Shown piece by piece: positions 1-64,000 of a stretch of DNA of 64,000 nucleotides. How positions within the stretch are numbered: position 1 is the stretch's first letter; each line of letters opens with the position of its first letter. A program made the position numbers and the translations under genes. The notes below the pieces were generated by a model. It was not told the DNA's origin. It saw only the letters and a list, made by a program, of their open reading frames with translations, and did no database searches. The stretch lies in the NCBI RefSeq assembly GCF_037914945.1, contig NZ_CP149787.1, positions 2,356,001 to 2,420,000 of the forward strand, written 5' to 3'. Origin of the DNA: Haloterrigena sp. KLK7. GTDB taxonomy: Archaea; Halobacteriota; Halobacteria; Halobacteriales; Natrialbaceae.

Positions 1-2
1 GC

Positions 3-773
3 GGTGCGAAGGTCGAGAACCCCGACAAGCGGATCGCCTACTTCCACGGCTGCTACTCGAACTACAACACGCCCGAAGTCGCGAAGGCGCTCGTCCGCGT
101 CTACGAGCACCTCGGCTACGAGATCATGGTCCCCGACCAGTCCTGCTCGGGGACGCCGATGTTCGCCAACGGCATGCTCGAGGACGCACGTCGGGCCGCC
201 GAGACCAACGTCCGCGAACTCGCGGCCGCGCTCGAGGAGGGCGCCGATATCGTCGCCTCCTGCAGTTCCTGTTCGATGTCGCTGCGCCAGGAGTATCCCG
301 AACTGTTCGATTTCGAGGACACCGAAACGGTGGCCGCGAACACCTGGGACGCCGTCGAATATCTCCGGGTTCACGAGGACCTCGAGGGCGAACTCGAAGA
401 GACCAGCGTCGACGGTGAGGAGTTCGCCTATCACGCACCGTGTCATTCACGTAACCAGGGACTCGACGGACAGACGATCGAACTGATGGAACTGATCGAC
501 GGCATCGAGGCCCACGACGTCGGCGACTCCTGTTCGGGGATCTCCGGCACCTACGGCTGGAAGGAGGAGAACTACGAGACGTCGATGAAGATCGGCGAGG
601 AGATGTTCGAGCACATGGACGACGCGCCCGCCGAGACCGGGCTGACGGAGTGTCCGACCTGCTCGATGCAGATGGAACACGGCACCGGCTACGAGATCAA
701 ACACACGCTCGAGGTCCTCGAGGCGGCGCTGGTCGGGACCGACGACGCGGACGGGCGCCGGGAGGCGGGGTAG
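3..773 (+). CDS. glpC: Anaerobic glycerol-3-phosphate dehydrogenase subunit C, 3' part
   Basis: The gene enters from the left edge, so the N-terminal ferredoxin-like part is not seen. The visible 256 residues are the CCG (cysteine-rich) half of the membrane-anchoring Fe-S subunit that passes electrons from GlpAB to the quinone pool. Motifs include YFHGCYSNYN near the edge, SCSSCSMSL, HAPCHSRNQGL, DSCSGISGTYGW and ECPTCSMQMEHGT, the usual GlpC pattern. The reading frame is open from base 3. The stop codon at 771-773 directly abuts the ATG of the next gene, so the two are probably cotranscribed. In haloarchaea this complex starts glycerol breakdown. Confidence 0.93.
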   Translation, partial: GAKVENPDKRIAYFHGCYSNYNTPEVAKALVRVYEHLGYEIMVPDQSCSGTPMFANGMLEDARRAAETNVRELAAALEEGADIVASCSSCSMSLRQEYPELFDFEDTETVAANTWDAVEYLRVHEDLEGELEETSVDGEEFAYHAPCHSRNQGLDGQTIELMELIDGIEAHDVGDSCSGISGTYGWKEENYETSMKIGEEMFEHMDDAPAETGLTECPTCSMQMEHGTGYEIKHTLEVLEAALVGTDDADGRREAG

Positions 774-2006
774 ATGGACCTGCAGGAGCGCATCGCCCGG
801 CGGCGGTCGGCGCGACAGGACCGAGAGATCCTCGTCGACCGCGACTACCTCAGTCCGGTGGTCCACCCCGCGGATCCGGTCGGTCGCGGTCCCGTCCTCG
901 AACGGCTTCTCGACGCGCTCGAGCCGGTGTTCGACGGCGAGTTGCCGCCGCCGGTCGCCGTGGTCGGCCCGTCGGGAGCGGGCACGTCAGCGATCGTCAC
1001 CGCCGTCTTCGACGCGTTAAACGAGCGACTCGGCGAATCGAGTCGATCGATCGGTACGACGACCCGAGCCGGGCGAACCGGTCCCTCGACGTGGTTCGTC
1101 TACGTCGACGGCCGCCGCGTCGAGAGCGCGTTCGCCTTCTACCGGACCGTCCTCTCAGTGCTCTCGGGGGAGTCCGTCCCCGAGAGCGGCGTCGGAACCG
1201 ACGACCTCCGCGAGCGGCTCCGGGAGCAACTCGGCCGTCCGGACCGCCACGCGGTCGTCGCGATCGATCACCACGACGAGCCCGAGACGCTCACCTACGG
1301 GCGCGTCCGCGAGTTGCTCGAGCCGATCGCCGACGGCGTCTCGACCGTCGCCGTCGGCCGGGAGACCCCCGACGAGCTGGCGGCCGATCGCCCGACGGTC
1401 TCCGTTCCGGCCTACCGCGATCACGAACTCGTCGAGGTGCTCTCCGACCGCGCGTCGACGGGGCTGGCGGCCGGCGCGATCGCCCACGAGTCCGTCCGCG
1501 AGCTGGCGGCGTGGGCCGACGGGAACGCCCACGACGCGCTCGCGGCCCTGTTCGGCGCCGCCGTCCTCGCGAGCCGGGACGGGAGCGATCGGATCGCCCC
1601 GGCGCACCTCGAGCGGGCTCGAGACGACGTTCCCGACGACAGCGTCCACCTCGATCGGGTGCTCTCCCTGTCGGAGACCCGCCAGCGCGTGTTACTCGAT
1701 CTCGTCTCGATCGACGCCGCCGACCGCCCGATCCGCGACCTCGCGACCGAGATCGCCGACCGCTCGTCGCTGACCGCCGGCACGGTCAAACGATTCCTCT
1801 ACGAACTCGCCGACCGCGGCGTCGTCGAACGCGTCCCGCTCTCGGCGACCGGGAGCGGCCGCCGACCCAGCGGCGTCGCGGTGCGGTTCCCGACCATCGC
1901 GTTCCGCGCGCTCGGACCGACTCCCGCCGAAACCGACGAAACCGACGACGACGGCGAAAACGCAGCCCGCGGCGGAGACGAAGACGGAACCGACTCCCCG
2001 TCCTGA
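774..2006 (+). CDS. Cdc6/Orc1-like AAA protein with degenerate Walker A
   Basis: A 410-residue protein whose ATG follows the glpC stop without a gap. Layout resembles the Orc1/Cdc6 family: a P-loop region near residues 64-75, a Walker-B-like VVAIDHHDE near 160, a sensor-like strand, and a C-terminal winged helix (about 300-385) followed by an acidic tail. The P-loop reads VVGPSGAGTSAIV, so the invariant GKT lysine is replaced by threonine. Normal ATP hydrolysis is therefore doubtful. True initiators keep the lysine, so this is likelier a regulator or a non-catalytic paralogue than an origin-binding ATPase. The cotranscribed glpC suggests, without proving, a link to glycerol metabolism. Confidence 0.75.
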   Translation: MDLQERIARRRSARQDREILVDRDYLSPVVHPADPVGRGPVLERLLDALEPVFDGELPPPVAVVGPSGAGTSAIVTAVFDALNERLGESSRSIGTTTRAGRTGPSTWFVYVDGRRVESAFAFYRTVLSVLSGESVPESGVGTDDLRERLREQLGRPDRHAVVAIDHHDEPETLTYGRVRELLEPIADGVSTVAVGRETPDELAADRPTVSVPAYRDHELVEVLSDRASTGLAAGAIAHESVRELAAWADGNAHDALAALFGAAVLASRDGSDRIAPAHLERARDDVPDDSVHLDRVLSLSETRQRVLLDLVSIDAADRPIRDLATEIADRSSLTAGTVKRFLYELADRGVVERVPLSATGSGRRPSGVAVRFPTIAFRALGPTPAETDETDDDGENAARGGDEDGTDSPS

Positions 2007-2095
2007 TTGTCGGTTCGCCGTTCGCGTTCCCGTTCTGATCGAAAAATCTGGTATCGAAACTCACTCACTCTCTCGTCGCGTTCGCCCGCCGACGC

Positions 2096-3022
2096 TCAGT
2101 ACTCGAGATCGTCGGTGCACCAGTTGACCAGCAACACGGCGCCGGCGCCGACGAGCGCCATCGCGACGGCGACGCCGGGCGTTCCGAGCGGCGTCTCGCC
2201 GAGGTTGCTCCAGACGCGCTCGACGGGCAGTCGCAACGCGCCCACCATCAGACTCACCAGCATGGCAAGCGTCGCGGCCCGGTAGTGCTCGAGGGCGTAG
2301 CCGACCGCGTGAGCCATCGTGAACAGGCCGACGACGGCACCGACGCCGAAGACGACGACGACCGATGCAGAGTCGATCACGGGCGCCAGCGCACCGCCGT
2401 CGAGCAGGCCGATGAGCCCCTCGATGAACCCGCTCAGCGTCCCGGTCATGTACTCGTACTGGCCGAGGATCAGGAGGAAGAACGCGCCCGAGACGCCGGG
2501 GAGGATCATCGCACAGATGGCGATCGCTCCGGCGAGGAGGACGATCGGAAGCCCGTGCGGGACGTCTCCCGCGGTCGTCCCCGAGACCACGAACGCGAGC
2601 GCGATCGCCCCGACCGAGATGGCCACGCGCCCGGCCGTCCACCGGTCGATCTCGCCGTAGAGGACGATCGCCGACGCGGCGATCAGCCCGAAGAAGAAGC
2701 CGTACGTCGCGACCGGATACGTCGTCGCCGCCCCGTGCATGAGCCCCGAGAGGACCACGATCGCCGTCGCGACGCCCAGGCCGAGGGCTATCAGGAACGG
2801 GATCTCCATTCGCTCGAGCTCCGTCCGCAGCCGCGCTCGGGCCTCGGGATCGTGGGGACGCAGTACCGGGCGAAAGGCCCGCGGATCGATGGCCGTGAGC
2901 GCCCGGATCAGTCGATCGTAGATACCGACGATGAGCGCGATCGTCCCGCCCGATACGCCGGGGACGACGTCGGCCGCCCCCATCGAGAAGCCCTTGAGAT
3001 ACACGGCGAGAAATTCCCGCAT
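2096..3022 (-). CDS. DUF368 membrane protein, polyprenyl-phosphate translocase candidate
   Basis: A 308-residue multi-spanning protein opening with MREFLAVYLKGFSMGAADVV and the family signature PGVSGGTIAL. A second copy of the motif, ILPGVSGAFFLLILGQYEY, lies near residues 175-195, consistent with the internal duplication of DUF368. Bacterial members (PopT) return undecaprenyl phosphate from the outer to the inner leaflet. Here the gene is transcribed just downstream of aglB with a 126-bp gap. The natural inference is recycling of dolichyl phosphate released by the oligosaccharyltransferase. The family is certain, the archaeal substrate is inferred. Some members were earlier annotated only as hypothetical membrane proteins. 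Confidence 0.88.
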   Translation of the reverse strand: MREFLAVYLKGFSMGAADVVPGVSGGTIALIVGIYDRLIRALTAIDPRAFRPVLRPHDPEARARLRTELERMEIPFLIALGLGVATAIVVLSGLMHGAATTYPVATYGFFFGLIAASAIVLYGEIDRWTAGRVAISVGAIALAFVVSGTTAGDVPHGLPIVLLAGAIAICAMILPGVSGAFFLLILGQYEYMTGTLSGFIEGLIGLLDGGALAPVIDSASVVVVFGVGAVVGLFTMAHAVGYALEHYRAATLAMLVSLMVGALRLPVERVWSNLGETPLGTPGVAVAMALVGAGAVLLVNWCTDDLEY

Positions 3023-3148
3023 TACCCGGAGCTATTTCGGACGGGGGCAAAAGCGTTCTCACTTTCGGAGGTCGCTGCAGCGAACCGGCTCGAGTACAGC
3101 GGATTCGGCTCGAGAATCGACCGCGCCGGCGGCGACCTGCGGTCGCCG

Positions 3149-6100
3149 TTAGTTGTCTTCGGGCTCGGCGCCGTCCGAACCGGTTTCGTTACCGGTCTGG
3201 TTGCCGCCGTCGGTCTGGTTGCCGTCCGCCGAACCGGTGTCGGTTTCGTTGCCGTCGTCGGTCTGGTCACCGCCGTCGGTTTCGTTCCCGCCATCGGTCT
3301 CGTTCCCGTCCGCCGACTCGTTGGAGTCCTCGAGTTCGGTCTGCTCGAACCCGTCGACGGTGACGGTGTCGCCTTCGACTACTGCGGTCTCGGGGACCGC
3401 CGTTTGGGCTTCGTAGCCGGTCTCGCCCGGCTCGCCGACGGTCACGTTGTACTCGCCGGTCGCCTCGACGGCGCTGTCCGTGTAGCCGTCCTCGACGCCG
3501 AGTTCGTCGTTGGTCGCGTACGGGACGGTCAGTTCGAACGAGCCGTCGTCTGCGACTTCGGTCTCCTGCGTGTAGTTGAACGTCCGACCGGCGTTCGTCT
3601 CGAGTTCGACCTCGACGGCGGCCGTCGTGTCGTTTCCGAGCACGCCGGCCTCGTCGTCGACGGTCCCGGTGAGCGTCGCGCCTTCGACGCGCTCGAACGT
3701 CTTCACCGCGGCGGCGCTCCGGGCGCCGAGGAGCTGCTGGGTCGGGTTCTGCTGGATGCGCTGGATCTGCTGGAATCCCATCTGCTGGACCCGTATCGAC
3801 GGGCGGCCCTCGCCCGGCGCCGCGAACTCGCCGTCCTGGTAGTAGATCACGTCGCCCTCCTGGTAGCCCAGTTGCTGCAGCTCCTGGGCGGCCTGTCCCT
3901 GAATGGCGCCGGGGACGAACACCTGCGCGGCGGCCACGATCGTCGCCGTTCCGGCGTCGGTGTTTTCGTGGACGGTCCGATAGTGCTCGAGGCCGTCCGC
4001 GTCGTCGAAGTACAGCTGCGACTGCATCGTGTCGTAGTAGGGGATGGTCCCGTTCTGGTAGTCGTTGATGTTCACCGGTTCCCCGTCCTCGTGGCCCGAC
4101 GGCGTCACGTAGTGTTCGTAGTTCGGGCCGGACCACGCGGTGATCGCGGAGAACTTTCCGCCGGCCATCTCGTAGTCGATCATCACGTACCGCATCTCCT
4201 CGTGGGAGGCGTTCTCGGCCATCGACTCGAGTTCCTCGTTGGACCGGTCGGCCGGGTTCTCGCCGGCGGCGATGGTGTCGAGGACCAGTTCGCCGCGTTC
4301 CTCGGACTCGGCGGTCAGGAACGCCGAGGCGGACGGCGCGTTCTGCTGGAACGGGTTCGCGTGGGGGATCCGCTCGCCCTGCGTCGTTATCAGGTGGCCG
4401 TAGTCCCACCACGACATCACGCCGTAGGAGCCTTCGGGATAGTCGTAATCCCCGTCCTCGGGGATTTGGTACGTTCCGAAGTAGTCCAACTGATCGGCGT
4501 TCTCGTGCTCGCCCCAGTTGCCCGGCTCGGGCGTGTTGTTGGCGAGCCACTCGTTCGACCCCTCCCAGACCATGGTGGCGTCGTAGGACGGGCCGGTGCT
4601 ATTGGCTTGTTCCCACGAGGTCGAATCGTCGGCGGCGATCGGCGGGAGCAACGGCGCGAACAGCAGGATGACGACGAGGAAGAGCACGATCACCTGATAG
4701 GTCTCGATCCCACGGACGGCGTCGATCCCGCCGCGGATGTCGAGATTGAAGATCTCGACCACGTCCGCGATGAAGACGGCGTTGACGACCGCGACCGCGA
4801 GCACGAGGTAGTAGGTGAAGCGAACCTGCGTCGCCGTCATACTGATCAGGAACAGCGACCAGACGAGAATCAGCGTGTACTCGGCCCGGAACTCGCGGTC
4901 GCGGAACGGCCGAGCGACGAGGAGCGCGAGCCCCGCGAGCATCGTGTAGAAGGCCATGCCGAACTCCGAGCGGACGTGGTCCCTGAAGTTGTCCGGTGGC
5001 TGGGCCTCCGCAATTGTGAGTGTCCCCGTACCCGGATTCAGTGGGAGCAGTCGGCTCGTGAGGTTCCCGATTAGCGTGTTGTATAGCCCGGGAAGTGTGA
5101 GCCACATAACGAGCAGAATCGCAGCAACGATACCGCCGATCGCGACGGGATAGTATCGACGGTCAAGGTCGCGGTTGTTCCACTCCCGTGCCAGCCAGGC
5201 CATGAAGACACAGCCGGCGGCGACGAGGAGGGCAGTGAAGGGTTGTAGGTAGCTGAAAGACGTGACGTTGAATCCGGATTGCTCGATCAGTAGCATTGTC
5301 GTCAGCGCGGTCACGCCGAGACTGATTGCGCCGACGAACGCGATGTGATCCGGGGAAACGCCACGGAGGTAGTCCAGACAGAGCTGAATCGCAAAGAAGA
5401 CGCCGAGGATGCCGACGAGAACGATCGCTGCCGGCCACACCCAGATATACAGCATCATCGCGACCCCCGCGAGGACGCTGTAGATCGTCGGTGCGCGGAG
5501 CGCGTTCCAGTCGCGATCGACGATCAGTTCGTAGACGGGCTTTCCCCGTTCACCCGAGCGAAGGGCGGCCATCATCGCGACGACGGCGATCGCCATGAAC
5601 AGCACCTCACCAACGTGGTGATCGAGTTGCCCGACCGTCGATCTGGTGAGAAACGTCCCCGGTGCGAGTGCGAGTATCGCGATGGAGATGAGTCCGCCGA
5701 GCGTGCCGCCGAGCCGACGACCCATGTAAAACACGGGAATCGCGACCAGTGCGGCCATCGCCGGGATCATCAGTAGCGCGACGGCGTAGACGGTCTCCGG
5801 TGACGGATCACCGAGGCCGACGATCATCGCGACCGTGACGATTATCTGGTCGAACAACGTTCCGAACTGGCCAACGTAGGTCCCTTCCGGAAATCCGGAC
5901 CACACCTCGTAGGGCATCGTGTTCGGGTAGTTCTCCGCCGTCCATTCGATCGTTCGCCACTGGTACCAGGAGTCGACGCCCGCGAGGGCGGGACTCCCAT
6001 CGTCGGTGACAAATTGGTCGTACGCCTGGGTCCGTACCCAGAACATAAACAGCATCACAGCCCCGAGTATGGGGATGTGATACCAGTCAGACCACGTCTC

Positions 6101-6154
6101 GAGGAGAGAGGGTGACGTCTCGGACTCCTCGACGTGTTCGGTATCCGTACTCAT
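3149..6154 (-). CDS. aglB: Oligosaccharyltransferase AglB (STT3 family)
   Basis: About 1001 residues. It transfers a preassembled glycan from dolichyl phosphate or diphosphate to Asn in N-X-S/T of secreted proteins such as the S-layer. The N-terminal half has about 13 membrane spans; a GVDSWYQWR loop lies near residue 60 and QLDHHVGE near 175. WWDYG is at about residues 582-586 and a DK-type motif (YEMAGGK) at about 660. The start is the second ATG at 6154 (MSTDTEHVEE); a TATA-like TTATTC about 27 bases upstream suggests a leaderless mRNA. The extracellular C-terminus ends in an Asn/Thr/Gly/Asp tail with seven N-X-S/T sequons. DUF368 follows downstream, and the glycan island lies upstream. 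Confidence 0.96.
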   Translation of the reverse strand: MSTDTEHVEESETSPSLLETWSDWYHIPILGAVMLFMFWVRTQAYDQFVTDDGSPALAGVDSWYQWRTIEWTAENYPNTMPYEVWSGFPEGTYVGQFGTLFDQIIVTVAMIVGLGDPSPETVYAVALLMIPAMAALVAIPVFYMGRRLGGTLGGLISIAILALAPGTFLTRSTVGQLDHHVGEVLFMAIAVVAMMAALRSGERGKPVYELIVDRDWNALRAPTIYSVLAGVAMMLYIWVWPAAIVLVGILGVFFAIQLCLDYLRGVSPDHIAFVGAISLGVTALTTMLLIEQSGFNVTSFSYLQPFTALLVAAGCVFMAWLAREWNNRDLDRRYYPVAIGGIVAAILLVMWLTLPGLYNTLIGNLTSRLLPLNPGTGTLTIAEAQPPDNFRDHVRSEFGMAFYTMLAGLALLVARPFRDREFRAEYTLILVWSLFLISMTATQVRFTYYLVLAVAVVNAVFIADVVEIFNLDIRGGIDAVRGIETYQVIVLFLVVILLFAPLLPPIAADDSTSWEQANSTGPSYDATMVWEGSNEWLANNTPEPGNWGEHENADQLDYFGTYQIPEDGDYDYPEGSYGVMSWWDYGHLITTQGERIPHANPFQQNAPSASAFLTAESEERGELVLDTIAAGENPADRSNEELESMAENASHEEMRYVMIDYEMAGGKFSAITAWSGPNYEHYVTPSGHEDGEPVNINDYQNGTIPYYDTMQSQLYFDDADGLEHYRTVHENTDAGTATIVAAAQVFVPGAIQGQAAQELQQLGYQEGDVIYYQDGEFAAPGEGRPSIRVQQMGFQQIQRIQQNPTQQLLGARSAAAVKTFERVEGATLTGTVDDEAGVLGNDTTAAVEVELETNAGRTFNYTQETEVADDGSFELTVPYATNDELGVEDGYTDSAVEATGEYNVTVGEPGETGYEAQTAVPETAVVEGDTVTVDGFEQTELEDSNESADGNETDGGNETDGGDQTDDGNETDTGSADGNQTDGGNQTGNETGSDGAEPEDN

Positions 6155-6177
6155 TAGGTTGCACCAGACCCAAGTCA

Positions 6178-6190
6178 AGAATAAGCCTTG
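6178..6190 (-). promoter_or_regulatory. Probable TATA region of aglB
   Basis: On the minus strand GGCTTATTCTTG lies about 27 bases before the aglB ATG at 6154, the normal spacing for a leaderless haloarchaeal transcript. The remaining 281-bp gap up to 6435 is AT-richer and contains another TATA-like element (GATTTATACC, plus strand, near 6207). No further gene was seen there. Confidence 0.4.
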
Positions 6191-6435
6191 TCATCTACCC
6201 GCCCGCGATTTATACCGCTCCCCGCGGTGGGAAGTAACTCGTCACTTTCAACTGAAACAGAAAATAAAAAATTCTGATAGAATCGGAACCAACTAACGAA
6301 ATCGCCGATGGAATCGATACTAAACAGACGAAATGGGGAACAGTCGCCGATTACGCGATCGGTTCCGAAAGTGGACAGATCTTCGGGCGACTTCGTGTCG
6401 AATCGGACACGTTTCGTGAAGGCAAACAGAGCCGA

Positions 6436-7995
6436 TTACTCCAGATAGCCGAGTTCCCGTAGTCGGTCCTTTACTTCGTCTTCCCGCTCGTCGTCGCCCG
6501 AGACGCCACCACCAGTGACTGCTTCCGCGCCGATAAAGTCGTAATACTCGGGGTCGCGTTCGGCTGGCTCGGCGCTATCGGCGAAGACATCAAGGACATC
6601 GCTGGCTATCGACGTCGGCAACCGATAGCCCAGCGTGTGCAAGACCGTCGGTGCGATATCCGTCAACGTCGCGTCCTCGATGCTCCCGTCGCGGAACGAC
6701 GGACCGCGTGCGAGGAATATTCCCTCGCGAGCGTGACCGCTAGTATCGACCTCGAACAGTGTCTCGTCGACGTCGAACCGCGAGGAGGCGTGGATCCCTG
6801 GCGTTTCGATGATCAGACAGAGGTCCGGTGTGTGGGGTCCGCCCCGATCGAGGCGGTGGAAACGAGCTTCGAGCCCGTTGCGTTCGATCGCGTTTCGAAG
6901 CGTGGTTTCGATGTCATCGCAGGTCCGGGCAATCGCGTCGGGCTCGTTCTCAAGGACGTAAATCATCGCGGTCTTCTGACCAACGTCCGCCAGTGCTCTC
7001 GTCTCGGACCAGTCGATCCGACCAGTGCTGATGGCGTTATCGAGCCCGAGGCTATCGCCCGTCGGAACACCGGTCAACGCACTTTCGGGGATCAGCTTTC
7101 GAGCGACCGTCAGCAGTCCTGCTCGAGCAAGTACGTCGCTGGCGATGTCACGTACCGAACCAAGCGCTGCCTTGGTCGCATCGCCGGAGTCACTCAGTGA
7201 GACGAACCCGGCGCGCTCGAGGACGACGTTGACTGCGAAGTTCGCGCGAACCTTCTCGAAGCCGTGATCGCTGATTACGACGACGTCCTCGTCTTCGTGA
7301 GCGTCGAGGAACTCTCCTAGCCGCTCGTCGACGCGGCGATAGACCTCGAACACCGGGTTGTCCGGCGAGGCGGGCGGAACGTTTTCGTCTCCCCAGTAGT
7401 GGTGTGCGACGCGATCGGTCGCTCGGATCAGACCGACCGCCAGATCGGGGTTTTCGTCTCGGATGAAGTGTTCGAACGCCTCGAACCGCTTGTCGACTAA
7501 CTCGAGACTCAGATCGATGTAGGCGCGCGATCCTGGCGGTTCGTCGTTCCGGAGTTTGTATCCGTCCACGAGGTCGGTCAGTTCGTCCCACCGTTCCGGC
7601 GGATGTGCGTACTCGTCCTTGTACTCGGGAGCAGCCGCGATGATCGTGCCGTCAATGGCCTGCCACGGATAGGAGCCCGGGATGTTGAACACGACCGACG
7701 ATCCGCCCTGATCGTCGACGATGTCCCACATCTTCCCGGGGACGAACTCGTCGTGACTGAGGTCGTTCTCGCGCGTTTCGCGGTTGAAGTGCGTGAACCC
7801 GTACATGTCGAAGTCCGGCGGGTCCCGCCCCGTCGCGAACGCCGGCCACGCGGGGACCGTGATCTCGGGGACCGTACTCTCCAGTTCGCCGTGAACGCTC
7901 TCCTCGAGCAGGCGCTCGAAGGTCGGAAGCCGTCCGGACTCCACCCACGGTTTGATCAGCGAAAACGTCGCACCGTCGAGTCCGAGAATGATCAT
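6436..7995 (-). CDS. Alkaline-phosphatase-superfamily (phosphodiesterase-type) enzyme, copy 1
   Basis: A 519-residue member of the type I phosphodiesterase/nucleotide pyrophosphatase branch. Likely catalytic positions: the first metal Asp in MIILGLDGATF, Thr in EITVPAWPAFATG, Asp and His in ATDRVAHHYW, the DH of VISDHGFE, and a late His in SGHAREG. There is no signal peptide, so it should act in the cytoplasm. I chose ATG 7995 because the fold begins directly there; a TTG 27 bases upstream is possible. It ends LRELGYLE, like its paralogues. Substrate unknown; in this glycan locus, transfer or removal of a phospho- or sulfo-linked group on a lipid- or nucleotide-linked sugar is a reasonable guess. 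Confidence 0.82.
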   Translation of the reverse strand: MIILGLDGATFSLIKPWVESGRLPTFERLLEESVHGELESTVPEITVPAWPAFATGRDPPDFDMYGFTHFNRETRENDLSHDEFVPGKMWDIVDDQGGSSVVFNIPGSYPWQAIDGTIIAAAPEYKDEYAHPPERWDELTDLVDGYKLRNDEPPGSRAYIDLSLELVDKRFEAFEHFIRDENPDLAVGLIRATDRVAHHYWGDENVPPASPDNPVFEVYRRVDERLGEFLDAHEDEDVVVISDHGFEKVRANFAVNVVLERAGFVSLSDSGDATKAALGSVRDIASDVLARAGLLTVARKLIPESALTGVPTGDSLGLDNAISTGRIDWSETRALADVGQKTAMIYVLENEPDAIARTCDDIETTLRNAIERNGLEARFHRLDRGGPHTPDLCLIIETPGIHASSRFDVDETLFEVDTSGHAREGIFLARGPSFRDGSIEDATLTDIAPTVLHTLGYRLPTSIASDVLDVFADSAEPAERDPEYYDFIGAEAVTGGGVSGDDEREDEVKDRLRELGYLE

Positions 7996-8044
7996 GTCCG
8001 TCGTGACGCGGGCGACCGGCAAAAGGCGTATGGTCTGCTCGACT
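7993..8044 (-). promoter_or_regulatory. Promoter/start segment of copy 1, duplicated at 10425-10476
   Basis: This 52-base stretch spans the start codon and upstream region of the phosphodiesterase gene at 6436-7995. It matches 10425-10476 at 44 of 52 positions, including the identical core GGCAAAAGGCGTATGGTCTG. On the minus strand CCTTTTGCC lies about 27 bases before the ATG, the place of a TATA box, so the segment is probably a leaderless promoter. The IS left end begins at the next base (8045). Confidence 0.55.
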
Positions 8045-8650
8045 GGCGCTGTTTCGTTAAGCGTGAGAAGTGAGGCAGTACGGTTTGTGGTGCTCTATGC
8101 CAAAAACCGACCGTCTCAGTGGATGTAGCGGCTGGATCAATTTGAGTTTTGTGGAGCGAGAACGGACACCGCGTCAGCTGATGGAGTTCGGTATTCGACT
8201 ACATCTTGCAGGTCCCCCGCTTTCGAATATCGTTCGAAAATTAGAGAAGTTCGGTATCAAACCCAGTCGTAAGGCAGTCTACGATTGGGTTCACAAGTGC
8301 GATCTACAGCCAGCAGATGACGAGAATCCGAATCACATCACACTTGACGAGACGGTGATTCAACTTGATGACCACCACTATTGGCTGTACCTCCCGGAGA
8401 AACACGACCTTGATGATGCCCTGTTTCTCATCGATGGAGTAAAACATCTCCAGACTGCACTCCGTCGATCTGGGCTCCGATTTTGATACGAAAAATATGG
8501 AAATCGGAACGCTGCTAAACGTGTCTTTCGTGAGATAAAATGACCCACCTCTTCGTTCTCAAACTATTTTACTCACGCACAACCGACAACAGCCGAATCG
8601 TGGCTCCAAGCCTTCACCATCTGGCACAATGCTACGAACTAAACATGGCC
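8045..8650 (+). mobile_element. Decayed IS6-like element
   Basis: The ends carry imperfect terminal inverted repeats: left GGCGCTGTTTCGTT (8045-8058) and right, read inward on the minus strand, GGCCATGTTTAGTT (8650-8637), 11 of 14 matching. Between them lies a broken transposase gene. At about 606 bp it is shorter than an intact element because the transposase has lost an internal piece. No target duplication was identified. The left end abuts the duplicated promoter segment exactly, so this element probably took part in the rearrangement that brought in the flippase gene. Confidence 0.7.
8097..8642 (+). pseudogene. IS6-family (ISH-type) transposase, inactivated
   Basis: In one frame the product starts MPKTDRLSGCSGWINLSFV and continues RERTPRQLMEFGIRLHLAG, which I recognise as a haloarchaeal IS6-type transposase. 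About 30 codons between HYWLYL and EKHDLDDALFLIDG appear missing, removing part of the DDE core. TGA stops occur at 8484-8486 and 8541-8543. Family-like sequence resumes after each (NRNAAKRVFREIK, then PTTAESWLQAFTIWHNATN) and ends at TAA 8640-8642. It cannot make an active enzyme. Confidence 0.8.
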
Positions 8651-8677
8651 GAGAGCGCAAGCAGAAGAGTACAGCGT

Positions 8678-10144
8678 TCACGGAAGCATATCGTTACGGA
8701 GGTCGCGGAGTACGTTGACGGCATCGATACGAATCCGTTCGCTCAGTAGCAACAACGCCGTGAAGTAGGCCCCCGCGCCTGTGCCGAGCAGGATCGAAAT
8801 ACGGACCCAGCCGTGAGCGTCGCCTAATTGTGATTTGAGGGCGTAGACGACAGCCGTCATTAGGAGCATCGATACGATTTGAACACTGACGTCGACCAGC
8901 GCTGACGACGGAATCCGCTCGTTGAGGAAGTAAAATAGACTGGCGACACTTGCGCCGAACGCGAGTACCGTCGCACACGCGATCCCCCATGAACCAAACG
9001 TCATCGTGAGCGGAATTGATAATATACCATAGACACTAATGAGAAGAACACCACTGACTGCGTACAGGCGCGGCTGTCCCGTGCCAAGGAAGAACATCTC
9101 GAGTCCCTCTCGATAGCCGTTGAATAAGTTTGCTATACCGAGTATCGGGAGCAAGGCGTTCGCCATTCCCACCACTCCAATGAAGGGGAGCGTTAACGTC
9201 CCCGGATCGTTCGCATAAAGCGTGAGCAGCAATCCATTTCCGATGACGGCCCCACCGCCGATCATTGGAATCGCGAACAGACCAGCATAGGTGAATACGT
9301 TGGTCAGAAGACGAGAGACATGTTCGTGGTCATCGCTTTCCGTCAAAGCAGAGAACTGCGGAAACGCCACCTGTGCCAGTGCAGACGAGAACAACATTGA
9401 CGCCTCGGTAATTCGAAATACGTTCTGATAGACACCTGCCGATCCGGGGCCAACGAACTGGCCGAGAAGCAGATAATCGGCCTGTTTGAATAGCTGGCTG
9501 GAAACGCTCTGGATATAGGCATACTTTGAATAGGTAACGAAGTCTCGAAACAGTTCAAGTGAAGGTCGCGCAGGAATAACACGTGCGAACCCAACGTATG
9601 AAATCAGGAATACGAGAAACTGGCCAGCTATTAGTCCCCAAATAAGCCCGAGAACGCCGAATCCTGCGACAATCAGCGCCGCCTGAATCGGTACAATAAG
9701 TGCGTATCGACCGTTTTCTATCGCCCCGACGAGAGCGACGCGCTGTTTCCCTTCTAGAAATGCTCCTGATAGTCGAAACAGGCCCCACGAGAGTACGCTG
9801 AGGGGAACGAAAGAGGCAGCGTTTACACCGACGATCCGGTTGACCGAATCCTGTAACATGAAAGATAGTATGGTGACAACAACGACACCCGCCAAGAGAA
9901 TCAGTGCACCACTTGTGAACTGTCGTGCTTCTTGGTTCTTCTCGCTTACCCGCTTAACGACAGTTGGATAGAGTCCGAAACTGACTAGATTAGCTGCCAC
10001 CATCTGGATACTGAAAAAGATCGCATAACTGCCGATTCCGGCGAATCCGAGCTCACGTGTAAAGATAACGGTTCCAAGAAAGCCTGCGAATGTCCCGAAT
10101 ACATTCGTGATGAAACGTTTCGATATTTCTGCTCCAACCTTCAT
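8678..10144 (-). CDS. Oligosaccharide flippase (polysaccharide transport/Wzx family)
   Basis: A 488-residue integral membrane protein with about 12-14 hydrophobic spans, starting MKVGAEISKRFITNVFGTF. Pattern and length fit the PST branch of the MOP exporters (RfbX/Wzx, AglR-like). Such proteins move, or help move, lipid-linked glycans across the membrane for AglB. Composition is clearly AT-richer than flanking DNA, with many A/T-ending codons. Together with the decayed IS on one side and a gene fragment on the other, this points to acquisition by transfer. The actual lipid-linked substrate cannot be told from sequence. It is the only flippase of this type in the window. Confidence 0.88.
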   Translation of the reverse strand: MKVGAEISKRFITNVFGTFAGFLGTVIFTRELGFAGIGSYAIFFSIQMVAANLVSFGLYPTVVKRVSEKNQEARQFTSGALILLAGVVVVTILSFMLQDSVNRIVGVNAASFVPLSVLSWGLFRLSGAFLEGKQRVALVGAIENGRYALIVPIQAALIVAGFGVLGLIWGLIAGQFLVFLISYVGFARVIPARPSLELFRDFVTYSKYAYIQSVSSQLFKQADYLLLGQFVGPGSAGVYQNVFRITEASMLFSSALAQVAFPQFSALTESDDHEHVSRLLTNVFTYAGLFAIPMIGGGAVIGNGLLLTLYANDPGTLTLPFIGVVGMANALLPILGIANLFNGYREGLEMFFLGTGQPRLYAVSGVLLISVYGILSIPLTMTFGSWGIACATVLAFGASVASLFYFLNERIPSSALVDVSVQIVSMLLMTAVVYALKSQLGDAHGWVRISILLGTGAGAYFTALLLLSERIRIDAVNVLRDLRNDMLP

Positions 10145-10146
10145 TA

Positions 10147-10437
10147 TTACAGATAACCTAGTTCGAAGAGTCGTTCTTTAATCCCGTCACTGCCGATAGC
10201 AACCATCTCTATCCCGACGAAACCGTAGTATTCTGGATCGTTTTCTATAGCTCCGATTGTCTCCACAAAAGAACAAAAGGTCTCGTCAACTTTCAAGGTC
10301 GGCAAGTGAGTGTATGGCCGGCGCATTGACTTCCCCTCTCGTTTGATGTGGCGAAAACAGCTTCCCGATATATCGTAGTCGGTCGCGTAGCAAAGTGCGG
10401 TTTCGGCTCTGTCAGAGAGACGTTCATATTCGTCGTG
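10147..10437 (-). pseudogene. C-terminal fragment of a sixth phosphatase/sulfatase-like gene
   Basis: On the minus strand an open stretch of about 97 codons, with no start codon, runs to TAA at 10147-10149. Its end reads DPEYYGFVGIEMVAIGSDG followed by IKERLFELGYL. This parallels DPEYYDFIGAEAV...DRLRELGYLE at the end of the copy-1 enzyme, and RRPYTHLPTL parallels its LGYRLPTS. A duplicated promoter-plus-ATG (ATG at 10427) is joined just upstream but in a different frame and reaches a stop within about 45 codons. The coding sequence is AT-rich like the flippase. I read it as the remnant of a lost paralogue. Confidence 0.65.
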
Positions 10438-10476
10438 ACGTAGTCAACTGGCAAAAGGCGTATGGTCTGCCCGACT
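10425..10476 (-). repeat. Orphan copy of the 7993-8044 promoter/start segment
   Basis: This copy matches 7993-8044 at 44 of 52 positions, including the ATG, and ends inside the stop codon (10475-10477) of the following enzyme gene. Here the promoter-like unit drives only an out-of-frame gene fragment. The two copies bracket the IS, flippase and fragment (8045-10424), as expected if that block entered a pre-existing junction between two phosphodiesterase genes. Confidence 0.6.
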
Positions 10477-12076
10477 ACTCGAGGTATCCGAGATCAGAGA
10501 GCCGCTGGGCGACCGCATCGTCCTCGGTTGCGGCCTGCTCGCGGACCGCGTACTCGGGATACGACGCCGGCTCCGGCGCGTCGACCGCTGGAAGGGGATT
10601 GCCGTCCATCCCCTCGTCGGGAGCGATGCCGAGCGACGCCAGCACGGTCGGGGCGACGTCGAACAGATGTGCGCCCGATAGGTCGGCTTCCGCGTTGACG
10701 CCGGTGCCCGCGATCGCGACGATGCCGTCCCGTTTGTGGTTGTACGGTTCGGGATCGTCGAACTGCCCGCCGATGACCGCCGACAACGAGTGCTGGAAGT
10801 CGGTCGGAACGACGAGCACGTCGATGGCCTCGTCGGCATACGGCCCGTTGATGTACCGCTCACGCCTGACGACCTCCTCGAAGACCGGCGTCCCGTCCGG
10901 CGTCGTTGCCTCTGACAGTAGCGCGATCAGAGCGTCGCGAGCGCCCTCGTACTCGTCGGCAGGGACAACGCCGTCGGGATCACGTCCCTTGACGTTCAGG
11001 CGGACGCCCAGTTCGGACGGCGATCGGAGGTACGCCCGCGACGCCGTGAAATCCACGGCGTCGCTGGCGGCGAAGACGGCGCTGACGGGCACGTGCCTGC
11101 CGACGAACTCGGCGAGGCCGACCCGTTCGAGGACGGCTTTTCCCCGCTGATACGTCAGGCCAGTGCCGGCGGCGGCGGCCGCGAGCCGCTCGAGGATCGG
11201 CGACCCCGAACTCCCGTTGTCGCTCTCAGTCAACCGTTCGTCTTTGATCTGGAACCACGAGGGGACGCCCTGTCCGTCCCGCGTGGTCTCCACGATCTCC
11301 TCCTCACGGAGGTACTGATTGACCCGGAACTCGTAGCCCTCGTACTCGCCCATGCCGTGATCGCTGGCGACGACGACGGTGTCGGGGTCGCAGTCGTTGA
11401 GGATCGCTCCGACCTGCTCGTCGACCGCGCGGTAGATCCGCCGCACTTTCTCGCGGTCGCCGGGGAAGTCGTGGAACACCGCGTCCGTCTTCTGGAACTG
11501 GACGAAGCCGAACTCGGGTTCGAACCGGTCGGCGAGGTAGCAAAACGCCTCGCCGCGCAGCCGGCTGAGCTCGACGTAGTCCTCGAACTTCTCCTTGCCG
11601 GCGCGCTCGTCGGTCTCTCTGCGAGCGTAGACGCGGTAGTCACCGACCGCCTCGCGAACATCCTCGAGGATCCCCGCCGGCTGACACTGCGGGTCCTCCG
11701 AGGCCAGATAGCCCGGAATTACGGCGCCGTCGATCTCGGGCGGGGGGCTCGTCACCGGGACGTTGACCACGACGCTCGTCAGCCCCGCGTCGTCGGCGTA
11801 CTCCCAGAGGCTCCGGTGGCGCACGTCGGTCGCGTTCACGATGTCCCAGTCGTAGCCGTCGAATCGCAGAAAGTCGAAGACACCGTGTTTACCGGGATTG
11901 ACGCCGGTGTACAGCGACGGCCACGCGCTCGCGGTCCAGGGCGGGATTTGGGACGTCAATTTCCCTGTCACTCCGTCCGCAAAGAGCGACTTGAGATGCG
12001 GCAACTCACCGTCCTCGAACAGCGGCCGGAGCACCGGGAAACAGGCAGCGTCGAGTCCGAACAAGAGGGTTTTCAT
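10475..12076 (-). CDS. Alkaline-phosphatase-superfamily (phosphodiesterase-type) enzyme, copy 2
   Basis: A 533-residue paralogue of the copy-1 enzyme. Metal/nucleophile positions: Asp in MKTLLFGLDAACF, Thr in PPWTASAWPSLYTG, Asp and His in QKTDAVFHDF, the DH of VASDHGMGEYEG, and a late His in EPYNHKRDGIV. No signal peptide, hence cytoplasmic. ATG 12076 starts at the first strand of the fold; an ATG four codons upstream (12088) is the alternative. It ends LSDLGYLE. Phosphomutase, phosphodiesterase or transferase activity cannot be told apart by sequence. The 250 bp upstream, towards the divergent glycosyltransferase, hold both promoters. Confidence 0.82.
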   Translation of the reverse strand: MKTLLFGLDAACFPVLRPLFEDGELPHLKSLFADGVTGKLTSQIPPWTASAWPSLYTGVNPGKHGVFDFLRFDGYDWDIVNATDVRHRSLWEYADDAGLTSVVVNVPVTSPPPEIDGAVIPGYLASEDPQCQPAGILEDVREAVGDYRVYARRETDERAGKEKFEDYVELSRLRGEAFCYLADRFEPEFGFVQFQKTDAVFHDFPGDREKVRRIYRAVDEQVGAILNDCDPDTVVVASDHGMGEYEGYEFRVNQYLREEEIVETTRDGQGVPSWFQIKDERLTESDNGSSGSPILERLAAAAAGTGLTYQRGKAVLERVGLAEFVGRHVPVSAVFAASDAVDFTASRAYLRSPSELGVRLNVKGRDPDGVVPADEYEGARDALIALLSEATTPDGTPVFEEVVRRERYINGPYADEAIDVLVVPTDFQHSLSAVIGGQFDDPEPYNHKRDGIVAIAGTGVNAEADLSGAHLFDVAPTVLASLGIAPDEGMDGNPLPAVDAPEPASYPEYAVREQAATEDDAVAQRLSDLGYLE

Positions 12077-12289
12077 GTCTCGAAGCATCGGACCCTCGGG
12101 CTTAAATGTGCTTTTCGTCTCCGGTCGCTATCTCGTACCGCTCGTCTCAGTGTCACTCGAGCGCGTCATGAGCGCGGTGTACGGCGAAAATTCGATTGAT
12201 ATTGATAAGTAATAAAGAGAACTACTGCTCGCAAGCCGACCGGAACCACCCAACTCGTCACCAAGAACCGCTCCCGAGTCGGGCGTCAG

Positions 12290-12303
12290 CGGGGGTTTTA
12301 ACC
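12290..12303 (+). promoter_or_regulatory. Promoter of glycosyltransferase 12327
   Basis: GGGGGTTTTAACC places a TATA-like TTTTAA about 27-30 bases before the ATG at 12327, which implies a leaderless transcript. It lies in the divergent gap between the copy-2 phosphodiesterase and the plus-strand group starting at 12327. Confidence 0.4.
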
Positions 12304-12326
12304 GTCCGGCCCGCACCGCCTCGACC

Positions 12327-13361
12327 ATGAATCCCGACGCTGTCAGCGTGGCGATGCTCCATCAGGAACCACACCCAGCCCACCGCGGATTCGCGGAGGC
12401 CGTGAGTGCGGACCTCGTCGACTACCACCGCCTCTCGCTCGGTCCTCTCGAGGAGACCGTCCTCGAGGACGGGCTCAACGGGGTCGTCTATCCGGACTAC
12501 GATGTCTATCTCGTCGAGGGGTCGCGACCGCTGTATGCTGCGCTCACCCGTCGGTTCACGCGCGGTGGGAAACTAGTCTATCTCTGTGCCGACCACGGCC
12601 TCTGCCAGCTCGGAAACGCGGACTTCGAGGGGGATTCGGCGCTGAAGTCGCTGATCGGCAGGTTCGGGACGCCGATCATTCGCGGCGTCGGGCGCCGCGG
12701 CATCGACGGTGTGATCGCCGTGTCGGAGTTCGCTGCGGAGTTCACTCGCCCTGTCGTCGGCCCCGAGACGCCGATCGAGATCGCTCATCCGTTCGTCCAG
12801 CCCGGGACGTACGACGCGCTCGGGGACGTGACACCCGACATCGAGTCGAACGTCGCGGTCACGGTCGCTCGTCCGTGGCGGTACAAGGGCATAGATATGC
12901 TCGTCGACGCGTGGCCGCGGGTCCGCGAGGCCGTGCCCGCCGCCGAACTCCACGTCGTCGGCGGCGGTCATCCCGAGGCCTACGGCGAGACGCCGGGCGT
13001 CCGTGTCCGAGGATACGTCGAGAACCTCGCCGACGCGTTCGCGCCCGCCTCGTTGTTCGTCCAGCCGTCGCGGATGGACACGTTCCCGGTCAGCACGCTC
13101 GAGGCGATGCGGGCTGGACTCGTTCCGCTCGTCACGCGGACCGCGGGGACGCGGTCCGAAGCCCGCGAGATCGATCCGTCCCTCGTCGTGGAACCCAGCA
13201 CGGACGCGCTCGCTCGCGGCGTCGTGGAGTACTTCGAGCGCGGTCTGGCCGACCGACGTGAACTCGCGGCCCGCGCCCGGGAGCGCGGCGACCGGTTTGA
13301 TCCGGACTCTAGGACGGCCGCGTTTCGCGAGTCATTCCGTGAGGTACTCAAAGCACTTTAA
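12327..13361 (+). CDS. Glycosyltransferase family 4
   Basis: A 344-residue GT-B glycosyltransferase, probably moving a nucleotide-activated sugar to a lipid-linked acceptor at the inner membrane face. The C-terminal domain has the usual group-1 features: VTVARPWRYKGIDMLVDAW near 190, ELHVVGGGHPEAYGETPGV near 220, FVQPSRMDTFPVSTLEAMRA near 245 (E-x7-E type donor-binding region), and GLVPLVTRTAGTRSE. The N-terminal domain is shorter than average, so total length is at the low end. It heads a plus-strand group with two phosphatase-superfamily genes; the next gene starts 24 bases after its stop. Donor sugar unknown. Confidence 0.85.
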   Translation: MNPDAVSVAMLHQEPHPAHRGFAEAVSADLVDYHRLSLGPLEETVLEDGLNGVVYPDYDVYLVEGSRPLYAALTRRFTRGGKLVYLCADHGLCQLGNADFEGDSALKSLIGRFGTPIIRGVGRRGIDGVIAVSEFAAEFTRPVVGPETPIEIAHPFVQPGTYDALGDVTPDIESNVAVTVARPWRYKGIDMLVDAWPRVREAVPAAELHVVGGGHPEAYGETPGVRVRGYVENLADAFAPASLFVQPSRMDTFPVSTLEAMRAGLVPLVTRTAGTRSEAREIDPSLVVEPSTDALARGVVEYFERGLADRRELAARARERGDRFDPDSRTAAFRESFREVLKAL

Positions 13362-13385
13362 CCCGGAGAGAGCGATTCCCCATCC

Positions 13386-14945
13386 ATGACTGTCTACGTC
13401 GTCGGTCTCGACGGAGCCGACTGGTTGCTTCTGCGGCCGTGGATCGAGGAAGGACACCTCCCTGCGTTTTCTCGAATACTCGACGATGGCGTCGCGGGTG
13501 ACCTCGAGAGCACCCTCCCGCCAGTCACGTTTCCCGCGTGGAAGTGTTATTCGACTGGAAAGACACCCGGGAAACTCGGTGTCTACGAGTGGTTCGCGTA
13601 CGACCGGCGAACCAACGAGATCGCTGCCAACGATGCCAGTGACTTCCGGTCGCGGGAATACTGGGACGTGCTGGCCGACCACGGCCACCGTGCCGGCGTC
13701 GTCAACATGCCGACGACCCATCCGGCCGACGCCGGCGGGCGAACTGCTGACGACGGCGTGTTCGTCGTCGCCGGCAGCCCCGCCAGCGAGCGCAAGCAGT
13801 TTACCGCTCCCGACTCGCTGAAAGACGACTTGCTCGAGGCGATTCCCGCCTACCGCGTCAAGCCCGATCTCGTGCTCGACGAGGCGACGCCCGACGAACT
13901 GGTCGCCGAAGCGACGGCGCTGTTCGAACAGCGGTTCCGCACGGCGACGTGGCTCGCCGACGAGCGGGACTGTGATCTGGTCCACACGACGCTATTCGCG
14001 ACTGACACGCTCCAGCACCGGCTCTGGGACCGGCCCGAGAAACTGCGGGCGGCATACGAACGCGTCGACGACCTGCTCGCGGACCTGCTCGAGCGCGACG
14101 ACGCGGAGGCGGTCGTGCTCATGAGCGACCACGGCTTCGTCGAAATCAACGAAATATTCCTCGTGAACCAGTGGCTACTCGAGCGCGGCGACCTCGCGAT
14201 CAAGGAGTCGGAGACGCGGGACCTGCTGGCGACCGTCGGCCTCACGGAGGAACGGCTCAAGCACCTCGTCGACCGGCTGGGACTGGTCAACCTCGCCCAG
14301 TCACTGGTTCCGGAGTCGGCCCAGCGGTTCTTCCCAAGCGAGAGCGGCCGTATCGCGATTCAGGACGCCGCCATCGACTGGGAGCGAACCAAGGCCGTCT
14401 CGCTTGGCCGCGGCCCGATCTACGTCAACTGGGATGCATTCTCGAGCGACAACGCCGTCACACGGTACGCATCGGAGCTTGCCGCCGACCTCGAGGCTCT
14501 CGAGACGCCCGCCGGCGATCCCGTCGCGACCACCGTTTACGATCCGGCCGACGTCTACACCGGCGACCGACCGCGCGGCCCCGATCTCCTCGTCGAGTAC
14601 GCGCCGGGCGTCGACGCGCCCGAGGCGATCGGCGGCGCCGTCTTCGGCGAGACGACCGAGTGGCTCGCGACCCACCGTCGGACCGGTGTGTTCGCGGCGT
14701 GGGGGGAAGACGTCGCCGAGGGGAGCGCGGACCTCGAACTGTACGACCTCGCGCCGACGCTGCTGCATTACCTCGGCGTGCCCGTCCCCGAGGATGTCGA
14801 CGGCGACGTGCGGTTCGACGTGCTGACGGGCGAGCCCGCGGAGCAGTCGATTGAGCGGGGGCCGCCGACCGCCACCGTCACGCGCCGACGGGGTGCCGGC
14901 GAGGAGGTTGAAGAGACGCTGCGGGAACTGGGATATATGGAATGA
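13386..14945 (+). CDS. Alkaline-phosphatase-superfamily (phosphodiesterase-type) enzyme, copy 3
   Basis: A 519-residue paralogue. Key positions: Asp in VVGLDGADWLLL, Thr in PPVTFPAWKCYSTG, Asp/His in FATDTLQHRLW, the DH of LMSDHGFVEINE and His in ATHRRTGVFAAW. There is no signal peptide. A TATA-like ACTTTAAC at about 13355-13362 overlaps the end of the preceding glycosyltransferase gene and sits about 27 bases before the ATG, so the gene probably has its own leaderless promoter inside the operon. C-terminus LRELGYME. It is followed after 19 bases by a sulfatase-type gene. Function inferred as for the other copies: modification of glycan precursors in the cytoplasm. Confidence 0.82.
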   Translation: MTVYVVGLDGADWLLLRPWIEEGHLPAFSRILDDGVAGDLESTLPPVTFPAWKCYSTGKTPGKLGVYEWFAYDRRTNEIAANDASDFRSREYWDVLADHGHRAGVVNMPTTHPADAGGRTADDGVFVVAGSPASERKQFTAPDSLKDDLLEAIPAYRVKPDLVLDEATPDELVAEATALFEQRFRTATWLADERDCDLVHTTLFATDTLQHRLWDRPEKLRAAYERVDDLLADLLERDDAEAVVLMSDHGFVEINEIFLVNQWLLERGDLAIKESETRDLLATVGLTEERLKHLVDRLGLVNLAQSLVPESAQRFFPSESGRIAIQDAAIDWERTKAVSLGRGPIYVNWDAFSSDNAVTRYASELAADLEALETPAGDPVATTVYDPADVYTGDRPRGPDLLVEYAPGVDAPEAIGGAVFGETTEWLATHRRTGVFAAWGEDVAEGSADLELYDLAPTLLHYLGVPVPEDVDGDVRFDVLTGEPAEQSIERGPPTATVTRRRGAGEEVEETLRELGYME

Positions 14946-14950
14946 TTTCC

Positions 14951-14956
14951 GGAGGG
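14951..14956 (+). promoter_or_regulatory. Shine-Dalgarno site of sulfatase 14965
   Basis: GGAGGG lies eight bases before the ATG at 14965, in the 19-base gap after the copy-3 gene. Many genes here look leaderless, so a clear SD supports translation from a polycistronic mRNA and fixes the start. Confidence 0.6.
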
Positions 14957-14964
14957 ACTGACAA

Positions 14965-16320
14965 ATGAACCCGCTCAAACGGTTTCCACGACTGAACAAT
15001 GCTTGGATGGATCTCAAGCACCGGACCCGCCATCAACTGCGGCGCCGGGACCGCAAGGTCGCGTTCGAGGCGACCGTCGAGGAGCCGCGAAACGTGCTCG
15101 TGGTCGTCGTGGACTGCTTGCGCGCCGATCACGTCAGCGGTTTCGGCTACGACCGGGAGACGACGCCCGCGCTCGATGCGTTCGACGCCGCCGCCTTTTC
15201 GAACGCCAAGGCGCCGAGCACGTGGACGTTCCCCTCGGTGCCGTCGCTGCTGTCGGGACGATACCCCCACGAGCACGGTGGCCGGTTCGAGACCGACCCG
15301 CGGAACCTCTCGGCCGAGCAGTTTCCCCGCCGGCCTCGCGCCGACATCGCGACGCTCCCCGACCTGCTGGGGACCGCGGGCTACGATACCGGCATGGTGA
15401 CGGCGATTCCGATGGCCGAGAAGGCGGTCGGCGACCGGTTCCAGTCCGTCTCGGTCCGGTATACCGCCGCCGAGGAGCGGGTGGCCGCGGCCCGCGACTG
15501 GATGGCCGACCGCGATCGGTGGTTCTGCTATCTCCACCTCGGCGATCCACACGTCCCGATGAACGTTCCCGACGCGCACCGCGAGACGTTCGACGTGCCG
15601 TCGATGGCGGAGCTCAACGACTGGCGGTTCCGGGAGACGACCGACGGCGAGAGGTTCGAGGAGTACCGCGACGCCCGCATTCGCGCCTACGACGCGGCGA
15701 TCAGGGGGGTCGACGACGCCCTCGAGACCCTGCTGGCGGACGTCGACGACGAGACGGTCGTCGTGGTCTGTGGCGACCACGGCGAAGCCTTCTGGGAACA
15801 CCCGGATCTCGAGCGCCGGCTGAACGACGATCCGCGGGGCTACTACGCGACCGACCACGGCCACAGCGTCCTCGAGGAGGTCGCACGGGTCCCGCTGTGG
15901 GTGCACGCGCCCGGCGTCGACCGGACCGCGTTGGATCGTCCCGTCTCGCTGGTCGACATCGCGCCGACGATCCTCTCGGCGCTGGGCGGGACCGTTCCAG
16001 ATGGCGTCGCCGGCCGCTCGCTCGACGAGACCGCTGACGCGGATGCGGACGACCGGACGCTGCTCTGCGAGGAAACCGCCTACGGCTACAATCAGCGCGC
16101 GGTGTGGCACGAGGGCCGGAAGGCGATCATTGTCCCCGAAACGGAGACGACGCTGGCGTTCGCGCTCGAGGACTACCTCGAGGGCGAACCGCTGGAAACG
16201 ATTCCCGATGCCCTCGAGAAGGCGCTCGAGTCGTTCGACGGCGGCGTCGAGGGAGCCGACCGGATGGCCGTCGACGACGACACGCGCGATCGACTTGAGG
16301 AACTCGGCTATCTGGAGTGA
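14965..16320 (+). CDS. Sulfatase-family enzyme with Thr at the nucleophile position
   Basis: A 451-residue sulfatase-branch member of the alkaline phosphatase superfamily. Metal motifs: VVVDCLRADHVSGFGYDR near 50, VVVCGDHGEAFWEHP near 270, and ATDHGHSVLEEVARVPLWVH. The nucleophile region reads STWTFPSVPSLLSGRYPHEH. Where arylsulfatases have Cys/Ser (formylglycine) in C-x-P-S-R, this has Thr and no Arg, as in phosphoethanolamine/phosphoglycerol transferases. A basic N-terminus (MNPLKRFPRLNN... then LRRRDRK) without signal peptide suggests a cytosolic or membrane-peripheral protein. It ends LEELGYLE. Annotation as 'sulfatase' is by fold only; phospho-group chemistry is at least as likely. Confidence 0.82.
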   Translation: MNPLKRFPRLNNAWMDLKHRTRHQLRRRDRKVAFEATVEEPRNVLVVVVDCLRADHVSGFGYDRETTPALDAFDAAAFSNAKAPSTWTFPSVPSLLSGRYPHEHGGRFETDPRNLSAEQFPRRPRADIATLPDLLGTAGYDTGMVTAIPMAEKAVGDRFQSVSVRYTAAEERVAAARDWMADRDRWFCYLHLGDPHVPMNVPDAHRETFDVPSMAELNDWRFRETTDGERFEEYRDARIRAYDAAIRGVDDALETLLADVDDETVVVVCGDHGEAFWEHPDLERRLNDDPRGYYATDHGHSVLEEVARVPLWVHAPGVDRTALDRPVSLVDIAPTILSALGGTVPDGVAGRSLDETADADADDRTLLCEETAYGYNQRAVWHEGRKAIIVPETETTLAFALEDYLEGEPLETIPDALEKALESFDGGVEGADRMAVDDDTRDRLEELGYLE

Positions 16321-16519
16321 GAGCTATACGCACTCGAGAATTTGATGGATAGATAATACGTTTGATTCAGATTGTTACGCCTGAATCCGCATACAATGAC
16401 ATGATAGTGGATCTGAAGTTCGTTCTGACCGTAAATAGGACGTTCCGTTGCGATTGATACGGATCGATCACTAATATGAATAGAATGATCTATTGGCAAA
16501 CAGGGAACAGCCAACCGGA

Positions 16520-16535
16520 ACTACAATTAACATGT
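16520..16535 (+). promoter_or_regulatory. Probable promoter of methyltransferase 16555
   Basis: CTACAATTAACATG contains a TATA-like AATTAAC about 27 bases before the ATG at 16555. The whole 234-bp gap from 16321 is AT-rich compared with its flanks and contains no other recognisable gene. Confidence 0.4.
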
Positions 16536-16554
16536 ACACATAGTGTAAACCTCG

Positions 16555-17028
16555 ATGGAACAGAAGTTGAATCTCGGTTGTGGAGACGATTATCGTGACG
16601 GGTGGGTCAACGCCGACGTTCGCTCCGAGGTTAGTCCGGATGTAGTCATCGACCTCGACAGTCTCCCGCTTCCGTTTCAAGACGATACGTTCGATCGAAT
16701 ACTGCTCGACAACGTCTTGGAACATACCGTTGACCAGTTGGCAGTATTGCGCGAACTGCATCGAGTCAGCGAACTGAACGCCGAAATTACGTTTCGCGGA
16801 CCCCACTGGAACAGTCACGGTGCATGGATAGATCCGACGCATACACGCCCTTTCTCTCACAAAACGTTCGAACACTACCTCGTGGCCGATCTATTCGATG
16901 TGGTTCAGGTGTCTGCAAAGCGGATCCGATTCGGACGGTTACTGCCCCCTAATATCGCTCTCAAAGTCGCGGACCATATTGGACAGGTCGTTAGCGAAAT
17001 CGAAGTTACCGTTCGAGTCCGCAAATGA
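16555..17028 (+). CDS. Small SAM-dependent methyltransferase-like protein
   Basis: 157 residues. The N-terminus has a class I methyltransferase motif I (KLNLGCGDDYRDGWVNADV) with a DLDSLPLPFQDDTFDRILLD segment typical of the methyltransf_11 group, then LEHTVDQLAVLRELHRVS. After that comes GPHWNSHGAWIDPTHTRPFS, seen in similar proteins of polysaccharide loci. It is short for the family but contains the complete SAM core. Base composition is AT-richer than most neighbours, like the flippase. A role in methylating a glycan sugar is likely from position but unproven. It converges on the sulfatase gene at 17048. Confidence 0.75.
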   Translation: MEQKLNLGCGDDYRDGWVNADVRSEVSPDVVIDLDSLPLPFQDDTFDRILLDNVLEHTVDQLAVLRELHRVSELNAEITFRGPHWNSHGAWIDPTHTRPFSHKTFEHYLVADLFDVVQVSAKRIRFGRLLPPNIALKVADHIGQVVSEIEVTVRVRK

Positions 17029-17047
17029 TACCCCGCCGAATAGTGCC

Positions 17048-18415
17048 TCAGAGATAGCCGAGATCACGCAGGTGATCCTCAACCATCGCGTCTTCCTCGT
17101 CGATGCCGACCGACCCGTCCTCGCGGAACCGACGCATCCGCTCCTGGTGGTCGTCTAACGCCTGCGAAAGCTCGTCGTACTCCGGACGCCCGTCGCCGGA
17201 GCGATCGTCGGCCGGCGATTCTGCCGGCGCCTCGGTCACGTCGAAACAGAACTCGCCGTCGTCAGCGTGGCGAAGCAGTTTCCAGCCGTCGGCTCGGCGC
17301 GCACAGCATCGTCCGTACTCGATCTGCCGCCCGACGTCGCCAAAGGCGTACTCGCGGGCGCCGATCTCGCCGTCGGCAACGGGCAGCGCAGACGCGCCCT
17401 GCCAGCCCTCGAATGGCGGTCGGCCGACCGCGTCGGCGATCGTCGGTGCCACGTCGAGGAGGCGAATCTGGCCGTCGACGGCGTCGCCGTCGCGGTCGGG
17501 GTGGTGGAGGACGAACGGCACCCGAACAATCCCCTCCCAGAACTCTGGCGGGTGGCCGGCGTGGCCATGTTCGCCGACGAGTTCGCCGTGATCGGCCGTA
17601 AACAGGATTACTGTCTCCTCGAGGAGATCCCGCTCCTCGAGGGCGTCCAGCAGTGCATCGAACTGGTCGTCGATGTAGGCGCACTCGGCGTCGTAGAGCT
17701 GGCGGATCAACTCCCACTCCTCGTCGGTGACGTCCTCGGGGTGGTGGGTACCCTTCCGGGAGAGGCCGCGGCAGCGCGACAGCGAGAGCGGTTCGTCGAG
17801 GAACTGCTGCTGGTAGGCTTCGGGCGCTTCGTAGGGATGGTGGGCGTCCATGTAGTGGAGCCACGAGAACCAGTCGTCCGACTGCTCGTCGATCCACTCG
17901 AGCGCCCGCTCGTTCAGCGACGCCGCGCGCTCGTACTCGCTGTCGGCATCGGTTGCGCCGGCCAGGAGCGCATCGACGCGGTTGTATACCGTCTCGATGG
18001 TCCTGAACAGCGCACCGTTCTTGTCGAGGTTCGACTGGACGAACTGTTTGAGCCGGCCCGCTTCGGCCGTCCCGCTGGCGTCGTACATCGTCTCGAAGCC
18101 GCGATCGTAGTGGTAAGAGCCGCTGGCGAAGTGGTTGTCCGTGTATCCGGCGGTCGCGAAGCCCGCGTCCGAGAGCATCTCGGCCAGCGTTCGAATGTCG
18201 CCGTCGGCATCGCGGGGCGGAATACCCAGTCCCTCGATGCTGGCGAAGTGACGGCTCGCGTGGATGGCCGGAAACGATGCGGGCGTTGACGGGCCATTGG
18301 CGATACACTCGGTAAACTCGACGGCGTCGTCGGCGAACGACCGGGTCGCGGGCATTACACTCGAGGTCACCCGGTCGGCGCGCAGCGAGTCGACGGTCAC
18401 CAGGAGGACGTTCAT
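17048..18415 (-). CDS. Sulfatase-family enzyme, second member
   Basis: A 455-residue sulfatase-branch protein. It starts MNVLLVTVDSLRADRVTSS, has a Thr-containing nucleophile region GPSTPASFPAIHASRHF, the histidine motif WLHYMDAHHPYEAPE, and TADHGELVGEHGHAGHPPEF followed by WEGIVRVPFVLHHP. The formylglycine Cys/Ser-x-Pro-x-Arg signature is absent (T-P-A-S-F). No signal peptide; it ends LRDLGYL. It precedes a glycosyltransferase pair on the same strand (35-bp gap from 18451). Probably a cytoplasmic glycan-modifying enzyme; sulfate-ester hydrolysis is less likely because the modified residue is missing. Confidence 0.82.
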   Translation of the reverse strand: MNVLLVTVDSLRADRVTSSVMPATRSFADDAVEFTECIANGPSTPASFPAIHASRHFASIEGLGIPPRDADGDIRTLAEMLSDAGFATAGYTDNHFASGSYHYDRGFETMYDASGTAEAGRLKQFVQSNLDKNGALFRTIETVYNRVDALLAGATDADSEYERAASLNERALEWIDEQSDDWFSWLHYMDAHHPYEAPEAYQQQFLDEPLSLSRCRGLSRKGTHHPEDVTDEEWELIRQLYDAECAYIDDQFDALLDALEERDLLEETVILFTADHGELVGEHGHAGHPPEFWEGIVRVPFVLHHPDRDGDAVDGQIRLLDVAPTIADAVGRPPFEGWQGASALPVADGEIGAREYAFGDVGRQIEYGRCCARRADGWKLLRHADDGEFCFDVTEAPAESPADDRSGDGRPEYDELSQALDDHQERMRRFREDGSVGIDEEDAMVEDHLRDLGYL

Positions 18416-18450
18416 GTGGACTCGAAGTCAGCGGACCCTCAAAACAGTAC

Positions 18451-19512
18451 TTACCTGCCGACGCGACTCCGCGAGCCAGCGTACCGGTCGACGAGGCGGT
18501 CAACGACGTCGTCCCAGTCAGGAATCCCGCCGGCGTCGATCTCGCGATCGACCGCCTCGCGAACGGCGTTCGCGACCGATACCGGTGACGGATCGGTGAC
18601 GCCGACACAGCCGTTGCGATTGATCCAGTCGGTCAGCGCGCCGGCCGCTCTGACGACGCACGGCGTTCCGGCGGCCAGCGCTTCGGCGATCGTCATTCCG
18701 TACGCTTCGAACGACGACAACGACACGTACGCGTCCGCTCCCGCGTAGAGGTTCGGGAGTCGATCATCGTCCACGAATCCGAGAAACGTCACTCGATCCG
18801 AGACGCCTTCCGCTCGGGCAATACGCTCGAGGGCCGATTTGTACGAACCGCGTCCGGCGACTACCAGTTCGTACGCGGGGAGATCGGGGAGCGCACGGAT
18901 CACGTGCTGGACGCCCTTGTACTCCTCGAGACGACCGACTGACAGGAGATATCGCCCGTCCCGTCGTTCGGGATCGGCGGTCGCGAACCGATCGACGTGC
19001 AGGCCGTTTGGAATCACCGTGGCATCGACACCGAAGTCCGCACGGAGTTGCTCACGTTCCCAGTCGCTGACGGCGATTACGTCGTCCGCTCGCCGAACGG
19101 CCCACCGACCGAACGGGCGATAAAGCGAGAGCAACGCATCCCGAACGTCGTCGGCGCTACCGCCGTGGTAGTGAGTCGTCACAATGAACCGTTCGTCAGT
19201 AACGCCGAGAGCGGCGAAGAACAGCGGAAACGCGTGGTAATTGTGTGCGTGAACCACGTCTGCATCGAACCGACGGACCGCACGGGTCAGTTGGGGTGCG
19301 ACGTAGAACGAACCACTGGGACTGACGGAGCGAAATCGGCGAACGCGAATGTCGTCGACGATACTGGTTGCCGTCACGTCGGCTCCGGCGTCCGTGCTAA
19401 ATACCGCGACGTCGTGGCCGTCGGCGGCGAGCCGCGTCGCGACCTCCTTGACGTGGGTTTCGACGCCGCCGGTACGAGGCGGATAGCGGTGCGTGACGAA
19501 CAGTAGTCTCAT
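18451..19512 (-). CDS. Glycosyltransferase family 4
   Basis: A 353-residue GT-B enzyme. The start MRLLFVTHRYPPRTGGVETH is the typical group-1 N-terminus, so I chose ATG 19512 over an upstream in-frame start. Further motifs: VVHAHNYHAFPLFFA near 85, VIAVSDWEREQLRADFGVD near 145, LLSVGRLEEYKGVQHVIRAL near 190, ELVVAGRGSYKSALERIA, and SLSSFEAYGMTIAEALAAGT near 280 (E-x7-E). Its ATG overlaps the stop of the upstream GT2 gene by four bases (ATGA, 19509-19512), indicating translational coupling. The two enzymes probably add successive sugars to the same acceptor. Confidence 0.9.
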   Translation of the reverse strand: MRLLFVTHRYPPRTGGVETHVKEVATRLAADGHDVAVFSTDAGADVTATSIVDDIRVRRFRSVSPSGSFYVAPQLTRAVRRFDADVVHAHNYHAFPLFFAALGVTDERFIVTTHYHGGSADDVRDALLSLYRPFGRWAVRRADDVIAVSDWEREQLRADFGVDATVIPNGLHVDRFATADPERRDGRYLLSVGRLEEYKGVQHVIRALPDLPAYELVVAGRGSYKSALERIARAEGVSDRVTFLGFVDDDRLPNLYAGADAYVSLSSFEAYGMTIAEALAAGTPCVVRAAGALTDWINRNGCVGVTDPSPVSVANAVREAVDREIDAGGIPDWDDVVDRLVDRYAGSRSRVGR

Positions 19513-20651
19513 TCGAATGCCTCTCGCAATTCGGCATCGACGTCCCACGTGCCGTCCGAGTCACCGACGACCAGCGAGACGCTGGCCCGCAGCAGCGACA
19601 CCTGCGCGTCGAATATCGAGTACAGCGCCTGTACGGGTCCGAGCAGGTCTTTTTGTCCGAGGTACGCGAACAGTCCGACGGTGGCCGGACCCACTAGGCC
19701 ACTGATACCGAACAGCGATACGACCGCACTGGTTCCGACGACTAACGTCGCCGCCAGCAGCCACGGCGACACCACCATGAACCACCAGTTGAACGGCAAC
19801 ACGAGCTTCCCGTACCGTCCGTACCGGCCCAGGGCATCCCGATGTTGAACTAATAGCCGAATCAACCCCATTCCGCGTCTATCCTTCTGCTTTCGTCGTT
19901 TCACGAACTCGGAGTGGCTCGCCTCCATGTACTTCACGGCAGGGTCGAAGATAACGCGGCCGTCCTGCCGTCGGATCTTCAGCGCCAGTTCCGTGTCGTC
20001 GGCCAGCGAGTTCGGATCGATCGGTAGCAACGCGTCGTTTTCGAATGCAGAGAACGGCCCGTGGAAGATCAGCGTCGAGTCGAGATGGGATTCCAGTTGC
20101 TGAATGTGACTCTGGACGCCCCGGTAGCCGGACTCGACCTCGCTGCCGCCGAGCACTTCGACGTTGCGACCTGTCACAGCTGCAATGTCGTCGTCCGCAA
20201 GATTCGCGGCGGCCTCACGGAGGGCGTCTGGCGCGAGTTTGGAATCACAATCGGTCTTCACGACCATTTCGTTCGACGCGGCGGCGTAGGCGTCGTTGAG
20301 CGCCGGCGCGAGTCCGCGGCGTTCGTCTTCCTCGAGCAATACCAGATCGGGCGCCTCCAGGTCCTCGAAGTACTCCCGGATGATCGTCCGCGTATCGTCG
20401 GTCGAGGAATCCACTACGACGAGTTCCACTTTCTCCATCGGATACTCGAGCGCGAGCAGATCGTCGAGTTTCGTTTCGACGATCTGTGCTTCATTGTACG
20501 TCGGCAGGACGATACTAACCGTCGGTTCCGCGGGCGTTTTGTCGGCGGGCGACCCCTGTGGTCGGATCCACGCATAGAGCGCGAGGTAGCAGAGATACGG
20601 GAACGCCGTAAGGAAGAGAAGTGTGACCGCAGCGACGGCAAGTACGTTCAT
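19509..20651 (-). CDS. Membrane glycosyltransferase family 2
   Basis: A 380-residue GT-A enzyme with one N-terminal span (about residues 3-28) and two to three C-terminal spans. Motifs: SIVLPTYNEAQIVETKLDDL, VVDSSTDDT, KTDCDSK (DxD), LADDTELALKIRR, and KRRKQKDRRGMGLIR, a QxxR-type motif. Layout is like cellulose/hyaluronan-synthase-type GT2 proteins. It probably initiates or extends a glycan on a dolichyl lipid, or polymerises a surface polysaccharide; sequence alone does not decide. The gene is coupled through an ATGA overlap to the downstream GT4. It forms the outer edge of the glycan island. Confidence 0.88.
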   Translation of the reverse strand: MNVLAVAAVTLLFLTAFPYLCYLALYAWIRPQGSPADKTPAEPTVSIVLPTYNEAQIVETKLDDLLALEYPMEKVELVVVDSSTDDTRTIIREYFEDLEAPDLVLLEEDERRGLAPALNDAYAAASNEMVVKTDCDSKLAPDALREAAANLADDDIAAVTGRNVEVLGGSEVESGYRGVQSHIQQLESHLDSTLIFHGPFSAFENDALLPIDPNSLADDTELALKIRRQDGRVIFDPAVKYMEASHSEFVKRRKQKDRRGMGLIRLLVQHRDALGRYGRYGKLVLPFNWWFMVVSPWLLAATLVVGTSAVVSLFGISGLVGPATVGLFAYLGQKDLLGPVQALYSIFDAQVSLLRASVSLVVGDSDGTWDVDAELREAFE

Positions 20652-20738
20652 GGACCTCCGTTATCAGCGTTCGATGAAAATCCCTTCGTAGTCAGATAGT
20701 ATCGCATAGATTCGCTCACTTGTTTGCGGCTTGTGAAA

Positions 20739-20921
20739 TCATTCTTCATTCCACAGTTGTACCGTTGGGACTCCGCACTGGTCACAGACGATTGCGGTAT
20801 TCCCCTTGTACTGATCACGAACGAGCGACCCGTCACTACAATACGTACAGTCGCGATGCTCGAGTTGAGCGAGGAGATCGCGTTCCGAAGGAACCCGTAA
20901 GCGATCGGATACAGAGGCCAT
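20739..20921 (-). CDS. Small zinc-ribbon protein
   Basis: 60 residues, starting MASVSDRLRVPSERDLLAQ, with two Cys pairs (RDCTYCSDG near 24 and IVCDQCGVPTVQ near 45) that should bind one zinc. Such one-ribbon microproteins are abundant in haloarchaea and several affect motility, biofilm or stress. It resembles the HVO_A0556-type family as I recall it. It is monocistronic, with AT-rich flanks. Function unknown. Confidence 0.7.
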   Translation of the reverse strand: MASVSDRLRVPSERDLLAQLEHRDCTYCSDGSLVRDQYKGNTAIVCDQCGVPTVQLWNEE

Positions 20922-21407
20922 TTCGCGATTAATGATTTACGGAACGCAAATACTTTCTGGGAACACCTTTCCGTCAGCTATCTTCTACGCCTGCCGTCTC
21001 GTCCAGCCAGCGATCGCGGCGAGTACGAGTTGCCGGACGCGATCGTCCTCCTCATCCAGTCGGGGCGGACCATCGACGCGATCCGAATAGACGGCTGGCG
21101 CATCGACGTAGTCTACCCGAAGACCGCGAAGCGGCCGAGAAACGCCTGTAGAACGACGATGAGGCAGTCAAAGCGGCGGCGACAGCCGAATAACGACACG
21201 ACTCGAGTCACTCGTCGTCGTCGACCACCCATCGAAGCGGAATTCGCTGCCCAGTAGGACCGAACCGCTCTCGCTGACCCGCTGACGACGAACGGACCTG
21301 AGCGAAGCGAATAGCAAGCGAACGCTCGAGACCATCGAGACTAGCAGAGCCGAGTGACGACGCCCTCGAGAGACCAACAAAAACGCCCTCGAGTCCAACC
21401 CGAGGCC
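20922..21407. other. Long gene-poor gap
   Basis: About 486 bases without a convincing gene. The left third is AT-rich and contains the zinc-ribbon promoter. On the minus strand an open stretch without a start codon ends at TAG near 20991 (C-terminus LVLAAIAGWTRRQA). It could be a decayed gene end or chance in GC-rich DNA. No repeats or RNA genes were recognised. Confidence 0.35.
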
Positions 21408-21953
21408 CTACCAGGGCTCGTTCTTCAGTCCGAGTTTGTACGCGATCATATTGGTCGTCACGTGCAGGATCGGTGTGAGGATCACGACGACGGCGATGAC
21501 GCCCCACGTGAAGACGTCGGTGAACCAGTCGGTCGCGAGCAGCGCGGTCAGGGGGAGCGAGACGACGACGAAGTCCAGTTGATCGAGGCCGGGGAACATC
21601 GCGCCGCGCTGGCGGCCGGTGCGTCGCTTCAGGAACGACGCGAGGATGTCCCCGAGCATGGCCCCAGCGGCCAGTCCCAGCGCGGCGAGGGGTGCGAACT
21701 CGGGAACGTCGATGCCGGTCGCGTCGCTGACGCCGGGCGCGAGCAGCGTCAGTAGACCCGCGAGGGCGAGACCGGCGGTGATCCCGGCGGCGGTGCCCCG
21801 CCAGGTCTTGCCGTCGCCCAGCATCCGCGTGTCGCCCCACATCCGGCCGCCGTCGATCGGGCGCCCGCCGCCGGCCAACACCGCGGCGTTGTTCGGAACG
21901 TAAGCGGGCAACATCGCCCAGAACGCGATCACGATTGTCTCGAGTATTGCCAT
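21408..21953 (-). CDS. carS: CDP-archaeol synthase
   Basis: A 181-residue integral membrane enzyme (former DUF46) that activates 2,3-digeranylgeranylglyceryl phosphate with CTP to CDP-archaeol, the precursor of all polar archaeal lipids. Motifs: LPAYVPNNAAVLAGGGRPID at the N-terminus, LGDGKTWRGTAAG near residue 45, GAMLGDILASFLKRRTGRQR near 95, and GAMFPGLDQLDFVV. Length and five-span profile match the family. I chose ATG 21953 (MAILETIVIAFWAML); an in-frame start 99 bases upstream would add a non-conserved, non-hydrophobic leader. Apparently monocistronic. Confidence 0.95.
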   Translation of the reverse strand: MAILETIVIAFWAMLPAYVPNNAAVLAGGGRPIDGGRMWGDTRMLGDGKTWRGTAAGITAGLALAGLLTLLAPGVSDATGIDVPEFAPLAALGLAAGAMLGDILASFLKRRTGRQRGAMFPGLDQLDFVVVSLPLTALLATDWFTDVFTWGVIAVVVILTPILHVTTNMIAYKLGLKNEPW

Positions 21954-22119
21954 ATCCGCCGGAACGAACCGGGGTGTCTTAACCGCCGGTGGTTCGACAC
22001 GAACGAGTCGGCACTTCAGTCGCCGTAGCCCTGTATCAGCGGCATCGCTCACGGCACATCATTGTGAACCCTCGAGGACGACTCCACGCCCAGTGTAAAC
22101 AGTATCTGTAATAACTATA

Positions 22120-22136
22120 CACGAAAAACTTTTAGC
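22120..22136 (+). promoter_or_regulatory. BRE/TATA of ectoine hydrolase gene
   Basis: CACGAAAAACTTTTAGC combines a BRE-like CGAAAA with a TATA-like CTTTTA about 38-43 bases before the ATG at 22172, allowing a short leader. The neighbouring ACTATACAC resembles TGTGTAT elements near other genes of this catabolic island. Confidence 0.4.
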
Positions 22137-22171
22137 ATTCCTCGTCGATCCTCGTCGTAGGGCCTGTTATC

Positions 22172-23350
22172 ATGTCCCGAGATATTTTCGACGACGCCGA
22201 ATACGAACGCCGGGTCTCCCGGACGAAGGAGCGATTGCGCGAGGAGGACCTCGACGCGATCGTCGTCTCGGATCCGGCCAACATGAACTACCTCACCGGC
22301 TACGACGGCTGGTCGTTTTACGTCCATCAGGCGGTCATCGTCACGCCCGACCGCGACGAACCGGTCTGGGTCGGCCGCCAGATGGACGGCGGCGGCGCTC
22401 GAGCGACCACGTACCTCTCCGACGAGAGCATCCTGTCCTACAGCGACGACCACGTCCACTCGCCCCACGATCTCCACCCGATGGACTACGTGGCCGGCGT
22501 CCTCGAGGACTTAGACGTCGCGGACGGTCGCATCGGCCTCGAGATGGACGCCTCCTACTTCACCGCGAAGTCCTACACGCGCCTCCAGCAGAACCTCCCC
22601 GAGGCCGAGTTCGATGACGCGACGCTGCTGGTCGGCTGGGTCCGGATCAAGAAGTCCGAGCGGGAACTCGAGTACATGCGCGAGGCCGCGCGCATCTCCG
22701 AGAACGCGATGCAGGCGGGGCTGAACGCCATCGAGGAAGGCGTCCCGGAGTACGAGGCCGCCAGAGCGATCTACGATGCCCTCATCGCCGGCACCGACGA
22801 GTACGGCGGCGACTACCCGTCGATCGTTCCGCTGATGCCCTCGGGCGACCACACCGATACGCCCCACCTGACCTGGACCGACCGCGAGTTCGAGGACGGC
22901 GACCCGGTCATCATCGAGCTCTCGGGCTGTCGCCACCGCTATCACTCCCCGCTGGCTCGCACGACGTTCGTCGGCGACCCGCCCGCGGAACTCGAGGAGA
23001 CCGCCGACATCGTCGTCGAGGGGATCGAGGCCGCGCTCGACGCCGTCGAACCGGGGGTCACCTGCGAGTCCGTCGAGCGGGCCTGGCGCGAGACGATCGC
23101 TCAGTACGGCCTCGAGAAGGAGGACCGCATCGGCTACTCGATGGGGCTGGGCTACCCGCCGGACTGGGGCGAGCACACCGCGAGCATCCGTCCCGGCGAC
23201 GAGACCGTCCTCGAGGAGGACATGACCTTCCACATGATCCCGGGCATCTGGACGGCGGAAGTCGGAATGGAGATCAGCGAGACGTTCCGGGTCACCGGCA
23301 GCGGCGCGGAGACGCTGGCCGACTTCCCGCGGCAACTGTTCACGACGTAA
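22172..23350 (+). CDS. doeA: Ectoine hydrolase
   Basis: A 392-residue creatinase/Xaa-Pro-peptidase-fold (M24) protein that opens the ectoine ring to N-alpha-acetyl-L-2,4-diaminobutyrate. It follows DoeA/EutD rather than a peptidase: SDPANMNYLTGYDGWSFYVH near residue 35, VGRQMDGGGARATTYL, GGDYPSIVPLMPSGDHTDTP near 210, SGCRHRYHSPLARTTFVG, and GLGYPPDWGEHTASIRPGD near 330. The aminopeptidase metal-ligand set is not preserved, as in this branch. It is the strongest single indicator that the surrounding 20 kb serves compatible-solute catabolism. Glutamate dehydrogenase follows 63 bp downstream on the same strand. Confidence 0.88.
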   Translation: MSRDIFDDAEYERRVSRTKERLREEDLDAIVVSDPANMNYLTGYDGWSFYVHQAVIVTPDRDEPVWVGRQMDGGGARATTYLSDESILSYSDDHVHSPHDLHPMDYVAGVLEDLDVADGRIGLEMDASYFTAKSYTRLQQNLPEAEFDDATLLVGWVRIKKSERELEYMREAARISENAMQAGLNAIEEGVPEYEAARAIYDALIAGTDEYGGDYPSIVPLMPSGDHTDTPHLTWTDREFEDGDPVIIELSGCRHRYHSPLARTTFVGDPPAELEETADIVVEGIEAALDAVEPGVTCESVERAWRETIAQYGLEKEDRIGYSMGLGYPPDWGEHTASIRPGDETVLEEDMTFHMIPGIWTAEVGMEISETFRVTGSGAETLADFPRQLFTT

Positions 23351-23413
23351 CCCGGGCCACACCGACCATGGTACACTCGCCATACTACTGACCACGCGAT
23401 CACTATCCGACAG

Positions 23414-24706
23414 ATGACTACGACACCCCCCACGGAAGCGGCCGAAGCCGAACCGGACGAGACGCTCGATTCGGCGCTCGTCACCGCCCGGCGCCAGTTA
23501 GAGCGCGCGGCGACCCACGTCGACGTCGATCCCGGCGTGATCGAGCGATTGAAACACCCGACCAAGGTCCAGCAGGTGTCGGTCCCCCTCGAGCGCGAGG
23601 ACGGGAGCGTCGAGGTCTTCACCGGCTACCGCGCCCAGCACGACGATGTTCGCGGTCCATACAAGGGCGGACTGCGTTTCCATCCCGAGGTGACCGCCGA
23701 GGAGTGTACCGGGCTCTCGATGTGGATGACCTGGAAGTGCGCGGTGATGGACCTCCCCTTCGGCGGCGGCAAGGGCGGTATCGCCGTCGATCCGAAGGGC
23801 CTCAGCGAGGACGAGACCGAACGGCTCACCCGACGGTTCGCCGAGGAGTTGCGCGACGTCGTCGGACCGACGAAGGACGTCCCCGCGCCGGACATGGGCA
23901 CCGACGCTCAGACCATGGCGTGGTTCATGGACGCCTACTCGATGCAACAGGGCGAGACTATCCCCGGCGTCGTCACCGGCAAACCGCCCGTCATCGGCGG
24001 CTCCTACGGCCGCGAGGAGGCGCCCGGTCGCTCGACGGCGATCGCCGCCCGCGAGGCCGTCGACTACTACGACCGCGATCTCTCGGACACCACGGTCGCC
24101 GTCCAGGGCTTCGGCAGCGTCGGCGCCAACGCCGCCCGCCTCCTCGAGGACTGGGGCGCGACCGTCGTCGCCGTCTCGGACGTTAACGGCGCGATCCACG
24201 ACCCCGACGGGCTCGACACCCACGCGATCCCGACCCACGAGGAGGAGCCGGAGGCCGTCCTCGAGCAGGACGCCCCCGAAACGCTCTCCAACGAGGCGAT
24301 CCTCGAGCTCGACGTCGACGTCCTGATCCCCGCGGCCGTCGGCAACGTCATCACCGCGGACAACGCCGAGGCGATCGACGCGGACATCGTCGTCGAGGGC
24401 GCCAACGGTCCGACCACGTTCGCCGCCGACACCATCCTCGAGGAGCGCGGCGTCCACGTCATCCCCGACATCCTCGCGAACGCCGGCGGCGTGACGGTGA
24501 GCTACTTCGAGTGGCTCCAGGACATCAACCGCCGGCAGTGGTCCCTCGAGCGCGTCAACGAGGAACTCGAGGAGCACATGCTCGAGGCGTGGGCCGACGT
24601 CGCCGCGGAAGTCGAGGCGAAGGAGCTGACGTGGCGCGACGCCGCCTACGTCGTGGCGCTGTCGCGGATCGCCGAGGCGAAGGAGACGCGCGGGCTCTGG
24701 CCGTAA
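23414..24706 (+). CDS. gdhB: Glutamate dehydrogenase (Glu/Leu/Phe/Val family)
   Basis: 430 residues, reversible oxidative deamination of glutamate to 2-oxoglutarate and ammonium. Motifs: [40 protein letters not shown] with the catalytic lysine, [18 protein letters not shown], the Rossmann [20 protein letters not shown] near 225, and [15 protein letters not shown]. An acidic N-terminal extension is typical of halophilic paralogues. Next to doeA it could regenerate 2-oxoglutarate for the class III aminotransferases further along and release nitrogen. Coenzyme preference cannot be read with confidence. Haloarchaea carry several paralogues, so the symbol is approximate. Confidence 0.92.
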
Positions 24707-24862
24707 GTTTCTCGCAGGGCTACTGTCCAGACGTTCTCCTGCCGGCCGTGTGAGCGGCCGATAGCGGGATATCGATCTCCTATCTGCGTATTCGAGAGTC
24801 GTATCGCTCGAGGTCCAGTAGCCTCCTCAGACGGTAACTATTCGATCGGGCCGACGGACAGG

Positions 24863-25198
24863 TCACTCGAGACCGATGTACGATCCGAGCTGCTCGGTGA
24901 CTTCGTCGACGATCCCCTCGGCCAGCACGCCGAGTTCGCGATCGATTCGAGTCGCTTCGACTGACGCGACCGCCCACGGGAGAATCGAACTGCTCTTCGG
25001 CAGACCGCCGTCGACGAGATCGTCGTCGTCGATCGGAACGCGTTCGTCGTACCACGTTTTCGTCGAGAGCGTGAGTGCGATGTACTGCTCGCCGTGAAAC
25101 GGCGTCTCGTCCGTACCGATGATCAGCCACGGCCGACTCGCATCGTCTCCTTTGAACGGATCGTCTGCGAAGACGATCGAACCTCTCTCGTACGTCAT
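24863..25198 (-). CDS. MazF/PemK-like toxin
   Basis: A 111-residue protein with the CcdB/MazF fold outline: MTYERGSIVFADDPFKGDD, then SRPWLIIGTDETPFHGEQYI and ALTLSTKTWYDERVP, a late VASVEATRIDRELGVLAEGI, and VTEQLGSYIGLE. The basic-aromatic start followed by RPWLIIG is the usual PemK/MazF core, implying an endoribonuclease. It overlaps the upstream winged-helix gene by four bases (ATGA, 25195-25198), so the two are coupled as in a type II toxin-antitoxin module. Activity is inferred. Confidence 0.72.
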   Translation of the reverse strand: MTYERGSIVFADDPFKGDDASRPWLIIGTDETPFHGEQYIALTLSTKTWYDERVPIDDDDLVDGGLPKSSSILPWAVASVEATRIDRELGVLAEGIVDEVTEQLGSYIGLE

Positions 25199-25545
25199 TC
25201 CCGTGCCCGCTCACTCGCTTCGACCCACTCGTCGTGATCTTCCTCGCCGTAGAGTTCGTTGAACCGCTGGATCGTCCGATGAAACTGGTGTGCACGACGG
25301 AGCCGTTCCGTGTCGTCCGTAATGGCCCAGTACGATCCCTTGTGCCGGACGAGATCCCGTTCCTTCAGCCGGTTGAGTACTGCCGATATCGAGTTTTCGT
25401 TGACGCCGGCTCGGTCGGCGATCGTCGACGCCTTCCACGCCTTGTCCCTGTTCTCGTAGAGGAACCGGAGCACTCGTTCGGCGTTGCTCGGCTCCTCGAG
25501 TTCCGCAGGGGATCGCTCCTCGAAGTCCTCGATATCGATCGACAT
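25195..25545 (-). CDS. Winged-helix partner (antitoxin/regulator) of the MazF-like protein
   Basis: A 116-residue protein. Residues about 20-80 form a MarR/ROK-like winged helix (ERVLRFLYENRDKAWKASTI, ADRAGVNENSISAVLNRLKE, RDLVRHKGSYWAIT), followed by a C-terminal helix (FHRTIQRFNELYGEEDHDEW) that could wrap the toxin. I took ATG 25545 (MSIDIEDFEERSP) rather than an in-frame start nine codons upstream. The gene precedes and overlaps the toxin gene, the classical order for an autoregulating antitoxin. A cluster of 13-base repeats lies just upstream. Winged-helix antitoxins paired with MazF-type toxins recur in haloarchaea. Confidence 0.7.
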   Translation of the reverse strand: MSIDIEDFEERSPAELEEPSNAERVLRFLYENRDKAWKASTIADRAGVNENSISAVLNRLKERDLVRHKGSYWAITDDTERLRRAHQFHRTIQRFNELYGEEDHDEWVEASERARE

Positions 25546-25576
25546 ACACGTGACAACGTTCTGTATCGACAAAAGC

Positions 25577-25633
25577 GTATCTATGGTACTATTAGTACGC
25601 TATGTACGGACGTATGTATTGTATCTACCGTAC
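25577..25633 (-). promoter_or_regulatory. Operator-like repeats upstream of the toxin-antitoxin pair
   Basis: Three related 13-mers on the plus strand: GTATCTATGGTAC (25577-25589), GTACGCTATGTAC (25595-25607) and GTATCTACCGTAC (25621-25633). Also a perfect palindrome GTACTATTAGTAC (25586-25598). They lie 32-88 bases upstream of the winged-helix start at 25545, where the promoter must be, and suit cooperative binding by an antitoxin dimer. Confidence 0.55.
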
Positions 25634-25816
25634 TCTCAGTCAGCGTTTCGATGGTGATGCCGAACCGGCGCCAATCGGAGTCGGTTATCGAGCGAGGACG
25701 AGGATCCGCGAGAGCACGCGTCACCGCACCCGATCGTCTAGACAGACTTGTTCCGTCCGACGAACATGTATTTCTGGAAACAAAAACGTAATCGGTACGA
25801 CGAGAGACACGTCGAT

Positions 25817-26152
25817 ATGGCCAGTTTCGTCGGATTCCTCACGAAGGGATTCGAACTCGCCGCCGCGGTCGGCAACCTCGAGGTCGCCCGCCGAACGGAC
25901 CGTGGCATCGACCGCGAGTACCTCGTCTTAGGCTTCAGCCTTGGCATGGCGTACCGAATCCTCGAGTCGGAGTACGTCGGCCGATTTCGAGAGCACCCGC
26001 TGCGATACCTGACCTTCCTGTCGCTGTGGCTCGCGATCACGCGGGCCGTCCTCCCGATGGACGACGAGTCGGTCAACTACTCGGTCGGGAGCGGCGTCGG
26101 CATCGGCTCGCTCGTCTATGCGGTCGTCGACCGAAAGCGGGAGTCACAGTAA
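25817..26152 (+). CDS. Conserved-type hypothetical protein, possibly membrane-associated
   Basis: 111 residues from ATG 25817 (MASFVGFLTKGFELAAAVGN). It has two mildly hydrophobic stretches, around YLVLGFSLGMAYRIL and LRYLTFLSLWLAITRAVLP, and one near the end (YSVGSGVGIGSLVYAVV). It is not recognised as a known family. An earlier in-frame start at 25748 exists but would add a basic, low-complexity leader. Isolated between the toxin-antitoxin pair and the convergent oxidase gene. Function unknown. Confidence 0.5.
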   Translation: MASFVGFLTKGFELAAAVGNLEVARRTDRGIDREYLVLGFSLGMAYRILESEYVGRFREHPLRYLTFLSLWLAITRAVLPMDDESVNYSVGSGVGIGSLVYAVVDRKRESQ

Positions 26153-26191
26153 GTTCGCACTGGGCTCGAGTCCCCTCGTCGCTGACTCGAG

Positions 26192-29100
26192 TCACCTCAC
26201 TACGGCCGCGAGTTTCTCGACCGGGTGGGCCGGATAGTCCCCCTCGTGGCCCTCGAGTTGGGTCCGACAGGAGGCCCCGGGCGCGACGACTTCCTCGCCG
26301 TCGCTGTCGGCGACCTGCTCGAAGAGGATCGATCCGATCGTCCGGCTCAGCGAGTAGTGTTCGGCCTCGTAGCCGAAGCTCCCGGCCATCCCGCAACAGC
26401 CCGAATCGAGGGCGTCGACCTCGTAGCCGGCGGCCTCGAGGACGCTCGCGGCGTGGCCGTCCTTCTTCGTCGCCTTCTGGTGGCAGTGGCCGTGGTAGGT
26501 CAGCCGGCCTCGAGCGGCCCCCTGGTCGACGCCTGCCTCCGCGAGCAGGTCGAACCGATCGACGTACTCCATGACGCCGTAGGTGTTCGCCGCGACGCGC
26601 TCGACGTCGCGGCCCGAGAGCAGGTCCAGGTAGTCCGACTGGAGCATCACGGCGTCGGAGGGCTCGACGAGGACGACCTCCCAGCCGTTCGCGACGAACG
26701 GCTCGAGGGCATCGACGTTCGTCCGCGCGCGCTCCCGCGAGAGATCGAGGAAGCCCTTCGAGTGGGCCGGTCGCCCCGTCGAGGTGATCCCGTCGGGGAC
26801 CGTGACGTGAACGCCCGCGGCCTCGAGCACCCGAACCGCGGCCTTCCCCGCCTCTGGGTGGTTGTAGTTCGTGTACGTGTCTGGGATGAGCACGACCCGT
26901 CGACTGGCCGACTCGCGCGGTATCTGCGCACCGCCCCGCTTCTCGAACCAGTCCTCGAGGCTCTCGCTCGCGAACGTCGGCAGATCGCGCTCGCGGGCGA
27001 TTCCGAGGATCTTCTCGGCGATGGCGTCCGATCCGGGAAGCGACGCCGCCCAGTTCGACAGCGGCGCGAGCGCGCTCCCGACGGCGTTCAGCCGGTCGAC
27101 GTTCGCGAAGAGCCGATAGCGGAGGCTCGCGCCGTTCTTCTGATGGGCGGCGTGCTCTACTTCGGCCTTGAGCTTCGCCATGTCGACCTCGCTCGGGCAG
27201 TCCCGCGCACAGCCCTTGCAGCCGATACAGAGGTCCATGATCTCCGCTACGAACTCCTCGTCGGTGGCGTCGGTCTCGAGGTCGCCGCTCATCGCCTGTC
27301 GGAGCATGTTCGCCCGCCCGCGGGTGCTCAGGCTCTCCTCCTCGGCCGCGCGGTAGGTCGGACACATCACGCCGCCGGTGGTCTCCTGCTCGCTCCGACA
27401 GCCGCCGCAGCCGTGGCAGAGTTCGACCATCCCCTGGAAGCCGTTGTCGGTGTCCCACTCGAGGGCGGGTTCGAAGCCGGCCTCGAACTCGTAGCTGGGG
27501 TCGAACCGGAGGTTCTCGGTCATGCGGTGGTCGCCGCAGACGTTTCCGGGATTCAGGAGCCAATCGGGATCGAACGCCGTCTTCAACTCGCGGAACAGCT
27601 CCCAGACGTCGTCACCGTAGAGCTTGCGGTTCCACTGGGTGCGGGCGCGGCCGTCGCCGTGCTCGCCCGACACGCTCCCGCCGTACTCGACGACGAGGTC
27701 GGTCACGTCGTCGGCGAGGGACTCGAACGCCTCGAGTCCGGCCGCCGACTTCGTGTCGACCAGCGGCCGCATGTGCATGCAGCCGGGACCCGCGTGGGCG
27801 TAGAAGCTCGCGAACGTGTCGTACTCCTCGAGGACTTCCTGAAAGTCCGCCACGTAGTCCGCGAGGTTCTCAGTTGGGACGGCGGTGTCCTCGATGAAGG
27901 AGATGTGCTTCTCGTCGGAGGTGCGAGAGAGCAGAATGGGCGCCGCGCTCTTGCGGAGCTTCCAGAGTTCGGCGATCCCGTCGGGGTCGTGGGCCTCGAG
28001 GGCGTCGAACGCGCGGATCGGCGCCGAACTGCCGATCTCGGAGTCGCTCGAATCCGGCACTTCGTCGTCGGGCAGCCGATCGGCCAGCAGGTCCGCGACC
28101 TGCTCGCGGCCGTGGTCGTCGTCCTCGCCGTAGAACTCGACGAGCAGCGCGGTCTCGGTGCCCGCGGGGAGTCGCTCGGCGACGGCGGCGAACTCTTCGG
28201 TATTTTCCGCGAGTTCGATCAGGACGTCGTCGATCGCTTCGACGGCCGCCGGATCGTGGTTCCGGACGATGGTGTCGACGTCGGCCATCGCCTCGAGCAG
28301 GTCGCGGTAGGTCAACAGCACCACCGACGTCGTTTCGGGCACGGGCTCGAGCGAGACGGTCGCCTCCGTGACGACGCCGAGGGTCCCCTCGCTGCCGGCG
28401 AAGACGCGGGCGAGGTTGACGGTCGCGTCGGGGTCGGGTTCGGAGTCGGCGTCGATCGCGACCGACTCCGCGGCGGTCTCGTCGAAGGCCTCGGGCGTCC
28501 CGTAGGCCTCCGCGACCAGCCGGTCGAGGTTGTACCCCGAGACGTTGCGCTTCAGTTGCGGGAAGACATCGCCGATCGCCTCGGCGTCGTCGTCGATCAC
28601 GCGGCGCAGCGCCTCGTGGATTCGCTCGAGGAGCGCCCCGTCGAGGTCGGCTCGCTCGCGGAGCTCCGCCACCGTCACCTCGCCGAACCGCTCGACTGAG
28701 CCGTCGGCGAGGACGACCTCCACTTCCTCGACGTAGGCGTCGGTCTTCCCGTACTGCAGCGAATGTGCGCCGGTCGAATTGTTGCCGATGGCGCCGCCGA
28801 CGGTGCTGCGGTTGCCCGCCGCGGGGTCCGGCGCGAACTTCAGCCCGTGAGCCTCGAGGGAACCGTTCAGATCGGCGAGGACGGTTCCGCCCTGGACGGT
28901 CGCCCGCCGCGCGTCGGGGTCGATCTCGAGCACGTCGCCCATGTGCGCCGTGAAATCGAGGACGACGGCCTCGTTGACCGCCTGTCCGGCGAGGCTCGTG
29001 CCGCCGCCGCGCGGGAGCACCGGGATACCGTGCTCGGCGCAGTAGCCGACGACGCTCGCGACGTCGTCGGTCGAGCGCGGGAGGACGACGCCGATCGGCG

Positions 29101-29359
29101 TCATCTCGTAGGCGCTCGCGTCCGTCGCGTACAACTGGCGGCTGTACTCGTCGAAGCGCACTTCGCCGTCGATGCGCTCGCGCAGCGCCGCCACGAGCGC
29201 GGGGCGGTCGACGTCGCCGCCGACGTAGTCGTAGTCGGCCCGCGGATCCGCTGCCGGATCTCCCTCGCGGGGATCCGCCGGCGGCCCGAGTTGGCTCTCG
29301 TCCGGAGTCGACGTCTGGTCGCTGTGGTCGGTCGTGGAACGCTGGTCTTCCGTGGCCAT
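26192..29359 (-). CDS. FAD-linked oxidase fused to Fe-S/CCG domain (D-2-hydroxyacid dehydrogenase type)
   Basis: A 1055-residue GlcD-GlpC fusion. After an acidic leader, residues about 60-280 form a PCMH FAD domain (LPRSTDDVASVVGYCAEHG, PVLPRGGGTSLAGQAVNEAV). An FAD-oxidase C-terminal domain follows (ending about 610, GSVSGEHGDGRARTQWNRKL). Then comes a ferredoxin-like part with two clusters (CHGCGGCRSEQ; CIGCKGCARDCPSEVDMAKL) and CCG domains (TYHGHCHQKATKKDG, LDSGCCGMAGSFGYEAEHYS). Family members oxidise D-lactate, D-2-hydroxyglutarate or similar acids and pass electrons to quinone. It begins 8 bp after the stop of a D-2-hydroxyacid dehydrogenase gene, so the pair is an operon. The substrate is open. 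Confidence 0.92.
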   Translation of the reverse strand: MATEDQRSTTDHSDQTSTPDESQLGPPADPREGDPAADPRADYDYVGGDVDRPALVAALRERIDGEVRFDEYSRQLYATDASAYEMTPIGVVLPRSTDDVASVVGYCAEHGIPVLPRGGGTSLAGQAVNEAVVLDFTAHMGDVLEIDPDARRATVQGGTVLADLNGSLEAHGLKFAPDPAAGNRSTVGGAIGNNSTGAHSLQYGKTDAYVEEVEVVLADGSVERFGEVTVAELRERADLDGALLERIHEALRRVIDDDAEAIGDVFPQLKRNVSGYNLDRLVAEAYGTPEAFDETAAESVAIDADSEPDPDATVNLARVFAGSEGTLGVVTEATVSLEPVPETTSVVLLTYRDLLEAMADVDTIVRNHDPAAVEAIDDVLIELAENTEEFAAVAERLPAGTETALLVEFYGEDDDHGREQVADLLADRLPDDEVPDSSDSEIGSSAPIRAFDALEAHDPDGIAELWKLRKSAAPILLSRTSDEKHISFIEDTAVPTENLADYVADFQEVLEEYDTFASFYAHAGPGCMHMRPLVDTKSAAGLEAFESLADDVTDLVVEYGGSVSGEHGDGRARTQWNRKLYGDDVWELFRELKTAFDPDWLLNPGNVCGDHRMTENLRFDPSYEFEAGFEPALEWDTDNGFQGMVELCHGCGGCRSEQETTGGVMCPTYRAAEEESLSTRGRANMLRQAMSGDLETDATDEEFVAEIMDLCIGCKGCARDCPSEVDMAKLKAEVEHAAHQKNGASLRYRLFANVDRLNAVGSALAPLSNWAASLPGSDAIAEKILGIARERDLPTFASESLEDWFEKRGGAQIPRESASRRVVLIPDTYTNYNHPEAGKAAVRVLEAAGVHVTVPDGITSTGRPAHSKGFLDLSRERARTNVDALEPFVANGWEVVLVEPSDAVMLQSDYLDLLSGRDVERVAANTYGVMEYVDRFDLLAEAGVDQGAARGRLTYHGHCHQKATKKDGHAASVLEAAGYEVDALDSGCCGMAGSFGYEAEHYSLSRTIGSILFEQVADSDGEEVVAPGASCRTQLEGHEGDYPAHPVEKLAAVVR

Positions 29360-29367
29360 CGTACTGA

Positions 29368-30342
29368 TTAGCTCCCGCCCGGCTGGTAGACGGCGTTCTC
29401 GAGTTCGCCCTCCTCCGCCTCGAGCGCCCGGAGGTTATTCGCGACGACGTCGGCCAGCCGGTCCCAGTGTTTCGGCGTGTGGCCGCCGGTGTGGGGCGTG
29501 AGAAGGCAGTTCTCGAGGTCCCAGAGCTCGTGGTCGCTCGGGAGCGGTTCGGGGTCGGTGACGTCGAGGGCGGCCCCGCGGATCCCCTCGTACTGCAGCG
29601 CCGAGACGAGCGCGTCGGTGTCGACGATGCCCCCGCGGGCCGCGTTGACGAGCACGGCCTCGGGCGGCAGCGTCGCCAGCGCGTCCTCGTCGACGAGATT
29701 GCGCGTCAGGTCGTTCAATGGACAGGCGAGCACGACGTAGTCGCTGCGGGCGAACGCCTCGTGGACGTCGTCCTCGCCGAAGCCGAGCACCTCGTCGGTC
29801 GGGCCGCCCTTCTCGGGCGTGTAGCGGATCCCGATCGTCTCGACCTCAAAGCCCTCGAGGCGCTGAACAACTGCCTGCCCGATCGAGCCGAGACCGACGA
29901 TCGTGACCGTGCTGTCGGTAAATTCGTGTGACTGGAAGTGGCGCCACTCGTTGTTCTCCTTGCGGCGCCAGCCCTCGTGGAGGTTCCGCGCGAAGACGAG
30001 CATGTTGGCGATCGTCTGCTCGGCGATGCCGGGCGCGTGGATCCCGCCGGCGTTCGTCACGGCGACGCCGCGGTCGGCCAGCGCGTCCATCGGCACGTGG
30101 TCGGTACCGGCGAACGTACAGGCGAACAGCTCGAGGCGGTCGGCCTCGGCGAGCAGCGCCTCGTCGATCGTGATGCCGGTCACGACGCGCGCCTGTGGGA
30201 CGAGTTCGCGCTCCTCCCTGGGCGTCCGCGCGAGCGCGACGGTGTGCTCGGGCAACCGCTCGCGGAGGGTCTCGGCGTACGATTCCATCGACAGCCCTTC
30301 CGTCCCCTCTCGGAGGACGACGACGTCTGGATTCGTGCTCAT
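29368..30342 (-). CDS. D-isomer-specific 2-hydroxyacid dehydrogenase
   Basis: A 324-residue NAD(P)-dependent dehydrogenase of the phosphoglycerate dehydrogenase family. Features: TNAGGIHAPGIAEQTIANM near 95, the nucleotide-binding TVTIVGLGSIGQAVVQRLEG near 145, the catalytic Arg region VLVNAARGGIVDTDALVSAL near 235, the Glu region ALDVTDPEPLPSDHELWDLE, and His in LLTPHTGGHTPKHWDRL. It shares a 127-bp divergent promoter region with the M20/threonine-dehydratase pair. It is followed 8 bp later by the FAD/Fe-S oxidase, suggesting interconversion of a 2-oxoacid and a D-hydroxyacid with respiratory re-oxidation. Substrate unknown. Confidence 0.9.
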   Translation of the reverse strand: MSTNPDVVVLREGTEGLSMESYAETLRERLPEHTVALARTPREERELVPQARVVTGITIDEALLAEADRLELFACTFAGTDHVPMDALADRGVAVTNAGGIHAPGIAEQTIANMLVFARNLHEGWRRKENNEWRHFQSHEFTDSTVTIVGLGSIGQAVVQRLEGFEVETIGIRYTPEKGGPTDEVLGFGEDDVHEAFARSDYVVLACPLNDLTRNLVDEDALATLPPEAVLVNAARGGIVDTDALVSALQYEGIRGAALDVTDPEPLPSDHELWDLENCLLTPHTGGHTPKHWDRLADVVANNLRALEAEEGELENAVYQPGGS

Positions 30343-30469
30343 ATGCGGTGGTGTGCGTCCCGACGACGCGTTACCGTACGGTTGTCATCGATTCTCTTAT
30401 CCCTTTTGTGTAGTCGACGTCAACACTGATTGTGTATAATTAAGTCACTGGGCCGCGTCAGCGACTCGC
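30343..30469. promoter_or_regulatory. Divergent promoter region
   Basis: A 127-bp gap between the D-2-hydroxyacid dehydrogenase (minus) and the M20 hydrolase (plus). TGTGTATAATTAAG (30431-30444) puts a TATA-like TATAATTA about 28-35 bases before the ATG at 30470. AT-rich TCTCTTATCCCTTTTGTG (30391-30408) may serve the other direction. Confidence 0.4.
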
Positions 30470-31804
30470 ATGAACGTGCCGATCCGGGACCGACTCGTCA
30501 GCCTCCGACGGAGCCTGCACCGCCACCCCGAACCCGCGTGGCGCGAGTTCTACACCACGGCCCGCCTCGTCGAGGAGATCCGGGCCATCGGCGTCGACGA
30601 ACTCGCCGTCGGGCCGGACGCCTACGACCCCGCCGACCGCATGGCCGTGCCTGACGACGACCTCGAGCCGTGGATCGAACGCGCCCGCGAGCGCGGCGCC
30701 GACGAGGCCCTGCTGGAGCGCATGAGCGGCGGTAACACCGGTGCGGTAGCGGTGATCGACCGCGGCGAGGGGCCCGCGATCGGGCTGCGCGTCGACATCG
30801 ACGGGCTGTTCATCGAGGAGTCGACCGACGCGGACCACGACCCCGCGAGCGAGGGCTTTCGCTCGGAGATCGACGGGACGATGCACGCCTGCGGCCACGA
30901 CGCCCACATGACCTGGGGACTGGCCGTCCTCCAGGCGATCAAAGAGAGCGACTTCTCGGGTCGCTTCGTGGTCTTCTTCCAGCCCGCCGAGGAGACCGGC
31001 GGCGGCGGGTGTCCGATGGCGAGAAGCGAGTTCGCGGACGGGCTGGACTACCTGCTCGCCGTCCACGTGGGCCTCGACCATCCCACGGGAGAGGTGATTG
31101 CAGGGATCGAGAAGCCGCTCGCGATGTGCCACGTCGATCTGACGATCGAGGGCACCTCCGCCCACGCGGGGAAGGCGCCCAACGAGGGCGACAACGCGAT
31201 GCACGCGATGGGGGCGGCGATCGAGAACGCCTACGGCATCCCCCGCCACAGCGACGGGATGACCCGGGTGAACATCGGCAAGGCCGAGGCGGGGACCGCG
31301 AGCAACGTCATCGCCGAGCGCGCTCACATGGAGGCCGAAGCGAGGGGCGAGACGACCGCGTTGATGGAGTACACGCGGGATCGCCTCGAGCGGACGGTGC
31401 GGAACGCGGCCGAGATGCACGGCTGTCGGGCCGAGTTCGACGTCGTCAGCGAGTCGCCCCGCGCCGACAGCGACCCCGAACTGCAGTCGCTGGTCAGCGA
31501 GGTGGCGGGCGAGGTCAGGGGAATCGACCGCGTCGTCCCGGCGGCCGACTTCGGCGCGAGCGAGGACGCCACCTTCCTGATGGAGCGCGTCCAGAAAGAC
31601 GGCGGCCTGGCGACGTACATGATCGTCGGCACCGACCACCCCACGAGCCACCACACGCCGACGTTCGACGTCGACGAGCGCAGCCTCGAGCACGGCGTCG
31701 ACGTCCTCGTCGGCTCGATCCGGGAACTCGAGCGCCGGCATCCGGTCGCACGGACGGAGGCGGCGACGGACCCGGTCGCGGACGCCGGGGAGGGCGGCGA
31801 ATGA
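30470..31804 (+). CDS. M20-family amidohydrolase, paralogue 1
   Basis: A 444-residue metal-dependent amidohydrolase closest in layout to aminobenzoyl-glutamate/aminoacylase-type M20D enzymes. Motifs: SLHRHPEPAWREFYTTARLV at the N-terminus, HACGHDAHMTWGLAVLQAIK near 142 with the metal-binding H/D, FFQPAEETGGGGCPMA near 170 with the catalytic Glu, DYLLAVHVGLDHPTGEVIAG, and TDHPTSHHTPTFDVDERSLE near 390. It is strikingly like the second copy at 40509-41792. Its stop overlaps the threonine-dehydratase ATG (ATGA). In this ectoine-catabolic context it is a candidate for deacetylating N-acetyl-diaminobutyrate, replacing the absent DoeB; that is inference. Confidence 0.85.
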   Translation: MNVPIRDRLVSLRRSLHRHPEPAWREFYTTARLVEEIRAIGVDELAVGPDAYDPADRMAVPDDDLEPWIERARERGADEALLERMSGGNTGAVAVIDRGEGPAIGLRVDIDGLFIEESTDADHDPASEGFRSEIDGTMHACGHDAHMTWGLAVLQAIKESDFSGRFVVFFQPAEETGGGGCPMARSEFADGLDYLLAVHVGLDHPTGEVIAGIEKPLAMCHVDLTIEGTSAHAGKAPNEGDNAMHAMGAAIENAYGIPRHSDGMTRVNIGKAEAGTASNVIAERAHMEAEARGETTALMEYTRDRLERTVRNAAEMHGCRAEFDVVSESPRADSDPELQSLVSEVAGEVRGIDRVVPAADFGASEDATFLMERVQKDGGLATYMIVGTDHPTSHHTPTFDVDERSLEHGVDVLVGSIRELERRHPVARTEAATDPVADAGEGGE

Positions 31805-33057
31805 GCGGGAACCGATCGACGAGCGGGCCGCTCGTCACCCGCGCGGACGTCGAGACGGCCCGGGAGCGCATCGACGACGTCGTCCACCGGACGCCCCTCG
31901 ACACCTCGCGGACGTTCGCCGACCTGAGCGGCGCGGCCTCGGTCGGGCTCAAACTCGAGAACGTCCAGCGGACGGGCTCGTTCAAGATCCGCGGGGCGTA
32001 CAACACGATGGCCCAGCTCTCGGACGCCGAACGCGAGGCGGGGGTCATCGCCTCGAGCGCGGGCAACCACGCGCAGGGCGTGGCGCTGGCCGGCCAGTTG
32101 CTCGGTATCGAGACGACCATCGTCGTCCCCGAGGTGACGCCTGCCGCGAAGATCGAGGCCACCCGCGGCTACGGCGCCGAGGTCGTCGTCGAGGGCGACA
32201 TCTACGAGCGATCCTACGAGTACGCCGTAGAGCGCGCCGACGAGACCGGCGAGACGTTCGTCCACCCCTTCGACGACGCGGCGATCGTCGCCGGTCAGGG
32301 AACGATCGGTCTGGAGTTACTCGAGCAATACCCCGACCTCGACACCGTGCTGGTCGCGATCGGCGGCGGCGGGCTGATCGCGGGGATCGGGACGGTGCTG
32401 AAGGCCCACGATCCGGATATTCGAGTCATCGGGGTCCAGCCCGAAGGTGCGGCCCACGCGAAGCCGTCCCTCGAGGCCGGCGAGATCCGCCAACTCGAGG
32501 CCGTCGACACCGTCGCGGAGGGGATCGCGGACACGCGGATGCTCGAGACGACCTTCGAGATCGCCCGCGAGGTCGTCGACGACGTGGTCAGCGTGAGCGA
32601 TCGCGAGATCGCCGCCGCCGTGGCGCTGCTGGCCGAGCGCGCGAAGACGGTCGCCGAGAGCGCCGGTGCGGCGCCGCTGGCGGCCGCGCTTTCGGACGAG
32701 GCGGCTCGCGACCTCGAGGGCGAGCACGTCGGCGTCGTCGTTTCGGGCGGCAACGTGAACCTCACCGAGCACGCGGAACTGACGCGAACGGGCCTGCACG
32801 AACTCGAGCGCTACGCGGACGCGAGGCTCGCCGTCGAGGGGTGGCCGACGACCGTCGGCGAGGTGGCCGAGACCGTGGAATCCGAAGGCGCCGAACTGGA
32901 CGTCCTCGAGCGCGCCCGCCGGACGTCGGTCGACGAGCCGAATCGGGTTCCGATGACGATCGGCCTCGAGGGCAGTGGACGGGGGCATCTCGAGGGAGTT
33001 CTGGAGTCGTTAGACGCGCTCGAGGGGGTGTCGGTCCTCGAGCGCTCGCTCGAGTAA
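31801..33057 (+). CDS. Threonine ammonia-lyase-type PLP dehydratase (EutB-like candidate)
   Basis: A 418-residue fold-type II PLP enzyme with a C-terminal ACT-like part. Lysine motif: NVQRTGSFKIRGAYNTMAQL near 55-75; glycine loop AIGGGGLIAGIGTVLKAHD near 180. SSAGNHAQGVALAGQLLGI and VSGGNVNL are also intact, so activity is expected. The last 95 residues (ELERYADARLAVEGWPTTVG onward) resemble the small regulatory domain of catabolic threonine dehydratases. Translationally coupled to the M20 hydrolase. Hydroxyectoine-degrading bacteria carry a threonine-dehydratase-like EutB next to ectoine hydrolase, so a hydroxyectoine role is plausible; ordinary threonine/serine deamination is the default. 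Confidence 0.87.
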   Translation: MSGNRSTSGPLVTRADVETARERIDDVVHRTPLDTSRTFADLSGAASVGLKLENVQRTGSFKIRGAYNTMAQLSDAEREAGVIASSAGNHAQGVALAGQLLGIETTIVVPEVTPAAKIEATRGYGAEVVVEGDIYERSYEYAVERADETGETFVHPFDDAAIVAGQGTIGLELLEQYPDLDTVLVAIGGGGLIAGIGTVLKAHDPDIRVIGVQPEGAAHAKPSLEAGEIRQLEAVDTVAEGIADTRMLETTFEIAREVVDDVVSVSDREIAAAVALLAERAKTVAESAGAAPLAAALSDEAARDLEGEHVGVVVSGGNVNLTEHAELTRTGLHELERYADARLAVEGWPTTVGEVAETVESEGAELDVLERARRTSVDEPNRVPMTIGLEGSGRGHLEGVLESLDALEGVSVLERSLE

Positions 33058-33099
33058 CGGTTCTCTCTCAACGGGCCGTCCGATTACTGTTGGCGCGCT

Positions 33100-33122
33100 G
33101 AACCGCGACGGAGTCGCGGTTC
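33100..33122. repeat. Perfect 10-bp hairpin with triloop
   Basis: GAACCGCGAC, loop GGA, GTCGCGGTTC. It lies 43 bases after the dehydratase stop and just outside the long inverted repeat at 33129. It could act as a terminator stem, though no T-run follows, or be a small palindromic repeat like those near 51.1 kb and 59.5 kb. Confidence 0.6.
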
Positions 33123-33128
33123 GACTAC

Positions 33129-33345
33129 CGCGAGGGATGAGTGAGGGAGCGGGAGCGACCGAGCGAATCGGCTGGGGAGGGCGTGGCGTTCCTCGTTGCC
33201 ACGATTCGTGAGTCGATGGTGATGTCGCTGTTTCGAATCGAGGGATGACGAAAACGAGTCCGCTGCTCGTACTGGCACCTGGGGATTTCCACACCCACCC
33301 CAGCCGATTCGTTCGCTCCCACCGGTCGCTCACTCATCCCTCGCG
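33129..33345. repeat. MITE-like element with 48-bp inverted ends
   Basis: Left arm 33129-33176 (CGCGAGGGATGAGTGAG ... GAATCGGCTGGG) pairs with right arm 33298-33345 (CCCAGCCGATTC ... CTCACTCATCCCTCGCG). The outer 17 and inner 13 bases match perfectly with a scrambled middle. The central 120 bp contain no gene. The element fills most of the 470-bp gap between the dehydratase and the convergent aminotransferase; the remaining gap sequence shows nothing else. Confidence 0.6.
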
Positions 33346-33527
33346 CAGGATCGGATCGGGGCTCGACGGTCGCTCGCCCCGATACAGCGCGCGCCACCGC
33401 AGTCAATACTCGAGTTGTAAAACGATAGTGAAACAGTATCCGTTTACCGAACCGATTCGCGACGGTCGGCGACGCGCTCGAGCCGCGCGGAGAAACGGAA
33501 ATCGATCGCGGAAATCGACGGTCGTCC

Positions 33528-34889
33528 TTACGCGACTTTCGCGCTCGGGCTGACGGCCTCGATCGCTTCGAGGAAGATGCCGATCCCCAGTTCGATCTCG
33601 CGCTCGCTCGAGTCCAGCGGCGGCAGCAACCGGATCGTCTTCTCGCCACAGCCCAACGTCAGCAGGCCGCGCTCGAGGGCGGCTTCGACGACGGCGGACC
33701 GCCGTTCGGGGGTATCGAACTCGACGGCGAGCATCAGGCCCTTGCCGCGGACGTCCACGACGGAGTCGGGCGCGTCGTCGCGCAGGAGTTCTTTGGCCTG
33801 CTCGCCGCGCTGGGTCGCGTTGTCCAGCAGGTCGTGTTCCCGGATGGCCTCGAGGGTGAACGCGCCCATCATCGAGCCGAGCAGATCGCCGCCGCCGAAG
33901 GTCGACCCCAGCCGGTTCTTCTCGCTGGGGAAGACCTCCGAGCGGGAGATCGTCGCGCCGACGCGCAGCGCCTTCGCGCTGGCGATGACGTCGGGTTCGA
34001 TCGGGTAGTGATCCGAGGCCCAGATCTCGCCGGTGCGGCCGACGCCGGACTGGATCTCGTCGACGACCAGCGGGATGTCGTACTCGTCGGTGACGTCGGC
34101 CACTTCCTGCATGAACTCCTGGCTGGGAAAGCGGTAGCCGCCGACGCCCTGAATCGGCTCGAGCGCGAGGAAGGCGATCTCGTCGGGGTTGACGTGGCCG
34201 CCCTCCGGCGAGAGCATGTTTCGGAGCTGCGAACTCCCGCCGGCGAAGAAGCCGCAGTCGCAGCTGTCGGCGTCACAGCCTCGATCGGCGCAGAACGGGA
34301 CCGTCTCGATCCCGCTGATCTCGGGGTAGTGGCGCGTGTAGACCTCCTTTGACTTCGTCAGCGAGAGCGTGCCGAGCGTGCGGCCGTGGAAGCTGCCCGC
34401 GAAGGCGACGCCGTACTTCGCGGGGGCTCGATAGTCGTGGGTGATCTTCATCGAGTTCTCCATCGCCTCGGCGCCGGAGTTCGAGAGGAAGACCGTGTCC
34501 ATCCCGTACTGACTCGATACCGCGGTCAGTTTCTCCATGAGGTGACTCGAGCCGGGGACGTCGGCCTCGTCGGGGTTCGGGCCGGAGCCGAAGTACATGT
34601 CCTGGCCCGCGATCTTCATCGGTTCGACGAGGTCGAACTCGCGGACCTTCTCGAGGACTTTCGGGTTGTTGTACCCCAGCGGCGCTGCACCGATGTGGCA
34701 GGTGAAGTCGAGGAGGACGTTGCCGTCGACGTCGGTGACGAACGGGCCGTCGGCCGCCCGCGTCACGTCCCAGACGAAGTCGTGGGAGTACTCGCTGGGC
34801 GCGGAGTGCTCCTGATGGAAGTCGACCCATTGCTGCGCGTTCGGACCCGGAAGCGCGTCCGCGTCGGGTTCCGCCGTGTCCCTATCCAT
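33528..34889 (-). CDS. Class III aminotransferase (4-aminobutyrate type), first
   Basis: A 453-residue PLP enzyme moving an omega-amino group to 2-oxoglutarate or pyruvate. Motifs: FLSNSGAEAMENSMKIT near 120, FAGSFHGRTLGTLSLTKSKE near 150, LVVDEIQSGVGRTGEIWASD near 265, and the PLP lysine in SAKALRVGATI near 300. A Cys-rich insert (CADRGCDADSCDCGFF, about residues 200-215) is notable and may bind metal. ATG 34889 is chosen: MDRDTAEPDADALPGP fits the family. CATTAAAA (34913-34920) is a TATA about 24-31 bases upstream, implying a leaderless mRNA. It could process diaminobutyrate, GABA or another omega-amine. Confidence 0.88.
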   Translation of the reverse strand: MDRDTAEPDADALPGPNAQQWVDFHQEHSAPSEYSHDFVWDVTRAADGPFVTDVDGNVLLDFTCHIGAAPLGYNNPKVLEKVREFDLVEPMKIAGQDMYFGSGPNPDEADVPGSSHLMEKLTAVSSQYGMDTVFLSNSGAEAMENSMKITHDYRAPAKYGVAFAGSFHGRTLGTLSLTKSKEVYTRHYPEISGIETVPFCADRGCDADSCDCGFFAGGSSQLRNMLSPEGGHVNPDEIAFLALEPIQGVGGYRFPSQEFMQEVADVTDEYDIPLVVDEIQSGVGRTGEIWASDHYPIEPDVIASAKALRVGATISRSEVFPSEKNRLGSTFGGGDLLGSMMGAFTLEAIREHDLLDNATQRGEQAKELLRDDAPDSVVDVRGKGLMLAVEFDTPERRSAVVEAALERGLLTLGCGEKTIRLLPPLDSSEREIELGIGIFLEAIEAVSPSAKVA

Positions 34890-34895
34890 ACACAG
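34886..34895. promoter_or_regulatory. CCATACACAG motif, shared with 43772-43781
   Basis: A 10-base string covering the start region of the first aminotransferase recurs exactly upstream of the second (43772-43781). CTGTGTATGG on the minus strand resembles the TGTGTAT elements at other promoters here. It may be a regulator site or chance. Confidence 0.25.
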
Positions 34896-35032
34896 TTTAT
34901 GTATACCTCGTACATTAAAACTTGTTATCGGTTGTCGAAGAGCGCGGCGCGGAACGCGAGCGGACGCCGACGAAAACGGGCAGCATGACGGCCGACGCGG
35001 GTCGGCCGGCGCGGCGGAGGGCCGCAGGCGAT

Positions 35033-36736
35033 TCAGTCGTCGTCCGTTTCGACGGCGCCGCCGGGACCGGACGGCGATTCCGTTTCCGGCTTCCTGCTCG
35101 AGCCGATGAGGACGGTTTCGTCCTGCAGGAGGACTCGACCGTAGTTCGATCCGAAGTCCTTGATCAGCGAGCACATCGCGAGGAAGCAGACGAAGGCGAA
35201 GGGCGTTCCGGTGATGATTGCCGCCTGTTGGAGCGTGTTCGCGCTGCCGGTCCCGCCGAGGATCATCAGGATCGCCGCGGTCATCCCGAGGACGACGCCC
35301 CAGAAGATCCGGTTGATGTTCGAGGGTCTGGCCTTCCCGCCGGTCGTCATCATCGAGACGGCCAGCGTCGAGGAGTCCGCGGACGTGACGAAGAACGTCG
35401 TCACGAGGACCAAGAACATGTACATCAACGCGGTTCCGACGGGAATCGTCATCGAGGAACCGCCGACGTTCAGCGTGAACTGCAACGCCTCGAAGAGGAT
35501 GAAGCCGGAGACCTCCGCACCGGCCTCGCCGGCGATCACCGCACTGAAGTCCGCGACGCCGTTATGCTGGGCCCAGACGGCGGTGCCGCCGACGAACGTG
35601 AACCACGGAATCGTGGCCCCGGAGGTCGCGACGATTCCAGTGAAGGCGACTTCGCGGACGGTTCGACCTTTGGAGATGCGGGCGATGAACAGGCCCGCGA
35701 ACGGCGACCACGAGAGCGCCCACGCCCAGTAGAAGACGGTCCAGGCGTTCATCCACTCCGTGGCCGCCGGGTCTCCCGCACCCATCGGTCCGGCCCCGGT
35801 GAAGAGGCTCATCGAAACGAAGTCGCTGATCATCCCGCCGAACGCCTGCGTACCGAGCAGGATCAGGAACAGCGTCGGCCCGACGATGAACGTCCCAAAC
35901 ATGAGGACGACGAAGAGGATCATGTTGAAGTTCGAGAGTCGCCGGATCCCCTTGTCCACCCCGAGTACCATCGAGGTCGTAAACAGCAGCGTCATGAAGG
36001 TCACCACGGCGAGGATCCCGATGTTCCCCATGCTGATACCCCACTGGTAGTCCAGCCCGGTGACGAACTGGCTCCCGATGAAGCCCAGCGAGGTCGCCAC
36101 GCCGCCGATCGTCGCGAACACCGCGAGGATGTCGACGACCTTCGCGGTCGGTCCGTCGAGGTTCTCCGCACCGAGGATCGGCGTCAGCGCCGAAGACACC
36201 CGAAGCGGGACGTTCTCGTAGTTGTACGCGAAGTAGCCGATCGCGATCCCCATGATCGTGAACACCGCGAGCTGCGGGAGCGCCCAGTGGAACAGCGTCT
36301 GCTGGACGGCGACGGTCATCGCTTCGGCCGAACCGCCCTCGACGCCGCCGAACAGCGGCGAGGGGCTATCGTAGTAGAACAGCGCTTCGGTCGGCCCCCA
36401 GAACACGACGCCCGCCGCGAACCCCGCCGAGTACAGCATCGCGAAGAACGACAGGAAGCTGTACTCCGGCGACTCGTCGCCTAACCTGATCGATCCCCAC
36501 GGGCCGACGATCAGGAACAACAGGAACACGACGATCAGGAAGACGATCAGCAGCAGCGCCCAGTTGAACGCACCGAGCATCGAATCGTTCAGCGAGGAAA
36601 TGCCGCTCTCGACCGTACTGGGACTGATGAAGAACGCTGCGATCACGCCGACGGTCAACAGCGCCCCGAACGCGAAGACGATCGGATCGATCTCCTCGAG
36701 GAACGTGTCGACCGCTCCCTTCTCGGCGTCGCTCAT
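35033..36736 (-). CDS. BCCT-family transporter
   Basis: A 567-residue, roughly 12-span sodium- or proton-coupled carrier for betaine-type solutes. Motifs: YSAGFAAGVVFWGPTEALFY near 110, FYWAWALSWSPFAGLFIARI near 320 (the BCCT tryptophan-rich signature) and FVTSADSSTLAVSMMTTGG near 455. Start ATG 36736 (MSDAEKGAVDTFLEE) keeps a short cytosolic N-terminus; the longer reading is unlikely. Members carry glycine betaine, choline, carnitine or ectoine. Within the ectoine island, uptake of ectoine/hydroxyectoine is an attractive guess that sequence cannot confirm. It is divergent from nothing nearby and is probably monocistronic. Confidence 0.92.
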   Translation of the reverse strand: MSDAEKGAVDTFLEEIDPIVFAFGALLTVGVIAAFFISPSTVESGISSLNDSMLGAFNWALLLIVFLIVVFLLFLIVGPWGSIRLGDESPEYSFLSFFAMLYSAGFAAGVVFWGPTEALFYYDSPSPLFGGVEGGSAEAMTVAVQQTLFHWALPQLAVFTIMGIAIGYFAYNYENVPLRVSSALTPILGAENLDGPTAKVVDILAVFATIGGVATSLGFIGSQFVTGLDYQWGISMGNIGILAVVTFMTLLFTTSMVLGVDKGIRRLSNFNMILFVVLMFGTFIVGPTLFLILLGTQAFGGMISDFVSMSLFTGAGPMGAGDPAATEWMNAWTVFYWAWALSWSPFAGLFIARISKGRTVREVAFTGIVATSGATIPWFTFVGGTAVWAQHNGVADFSAVIAGEAGAEVSGFILFEALQFTLNVGGSSMTIPVGTALMYMFLVLVTTFFVTSADSSTLAVSMMTTGGKARPSNINRIFWGVVLGMTAAILMILGGTGSANTLQQAAIITGTPFAFVCFLAMCSLIKDFGSNYGRVLLQDETVLIGSSRKPETESPSGPGGAVETDDD

Positions 36737-37266
36737 CGTCTCACCCCCGTACCCGGACAGCAGCGTGCTGATTGACCGTGCCTCCACCTGCCAGCCGCCA
36801 TGCTGCGTGATGGCATACCGAGTCAATCGACAGCGTACACAATAAGTGTTTCTCACTCCGCAGTAATATCTACGAATTGCGTTTATTGGACGTTCGCTCG
36901 AGTGGCCCGACCGATCTCGAATCGATTTTAGGCATTTGAACGCGGAAACCGGGAGGAGGCGTACGTTCATTTAGATACACTCCGTGAAAAACACATACCA
37001 TAACTATCTGACGGGTTTGGGGCGAACTGTGTGCCCGTTCGAGCGGCGAGGGTAGCAACGGTCGCCGCGGTCTCGAGTCGCGTCCCTCGCCGAGACGCGC
37101 TCGGCGAGGACGGTGTTCGCCGGCGAGAACGGTGCCGGTCGTCGATCGACGCGGACTCGAGTTCGTCCGAGCGGCTGGCGAGAACGCGCAGACGCGTGGG
37201 TGCCGACCGATGGCCGGCTCGAAGACGTGCGGGTATCAGTCGACGTTCGACGGCGATTTCGCCACG
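36737..37266. other. Gene-poor gap upstream of the BCCT gene
   Basis: 530 bases with no convincing gene. The left part is AT-rich (promoter of the transporter: ACAATAAGTGTTTC at 36838-36851 on the plus strand). The right part is GC-rich, with one clear stem-loop CTCGCCGAG/ACGCG/CTCGGCGAG at 37086-37108. Confidence 0.4.
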
Positions 37267-37914
37267 TCAGTTCGTCAGTTCGTCGAGTTTCCGGTCGCGT
37301 ACCTCGGCGCTCTCGCTGACGCGGTCGGCGAACTCGTCGACTCGGTCCTTGATGTCCTCGCGGGTCGCCTCGGGAGAGAACCCGTCGGACATCGTCAGCA
37401 GGCGGACGAACGCCCGGAGCTCCTCGTCGGTCAGTTGGGCGAACTCCTCGTTTTCGAGCTTCTCGATGACCTCGTCGACGTCGATCTGGCCGACCGGTTC
37501 GACGTTGAACTCGACGTTGACCATCCGGTAGTTCGAGCCCGCGAGGCGCTGTTCGGCCTTGCCGACGCCCTCCGAGAGCATGTCCTTGAACGGGGTGTGA
37601 TACCCCATCGTCCCGAGGTGGAGGAAGGCGAGCATGTCGGTGATTCCCTGCGTGTAGGCGTCCCGATCCTCGTCGTCGGGATCGAAGACGGTCTCGCGGT
37701 CGCGTTCCTCCATGTACTCGAAGAGGATGCTGAAATCGAGAATCGCGTTACGCACCCGCCGCCGGATACGGTTGCGCTTCTGTTTCTTCGAGTGATCCGT
37801 GTAGTCGGTCTTCCGACCGAGCAGGAAGTCGCGATCGGAGGGGGTGAGAATGCCGCGCGGTCGATCCGAGTCGGCCGCCGTCCGTAGGGACTCCGGCACG
37901 TCGTCCTGGCTCAT
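37267..37914 (-). CDS. Conserved haloarchaeal protein of unknown function
   Basis: 215 residues, highly charged and soluble. Segments that look constrained are ILTPSDRDFLLGRKTDYTDH near residues 20-45, then KKQKRNRIRRRVRNAILDFS (a basic stretch that could touch nucleic acid) and ILFEYMEERDRETVFDPDDE. The C-terminal half is acidic with coiled-coil-like helices (DVDEVIEKLENEEFAQLTDE). I have seen such proteins widely in haloarchaea without a function. ATG 37914 is preferred over a GTG three codons upstream. Monocistronic. Confidence 0.65.
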   Translation of the reverse strand: MSQDDVPESLRTAADSDRPRGILTPSDRDFLLGRKTDYTDHSKKQKRNRIRRRVRNAILDFSILFEYMEERDRETVFDPDDEDRDAYTQGITDMLAFLHLGTMGYHTPFKDMLSEGVGKAEQRLAGSNYRMVNVEFNVEPVGQIDVDEVIEKLENEEFAQLTDEELRAFVRLLTMSDGFSPEATREDIKDRVDEFADRVSESAEVRDRKLDELTN

Positions 37915-38043
37915 ACAGGACACACAGTCGGCCCGTGAATTAACGTTTCTGTTGCGGAGAACGTGATTATCACCGGACAGCTTCGTCCCTCGGGTCGGGT
38001 CTGCGCCGGAACGAACTGCGTTTGGCAGGGTGGAGCCGACGGC

Positions 38044-39357
38044 TCACGTCCGGAGCGTCTCGAACGTCTCGAGGACGCGCGGCCAGTGGTCGCGGTCCGC
38101 TTCGGCGTAGCCGTCCGCCGAGCCGCCCGTGACGAACTGCGCCGTTCGCTCGCGGTCGGCCGTCGGCAGATACGGGACGGTGATCGCGTGCCCCGCGTCC
38201 GGATACACCAGGTGCTCGTAGTCGCAGTCGTGACGCTCGAGTCGGTCGACCGCGATATCGTGGAGCCGCACGGAGTCCCACATACGGTCCGAACCGCCCG
38301 AGACGAGGAGCACCGGACCCGCGATCGACTCGACGGGGATCGTCGCCTCGGCGATCGTCCCCTCGTCGGCGTCTTCGAGCGACTGCGAGTAGCCGGGCTC
38401 CATCTCCATCGGCGGCCGCACGTCCCAGACCGAGTGATCGTCCGTGTAGGGGACGGACGAAACCGGCTCGTCGTCCGCCGTCCACGACGGGCCCGGCGGG
38501 AACTCCCGCCGTGAGATGCCCGCCCAGACGACGCCGCTCCCGTTGACCGAGACGACGGGCCCGACCGACTCGAGTCGGCTCCCGACGAGGAGCGCGAGTT
38601 CGCCGCCCTTCGACGTCCCGAACAGCCCCACGTCGGGGCCGCGAACGCCGTCCCGTTCGCGCACCGACTCGACGGCGTTCTCGACGGACTCGAGTGGCAC
38701 CGCCACGAGTTCCGTCGGGAGGTTCTCGCGTCGACCCTGCCAGTCGAAGTACTGCAACGCGAGCGCGGCGAACCCGTGCGACGCCAGCAACTGCGCGATC
38801 CCGTCGGCGGGTTCCCCGCTCGATCCGTGGAGTACGATCACCGCCGGCGCCGGTTCCTTCCCCGGCGGCTCGTAGAGCCGGCCGACGAACGACTCGCCGT
38901 CCACCGGTTCGGACTCGACTCCCGGGCCGCCGAACTCGCGTTCGATCGTCGTCGAACCGAGCGGTTCTCCGTCGCGTTCGACGCGGACGGTCAGTTCGTC
39001 GCCGTCGCGTTCGGGTTCGTACGGGTCCGACCCCTCGGCCGGCGTCGCTCGCTGGACGAGTTCGATCACGCCACCCGTTATCTCGCCGTCCGCAGACGTC
39101 GCGGACTCGAGGTCGAGTGTCCCCGCCGGCGTGTCGTAGGTCGCGCTCGCTGCCCAATCGCGGCCGCTCCGGTCCGTCAGCGAGACCCGGATATCGACGG
39201 TTTCGACGGGAACGTCCGTGATCGTGAGGTCGATCCGCTCGTCGACCGAAACCGCGGTCGGACCTTCGAATCCGACGTCCGTTCCGGCTCCTTCGTTCGC
39301 GCCTTCCCGCTCGGTCGGAGCAGACGCGCCGTCGTCGCGTTCCGCTTCTCCAGTCAT
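38044..39357 (-). CDS. Acyl-CoA thioesterase/BAAT-family alpha/beta hydrolase
   Basis: A 437-residue two-domain protein. The N-terminal part (about 30-150) is the immunoglobulin-like thioester hydrolase/BAAT domain. The rest is an alpha/beta-hydrolase with oxyanion region VIVLHGSSGEPADG, nucleophile elbow VGLFGTSKGGELALLVGS (Ser near 245), acidic residue in LVSGGSDRMWDS and His in YPDAGHAITVPY. Mammalian BAAT has Cys at the nucleophile; Ser here, as in acyl-CoA thioesterases. The N-terminal 25 residues are low-complexity Asp/Glu/Ala. Natural substrate unknown. No operon partner; a divergent regulator gene begins 125 bp upstream. Confidence 0.83.
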   Translation of the reverse strand: MTGEAERDDGASAPTEREGANEGAGTDVGFEGPTAVSVDERIDLTITDVPVETVDIRVSLTDRSGRDWAASATYDTPAGTLDLESATSADGEITGGVIELVQRATPAEGSDPYEPERDGDELTVRVERDGEPLGSTTIEREFGGPGVESEPVDGESFVGRLYEPPGKEPAPAVIVLHGSSGEPADGIAQLLASHGFAALALQYFDWQGRRENLPTELVAVPLESVENAVESVRERDGVRGPDVGLFGTSKGGELALLVGSRLESVGPVVSVNGSGVVWAGISRREFPPGPSWTADDEPVSSVPYTDDHSVWDVRPPMEMEPGYSQSLEDADEGTIAEATIPVESIAGPVLLVSGGSDRMWDSVRLHDIAVDRLERHDCDYEHLVYPDAGHAITVPYLPTADRERTAQFVTGGSADGYAEADRDHWPRVLETFETLRT

Positions 39358-39482
39358 GCGTTACGGGACAGTGTACCGCCGGTCGCCCAATAGGTGTTCG
39401 GAGAAATACATTTCGGTAAGCGATCTTCGAGAAGGATATTTCAGTCCCGGATTTGATACGAACACCGACGTTCCCGACGAAG

Positions 39483-40442
39483 ATGGCTACCGAACGACAG
39501 GTCGATGTCGGTCGCTCGCGATGGGAGCGTATGGACGGAGACGTGGATCCGGAGGCGGTCGCGGAGAGCCTCTCCGCGCTGGCCAACCCGTTACGGGTTC
39601 GAATACTGCTGGCGCTCGCGGAGACGCGCCGGCCGAATTGGGACCATCGGGGCATGAGTTACAGCGATCTCCGGTCGGCGGTGGACGTCGAGGACGGCGG
39701 ACGGTTCAACTATCACGTCAACGAACTCCGCGATCGGTTCGTCCGGAGGGAGGAGGGACGGTACTGGTTGACCACCGCCGGGTCGCGCGTCGTGGACGAG
39801 ATCTACGCCCGGACCTTCTCGGGCGGTCACGAGTCGGTCTCGGGACCGCTCGAGTGGACGTGTCCGGCCGGCGGGAAGCGACTCGAGGCCGCGGTCGATA
39901 ACGGCGTCATCACCGCGTCGTGTCCGGAGCACGGCGTCCTGTTCGACATGATGCTCTCGTTCGGTTCGCCCCGAAACCGCGACCCCGACGAACTGTTCGC
40001 GTGGGCCAACCGTCGGGCGCTGTGGTATCTCGAGTCCGTCTCCTGGGACGTGTGTCCCCACTGTGCGGGACGCTTCGGTGAGGCGACGATCACGACCCAC
40101 AGTCCGGAGCCGGGGAGCCGGCTGGAAACGTTCGGGTTGGATGCCTCGACGCTAGTGATGGCCGAGATGCGCTGTCGACAGTGCGGCGTCTCGTTCCGGA
40201 TTCCCGCGTTCTACTACGCGCTGACGCGGGCGCCGACCGTCGCGTTCCTGCACGACCACGGCATCGACTACCGGACGCCCGAACTGGAGTACGGATCGAC
40301 CGCGTGGGACTGCGAGAGCGAGGCGCTCGAGGACGGCGTGTTGGTTCGGTTCGAGATCGACGGCGACCGGTTCGAGATCGAACTGGACGGCGCGCTCGAT
40401 ACCCGGACGTACCGACGCGCGTCGGCGACCGAGGACCAGTGA
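39483..40442 (+). CDS. Winged-helix regulator with two zinc-ribbon-like modules
   Basis: A 319-residue protein. Residues about 15-100 form an ArsR-like winged helix (ALANPLRVRILLALAETRRP, MSYSDLRSAVDVEDGGRFNY, HVNELRDRFVRREEGRYWLT). Two Cys clusters follow: EWTCPAGGKRLEA...TASCPEHGVLF (about 120-150) and VCPHCAGRFGE...MRCRQCGVSFRI (about 185-230). Such HTH-plus-ribbon transcription factors are common in haloarchaea. ATG 39483 is preferred to a start ten codons upstream. Targets unknown. It lies between the thioesterase-like gene and the second M20/RidA/aminotransferase operon and could control either. Confidence 0.75.
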   Translation: MATERQVDVGRSRWERMDGDVDPEAVAESLSALANPLRVRILLALAETRRPNWDHRGMSYSDLRSAVDVEDGGRFNYHVNELRDRFVRREEGRYWLTTAGSRVVDEIYARTFSGGHESVSGPLEWTCPAGGKRLEAAVDNGVITASCPEHGVLFDMMLSFGSPRNRDPDELFAWANRRALWYLESVSWDVCPHCAGRFGEATITTHSPEPGSRLETFGLDASTLVMAEMRCRQCGVSFRIPAFYYALTRAPTVAFLHDHGIDYRTPELEYGSTAWDCESEALEDGVLVRFEIDGDRFEIELDGALDTRTYRRASATEDQ

Positions 40443-40508
40443 CTGGTCTCGCAGAAGCCGTCCAGTCCGTCCGCGACGTCGCGAATCGGTTCGGTAGCTC
40501 GATCTACC

Positions 40509-41792
40509 TCAGACCGGCCGTCGGGAGAGTTCGATCGCGGTCTCGGCCAGCACCGAGACGCCGATCTCGAGGCTCTCCTCGTCGACGTCGAACGTCGGCG
40601 TGTGGTGGTTCGTCGGGTGATCCGTGCCGACGAGCACGTACGACGCGAGGCCGCCGTCGTCCTGCACGCGGTCCATGAGGTACGTGACGTCCTCGCTGAC
40701 GCCGAACTCCGTCGACGGCACGACGCGCTCGACGCCGTCGACCTCGCGAGCGACTCCCCCGACGAGGTCTCGGAGCGCGGGATGGCTGTCGGCTCGCGGC
40801 GACTCGCTGATGACCCGCGGCGTGACGTCGCAGTCGTGCATCTCCGCCGCGGCGTAGCAGACCCGCTCGAGCTCCGTGCGCATGTACTCCATCAGGCCCG
40901 TGGTCTCGCCGCGGACTTCGGCTTCCATCGTGATCTCCTCGGCGATGACGTTGCTCGCGGTACCGCCCTCGATGTGGCCGACGTTGACTCGAGTCATCCC
41001 GTCGCTGTGCCTGGGGATCGCGTAGGCGTTCTGGATCGCGGTCGCGGCCGCCTGCATCGCGTTGCCCCCCTCGTTGGGTGCCTTCCCCGCGTGAGCGCTC
41101 GCGCCCTCGAAGGTCGCCGTCAGGTGGGCCATCGCCAGCGGCTTCTCCACGCCGGCGACGATCTCGCCGGTGGGGTGGTCGAGGCCGACGTGGACCGCCA
41201 GCAGGTAGTCGACGTCGTCGAGGTAGCCGCCCTCGGCCATCGCCTTCCCGCCGCCGGAGATCTCCTCGGCGGGCTGGAAGAACACCGTCAGCGTTCCCGA
41301 GAACTCACCGCTGTCCCGAACGGCCTCGATCGTCCCGAGGGCCATCGCGATGTGGGCGTCGTGGCCGCAGGCGTGCATGTAGCCGTCGTGTTCCGAGCGA
41401 AATCCTTCCGCGACCGGTCGGTGGTCGTCGGCCGTCGACTCCGTCATCGAGATCGCGTCGAGATCGACGCGCAGTCCCACGTTCGGTCCCTCGCCGCACT
41501 CGACGACCGCGACGACGCCCGTGTGACCGCCCGCGGTTCGCTCGAGGACGTCCTCGCGAACCCCCGCCTCGCGCGCCCGCTCGATCCAGGGCTCGAGTTC
41601 CTCGTCGTCGGGCACGGCCATGCGGTCGTCGGTCGCCAGCGCCTCCCGCCCGACGGCGATCTCGTCGACGCCGAGTCGCTCGAGTTCGTCGACGATCCGG
41701 GCAGTCGTCTTGAACTCCCGCCAGCCGGGTTCCGGATGACGGTGGAACGCCCGCCGGAGGTCGGACAGCCTGGTTCGCACGTCGTAGGACAT
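40509..41792 (-). CDS. M20-family amidohydrolase, paralogue 2
   Basis: A 427-residue close paralogue of the enzyme at 30470. Shared blocks include RHPEPGWREF, MHACGHDAHIAMALGTIEAV, FFQPAEEISGGGKAMAEGG, DYLLAVHVGLDHPTGEIVAG, IPRHSDGMTRVNVGH and VGTDHPTNHHTPTFDVDEES. Metal ligands and catalytic Glu are intact. ATG 41792 (MSYDVRTRLSDLRRAF) is chosen over an upstream in-frame start. It lies downstream of RidA and the second aminotransferase on the same strand, 120 bp from RidA with a TATA-like AGATACTTAACC between. The two paralogues probably differ in acyl-amino-acid specificity; N-acetyl-diaminobutyrate is a candidate. Confidence 0.85.
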   Translation of the reverse strand: MSYDVRTRLSDLRRAFHRHPEPGWREFKTTARIVDELERLGVDEIAVGREALATDDRMAVPDDEELEPWIERAREAGVREDVLERTAGGHTGVVAVVECGEGPNVGLRVDLDAISMTESTADDHRPVAEGFRSEHDGYMHACGHDAHIAMALGTIEAVRDSGEFSGTLTVFFQPAEEISGGGKAMAEGGYLDDVDYLLAVHVGLDHPTGEIVAGVEKPLAMAHLTATFEGASAHAGKAPNEGGNAMQAAATAIQNAYAIPRHSDGMTRVNVGHIEGGTASNVIAEEITMEAEVRGETTGLMEYMRTELERVCYAAAEMHDCDVTPRVISESPRADSHPALRDLVGGVAREVDGVERVVPSTEFGVSEDVTYLMDRVQDDGGLASYVLVGTDHPTNHHTPTFDVDEESLEIGVSVLAETAIELSRRPV

Positions 41793-41832
41793 TCTTGCCG
41801 GTACTAGGCGCGGGAGATACTTAACCGTAGTC

Positions 41833-41842
41833 AACGATCGTT
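41833..41842. promoter_or_regulatory. Palindrome upstream of M20 paralogue 2
   Basis: AACGATCGTT is a perfect 10-base palindrome 41-50 bases before the ATG at 41792. It is flanked by AACCG on one side and CGGTT on the other. It may be an operator; no second copy was found by eye. Confidence 0.25.
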
Positions 41843-41912
41843 TATCGGTTACGCAGTATCAATTGAAAACCGATCGCCACGGCGGGAACCGGGTGGGGAA
41901 TCGGAACGCTAC

Positions 41913-42302
41913 TCAGCCGACGTACGCCGTCGCGTCCATCTCGACGCGGACGTCCTCGGGGAGCCGCGAGACCTCCACGCAGACGCGGGCCGGCGGTTCG
42001 TCGCCGAACCGCGCGCCGTAGGCCTCGTTGACCCGCTCGTAGTCCTCGAGGTCGGTCAGATAGACGGTCACCTTGACGACGTCCTCGAGGCCGTCACCGC
42101 CGGCGTCGTCGACGACGGCGGCGATGTTCTCGAGGACGCGGTCCGTCTGATCCCGGATGTCGCCTTCGACGGGCTCGCCCGTCTCGGGGTCGACGGGCCC
42201 GTAGCCGGAGACGTAGCACGTGTCGCCGGCCAGCACGCCCTGCGAGTAGGGGTTGTCGGTGCTCGGTGCGCCGTCGGTCTCGATGGGGTCGGTGTCTGCC
42301 AT
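41913..42302 (-). CDS. ridA: RidA-family enamine/imine deaminase
   Basis: A 129-residue YjgF/YER057c/UK114 protein. Signature segments: NPYSQGVLAGDTCYVSGYGP near 20, QTDRVLENIAAVVDDAGGDG near 55, VVKVTVYLTDLEDYERVNEA and PPARVCVEVSRLPEDVRVEM with the substrate-binding Arg near 108. RidA hydrolyses reactive enamine/imine intermediates made by PLP dehydratases and amino-acid oxidases. It starts 32 bp after the stop of the class III aminotransferase in the same operon, and the window also encodes a threonine-dehydratase-type enzyme. This suggests imine clean-up in the pathway. Confidence 0.9.
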   Translation of the reverse strand: MADTDPIETDGAPSTDNPYSQGVLAGDTCYVSGYGPVDPETGEPVEGDIRDQTDRVLENIAAVVDDAGGDGLEDVVKVTVYLTDLEDYERVNEAYGARFGDEPPARVCVEVSRLPEDVRVEMDATAYVG

Positions 42303-42334
42303 GGTGACTCGAGTGGAGGTGGATCGGATTCGGC

Positions 42335-43717
42335 TCAGGCGGCCCGTTTCGCTTCCGCGGTCGCGTGCTCGATCGCTTCGACGACGACGTCCAGCGCGGT
42401 CTCCGCGAGGTCGCGGGTGAGCACGAGCGGCGGGAGGAACCGCAGGACGTTGCCCGTCCGGCCGGCCGTCCAGACGAGGACGCCGTGCTCGAAACAGTAC
42501 TGCTGGATCGCGTCGACGAGGTCGCCGTCGGGCCGGCCGTCCGCGTCGACGAACTCGGCGCCGATGAACAGTCCCTTGCCGCGGACCTCGGCGAGTCGGT
42601 CGGTCTCGTCGGCCGCTTCCCGGAGCCGTCCCTGGATGTACTCGCCGAGGTCGCGAGCGTGGGCGAGCAGGTCGCGGTCCTGGATGTACTCGATGGCGCG
42701 GGTGCCGGCGCGCATGCCGACGACGTGGCCCCGGTAGGTGCCGGCGTGGTCGCCCGCGCCCCACGTGTCGAGATCCTCGTGGTACATCGTCGCCGAGAGG
42801 GGGAAGCCGACGCCGCCGAGCGCCTTCGCGGAGGTCATCACGTCGGGGGTGACGCCCTCCCAGTCGCTGGCCCACCACTGGCCGGTGCGGCCCAGTCCGC
42901 TCTGGATCTCGTCGAAGACGAGCGTGATGTCGTTGTCGTCCGCGATGTCGCGCAGCCCCCGGAGGAAGCCCTCCGGCGGCGTGACGATGCCGCCCTCGCC
43001 CTGGATCGGTTCGACGATCATGCCGGCCGGATTGGCCAGGCCGCCGTAGGGGTCCTCGACGATCGCCTGCACCTCCTCTAAGGCGTGATCGACCGCCTCT
43101 TCGGGGGTCTTCCCCTGCCGGAAGGGGTAGGGGTACGGCGCGTGGACGACGTCCGACAGGAGGGGGGTGTAGTGGCCCTTGAACTTCTTGTTCGACGTGA
43201 CGCTCATCGCCCCCGTCGTCGCGCCGTGGTAGGCGCCGCGGAACGCGATGAGGCCGTCGCCGCCGGTGTTGTACTTGGCGAGTTTGATCGAGGCCTCGAT
43301 GGCGTCGCTGCCCGTCGGGCCGCCGAAGACGACCTTCTGGTTGCCCTGCAGCCCCGACGGCGCGATCTCGTCTAACTTCTCGATCAGCTCGAGTCGGGCC
43401 TCCGTCGGGAAGTCGACCGTGTGGACGAACTTGTCCGCCTGCTCGTGGACGGCCTCGAGCACGTACGGGTTCGCGTGGCCGACGTTCAGGACGCCGATCC
43501 CCGCGAAGAGGTCGATGTAGGTGTTGCCGTCGGCGTCGCGGACCGTCGCACCCTTCCCTTCCTCGAAGGCGATCGGGATGTCGTCGGGGTACGCGACCGC
43601 GCTGCTGTCGATCTCGCGCTGTCTCTCGAGCAGCTCTCGGGTGTTCGGCCCCGGGACGGAGTCGACGTTCGGTGCGTCATCGAAGTGGAGTTCGTCGATC
43701 GGCGGTCCTGCCGTCAT
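42335..43717 (-). CDS. Class III aminotransferase, diaminobutyrate transaminase (DoeD) candidate
   Basis: A 460-residue PLP enzyme. [19 protein letters not shown] near 130, [20 protein letters not shown] near 155, [19 protein letters not shown] and the lysine motif [18 protein letters not shown] near 285 resemble diaminobutyrate-2-oxoglutarate aminotransferases. In ectoine breakdown DoeD would convert diaminobutyrate to aspartate semialdehyde. GABA or another omega-amino acid remains possible. A TATA-like ATATTAATAG (43739-43748) lies about 27 bases before the ATG, giving a leaderless mRNA. It heads the aminotransferase-RidA-M20 operon. The semialdehyde dehydrogenase (DoeC) is not in this window. 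Confidence 0.85.
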
Positions 43718-44059
43718 ACGTCACTCCAGGTGAAACAGATATTAATAGCTTGTCCACAATATCCATACCAACCATACACAGATACCGATGACATATGGTG
43801 GGCACGGATCGACTCGGGCTCCGCGTGACGCTTCCGTTCTTCCGTCCAGTTTTCGGGTCGAACGGCCCCGAACCGACAGTGTACGTGCTCAAGCATCGAC
43901 GGAGCGAGCGAACCCGCTACTCGAGCCGGTTCACCGTGGAAATCGGGAACGGTGTCTCACGCTTCGGTGACCGAGCGTCGGGTCCCATCGCATCGAAGCG
44001 AACGGATCGATCTGAGAAACGGACAAACACCCTTCTGATTCGCGGCCGAATGACCGACT
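43718..44059. other. Divergent regulatory gap
   Basis: 342 bases between the aminotransferase operon and the proline dehydrogenase gene. The left end is AT-rich with the aminotransferase promoter (43739-43748) and the CCATACACAG motif (43772-43781). The rest is GC-rich and has no convincing gene. Confidence 0.4.
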
Positions 44060-44896
44060 ATGATCCCGCCGATCGCGAACCACTTCGTCGCCGGGGAGTC
44101 GCCGGCGACGGCCCTCGAGCACGTCCGCCGGCTGAACGATCGCGACGTGAAGGCGATCCTCAATCTGCTGGGCGAACACTACGACGACCGCGACGCCGCG
44201 GCCGCCGACGCCGCCGAATACCGGCGACTGGTCGACGACATCGCGAACTCGAGTCTCGAGGCCTGCATCTCGGTCAAGCCGTCGCAACTGGGACTGGATC
44301 TGGGCGAGGACGTGTTTCGGGAGACGCTCGCGGGCGTCGTCGACGCGGCCGCGGACCGCGACGTCTTCGTCTGGATCGACATGGAGGACCACACGACGAC
44401 CGACGCGACGCTCGACGCGTACGAGGAGCTCGCTCGAGCGCACGAGGGCGGCGTCGGCGTCTGCGTACAGGCGAACCTCAAGCGCACCCGCGAGGACGTC
44501 GAACGGCTCGCGGACGTGCCGGGCAAGGTCCGGTTCGTCAAGGGGGCCTACGACGAGCCGGCCGATATCGCCTATCGCGACGCCGACCGGGTCGACCGGG
44601 AGTACGAGGCGCTGCTCGAATACGCCTTCGAACACTACGACGGCGGCATCGCGGTCGGTAGTCACGACCCCGCGATGATCGACCACGCGATCGACTGCCA
44701 CGAGACCCACGGCACCGACTTCGAGATCCAGATGCTGATGGGCGTCCGCGAGGACGCCCAGAACGAACTCGCCGCGGAGTACTCCGTCTACCAGTACGTC
44801 CCCTACGGCGACCGGTGGAAATCGTACTTCTACCGGCGGATGACCGAACGGACGGCGAACGTCCGATTCGCGCTCCGTGCCCTCCTCGACCGCTAA
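44060..44896 (+). CDS. Proline dehydrogenase
   Basis: A 278-residue FAD-dependent TIM-barrel enzyme (PutA/PRODH family, short stand-alone type) oxidising proline to pyrroline-5-carboxylate. Motifs: SVKPSQLGLDLGEDVF near 75, FVWIDMEDHTTTDATLDAYE near 105, VQANLKRTREDVERL, GKVRFVKGAYDEPADIAYR near 155, FEIQMLMGVREDAQNELAAE near 235 and YVPYGDRWKSYFYRRMTER at the end. It belongs functionally with the amino-acid catabolic genes on its left, since proline is another compatible solute. The partner P5C dehydrogenase is not seen here. Start fixed by MIPPIANHFVAGE. Confidence 0.92.
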   Translation: MIPPIANHFVAGESPATALEHVRRLNDRDVKAILNLLGEHYDDRDAAAADAAEYRRLVDDIANSSLEACISVKPSQLGLDLGEDVFRETLAGVVDAAADRDVFVWIDMEDHTTTDATLDAYEELARAHEGGVGVCVQANLKRTREDVERLADVPGKVRFVKGAYDEPADIAYRDADRVDREYEALLEYAFEHYDGGIAVGSHDPAMIDHAIDCHETHGTDFEIQMLMGVREDAQNELAAEYSVYQYVPYGDRWKSYFYRRMTERTANVRFALRALLDR

Positions 44897-44935
44897 AGGG
44901 AAGGGCTCATTAGCCCCTAGTGTGAGGTGCTGTAC

Positions 44936-45637
44936 ATGGCTTCGTGGAAGCGGGATTTCGCGAGCGGGCTGATCGTCCTCGGCCCGATTCTGGTCACTCT
45001 CTACGTCATCTACTGGCTCTACGGCCTCGTCGCCGGGCTCACGCCGGGGCTCATTCTCCAGCCCGAGGCCCTCCAGCCGTTCATCCCCGGTGACGGCGCC
45101 CAGGCCCAGCAGACTCGGGAACAACTCGCCCAACTCCTCCGGGTCATCGTCGCGCTGACCGTCTTCACCATCCTCACCTTCTCCGTCGGCTACCTCATGC
45201 GGACGACCGTCGGCGGTCTCGTCGAACGGGTCGTCGACAACGTCGCGAACCGCGTCCCCGTGATGCGGGTCGTCTACAACGCCTCGAAAATGGCCGCCGA
45301 GACCGCGTTCGGCGAACAGGACTCGCTACAGAAACCGGTCAAAATCGAGACGTGGGACGGACTCCGGATGACGGCGTTCAAGACGGGAAAGACGACCGAC
45401 GACGGCCGCGAGGTGCTCTTCTTGCCGACGTCGCCGAACATCACGACGGGCTTCGTCGTCGAAGTCGAACCCCACCGCATCACGGAACTCGACGAGGACG
45501 TCGAGGACGCCCTGACGCGCGTTCTCAGCGCCGGTTTCGGCGACGCGAACCGCAACCGCGGGATGGACGCCGGCGTCTCGATCGACGTCGTCGACGAGAC
45601 GAGCGCCGGCGCGCTCGAGGACGCCGACGACGACTGA
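44936..45637 (+). CDS. DUF502 membrane protein
   Basis: 233 residues with two N-terminal spans (about 10-35 and 70-95) and a soluble C-terminal domain. Family signatures: FASGLIVLGPILVTLYVIYW, VERVVDNVANRVPVMRVVYN near 105, MTAFKTGKTTDDGREVLFLP and FLPTSPNITTGFVVEVEPHR near 165. Function of DUF502 is unknown; plant relatives (LCV/COV1) affect membrane traffic. ATG 44936 (MASWKRDF) follows 39 bases after the proline dehydrogenase stop, so cotranscription is possible. Confidence 0.88.
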   Translation: MASWKRDFASGLIVLGPILVTLYVIYWLYGLVAGLTPGLILQPEALQPFIPGDGAQAQQTREQLAQLLRVIVALTVFTILTFSVGYLMRTTVGGLVERVVDNVANRVPVMRVVYNASKMAAETAFGEQDSLQKPVKIETWDGLRMTAFKTGKTTDDGREVLFLPTSPNITTGFVVEVEPHRITELDEDVEDALTRVLSAGFGDANRNRGMDAGVSIDVVDETSAGALEDADDD

Positions 45638-45796
45638 CGCTCGACGCGGCCGTGCGGCCGTTTTTTCGGTTCCGATTACGACGCCTGCCGTTCGCCGTTC
45701 CCAGACTACGGTCGCCGTTCCGAGACTACAGCCACTGCTTCGGACTCCGAACGCGAACCGGTGCGACGGTCGGACGCGGCTCGGTGCGATCGGCCC

Positions 45797-46990
45797 CTAG
45801 ACGCCCTGACTCATCAGGTGACTCCGCAGCACGTCGCCCTCCTTGTTCCCGGCGGTCGTGTTGACGATGACGACCGTCTCGTCGCCGTCGAACTCGCCGC
45901 GCTCGGCCAGCTCCCACGCCCCGCTCGCCGCCGCGGCCGGGCTCGGCGCCAGCTCGAGCCCTTCGTGCGTGGCGACCCGAACGCCGGACTCGAGGATGTC
46001 CGGATCCTCGGTCGCGACCGCCCCGCCGTCGGTCTCGCGGACGGCCTCGAGGACGCGCGAACTCGCCGGCGGATCGGCGATCTCGATCTCGCCGCAGATC
46101 GTGTCCGGTCGTTCGACGGGTTCGTGTTCGTCGCGATCGCTCTCGAGGGCGTCGACGATCGGCGCACAGCCCGCGGCCTGCGCGGCGTACAGCGGCGGGA
46201 GCTCGTCGATGAGTCCGAGTTCGCGGAGCTCCGTCGCTCCCTTGTACGCCCCCACCAGTCCGACGCCGACACCGGTCGGGTAACAGATCGCGTCGGGGAC
46301 CTCCCACTCGAGGCCCTCGAGGATCTCGAAGAGCGTCGTCTTCGCCCCCTCGTGGCGGTACGGCGTCTCGAAGGGCTGCAGCGAGTACCAGTCGTCGTGC
46401 TCGCCCATCCCCTCCTCGTAGGCACCGACCGCGTCGTCGAACCGACCGCCGACGACGTTCATGTCGCCGCCGTGGACGTTGATCATCGCCTTGTTCGTGA
46501 AACTCGAGCGCGAGGGGACGTAGACGTGGGACTCGAGGTCGGCTCGGCCGGCGTAGGCCGCGGCCGCCTGGCCGCCGTTGCCCGTCGACGCGAGGGCGAC
46601 GTCTGTCGCCCCGTGCCGGGCGGCGGCCGTCGCGGCGACCGATGCCCCGCGGTCGGTGGTCGACCCCGTCGGATTCCGGCCGTCGTCCTTGATCAGGACG
46701 CGTTCGACGCCGAGTTCGTCGGCCAGGTCGGGACAGTCGACCAGCGGCGTCGCCCCTTCGTTGGTCGTCACCGCCGACTCGCGGGGGAACGGGAGCAGTT
46801 CCTCGTAGCGCCACTGCGAGTCGAACGGTCGGTCCGCGAGGGTCTCCCGGTCGAGGTCGATCGCGTCGTACTCGTAGCTCGGATCGAGAAAGCCGTCGCA
46901 GTCGGGACAGCGGTGCGAGACGGCTTCGGCGTCGTAGGTAGCCCCGCAGTCGACACACTCGAGTCCGGCGAAGGCGTCCGTCGTCTCCAT
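45797..46990 (-). CDS. Threonine-synthase-like protein lacking the PLP lysine
   Basis: A 397-residue fold-type II PLP-enzyme homologue with an N-terminal zinc ribbon (LECVDCGATYDA and HRCPDCDGFLD). The usual NPTGSFKDRG motif reads NPTGSTTDRGASVAA near residue 105: phenylalanine and the cofactor-binding lysine are both replaced by threonine (codons ACC ACC). Other parts of the fold are kept (LASTGNGGQAAAAYAGRADL, CYPTGVGVGLVGAYKGATEL, IVNTTAGNKEGD). It cannot act as a normal threonine synthase. It may be a regulator, a binding protein, or an enzyme using another lysine. Cotranscription with neighbours is not evident. Confidence 0.85.
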   Translation of the reverse strand: METTDAFAGLECVDCGATYDAEAVSHRCPDCDGFLDPSYEYDAIDLDRETLADRPFDSQWRYEELLPFPRESAVTTNEGATPLVDCPDLADELGVERVLIKDDGRNPTGSTTDRGASVAATAAARHGATDVALASTGNGGQAAAAYAGRADLESHVYVPSRSSFTNKAMINVHGGDMNVVGGRFDDAVGAYEEGMGEHDDWYSLQPFETPYRHEGAKTTLFEILEGLEWEVPDAICYPTGVGVGLVGAYKGATELRELGLIDELPPLYAAQAAGCAPIVDALESDRDEHEPVERPDTICGEIEIADPPASSRVLEAVRETDGGAVATEDPDILESGVRVATHEGLELAPSPAAAASGAWELAERGEFDGDETVVIVNTTAGNKEGDVLRSHLMSQGV

Positions 46991-47181
46991 ACGCGAGTGT
47001 TCGCGGGGTCGGACTTGTAGTCACTGAAAGCCAATACGCACCTGCTCGCACTCGCGCGAGCAGTGTGCGACTCGTTTCAGTTGCTACAACGGGCTGTTCA
47101 TCGGTGGACGGCCGTCGTTCGCCGCGGCTGACCGTCGTTTGACGGGGTATCGCGTTCGACGGCGGAAAAAAGCGAACCGGT

Positions 47182-47880
47182 TCAGACCGCGGGCCGTTCG
47201 GCCGACGGTCGTTCCCGCGTCTCCTCGAGCGAGACGGGGTGAAGTCGCTCCCAGGTCTGCCCGATGACGTAGTAGGCGCTCACGAGGGCGTAGAACGACA
47301 CGATCGCGCCGAGGATCGCCCCGAGAATCGCGATCTCGGCGAGTATCCCGGAGAGCAGCGCGCCCGCGAAGACGATCCCGACGGCCTGCAGCCAGCCGAC
47401 CGCGTACGTCCCGGTCGCGAGGCTCGGACGCAGCGCGTCGAACTCGAAGCCGGCGCCGAGTCGGCCCTCCGTCGCGAAGCGGGCCAGCGCGGCGGGGACG
47501 GTGTAGGCGACCGCGGCCATCGCCGCGAGCGTCACCAGACTACTGATCCCCAGCGCCACGGCGCCGAGCGTTCCCGGGTCGCTGCCGACCGCCAGCCAGA
47601 CGCCCCCGAACAGGAGGCCGCCGACGACGAACGGAAGCAGGCCGTACGCCAGGAGGATCGCGATCGCTTTTACGCCGTCGACCGTCAGCGCGCCCCAGTC
47701 GTCGAATTCCGGCGCCTCGTCCTCGCCGCGGCTCGTTCGCTCGAGCACGCGGACGACGTAGCCCCAGACGAGAACGGCGGGGAGCACCAGCACGCTCGCC
47801 AGTACGAGCAGTCCGCCGATAATCGTGATCTTCCAGGCGTCGTCGCTGTTCTTCAGGTAGGTTACCGCGGTAGTGAGCAT
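47182..47880 (-). CDS. DUF4013 membrane protein
   Basis: A 232-residue protein with about five hydrophobic spans, starting MLTTAVTYLKNSDDAWKITI and GGLLVLASVLVLPAVLVWGY, the typical opening of haloarchaeal DUF4013 proteins. YVVRVLERTSRGEDEAPEFD is a conserved cytosolic loop. Function unknown. The 281 bp upstream contain a strong TATA-like CTATATAAAG at 47940-47949 (a palindromic core, so either strand), about 60 bases before the start. Confidence 0.8.
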   Translation of the reverse strand: MLTTAVTYLKNSDDAWKITIIGGLLVLASVLVLPAVLVWGYVVRVLERTSRGEDEAPEFDDWGALTVDGVKAIAILLAYGLLPFVVGGLLFGGVWLAVGSDPGTLGAVALGISSLVTLAAMAAVAYTVPAALARFATEGRLGAGFEFDALRPSLATGTYAVGWLQAVGIVFAGALLSGILAEIAILGAILGAIVSFYALVSAYYVIGQTWERLHPVSLEETRERPSAERPAV

Positions 47881-48161
47881 CGTCTCGTCCTCGACCGACT
47901 GCCGTCTCCAGCGTGGTCGTCCTAATATACGCTTGACAACTATATAAAGCTGCGTGAGGCGCGGAATTCGACAGGTAGGATTCCTGTAGTTCGAGAACTC
48001 GAATATCGAATACCGGTTTTAGTCAGGGAAGAGATGGCATCATCGCGTCGCTATCGCGGCGTCTCGAGCGACGGTCTCACGGCCCGAAGCACGCACTGCG
48101 TCACCGCTGTTCGAGTCGCGTCGCTGGCGCGATCGGAGTTCGAAGGGAGAGAGAAAATCCG

Positions 48162-48338
48162 TCAGTTGTCGCCGGTCTTCGACTGCCACTCGTAGTCGCG
48201 GCGCTTGGCGGACTTGCCGAAGCCACACGACGAGCATTCCTTCTTCTTGGTGTGGTAGGACTTCTCTCCGCAGCGACGACATTTGGTGTGGGTCGTCTTG
48301 TTCTTCTTTCCTTGGCTTGGGGTTCCTGCGCCAGTCAT
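48162..48338 (-). CDS. rpl37e: 50S ribosomal protein L37e
   Basis: A 58-residue zinc-binding large-subunit protein: [20 protein letters not shown] start, Cys pairs [10 protein letters not shown] and ECSSCGFG, and the basic end [18 protein letters not shown]. Its ATG overlaps the stop of the Lsm gene by four bases (ATGA, 48335-48338). This order is the widely conserved archaeal lsm-rpl37e operon. Confidence 0.96.
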
Positions 48339-48559
48339 GGAGTGATCGAAACGACGTTGTCGCCGCGTATAATCGTTGTGTCTTCGACCGGCGCCTCTTC
48401 GTCGACACCGGCTTCCGGGATCGTCACGTCCTCGAGCACGAGGTTCATGTGCTGGTCGTAGCCGGCGAGATCGCCGACGTACTCGCCGCCACTCTTGAGT
48501 CGTACCGTGACGCGTTCGCCGAGCGACGCCTCGAGGACGTCCAGCGGTCGTCCACTCAT
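48335..48559 (-). CDS. lsm: Sm-like archaeal RNA-binding protein (Lsm/SmAP)
   Basis: A 74-residue Lsm protein that should form a heptameric ring binding U-rich RNA. Sm1 motif: [20 protein letters not shown] and [10 protein letters not shown]; Sm2 motif: [12 protein letters not shown]. An acidic insert ([13 protein letters not shown]) between them is typical of haloarchaeal Lsm. It is the first gene of the lsm-rpl37e operon with ATGA coupling. Confidence 0.95.
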
Positions 48560-48842
48560 ACGAAAGACCGCAGGTGACGGACACTTAATCGTACCGGTCC
48601 TGTGTCCGACTCGACGGTTCGACCGGGCATAATCGCTCGTTTCCGATCGGTGGACGGTAGCACGGATCGATAGGGAGACCGATCAGTTCGGCTGAGTGGT
48701 TCTGAATGACGTGCTGGTCCGACTCGAGATACCGATACGCACCGCCGAGGACCGAGAGCTTCCGAGGACGAGACCGTCTGCGTGGCTTCGAAACGCGACG
48801 GCCGGCAAACAGTATAAGTATCCAGTCGTCGAATCGCTACAC

Positions 48843-49148
48843 ATGGGCGATACGAAGTTCACCCTCATCGAGTTGCATCTGGACGGCGACACCCAGTTCG
48901 GCCCCGGATCGATCGGCAGTGCACTGCCGTTCGGCTCCACCGAAACCGAGTCCGAGGAGACGCCGGAGTACGAGCCCGAGACCGACGTCGACGACTCCGA
49001 GGACGAGGAGTCCGGCGGCAGCAAGGCCATCGGCGCCGTCATCGCGCTCGTTACGCTCGTGGCCATCGCGGCGGCCGCCAAGAAGTTCCGCGGCGACGAC
49101 GAGGACGACCTCGAGGCCGAGGAGGAACCGGACGTCATCGTCAACTGA
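48843..49148 (+). CDS. Small single-span membrane protein with acidic flanks
   Basis: 101 residues: MGDTKFTLIELHLDGDTQFG, a Glu/Asp-rich linker (ESEETPEYEPETDVDDSEDE), one transmembrane helix (AIGAVIALVTLVAIAAAAK, about 61-79) and an acidic tail. Not recognised beyond resemblance to uncharacterised haloarchaeal proteins. A TATA-like AGTATAAGTAT lies about 27-35 bases upstream of ATG 48843. The preceding 283 bp to the Lsm gene contain no other evident gene. Function unknown. Confidence 0.6.
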   Translation: MGDTKFTLIELHLDGDTQFGPGSIGSALPFGSTETESEETPEYEPETDVDDSEDEESGGSKAIGAVIALVTLVAIAAAAKKFRGDDEDDLEAEEEPDVIVN

Positions 49149-49219
49149 TCGGCGACTGACGAAACTGACCGACGGCGAGCGACCGAACGCTTTTGCGCGT
49201 CCTTCCCGTACCCGTAGCC

Positions 49220-50182
49220 GTGAATCTCTATCGCAGCGCCCGGGCCGTTGCCGGGGCGTCCGGTGACGATATGATCGACTGGCAGTCCGCGGCAGACGCC
49301 GCGAAGGCGGTGACCGAGCCCGGCTCGCTCGAGCTCGAGCCGGGCGAGCGCGAGGCCTACGCCCGCGACGTGCGGGAGGCCCGCGAGGCCATCCGATCGG
49401 TCTCGGGCGTCGAGTTCGACGTCCCCGACTCCATCGAGATCCAGAACCGCCACCACTGGATGGACGCCAACATCGCGACCTTCGAACGCGTGATGGGCAC
49501 CCTCGAGGACCAGGTGCCGGCCGGCGCCTTCCCCGGCGTCGCCCGAACGATCAACACGGGGACGATGACCGTCCTGCTGGCCTTCCTCGGACGGAACGTC
49601 CTCGGCCAGTACGACCCGCTGCTGCTGGCGAACGACCCCGAAGAGACGCACGCGCTGTACTTCGTTCGACCGAACATCCTGGGCGCGGCGGAGAAACTCG
49701 AGGTCGAACCCGACCGGTTCCGCCGCTGGATCGCCTTCCACGAGGTGACCCACGCCGCGGAGTTCGGCGCCGCGCCGTGGCTCTCCGACCACCTCGAGGA
49801 GCGCATGGAGGAGGGCATCGCGAAGCTGTCGGACGGCTCGTTGGACCGCGCGTCGTTCCAGGAGCTCGACGCCGCGATGACCGTCGTCGAGGGGTACGCC
49901 GAACTGCTGATGGACCACGCCTTCGACGACGAGTACGCGGACCTCCGCCGGAAACTCGACGCCCGCCGACAGGGCCGCGGGCCGCTCCAGAAGCTGTTCC
50001 GCCGTCTGCTCGGTCTCGGACTCAAGGAACGGCAGTACGAACGCGGGAAGCACTTCTTCGAGACGGTCGTCGAGAACCGCGACCTCGAGACGGCGAGCCT
50101 CGTCTGGGAGGGGCCCGAGAACCTCCCGACGCAGGACGAACTCGACGCCCCGACGATGTGGCTCCAGCGCGTCGATCGCTGA
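49220..50182 (+). CDS. Zinc-dependent metalloprotease-like protein (DUF2342 / F420-biosynthesis-associated)
   Basis: A 320-residue protein with the zincin motif FHEVTHAAEF near 180 (HExxH) and a downstream Glu in TVVEGYAELLMDHAF. Other family blocks are FPGVARTINTGTMTVLLAFL, LGRNVLGQYDPLLLANDPEE and YFVRPNILGAAEKLEVEPDR. It matches the group found in archaea and actinobacteria and annotated from co-occurrence with coenzyme F420; no activity is proven. I propose GTG 49220 (reads NLYRSARAVAG); ATG 49271 (MIDWQSAADAAK) is an alternative. Monocistronic or with the short membrane gene 71 bp upstream. Confidence 0.82.
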   Translation: MNLYRSARAVAGASGDDMIDWQSAADAAKAVTEPGSLELEPGEREAYARDVREAREAIRSVSGVEFDVPDSIEIQNRHHWMDANIATFERVMGTLEDQVPAGAFPGVARTINTGTMTVLLAFLGRNVLGQYDPLLLANDPEETHALYFVRPNILGAAEKLEVEPDRFRRWIAFHEVTHAAEFGAAPWLSDHLEERMEEGIAKLSDGSLDRASFQELDAAMTVVEGYAELLMDHAFDDEYADLRRKLDARRQGRGPLQKLFRRLLGLGLKERQYERGKHFFETVVENRDLETASLVWEGPENLPTQDELDAPTMWLQRVDR

Positions 50183-50230
50183 TCGCGAATCGATCGATTC
50201 CCCGCTCTCCCCGTCGGACTCGAGCCGTTC

Positions 50231-50458
50231 CTACCCGAGGACCCAGAGCAGGTACCACAGTAACGCGCCGCCGGCGACGAGTCCGCCGACCGTCATCAGC
50301 CCGACGATGACCGGCGGCGCGCCGCCCCCGAGTGCCATCGTGCCGCCGGAGAGGCCGACGAGCAGGACGAACACGCCCTTGAGCCGGATCGACGGCTCCG
50401 TCAGCGAACTCGAGTCGGCGGACCGACGCCTCGAGTCGCGGTCGGGGCCGCGACTCAT
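50231..50458 (-). CDS. Small two-span membrane protein
   Basis: 75 residues: a charged start (MSRGPDRDSRRRSADSSSLT), then two hydrophobic helices (LKGVFVLLVGLSGGTMALGG and PVIVGLMTVGGLVAGGALLW) ending YLLWVLG. Its ATG overlaps the stop of the upstream SnoaL-like gene by four bases (50455-50458). Common in haloarchaea, function unknown. Confidence 0.65.
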   Translation of the reverse strand: MSRGPDRDSRRRSADSSSLTEPSIRLKGVFVLLVGLSGGTMALGGGAPPVIVGLMTVGGLVAGGALLWYLLWVLG

Positions 50459-50883
50459 AGCTCGTCGGCCGTACTGACGTGCATCGTCGCGAACCGCCAC
50501 GCTGGCCCGTCTCCGGTTCCGTTCCCCTCCTTATCGCCGCTCTCGTTCCGAACGAGTGTCCCGCTCCATCGCGTCTCGAACCGCTCGTTCGCACCGGTCT
50601 CGGTGTCCGTCCACGTCATCGTCACTTCGTCGGCGAACGTCGCGAACGCGTCGCGCTCCGAGACGACGAGGCCCTCGCTCTCGACGGTCCAGTTCGCGGT
50701 CGTCGCGGTCTGCTCTCGCAGCGCCTCGCGGACCGACTCGAAGCCGAACAGCGACTCGCTGATCCCGAATTTGACGGTCGACTCGTCCTCGAGGAAGTAC
50801 GGCGCGAGGGGCTCGCCGCTCCGGAGCGCGTCGTAGTAGTCGCGGACGACGGCCGCGGCTCCGTCAGCGTCTCCGTCGCTCAT
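50455..50883 (-). CDS. SnoaL/NTF2-like (DUF3225-type) protein
   Basis: A 142-residue cone-fold protein. AVVRDYYDALRSGEPLAPYF near 10, then STVKFGISESLFGFESVREA and LREQTATTANWTVESEGLVV resemble the AtzH/DUF3225-type ketosteroid-isomerase-like group. A Gly/Asn/Asp linker (ESGDKEGNGTGDG) precedes the last strand WRFATMHVSTADEL. Start ATG 50883 chosen (MSDGDADGAAAVV); the upstream extension is low-complexity. It is coupled by ATGA overlap to the small membrane protein gene. Ligand unknown. Confidence 0.72.
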   Translation of the reverse strand: MSDGDADGAAAVVRDYYDALRSGEPLAPYFLEDESTVKFGISESLFGFESVREALREQTATTANWTVESEGLVVSERDAFATFADEVTMTWTDTETGANERFETRWSGTLVRNESGDKEGNGTGDGPAWRFATMHVSTADEL

Positions 50884-51194
50884 ACCTGGTGCCTCGGAAG
50901 CCGATCCCATAGAGTCACCGGACGCAGTCGCAGGCGCGTTCGGGGGACTCGAGGTGGGAAGCACGTCTGCTCGTCGTGCGACGAAAGTGCTGCTCGAGTG
51001 TTCGCGAACGAAGTGAGCGATTACCCGCCGGAGCGGGGTGAAACCCCGCGGAGGCGGCCTTTTTCATCGAAGTCCGCGAGAGCGGCGCTCTCGCGGGCCC
51101 ATCAGAAATCGAAGATTTCTGAGGACGTTTTTGCGCCGAGTGGTTCGCCGTAGGCGAACCCGAGGCGGAAAAAGTTCGGTGGAAAAACTTCGGT
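50884..51194. other. Gene-free gap holding a run of hairpins
   Basis: 311 bases with no convincing gene. Four clean stem-loops follow each other at 51033-51160 (listed separately). AAAAAGTTCGG and AAAAACTTCGG (about 51169-51193) form a near direct repeat before the next gene's stop. Confidence 0.5.
51033..51160. repeat. Cluster of four perfect short hairpins
   Basis: GCGGGG/TGAAA/CCCCGC (51033-51049); CGCGAGAGC/GGC/GCTCTCGCG (51075-51095); CAGAAATC/GAA/GATTTCTG (51103-51121); GGTTCGCC/GTA/GGCGAACC (51142-51160). The last three share the form arm of 8-9 bases, three-base loop, perfect arm. Similar triloop palindromes occur at 33100 and 59544. Confidence 0.7.
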
Positions 51195-51746
51195 TCACAT
51201 AAAGCCGCGATCGACCTCGTCGGTCTCGATCAGGTCCTCGAGTTCCGCGTTCAGCAGTTCGTCGGCCTCCTCGAACCGCTCCGAGAGGTCCTCGAGTTCG
51301 TCGGGGCGGTCGTACTGGTCGTACTCCATCGGCCCGAACGCGGGGCTCTCTAAGGCCTCCATGACGTCGTCGAAGAGGTCCTGCGGTCGCGTCGGCGCGT
51401 CGGCGTGGGTCTCGAGGACGGTCTCGAGTCGCTTCGAGACCGTCTCGGCCTGCTCCTCGTCCTCCGGAGGCGACTGGACGGCGAACCGCCCGCCGGTCTC
51501 CTCCTCGGGGAGGAAGGCTCCGATCTCGTCGTCGAGGCTGCGGGCGACCCGCGTCCCGACGCCGCGGACCTCGAAGGGGTTCTTCGCGTAGGTCTTCAGG
51601 AAGAAGACCCCGGCACCGGGATGCGCGAGGTACATGTCTTCGCCGACGCCGGCGGCGCGGTCGCCGGCGACCGCGCGCCAGTCCTCCGGGTCGACGTCTC
51701 GCTCCGTGACGTCCTCGAGTATGTCCTGCCACTCGCGAATCCGCAT
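51195..51746 (-). CDS. Conserved haloarchaeal protein, function unknown
   Basis: A 183-residue soluble, strongly acidic protein. MRIREWQDILEDVTERDVDP opens it; EDMYLAHPGAGVFFLKTYAK (about 35-55) and KNPFEVRGVGTRVARSLDDE look like a compact core. The C-terminal third is helical and acidic (DELEDLSERFEEADELLNAE). I chose ATG 51746 because the upstream reading has no family-like features. I recognise it only as a recurring haloarchaeal protein. Confidence 0.65.
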   Translation of the reverse strand: MRIREWQDILEDVTERDVDPEDWRAVAGDRAAGVGEDMYLAHPGAGVFFLKTYAKNPFEVRGVGTRVARSLDDEIGAFLPEEETGGRFAVQSPPEDEEQAETVSKRLETVLETHADAPTRPQDLFDDVMEALESPAFGPMEYDQYDRPDELEDLSERFEEADELLNAELEDLIETDEVDRGFM

Positions 51747-51902
51747 ACGCGTTCGTTGTGACGCGGACAGAATGAACGTATCGGTCGCGCCGAAAGCCGC
51801 CACTGCCGCCGAGTCATCGTCGCTTTCGCCCCTCTCGCTCGTCGGTAAGAACCGAAAGGGATACGATGCCTCCCCTGACAGGGAGAGTAACCACTGCTTG
51901 CC

Positions 51903-52166
51903 ATGTCCGCCCGTCAATCACCTTCGTTCGTCGAACTGTTTCTCGCTACGCCGGCGAAGAGTTGCCTGCTCGCGCTCGGCCCGCTCGCGCTGGCGCTCGG
52001 CCAGCTCGGGAACAGCTACGTGAACGGCATCTCCCCCGCCGTCTCGATCGGCTTCGCCGTCGTCATGATCTGCTTCGCCGTCGTCGCGACGCGTCACCAC
52101 GCCGCCGAACACCGCCTCCGGCGACTCGAGAGCGACCTCGAGTCGAACTTCGGATCGACGCGGTAA
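51903..52166 (+). CDS. Small two-span membrane protein
   Basis: 87 residues with two predicted helices (SCLLALGPLALALGQLGNSY, about 20-38, and AVSIGFAVVMICFAVVATRH, about 45-64) and a charged C-terminus (HRLRRLESDLESNFGSTR). Monocistronic, convergent with the SPW-repeat gene. No family recognised. Confidence 0.55.
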   Translation: MSARQSPSFVELFLATPAKSCLLALGPLALALGQLGNSYVNGISPAVSIGFAVVMICFAVVATRHHAAEHRLRRLESDLESNFGSTR

Positions 52167-52244
52167 GCAGCACTCGTTTTGGACGCGGTTACGGGCTCCG
52201 TTCGATCCCGACGCAGTCCCGGATTCGTATCGGCCCGTCGGGGC

Positions 52245-52820
52245 TCAGGCCCGCGCGGAGTCCGTCGCGACCGACCGCGCCTCGCGCGCGCCGTAGGCGT
52301 TGTAGCCGGCCAGCGCCGCGATGAGCAGTCCGGAGGCGAGCGTGCTCCAGAACGGGCTCTCCGACAGTCCCAGCCCCGCTTCCATCTCGAGCAGCGCGGG
52401 AGCGACGATCAGCCAGACGCCCAGCAGCGCGACCAGTCCCGAGACGCCGACGCTGAGCGGGATGTCGTTGGCGAGCCGGTAGTAATTGTAGGCCGCCGCG
52501 GCGAAGACGACGGTCCCGACGAGGACGTTGTTCCAGAACGCGGCTCCCGAGACGTCGTAGAGGACCACGACCGACAGGGCGACCCACGCGCCGATGACGG
52601 CGATGATCCCGCTGATGACCGAGATCTTTCGCCGGCGCTCCTCGTTCGCGATCTGGGTCGTCTCGTCGCGGCGGTCTCGCCCGGGATCGTCTCGGTCCCC
52701 GACCCCGGTCCCGGAGTCGACGTCGTCGGACGGCGACCGCATTCCCTCGTCGCGGTCGGCGCCCCCTTCGACACCGCCCGATCCGTCTCGATCGCGGTCG
52801 TCGCGGTTCGAGTCGCTCAT
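52245..52820 (-). CDS. SPW-repeat membrane protein
   Basis: 191 residues. A very acidic, Arg/Asp-rich 60-residue N-terminus precedes four spans that form two SPW-type repeats: one around GAAFWNNVLVGTVVFAAAAY near 95-115 and one around ESPFWSTLASGLLIAALAGY near 155-180. SPW proteins are small paired-helix membrane proteins of unknown role. ATG 52820 (MSDSNRDDRDRDG) is preferred over an upstream start. Confidence 0.78.
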   Translation of the reverse strand: MSDSNRDDRDRDGSGGVEGGADRDEGMRSPSDDVDSGTGVGDRDDPGRDRRDETTQIANEERRRKISVISGIIAVIGAWVALSVVVLYDVSGAAFWNNVLVGTVVFAAAAYNYYRLANDIPLSVGVSGLVALLGVWLIVAPALLEMEAGLGLSESPFWSTLASGLLIAALAGYNAYGAREARSVATDSARA

Positions 52821-53023
52821 CTCGGTCGACGGTTCGACGGAATCGACAAAAACGACGGCGACCGTTCCAGCGTCTGGTACGAACAATCGCCGGTAATCGA
52901 TCGTTACGCTGACGAATGCGGGCGATTCGACGCGTAACCGTTCGCCGCTCCGACAGCTTCCGGACGTCGTGCCCGCACCGGCGACCGATAGCGTTTTTGA
53001 TGGCTCGCCCCTGACGGATAGCC

Positions 53024-55780
53024 GTGCACGTACGCGGAACCGTCGCGGGCGAGGTCGAGGTGCGCTCGGTGTCGACGAAGTACGGCGAGAGCGACCTGGC
53101 CGAAGTGCCGCTGCGCCTCGAGAGCGACGGCGACGATTCGACGAGCGCTGACGCGCCGACTCGAGACGCCGGTACCGGAACTGACGCCGGCGGGCAGACG
53201 ACCCTCGCGGACGCCCGTGAGACGACGACGGTCACGCTGTGGAACAAGTGGACCGAGTCGGCGGAGTACCTCGAGCCCGGGATGGAGCTGCTCGTCACCG
53301 ACGCCGAGGAAGAGGAGTATCAGGGCGAAACGCGGTACGAGACGACCGGCGACTCCTACGTCGTCGTCGAGCCCTCTTTCCTCGTGAACGTGACGTCGCT
53401 GCGCAACTGGGTCGAGTGTCCCCGCCTGTACTACCTGAACAAGCTCTCGGGCGTCCCGCTGAACTACCCCGTGGTGAAGGGGACGCTCGTCCACGAGGTC
53501 TTCGGCGACCTGCTGCGGGGCCGCGACCTCGAGGAGTCCATCGAGGCCCGCGTCGAGGAGCGCGGCCTCCAGCTCGGCCTGCTCGGCGAGACCCCCGACG
53601 CCGTGGCGGAGGACGTCCGCGAGAACGCGAAGGCGATCGAGGGCTGGCTCGAGCAGGGCCGCCTGACCGAGGAAGACAGCTGGCGCTCGGAGCAACTCCT
53701 CATCAGCGAGACCTTCGGAATTCGGGGCCGCGCCGACGCGATCCGACGGGGCGCGCCGGTCGAACTCAAGACCGGGAAGAACCTGAAGAAGGAACCTCGG
53801 TTCAAGGACAAGGTGCAGGCCGCCTGCTACGCGCTGTTGCTCGAGGAACACGGGGGGAGCGTCGACACCGGCACGCTGCTCTACACCAAGAACTCCACGC
53901 TGGAGCGAAACGAGGAGACCGGCGACCTCACGCCCGCCAAGGAGTTCTCGATGGGCGACGGGCTGCTGAAGTTCGTCGTCCGCCTGCGCAACGAGCTCGC
54001 CGCGATGGAGATCAAGGGCGACGTTCCCACGGGGTACGAGGGATCTGCCAAGTGCGAGTACTGCTTCGAGCAGGACACCTGCATGGTCGTCTCGGGGCGG
54101 CTCGATCAGGAGTCGAAGGCCGGCCAGATCGGCGCGGCCCTGCCCGAGGAGGAACGCGACTACTTCGATCGGTTCTATCGGGCGATCGAGGAGGAGCGCC
54201 GCGAGGTCCACCGCGAGTACGCCAAGCTCTGGGAGCAGACGGCCGAGGAACGCGCCGACGACGACCGCGCGCTGATCGACCTCGAGTTCCTCGAGCGACG
54301 GAAACTCGCGGAGGGTCGCTGGGAGTTGCGCGCCCGGCGAACCAGCGGCGCGAACTCGAAGCTCCGGGAGGGCGATCTGGTACTGGCCAGCGACGGGGAC
54401 CCAGTGCGCGGTGATTCGGAGCTCGCCCGCATCGAACGGTTGGACGACGAAATCGTTCTCACGGCCGACGAGCCCGTCGAGGTCACGCGGCTGGACGTCT
54501 ACCCCTCCGAGTTGACGACCGACCGGCTGCTGGTCGCCATGCACGACTTCCTGCTGAAGGGCAGCGACCGCCGCAAGGACGTGCTCTTCGGTCGAGCGGA
54601 GCCGGAGTTCGAAGCCATTGACGAGATCTTCATCGACAACAACGACGCGCAGGACGAGGCCGTCCGGATGGCCGTCGGCGCCGAGGACTTCGCGCTGATC
54701 CACGGCCCGCCGGGCACCGGGAAGACCTACACGATCGCTCGCGCCATCCGCGCGATGGTCGAACGCGGCGAGCGCGTCCTGCTGTCGGCGTTCACCAATC
54801 GCGCGGTGGACAACGCGCTGGAGGCCTTACTCGAGCAGTTAGACGACGTGATCGACGAGGACCGCGTCGTCCGCGTCGGCTCCGAGAGCGGCGTCCGCGA
54901 GGACATGGAGCCGTACCGCCTCGAGCGCGCCGGCGATCCCGAGGAGCGCGTCGCCGAACTCGAGAACGCGCAGGTCGTGGCCGCGACGACGGCGACCTGC
55001 GGCTCTCGAGTCATGAAGGAGCAGTCGTTCGACGCGGCGCTGGTCGACGAGGCCGCCCAGCTGACTGAACCCGGCACGCACGCGGCGACGAACCTTGCCG
55101 ACCGGTTCGTCCTCGTCGGCGACCACGAGCAGCTACCGCCCGTCGTGCGGGCCGAGAACGACCTTACCGAATCGCTGTTCGAGCGCCTCGTCGACCTCCA
55201 CCCCGAGGCCGGAGTCATGCTCGACCGCCAGTACCGCATGAACCAGCGCATCCAGGTCTTCGCCTCCACCGAGTTCTACGACGGGGGATTGCGGCCGGCG
55301 ACGCCCGAGGTCGCCGGGCGAACGCTGGACGACCTCGAGGGCGTCGCCCGCGAGGCCCTCCCCGCCGAGCTGCGGGATCCGGTCTCGTTCGTCGACGTCG
55401 AGGGCGACGGCGGACGGTACACCGACAGTGAAGAGGCCGCGCGGATCGCCGACCTGATCGAGACCTACGAGGCCGCGGGGCTCGAGCGCTCGGAGATCGG
55501 TGTCATCGCGCCCTTCCGCGCGCAGGTCTCGGAGATATCGAAGCACGTCCCCGACGACGTCGCGGTCGATACCGTCGATCGTTTCCAGGGCTCGAGTCAG
55601 GAGGTCATTATCGTCTCCTTTACCGCGACCGGGACGCTCGAGGGGCCGATCTTCGAGGACTACCGGCGGATCAACGTCGCGCTCACGCGGCCGAAGCGCG
55701 CGCTCGTGCTCGTCGGCGATTCGAACGCGCTGGCGACGGACCCCGTCTACGAGCGGATGCTCGAGTGGGCGACCCGCTGA
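53024..55780 (+). CDS. dna2: Dna2-type nuclease-helicase
   Basis: A 918-residue enzyme for Okazaki-fragment flap processing and end resection. N-terminal OB-like region; then a Cas4/RecB-like nuclease with an Fe-S cluster (VECPRLYYLNKLSGVP near 130, VKGTLVHEVFGDLL, IRGRADAIRRGAPVELKTGK near 230, and CEYCFEQDTC near 345). Then an SF1 helicase: Walker A LIHGPPGTGKTYTIARAI near 565, LVDEAAQLTEPGT near 675, VGDHEQLPPVV, LDRQYRMNQRIQVFAS, and VDTVDRFQGSSQEVIIVSF with RRINVALTRPKRALVLVGD at the end. The start codon is GTG 53024, typical of haloarchaeal orthologues. Monocistronic. Confidence 0.93.
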   Translation: MHVRGTVAGEVEVRSVSTKYGESDLAEVPLRLESDGDDSTSADAPTRDAGTGTDAGGQTTLADARETTTVTLWNKWTESAEYLEPGMELLVTDAEEEEYQGETRYETTGDSYVVVEPSFLVNVTSLRNWVECPRLYYLNKLSGVPLNYPVVKGTLVHEVFGDLLRGRDLEESIEARVEERGLQLGLLGETPDAVAEDVRENAKAIEGWLEQGRLTEEDSWRSEQLLISETFGIRGRADAIRRGAPVELKTGKNLKKEPRFKDKVQAACYALLLEEHGGSVDTGTLLYTKNSTLERNEETGDLTPAKEFSMGDGLLKFVVRLRNELAAMEIKGDVPTGYEGSAKCEYCFEQDTCMVVSGRLDQESKAGQIGAALPEEERDYFDRFYRAIEEERREVHREYAKLWEQTAEERADDDRALIDLEFLERRKLAEGRWELRARRTSGANSKLREGDLVLASDGDPVRGDSELARIERLDDEIVLTADEPVEVTRLDVYPSELTTDRLLVAMHDFLLKGSDRRKDVLFGRAEPEFEAIDEIFIDNNDAQDEAVRMAVGAEDFALIHGPPGTGKTYTIARAIRAMVERGERVLLSAFTNRAVDNALEALLEQLDDVIDEDRVVRVGSESGVREDMEPYRLERAGDPEERVAELENAQVVAATTATCGSRVMKEQSFDAALVDEAAQLTEPGTHAATNLADRFVLVGDHEQLPPVVRAENDLTESLFERLVDLHPEAGVMLDRQYRMNQRIQVFASTEFYDGGLRPATPEVAGRTLDDLEGVAREALPAELRDPVSFVDVEGDGGRYTDSEEAARIADLIETYEAAGLERSEIGVIAPFRAQVSEISKHVPDDVAVDTVDRFQGSSQEVIIVSFTATGTLEGPIFEDYRRINVALTRPKRALVLVGDSNALATDPVYERMLEWATR

Positions 55781-55858
55781 GGTGTCGGGCACCGGCGGTC
55801 CACCGTCGCCGCCGTCGCTGCGGTCGGACGCTGCCGTCGATTTCGGTGGCGACGCCCC

Positions 55859-56152
55859 TCACTCGGGTTCCCGAACGACGATTTCGCCCGTTTCGCGGAC
55901 GGAGACGCGGTAGCCGTGTATCGTGAACCTAACTTCGGTGCTCCCGTCGCCCGTGTGAGCGATCAGCCGGTCGAGGGCGATCGGATCGATGTAGTCGTAG
56001 AGCGTGAATTCGAGGGCGGTCGGATCGACGTTCTCGAGCGCGGCGATCGTGCGCACGACCGCGATACTGGTCGGCGTCTCGTCGTCCGGCGCGTACTCGA
56101 GCACGACCGGCGCGCCGTCACCGTCGTCCGGAACCCAGCGGTCGGTGGACAT
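55859..56152 (-). CDS. HalOD1 output-domain protein
   Basis: 97 residues consisting almost wholly of a HalOD1 domain (SIAVVRTIAALENVDPTALE, FTLYDYIDPIALDRLIAHTG, VRFTIHGYRVSVRETGEIVV). HalOD1 is a putative signal-output domain seen in haloarchaeal one-gene units near regulators. The HTH-10 regulator gene lies upstream on the same strand (117-bp gap). Role unknown. Confidence 0.85.
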   Translation of the reverse strand: MSTDRWVPDDGDGAPVVLEYAPDDETPTSIAVVRTIAALENVDPTALEFTLYDYIDPIALDRLIAHTGDGSTEVRFTIHGYRVSVRETGEIVVREPE

Positions 56153-56269
56153 CCAGTGGACCGTTCGTCGCTCTCGTCCGTGATGCTGTCATGCGGACAG
56201 TCAGGGTTTTTAAGTTCCCGTCGGGCGGGAATCGGTGATCGGCGCTCGGAACGCCGCCCGAGGGAACCG

Positions 56270-56938
56270 TCACTGATCGTCGGCTCGAGAGCGCGCGTCG
56301 GCTTCGTCGAACTCCGCCGATAGCAGCCTCGATATCGCGCGCCGAAGGCGTTCGGAGACCGACTGATCCGAAATGTCGAACTCGTCGGCCAGTTCCGTAA
56401 TCGACACCTCGCGGGGGACCTCGTAGTAGCCGCGCTCGATGGCGGTCACGATCGCTTCGTACTGCTCGGTCGTCAGTCCGAGACGTTCCGGTCCCGCGGT
56501 CGACCGCTCCCGAAGACTCGCGACCTCGACGTCGATGTCCCGCTCGAGGAGGCGACGGTAGGTCTGGGTGGCGCTCTCGCGCTCGGCGAATCGCATCCGG
56601 ACCGACCACGTTCCGCGGGTGGCCGACGCCGCGAGTATCGTCCCGCCCTCCTCGAACAACACCGACCCGTTCTCGTAGATATCACAGGCGTCGGGAGCGA
56701 ATCGAATCTCGTACAGCCACTCGTCGCCCGCAGCGTCGACCAGCGAGTACGCGTCGACGGTGGGATCCGTCTCGAACGCCGACTCGAGCGCCGATCGCTC
56801 GACGCCGCCGAACCAGAGCCCGGGGACGTCGCTCGCGGCCGTCTGCTCCATGCGACAGTAACACGACGGCAGACGGTCGAACACGTCGTCGAGAGCGGCG
56901 TTCGCGGCCGCCAGCTCGAATTCGACGAACGTCGCCAT
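56270..56938 (-). CDS. HTH-10 family (bacterio-opsin activator-like) regulator
   Basis: 222 residues. The N-terminal part is a sensor-like domain (MATFVEFELAAANAALDDVF ... CDIYENGSVLFEEGGTILAA). The C-terminal HTH_10 helix-turn-helix is at about 155-210 (LTTEQYEAIVTAIERGYYEV, PREVSITELADEFDISDQSV, SERLRRAISRLLSAE). Members activate or repress metabolic genes in haloarchaea. AT-rich TTAATTGGCATAC before its start may hold the promoter. Targets unknown. Confidence 0.88.
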   Translation of the reverse strand: MATFVEFELAAANAALDDVFDRLPSCYCRMEQTAASDVPGLWFGGVERSALESAFETDPTVDAYSLVDAAGDEWLYEIRFAPDACDIYENGSVLFEEGGTILAASATRGTWSVRMRFAERESATQTYRRLLERDIDVEVASLRERSTAGPERLGLTTEQYEAIVTAIERGYYEVPREVSITELADEFDISDQSVSERLRRAISRLLSAEFDEADARSRADDQ

Positions 56939-57067
56939 CCTATGGTATTAATTGGCATACATCGCTATTAAAACGCGGGGCTTACGGTCCGACCCGGTTC
57001 GACTCGATTCGGGCAGTCTCGCCGAAAGACGAACGTTTAGGTTCGGAAGTGAGAAACGAGAATTGAC

Positions 57068-57910
57068 ATGCGTCTCGAGGAGCCCAGCGCGGCGATCCGC
57101 GAGGCGTTCCCGGCGGCGTACGCCGACCTCGTCGTGTTCGTCACGGAACTCGGCGGGACGACGGTCCCGATGCTCGTTCTCGCCGTCCTGTTCTGGTCGG
57201 GGCGTCGCCGCCGGAGCGCGCTCGTGATCAGTTACGCGGTCGCCGGACTCGGGCTCTTGCTGTCGATCAAGACCCTGCTCGGACTGCCGCGACCGCCGGC
57301 GGACGCCCTGTTGATCCCCCTCGAGGGCGAACGCGAGGGGTACGGCTTCCCGAGCGGCCACGCCTTCGCCGCGACGGTCGTCTACGGCGGCCTCGTCGTC
57401 GCGTACGATCGGACGCGGGACGGCCGCGCGCTGGCGGCCGCCGGAACGCTCGTCGCGCTCGTCTCGCTCTCCCGAGTCGTCCTCGGCGTCCACTACCTCG
57501 GTGACGTGATCGTCGGCGCGGCGCTCGGAGTCGCCTTCCTCGCCGCGATGACTCGTCTCACGAAGGGCGATCCGCGCCGCGGCTTCGCCGTCGCGTTCGG
57601 ACTCGCGCTCGTCACCGTCGTCGTCGCGGGCGCCAGCGACGACTCGCTGCTCGGCCTCGGCGGAGCGATCGGCGGTCTCTGCGCCGCCGGGTGGATCGAT
57701 CGCCTCCCCGAACTCCGAACCCGACTCGAGACGGCCGTGCTCGTCGCCGTCGGTAGCGTCGGCGTCGCCGCGCTCCAGTTCGCCGAAGCGCTCGTCACGG
57801 CCGCGCCGGCGCTCGTCGCGCTCTACGCCGCACTCGTCGGATGGGTGCTGCTCGCCCCGATCGCGGTCGGCCGCCTCGCTATCGGTGCGGCCGACGCGTC
57901 CCGGGCGTAA
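57068..57910 (+). CDS. PAP2-superfamily membrane phosphatase
   Basis: A 280-residue protein with about eight spans and the full lipid-phosphatase triad: KTLLGLPRPPAD near 70 (KxxxxxxRP), GYGFPSGHAF near 93 (PSGH) and SRVVLGVHYLGDV near 137 (SRxxxxxHxxxD). It probably dephosphorylates an isoprenoid or phospholipid substrate on the outer face. The C-terminal half adds four further hydrophobic segments not needed for catalysis. Polyprenyl-diphosphate recycling is possible but is not linked here to the AglB locus. Confidence 0.88.
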   Translation: MRLEEPSAAIREAFPAAYADLVVFVTELGGTTVPMLVLAVLFWSGRRRRSALVISYAVAGLGLLLSIKTLLGLPRPPADALLIPLEGEREGYGFPSGHAFAATVVYGGLVVAYDRTRDGRALAAAGTLVALVSLSRVVLGVHYLGDVIVGAALGVAFLAAMTRLTKGDPRRGFAVAFGLALVTVVVAGASDDSLLGLGGAIGGLCAAGWIDRLPELRTRLETAVLVAVGSVGVAALQFAEALVTAAPALVALYAALVGWVLLAPIAVGRLAIGAADASRA

Positions 57911-57997
57911 TCGAACGCTCGCCGCGTCGCGTCTCGAGTCCGAGAGTCCGAACGCGGACCGGCGACGCTTTTCACGGTTCGCGTGCGACCCGTACGC

Positions 57998-59230
57998 ATG
58001 GACATCCCGCTCGGAACCGGCACGATCGACGTCTCCCTCCCGGACTGCGAGGTCACGGTCGCGCGACCGGCCGGCGGCACCCCCGTCGACGTCCGCGCGG
58101 CCGCCGAACGCGCGCTCGAGGAGCCGATCGGCCCGCCGCTCGCGGACCGCGTCGATCCCGACGACGCGATCGCGATCGTCGTCACCGACATCACTCGAAA
58201 GGCGCCCGACGACGTGCTACTGGACGTCCTGCTCGAGCGCCTCGAGAGCGTCGGCGTGGCCCGCGAACAGGTGACCGTGGTCGTCGGACTCGGCCTCCAC
58301 CGACCGATGACCGACGACGAGATCGTGGAAATGCTGGGACCGCACGCGGATCTGGCGGTGAATCACGATCCCGAGTCGGTGGTGGACGTCGGCGCGGTCG
58401 GACCGGACGGCGACGTCCCCGTCGAAATCGGCGAGCCCGTCGCCGCGGCCGACGCGGTGCTCTCGACGGGCGTCGTCGAAACCCACCAGTACGCGGGCTT
58501 CAGCGGCGGGGCGAAGACCGTCGTCATCGGGACCGGCAGCGAGTCGATCATCCGATACACGCACGGTCCCGAGATGCTCGCCCGCGAGGGCGTCCGCCTC
58601 GGCCGCGTCGCGGGCAACCCCTTCCGCGAGACGATCGACGCGGCCGGCGACCTCGCGGGGGTGGACTTCTCGATCAACCTGAGCTACGGACCGGCGGGCG
58701 TCCTCGGCGTCCGCGCCGGCGACGGACGGCGCGTCGTCCGCGAACTCGCCGCGGTCGCTCGAGACGCCCTCTCGGTGCCGATCGACCGCGAGTACGACGC
58801 CGTCGTCTGCGGCGTCGGCGCGCCGAAGGACGCGAACCTCTATCAGGCGACCCGCGGCGCGACCTACGTCGCGCTCGGCGACCGCAATCCGCTCCGCGAG
58901 GGGGGCCGGCTCGTCGTCCCCGCCGCGCTTCCGGAGGGAGCGGGCGACGGAACGGGCGAGAAGCGGTTCTATCGCCGCCTCAGCGGCGCGACCGACGCCG
59001 ACTCGCTGTACGAGGCGATGCGCGAGGGGTACGAACCCGGCGCCCAGCGGGCGTTCGTCGTCGCGCGGGTCCTCCGCGAGCACGACCTCTACGTGACGAA
59101 CAGCGAGGCGCCCGATATCGTCGAGGAATGTCTCATGCACGCCGCGAGCGACGTTTCGGACGCCGTCGAGCCCGGAAGCGACGTGCTCGTCGTTCCCGAC
59201 GCCCTGAACACGCTGCTCGTCGACGGCTGA
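57998..59230 (+). CDS. LarA-family nickel-pincer enzyme (lactate racemase-like)
   Basis: A 410-residue LarA homologue. Expected active-site pieces are present: VTDITRKAPDD (D-x-T-R), GLGLHRPMTDDE (His), VVETHQYAGFSGGAKTVVIG (His and the cofactor-bearing Lys) and RYTHGPEML (His). LarA enzymes racemise or epimerise 2-hydroxyacids using the nickel-pincer nucleotide made by LarB, LarC and LarE, which are not seen in this window. Substrate may be lactate or another hydroxyacid. ATG 57998 (MDIPLGTGTIDV) is preferred over a start five codons upstream. Confidence 0.87.
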   Translation: MDIPLGTGTIDVSLPDCEVTVARPAGGTPVDVRAAAERALEEPIGPPLADRVDPDDAIAIVVTDITRKAPDDVLLDVLLERLESVGVAREQVTVVVGLGLHRPMTDDEIVEMLGPHADLAVNHDPESVVDVGAVGPDGDVPVEIGEPVAAADAVLSTGVVETHQYAGFSGGAKTVVIGTGSESIIRYTHGPEMLAREGVRLGRVAGNPFRETIDAAGDLAGVDFSINLSYGPAGVLGVRAGDGRRVVRELAAVARDALSVPIDREYDAVVCGVGAPKDANLYQATRGATYVALGDRNPLREGGRLVVPAALPEGAGDGTGEKRFYRRLSGATDADSLYEAMREGYEPGAQRAFVVARVLREHDLYVTNSEAPDIVEECLMHAASDVSDAVEPGSDVLVVPDALNTLLVDG

Positions 59231-59267
59231 GCGACGGTCGACCGGACGGCGAACGACGCTCGGGCGG

Positions 59268-61241
59268 TCACGCTGCCGGCTCGTCGACCGCGGGCAGCGT
59301 CACGGAGAACGTCGAGCCCTCGCCGGGTTCCGACTCGACCCAGATCTCCCCACCGTGGCGCTCGACGATTCGCTCACAGAGCGCCAGCCCGATGCCGGTT
59401 CCGTCGTACTCCTCGCGGCTGTGCAGGCGCTGGAAGACGTCGAAGACGCGGTCCTGATCCTCGGGGTCGATGCCGATCCCCTCGTCGACGACCGAAATCT
59501 CCCACATCGCTCCCTCGTACTCCGCGGCTTCACCGCTTCGTTTCGAGGCGCTACGCGCCTCGCACCGCTCGGCCTCGAGGTACACCCGCGGCGGCTCGTC
59601 GCCGCTGTACTCGAGGGCGTTCGACAGCAGGTTCTGGAACACCTGCCGCAGCTGGCTGGCGTCGCCCCGCACGCGAGGCAGCGGTTCGGTCTCGACCTCG
59701 GCGTCGGTCTCCTCGAGCTGGAGCGAGAGGTCGTCGAGGACGTCATCGAGCAGGCGCTCGAGGTCGACCGGTTCGAACGGATCGCCCCGCGTTTCGACCC
59801 GGGAGTACTCGAGGAGGCCGTCGATCATCTCGCGCATCCGATCGGCGCCGTCGACCGCGAACTCGAGGAACTCCTCGCCGTCCTCGTCCAACTCGTCGGC
59901 GTACCGGCGCTCGATCAACTGGAGGTAACTCGAGACCATTCGCAGGGGCTCCTGGAGGTCGTGGCTGGCCGCGTAGGCGAACTGCTCTAAGCGTTCGTTC
60001 GACTCCTCCAGTTCGCGCTCGCGCTGTCGGTGCTCGGTGATATCGCGAGCGATCGCGATCATGTACTCCTGATCGAGTTCGACGTGGGCGACGTTGACCT
60101 CCGCCGGGAAGGTCGTCCCGTCCTTCCGCACGTGTTCGCCCGTGATCGTCATCGATCCCTGCGCCTTCACGTCCTCGACGTGGGATCGCCAGTCTCCGAT
60201 GTCGTCGAACACGTGGTCCATCTCGGGCACCGTCAGATCGAGCAGTTCCGCTCGGTCATAGCCGAGGCGACGGCAGGCCGTCTCGTTAGCGTCGAGGAAC
60301 CGCCCCGACTGCGGATCGATCACCAGCACGCTGTCGTTGGAGTAATCGAGGAGCGTCCGGAACAGCTCGAGTTCCCGCTCGCGCTCCTTGCGCTCGGTGA
60401 CGTCCCGGAAGTAGACCGACAGCCCCGTCTCCGAGGGATAGGCCCGGACCTCGAACCAGCTGTCGAGCGGCGCGGGATAGTACTCCTCGAACGAGACGGT
60501 CTCCTGGTCGTACATCGCGCGTTCGTACTCCGTCTTGAACTGCTGGCTCATCGCCTCTGGGAACTCGTCCCACACGTACTTCCCGACGAGCGTTCGCCCC
60601 TCGGGGTTGATCAGTTCGTGGGCGCGCTCGTTGAGGTACGTGAAGTTCCAGTCCCCGTCGAGGGCGAAGAAGGCGTCCGAGATGCGGCCGTAGATCTCCT
60701 CGAGCTCTCGCCGCGTCCGCTCGTTCTCGAGCGCCGACGCGAGGACGTTCGCGACGCTCCGGAGGAAGGTGGCGTCGCGGTCGGTGAACTCGCGGCGCTC
60801 GGTCGCGTACGTTCCCAGTACGCCCCACGGGTCGTCGACCGAGCCGACGATCACGCTGACGCCGCTGGCGACGCCGTGGTCGGCGAGCAACGCGGGCTCG
60901 GAGAGCCGTTCCTCGGTGCGGATATCGTCGACGACGATCGGCGCCTCGGTCAGGAGCGTGACCCCCGCCTGCGAGTCCGGGTCCGCGGGCACCGTCGCTG
61001 AGCCGACCAGTCCCTCGCGCCAGCCGACGCCGTCGCGCAGGAAGAGTTCGTCGCCCTCGGGCAGCAACTCGAGCAGCTCCACGTACTCGGTCTCGAGGAC
61101 GTCCGAGACGGCGACGACGGCCTCGTGGAGCAGTCGATCGAGATCGTCGGTCTCGAGGGCTCGCTGTCCGAGCTCCGCGACGACTTCCTGTTGCCGAACC
61201 CGACGACGGAGCTCCGCGTCGGCCTCGGGCGTCGAATCCAT
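59268..61241 (-). CDS. GAF-PAS-PAS histidine kinase
   Basis: A 657-residue cytoplasmic sensor kinase without membrane spans. GAF domain at about 25-170; two PAS domains (about 180-285, GRISDAFFALDGDWNFTYLN; and about 300-415, LDYSNDSVLVIDPQSGRFLD); HisKA with FAYAASHDLQEPLRMVSSYL near 435; HATPase with NLLSNALEYSGDEPPRVYLE, VDEGIGIDPEDQDRVF and DGTGIGLALCERIVERHGGE. Between the N-box and G1-box a basic/Ala-Ser insert (RCEARSASKRSGEAAEYEGA) is encoded around a perfect triloop palindrome (59544-59562). The stimulus is unknown; no response regulator is adjacent. Confidence 0.92.
   Translation of the reverse strand: MDSTPEADAELRRRVRQQEVVAELGQRALETDDLDRLLHEAVVAVSDVLETEYVELLELLPEGDELFLRDGVGWREGLVGSATVPADPDSQAGVTLLTEAPIVVDDIRTEERLSEPALLADHGVASGVSVIVGSVDDPWGVLGTYATERREFTDRDATFLRSVANVLASALENERTRRELEEIYGRISDAFFALDGDWNFTYLNERAHELINPEGRTLVGKYVWDEFPEAMSQQFKTEYERAMYDQETVSFEEYYPAPLDSWFEVRAYPSETGLSVYFRDVTERKERERELELFRTLLDYSNDSVLVIDPQSGRFLDANETACRRLGYDRAELLDLTVPEMDHVFDDIGDWRSHVEDVKAQGSMTITGEHVRKDGTTFPAEVNVAHVELDQEYMIAIARDITEHRQRERELEESNERLEQFAYAASHDLQEPLRMVSSYLQLIERRYADELDEDGEEFLEFAVDGADRMREMIDGLLEYSRVETRGDPFEPVDLERLLDDVLDDLSLQLEETDAEVETEPLPRVRGDASQLRQVFQNLLSNALEYSGDEPPRVYLEAERCEARSASKRSGEAAEYEGAMWEISVVDEGIGIDPEDQDRVFDVFQRLHSREEYDGTGIGLALCERIVERHGGEIWVESEPGEGSTFSVTLPAVDEPAA
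59544..59562. repeat. Triloop palindrome inside the kinase gene
   Basis: CGAGGCGC/TAC/GCGCCTCG, a perfect 8-bp stem with three-base loop, in frame within the histidine kinase ATPase domain. It encodes part of a non-conserved insert between strands. Confidence 0.6.
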
Positions 61242-61429
61242 TACCGACGTATAGGGGTGAGCCGTGGGTAAAACCTTCTATCGCACTGTCATTATTTCGA
61301 GAATATTCAGTATATTGACCCGTGTCGGACGGGGAATCGTCGGAACGAGAACCGGCGTCCGTCCCTCCGCTGCGTCGACGATCGATCGTCCGCGCCGAAC
61401 TCGGAGTGAACCGTGGCGGTGACCGTTCG

Positions 61430-61624
61430 CTAGGCCGACGAGTAGTCCGCCTTGCCCTCGTCCTCGCTCATTCGGACCCAGTACACGCGGGTGTACGGCA
61501 GGTGAATGTAGCCGTCGTCGAGTTTGATCCGAAGGCCCTGAACCTTGCCCGAATCGGTGATGTTGCCGGCGTCGACCGTTTCCTCGGCGGTCCCGTCCGG
61601 TCCCTCGTATGCGACTGTCGCCAT
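61430..61624 (-). CDS. Small conserved haloarchaeal protein
   Basis: 64 residues, all-beta looking: MATVAYEGPDGTAEETVDAG, NITDSGKVQGLRIKLDDGYI, HLPYTRVYWVRMSEDEGKAD. Closely similar short proteins occur in many haloarchaea without assigned function. The start ATG 61624 gives an Ala-2 protein. It lies between the kinase and the HypE-like gene, all on the minus strand, with gaps of 188 and 85 bp. Confidence 0.65.
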   Translation of the reverse strand: MATVAYEGPDGTAEETVDAGNITDSGKVQGLRIKLDDGYIHLPYTRVYWVRMSEDEGKADYSSA

Positions 61625-61709
61625 GGCAGAGGAAGCGCAGCCGTGCCAATAAGACGCATGCAAGCGAATTCGGGCCCTCGGTCGCAGTCGTTCCGGGCGG
61701 AGCCGGACG

Positions 61710-62690
61710 TCAGTCCTCGCCGTCCGCGTCCGCCCAGAGCGGGTAGAGATCGTCCTCGATCGGATCGGTGATCGACTCGCCGTCGAGCACGAGCGCGGGG
61801 TCGCCCTCGCCGACCGTTCCGATCTCGCTCCCCTCGAGACCGGCCGCCTCGAGCGCCGCGAGACAGTCCGCGACGTCGTCGCTCGGAACCGTCGCGAGCA
61901 GCGCCCCGGAGCCGAAGATCCGCAGCGGATCGACGCCGGCGGCCTCACACAGTTGCGCCGTCTCCTCGCGGATCGGGATCGCCTCGCGATCGACGTCGAG
62001 TCGGACGCCCGACGCGCGGGCGATCTCGAGCAGGCCGGCCGCGACGCCGCCCTCCGTGGGGTCGTGCATCGCGGTCGCGTACTCGCGGACCGCGCGGGCG
62101 TCGGGGACGACGCTGATCTCGTCGACGAAGGCCGCGGCGCGCTCGCGGACGGCGTCGTCGACTCCGAGGTCGTCGCCGAAGTCGGCCGCGAGGATGGCCG
62201 TTCCCTCGAGCCCCGCGGCCTTCGTGATGACGACGCTGTCGCCGGGTTCGGCGCCGCCGGTCGGGACGAACGAGTCGGCGGTCCCCATCGCGGTCAGCGA
62301 CAGGAGGGGACGCTCGAGCTGGTCGACGTACTCCGAGTGGCCGCCGACGATCGTCGCGCCGACGTCTCGGGCGGCCGCGTCGAGGTCGCCGGTGATCGCC
62401 TCGAGGTCCGTCTCCTCGTCGGGGAGCATGATGACGACGGTCAGCCACCGCGGGTCGGCGCCGGAGGCGGCGACGTCGTTGCAGGCGATCGGCACCGCGA
62501 GGGAGCCGACGCCCTCCGCGGCCAGCGAGATCGGGTCGGAGCTGACCACGAGGGTCTCGTCGCCGCCGAACGGGGCGATGGCGGCGGCGTCCTCGCCGTT
62601 GGCCGGCCCCTGGAGGACCGTCTCGTCGTCGGTTCCCGTCCGCTCGAAGACGTGTGCGAGCAGGTCGTCCGGACTCACCTTGCCGGGCAT
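61710..62690 (-). CDS. AIR-synthase/HypE-like protein
   Basis: A 326-residue member of the PurM/ThiL/HypE superfamily. N-terminal ATP-binding part: GEDAAAIAPFGGDETLVVSS, then DPISLAAEGVGSLAVPIACN and DVAASGADPRWLTVVIMLPD near 70-95. C-terminal part: AMHDPTEGGVAAGLLEIARA near 210 and DPLRIFGSGALLATVPSDDV near 260. The HypE C-terminal PRIC cysteine tail is absent, and hydrogenase maturation genes were not seen. It is best called AIR-synthase-related; a kinase or ligase role on an unknown small molecule is possible. Confidence 0.85.
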   Translation of the reverse strand: MPGKVSPDDLLAHVFERTGTDDETVLQGPANGEDAAAIAPFGGDETLVVSSDPISLAAEGVGSLAVPIACNDVAASGADPRWLTVVIMLPDEETDLEAITGDLDAAARDVGATIVGGHSEYVDQLERPLLSLTAMGTADSFVPTGGAEPGDSVVITKAAGLEGTAILAADFGDDLGVDDAVRERAAAFVDEISVVPDARAVREYATAMHDPTEGGVAAGLLEIARASGVRLDVDREAIPIREETAQLCEAAGVDPLRIFGSGALLATVPSDDVADCLAALEAAGLEGSEIGTVGEGDPALVLDGESITDPIEDDLYPLWADADGED

Positions 62691-62762
62691 ACCACGAACT
62701 CCGTCGATCCGCGGTTTGTAGCTGTCGAAGGAAGCGGTGACGTCGACGGAGCGGAAGACCGC

Positions 62763-63764
62763 TCAGGCGTCGGGCGCCACCGCGTCCATCGTCCGCCGGA
62801 TCTCGTCCTCGTCGGCGCCCCGCGGGAAGCTGACCGCGACGGCGTCGATCCCGTCGACCGCCTCGTAGCGTTCGAGTTGCTCCCGAGCAGTTTCGGGGTC
62901 GCCGAACGCACAGAGATCGTCGAGGATGTTCTCGTCGACCAGTTCGAGGGCGCGCTCGCGGTCGCCGTCCTGCCAGGCGTCGTGGACCTCGACGGCCTCG
63001 TCGTACCCCTGGCGCTCGAGGGCGTCCCGGTAGAAGGTGCCCATTCCGCCGACATAGAAGGCGACGTGCTGACGGGCGAGCTCGCGGGCCCGTTCGGTGT
63101 CCTCGAGCGCACAGCAGGTGACGCCGGCAGTGATCCGTACCTCGTCCGGGTCGCGGTCGCCGAGTTCGGCGCCGCGCTCGATGTCTTCGACGCGGTCCGC
63201 CATGCCCTCGGGCGTGAGCATGATGCCGTGCCAGCCGTCGGCGAACCGACCGGCGAGTTCGACGGCCTTCGGTCCCATTCCGGTGACCTCGACCGGCGGC
63301 TGGGGGTCCGGGGCCTCACAGCGCAGCCGGAAGCCCGAGAGCTGGAAGTCGTCGCCGTCGTACTCGACCGTCTCGCCCGACAGGACCTGCCGGACGATCT
63401 CGACGGTCTCACGGGTTCGCCTGAGCGGGTTGCCGTACTCCATCCCGTGCCAGTTCTCGATCACGACGGGGCCGCTGGGCCCGAGGCCGAGTCGGAATCG
63501 CCCGTCGGAGACCTCCTGGAGCGTCGCCGCCGTCTGGCCGAGCAGCGCCGGCGATCGGGAGTAGGTGTTGAGGATGCTCGAGCCGATATCGATCGAGTCG
63601 GTCCGTTCGGCCATCGCCGTCAGGACGGTGACGCCGTCCCGCCCCCACGTCTCGGGGAGCCACGCGCAGTCGTAGCCGCCCTCCTCCGCGCGTTGCGTGT
63701 AGTCGACGATCGAGTCGACGGTCGGCTGGGCCGCGACCGGCAGGTGAACGTCTCGGTCTGTCAT
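62763..63764 (-). CDS. LLM-class flavin-dependent oxidoreductase (F420-type)
   Basis: A 333-residue luciferase-like TIM barrel using F420 or FMN. Motifs: LPETWGRDGVTVLTAMAERT near 35, IDIGSSILNTYSRSPALLGQ near 60, LGLGPSGPVVIENWHGMEYG near 95, VTGMGPKAVELAGRFADGWH near 160. The coenzyme cannot be decided by eye; haloarchaea make F420 and have several such enzymes. It starts 72 bp before the HypE-like gene in the same direction. Substrate unknown. Confidence 0.87.
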   Translation of the reverse strand: MTDRDVHLPVAAQPTVDSIVDYTQRAEEGGYDCAWLPETWGRDGVTVLTAMAERTDSIDIGSSILNTYSRSPALLGQTAATLQEVSDGRFRLGLGPSGPVVIENWHGMEYGNPLRRTRETVEIVRQVLSGETVEYDGDDFQLSGFRLRCEAPDPQPPVEVTGMGPKAVELAGRFADGWHGIMLTPEGMADRVEDIERGAELGDRDPDEVRITAGVTCCALEDTERARELARQHVAFYVGGMGTFYRDALERQGYDEAVEVHDAWQDGDRERALELVDENILDDLCAFGDPETAREQLERYEAVDGIDAVAVSFPRGADEDEIRRTMDAVAPDA

Positions 63765-63915
63765 CGTTGTGCACAGACCAGCGCCGTCCTTTTGGGTGTA
63801 TGGGAATTGGCAGCACGATCACTCCCGTTTACGGATCGCCTCCGGCGGACGGGCGGTCGTCGTTCGGCCATCTGCTCCCGACGGAGCGCGCTGGCGAACC
63901 ACAAGGTTCCGTTCG

Positions 63916-63999
63916 CTACGCGGTGAGCGGCTCACCGACGGAATTCGGCGGCCGCTCCTCGACGGGAACGGTGAAGTAAAACGTCGATCCATCGCCCGG
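63916..63999 (-). CDS. 3' end of a histidine kinase (partial)
   Basis: On the minus strand the last 27 codons read PGDGSTFYFTVPVEERPPNS then VGEPLTA and stop at TAG (63916-63918). PGxGSTFYFTxP is the G3 end of a HATPase domain. The gene continues past the right edge, so nothing more can be said. A perfect 17-base palindrome CGGTGAGCGGCTCACCG (63921-63937) lies within its last codons. Confidence 0.8.
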   Translation of the reverse strand, partial: PGDGSTFYFTVPVEERPPNSVGEPLTA

Positions 64000-64000
64000 C

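Follow-up and report, generated by a model that had tools for sequence, protein, structure and literature searches.

What is the function of a group of sulfatase-like genes beside aglB, the anchor of an N-glycosylation cluster, in a haloarchaeon? We examined this question in Haloterrigena sp. KLK7, in a 64,000-nt stretch of contig NZ_CP149787.1 (2,356,001 to 2,420,000; hereafter, the window), which encodes five intact proteins of the alkaline phosphatase (AlkP) superfamily, designated S1–S5 (Table 1). We consider it an even chance that S1–S5 are cytoplasmic glycan transferases with a Thr nucleophile, most likely sulfotransferases.

Table 1. Genes and gene fragments of the aglB-side island (positions within the window)
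Feature	Position	Strand	Evidence
aglB oligosaccharyltransferase (STT3 family), cluster anchor	3149..6178	(-)	PF02516, AglB_L1, AglB_core
S1, PF01663 AlkP superfamily, Thr nucleophile, tail RLRELGYLE	6436..7995	(-)	Pfam E 6.7e-37, alignment
Transposase-like fragment	8070-8486		
Wzx-like flippase	8678..10144	(-)	PF13440/PF01943
Sixth copy, S1-type C-terminal remnant ending ELGYL-stop	~10147..10305	(-)	tblastn 40% identity to S1 459-518; translation
S2, PF01663 AlkP superfamily, Thr nucleophile, tail RLSDLGYLE	10475..12076	(-)	Pfam E 2.9e-34
GT4a, GT4 glycosyltransferase	12327..13361	(+)	PF13692/PF00534
S3, PF01663 AlkP superfamily, Thr48 nucleophile, tail TLRELGYME, NPP-like fold	13386..14945	(+)	Pfam E 2.1e-37
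S4, PF00884, Thr replacing formylglycine Cys, tail RLEELGYLE	14965..16320	(+)	Pfam E 4.7e-35
SAM-dependent methyltransferase	16555..17028	(+)	PF08241
S5, PF00884, Thr44 replacing formylglycine Cys, tail HLRDLGYL	17048..18415	(-)	Pfam E 1.1e-35
GT4b, GT4 glycosyltransferase	18451..19512	(-)	PF13439/PF00534
Membrane GT2 glycosyltransferase	19509..20651	(-)	PF13641

S1–S5 belong to the AlkP superfamily, with Pfam scores of 119–130 bits (cut-off 23–25) and with the nucleophile and metal ligands in place. An earlier sequence-only reading of this DNA had the coordinates and folds of the five proteins (three PF01663, two PF00884) right and had noted the sixth, fragmentary copy, and Pfam confirmed that they are interleaved with a flippase, two GT4 enzymes, a membrane GT2, and a methyltransferase beside aglB. 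The island continues upstream of the window (genome 2335–2342 kb) with four more superfamily genes and homologues of glycosyltransferases and flippases, and a second copy of the GT2, 61% identical, is located in this upstream half. S2 has three paralogues at other sites in the genome (50–55% identity). Nine of the 21 superfamily genes of the 4.64-Mb genome lie within 39 kb, a clustering that exceeds chance (post hoc binomial, 6e-14).

The arrangement is also conserved across lineages. A genome of another GTDB family has nearly the same order, aglB-flippase-S1-S2-GT4-S3-S4-S5-GT4-GT2, and S3 and S5 are 72–82% identical to their orthologues in other families; the methyltransferase was missing from the corresponding spot in the conserved cassettes compared. 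S1–S3-type relatives were found near glycosylation genes at 26 of 40 loci, compared with none of 20 for a universal PF01663 paralogue, and most of these relatives occurred in polysaccharide clusters away from aglB. The neighborhood comparison across haloarchaea that the sequence-only reading had proposed was thus positive and, together with the cassette kept in another family, supports its view that the set is cytoplasmic and linked to the assembly of lipid-linked glycans.

Alignment confirmed that Thr occupies the nucleophile position in all five proteins, including the two called sulfatases. In the S1–S3-type homologues, Thr was found in all 56 aligned rows, and D9, T48, D207, H211, D248, H249, and H430 were invariant or nearly so; S1–S3 have the Thr nucleophile and two-metal site of the ENPP/NPP enzymes. 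Of the S4/S5-type rows, 40 have a residue at the nucleophile position, namely 37 Thr, 2 Ser, and 1 Cys, and in this class D9, D275, H276, and H288 are invariant or nearly so. The site motifs of S4 (TFPSV) and S5 (TPASF) depart from the formylglycine signature C/S-x-P/A-x-R, the Cys type of which occurred only in L027 and L025:12165. Because the Cys, the Arg of CxPSR, and GKWH (the sulfate-site Lys/His, present in L027) are all missing, S4 and S5 are not formylglycine hydrolases, as had been noted from the sequence. Simple scans of S1–S5 found no signal peptide, in line with the earlier reading, and likewise no transmembrane stretch, Tat motif, or lipobox, and the five proteins are predicted to be cytoplasmic. 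In Foldseek searches, the AF2 model of S3 (pLDDT 87) matched ENPP1/4/5/6 and phosphonoacetate hydrolase, and that of S5 (pLDDT 90) matched S1 sulfatases and phosphonate monoester hydrolase (PMH).

S1–S5 all end in a C-terminal LxxLGY tail. Of the 222 non-housekeeping superfamily proteins examined, 208 have this tail, as opposed to 0 of 20 housekeeping paralogues, and neither Cys-type sulfatase of the same genome (L027, L025:12165) bears it. It also occurs on Thr-type PF00884 relatives in the Halobacterium aglB clusters examined and on a universal haloarchaeal CysD-like sulfate-activating protein (KEDLMERLRDLGYM). The tail is not unique to haloarchaea: Thr-type relatives in Planctomycetota and Sumerlaeota end alike, and some bacterial tailed relatives (L088) have long N-terminal membrane segments. 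In AlphaFold models, the tail is a weakly placed helix behind a linker, and its low confidence in both classes weakens the idea of a folding element. Literature text searches on COG3379 and on LGYLE with sulfatase found nothing relevant. The shared helix would most likely serve oligomerization or docking to a common partner.

The transferred group is suggested by a known system. In Halobacterium salinarum, Agl30 (VNG1056C; membrane) and Agl31 (VNG1057C; cytosolic), encoded in the aglB cluster, were reported in 2025 to be AlkP-superfamily N-glycan sulfotransferases; their deletion reduced N-glycan sulfation by 50- to over 300-fold, and their expression in Hfx. volcanii added sulfate, whereas for VNG1063H, another tailed protein, no influence on sulfation was seen (PMC11980604). 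The Agl30 and Agl31 cloning primers printed in that paper decode to the C-termini HLEDLGY and LEELGY, i.e., the tail of S1–S5. Agl30 and Agl31 kept their activity with the published C-terminal tags attached, so the C-terminus need not be free. Because relatives have lately been found to sulfate sugars of this kind, a sugar-sulfating set is most likely, and by this analogy the group transferred is most likely sulfate, at least by S4 and S5. Two claims of the sequence-only reading, that Thr points to phosphate chemistry and that the pathway may be undescribed, were not supported, since AlkP-superfamily members of the Hbt. salinarum aglB cluster sulfate the N-glycan (PMC11980604) and their near relatives among the sequences examined carry Thr or Ser.

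In the mechanism we propose, S1–S5 would decorate dolichol-linked glycans that the neighboring glycosyltransferases build, at a stage preceding flipping and AglB-dependent transfer. With PAPS or APS as the activated sulfate donor, the Thr would attack its sulfur to give a covalent sulfo-Thr at the metal site, from which a sugar hydroxyl would then receive the sulfate; having several copies may confer position and sugar specificity, as with Agl30 and Agl31. Detection of DolP-linked HexA-SO3 in Haloarcula hispanica shows that a glycan can be sulfated while still lipid-linked (PMC9943897). For Agl30/31 themselves, the literature search found neither a structure nor an in vitro assay, which leaves the Thr mechanism unproven there as well. 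S1–S5 are not Agl30 orthologues, and we therefore infer their substrates. Primer peptides, used in place of an alignment of the true Agl30/31 sequences, put Agl30 tentatively in the L029:7187-8632 subfamily (positions 77 and 110 the same in six members), although one unrelated protein outscored this subfamily in the search; they put VNG1063H in a family of ~315 aa, and Agl31 was not placed.

Other sulfation machinery exists, because a separate locus of the same genome has an APS kinase gene next to that of a probable P-loop sulfotransferase. This was the only canonical APS kinase among 18 genomes, the remaining matches being partial, weak P-loop ones. The sulfotransferase match in the protein scan is marginal (28.5 versus a 27-bit cut-off); a genome search of the 18 genomes found no P-loop sulfotransferase, and the protein scan shows that such a search can miss one. 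The idea that haloarchaea have no P-loop sulfotransferase is rejected by this match adjoining the APS kinase. This machinery counts against the sulfation reading, as do the position of S4/S5 outside the Agl30-like clade, the Ser of the Agl30-like subfamily, the null effect of VNG1063H, the location of most S1–S3 relatives away from aglB, and the fact that the solved relatives of the S1–S3 family are phosphodiesterases and phosphonoacetate hydrolase.

A mixed set is possible but, in our view, distinctly less probable than the main reading: S4/S5 would be Agl30/31-like sulfotransferases, and the NPP-like S1–S3 would transfer or remove phospho-linked groups, with phosphoglycosyl groups, phosphoethanolamine-like groups, or nucleotide-sugar cleavage as candidates. 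The two fold subclasses separated by Foldseek and the NPP-type Thr with seven invariant or nearly invariant site residues favor such a division, but the tail and cassette are common to both classes and the literature search found no phosphorylated haloarchaeal N-glycan. That the proteins are instead cytoplasmic proofreading hydrolases, which trim nucleotide sugars or strip groups from lipid-linked glycans, is improbable; NPP relatives do cleave nucleotide phosphodiesters and the metal site is complete, but S4/S5 lack the residues of hydrolytic sulfatases, and the gain of function of Agl30/31 in a new host consists of adding sulfate (PMC11980604).

Two further explanations seem very unlikely. 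The island might be a build-up of paralogues in a region of surface-glycan variation, with little individual function and several copies decaying or redundant. The broken sixth copy and the transposase-like fragment show turnover, but the other five are intact and retain every catalytic residue, and S3 and S5 are 72–82% identical to their orthologues in other families. Alternatively, some or all of the proteins might be secreted by a route without a recognized signal and act on S-layer glycans once these are complete, or on substrates in the environment. Solved S1-type relatives are mostly secreted or periplasmic, and the membrane segments of some bacterial tailed relatives point the same way; S1–S5 themselves, however, have no signal peptide, Tat motif, or transmembrane stretch, and Agl31 is cytosolic (PMC11980604).

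A bolder extension of the sulfotransfer reading, which we consider a long shot, is that the Thr-type AlkP proteins with the tail, among them the NPP-like PF01663 members, form an unrecognized guild of glycan-decorating transferases acting via sulfo- or phospho-Thr, in which a common docking helix, shared with the CysD-like protein, would bring activation and transfer into one cytosolic assembly. The enzymes for archaeal glycan sulfation have only just become known, and they have the "wrong" fold, being sulfatase-like yet sulfate-adding. The window shows a large family of several subclasses, including NPP-like proteins without an assigned role, with an invariant Thr replacing the formylglycine residue, a conserved aglB-side cassette, and a common tail. 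If Thr does carry sulfate, this sulfotransfer chemistry would be unlike that of P-loop sulfotransferases, and many genes that now carry the label "sulfatase" or "alkaline phosphatase family protein" would have to be reassigned.

Among known systems, S1–S3 resemble ENPP, Xac NPP, and phosphonoacetate hydrolase (PF01663) in fold, in the Thr nucleophile, and in the metal ligands, but the identity is 11–17% and S1–S3, unlike them, are predicted to be cytoplasmic and are tailed; ENPPs are extracellular and are not known to be tied to glycan clusters. S4/S5 share the fold of type I (S1) formylglycine sulfatases and phosphonate monoester hydrolases (PF00884) but, unlike them, lack Cys/Ser-x-P/A-x-R, GKWH, and a signal peptide. 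EptA, MCR, LtaS, and OpgB transfer groups onto glycans with the AlkP fold and a Thr nucleophile, and S4 has weak NCBIfam matches to phosphoethanolamine/phosphoglycerol transferases; however, EptA/LtaS-type enzymes have a membrane domain and extracytoplasmic catalysis, whereas S1–S5 have no transmembrane stretch. Compared with Agl30/Agl31 as known, S1–S3 differ in being NPP-like PF01663 proteins, S4/S5 branch outside the Agl30-like clade, and S1–S5 carry Thr where the Agl30-like subfamily in the genomes examined carries Ser. Like Agl30/Agl31, they are AlkP-superfamily proteins encoded in an aglB cluster, without a secretion signal, with an LxxLGY tail, and in several differing adjacent copies.

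Translation together with Pfam and NCBIfam scans confirmed every protein named in the sequence-only reading. Five intact alkaline-phosphatase-superfamily (AlkP) proteins, S1–S5, alternate in the window with a flippase, two GT4 genes (GT4a and GT4b), a GT2, and a methyltransferase, and this island directly adjoins aglB. The sixth copy was indeed a fragment, a C-terminal remnant at 10147–10305 whose end is still ELGYL followed by a stop. Simple hydropathy and motif scans bore out the absence of a signal peptide from S1–S5 and detected no Tat motif, lipobox, or transmembrane stretch in them.

Positions of the AlkP proteins of the window and of the CysD-like protein at two fetched loci
Feature	Position	Strand	Pfam
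S1	6436-7995	-	PF01663
S2	10475-12076	-	PF01663
S3	13386-14945	+	PF01663
S4	14965-16320	+	PF00884
S5	17048-18415	-	PF00884
CysD-like protein	L264:4921-5892 (G000:C1:3270920-3271891); L267:4929-5900		PF01507

The neighborhood comparison proposed in the sequence-only reading was run on 40 S1–S3-type loci from other haloarchaeal genomes (approximately 10 kb on each side), using a home-made gene caller trained on the window and GT4, GT2, flippase, and AglB profiles grown from its own genes. One or more of these markers occurred at 26 of the 40 loci, whereas none occurred at 20 control loci around a housekeeping PF01663 paralogue (Fisher, 5e-7); because the profiles are narrow, 26/40 is probably a lower bound. 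For one PF00884 subfamily, all 30 named loci carried such a marker, and annotated plasmid records placed GT39, GT2, GNAT, polysaccharide deacetylase, nucleotide-sugar dehydrogenase, and flippase genes near an “alkaline phosphatase family protein.” The superfamily cluster as first observed is sound, and its link to glycans is strongly supported. AglB was found at only one of the 40 loci, the majority being polysaccharide clusters away from aglB, so the role of S1–S3-type proteins is wider than N-glycosylation. The housekeeping paralogue (447 aa; L195–L214; G000:C1:2738368–2739534 in the KLK7 genome) is single-copy and present in most of the haloarchaeal genomes sampled, lacks glycosylation neighbors, ends in FDGxSL(V/A/L), and adjoins the CysD-like gene in G004 and Halorubrum trapanicum.

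At locus L159, from a genome of another GTDB family (G017), aglB, flippase, S1, S2, an extra PF00884-type protein, GT4a, S3, S4, S5, GT4b, and GT2 match the cassette in order and strands, the S3 and S5 orthologues being 82% and 76% identical to those of the window. The window differs in that S1 and the flippase are swapped, in the S1-type remnant beside the flippase, in a transposase-like ORF fragment between S1 and the flippase (8070–8486, no Pfam match), and in the methyltransferase; the two fragments suggest that its order was rearranged relative to L159. Parts of the cassette also occurred in L184 (G041) and L073 (Halorubellus salinus).

PF00884 and PF01663 searches found 21 distinct superfamily genes in the KLK7 genome, nine of them within 39 kb including the window (post hoc binomial, 6e-14); four of the nine lie upstream of the window, where a second GT2 (61% identical) and further GT and flippase homologues are also encoded. 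A tandem of three overlapping AlkP genes (481, 373, and 305 aa) was observed at L029:7187–10664 (G000:C1:2335187–2338664), the first with Ser at the nucleophile and probably of the subfamily of Agl30, from the Hbt. salinarum aglB cluster. At L265:4893–7865 (G000:C1, about 3786–3789 kb), an APS kinase adjoins a protein marginally matching P-loop sulfotransferases; this pair, which had escaped the genome-wide family search, probably represents a separate PAPS sulfation locus.

In the alignment, the nucleophile was Thr in all 56 S1–S3-type homologues, and D9, D207, H211, D248, H249, and H430 (S3 numbering) were invariant or nearly so. The 43 S4/S5-type homologues had Thr (37), Ser (2), Cys (1), or a gap (3); the sole Cys protein, L027, encoded elsewhere in the KLK7 genome, has both the formylglycine-motif Arg and GKWH. 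The Cys, the Arg, and GKWH are all missing from S4, S5, and the tailed relatives of these two, indicating that the two called sulfatases are not ordinary formylglycine hydrolases. Structurally, S3 was NPP-like (ENPP, phosphonoacetate hydrolase) and S5 sulfatase-like.

S1–S5 all end in LxxLGY(L/M)(E). Across the fetched DNA, LGY lay within the last nine residues of 208/222 non-housekeeping superfamily gene calls, with MGY or IGY in three more, and the tail was found in none of 20 housekeeping paralogues and neither of two Cys-type sulfatases. It occurred in 9 of 1823 other gene calls: three superfamily members that the profiles had not detected, four ribbon-helix-helix proteins, one CysD-like protein, and one non-terminal match. 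The ribbon-helix-helix proteins (roughly 70 aa; L063:14392–14628, L074:2461–2673, L075:2842–3051, L077:14907–15116) share AlkP neighborhoods and end in QLxxLGYL. The CysD-like protein, universal in haloarchaea (323 aa, scoring below the CysD cut-off), ends in KEDLMERLRDLGYM, an LxxLGY tail as in the AlkP glycan enzymes; this end was found in the KLK7 genome, Halobacterium genome G064, and nearly all other copies checked. Bacterial CysD carries a related motif at its end, so the CysD-like tail may reflect inheritance rather than a common tag. Tailed Thr-type relatives are also present in Planctomycetota and Sumerlaeota; one Planctomycetota MAG encodes two nearby PF00884-type proteins (L088:8795–10879 and 13744–15885) with long N-terminal membrane segments, a Thr nucleophile (PWT.PSH), and an LGY or IGY tail. 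In AlphaFold models of both classes, the core had a pLDDT of around 95 and the tail helix, beyond a poorly placed linker, 52–66. Because the C-terminal tails of choline sulfatase and phosphonate monoester hydrolase drive oligomerization and reach the neighboring active site (PMC5870055), inter-subunit contact or partner docking would be the likeliest role of the LxxLGY tail.

The sequence-only reading had proposed phosphate chemistry from the Thr nucleophile. In PMC11980604, however, expression of Agl30 or Agl31, two AlkP proteins of the Hbt. salinarum aglB cluster, alone in Hfx. volcanii placed sulfate on the host glycan, and no role was detected for a third, VNG1063H; the text examined does not give the residue-level mechanism of Agl30 and Agl31. 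Furthermore, the aglB cluster of Halorubrum sp. PV6 lists a “sulfatase” (PMC6137143), and DolP-linked sulfated hexuronic acid was detected in Haloarcula hispanica (PMC9943897). Since relatives in Halobacterium aglB clusters carry Thr, or Ser in the Agl30-like subfamily, the phosphate rule does not carry over; sulfation is most likely the function of S4 and S5, displacing the phosphate reading, and is plausible for S1–S3. What is new is how large the cassette is and what it contains, together with the NPP-like branch, the invariance of the Thr, and the tail that the proteins share. The Agl30-like clade does not include S4 and S5, which are therefore not orthologues of Agl30. Decoded primers (PMC11980604) gave the ends HLEDLGY (Agl30), LEELGY (Agl31), and KELGYIE (VNG1063H), Agl30 and Agl31 having the LxxLGY tail like S1–S5.
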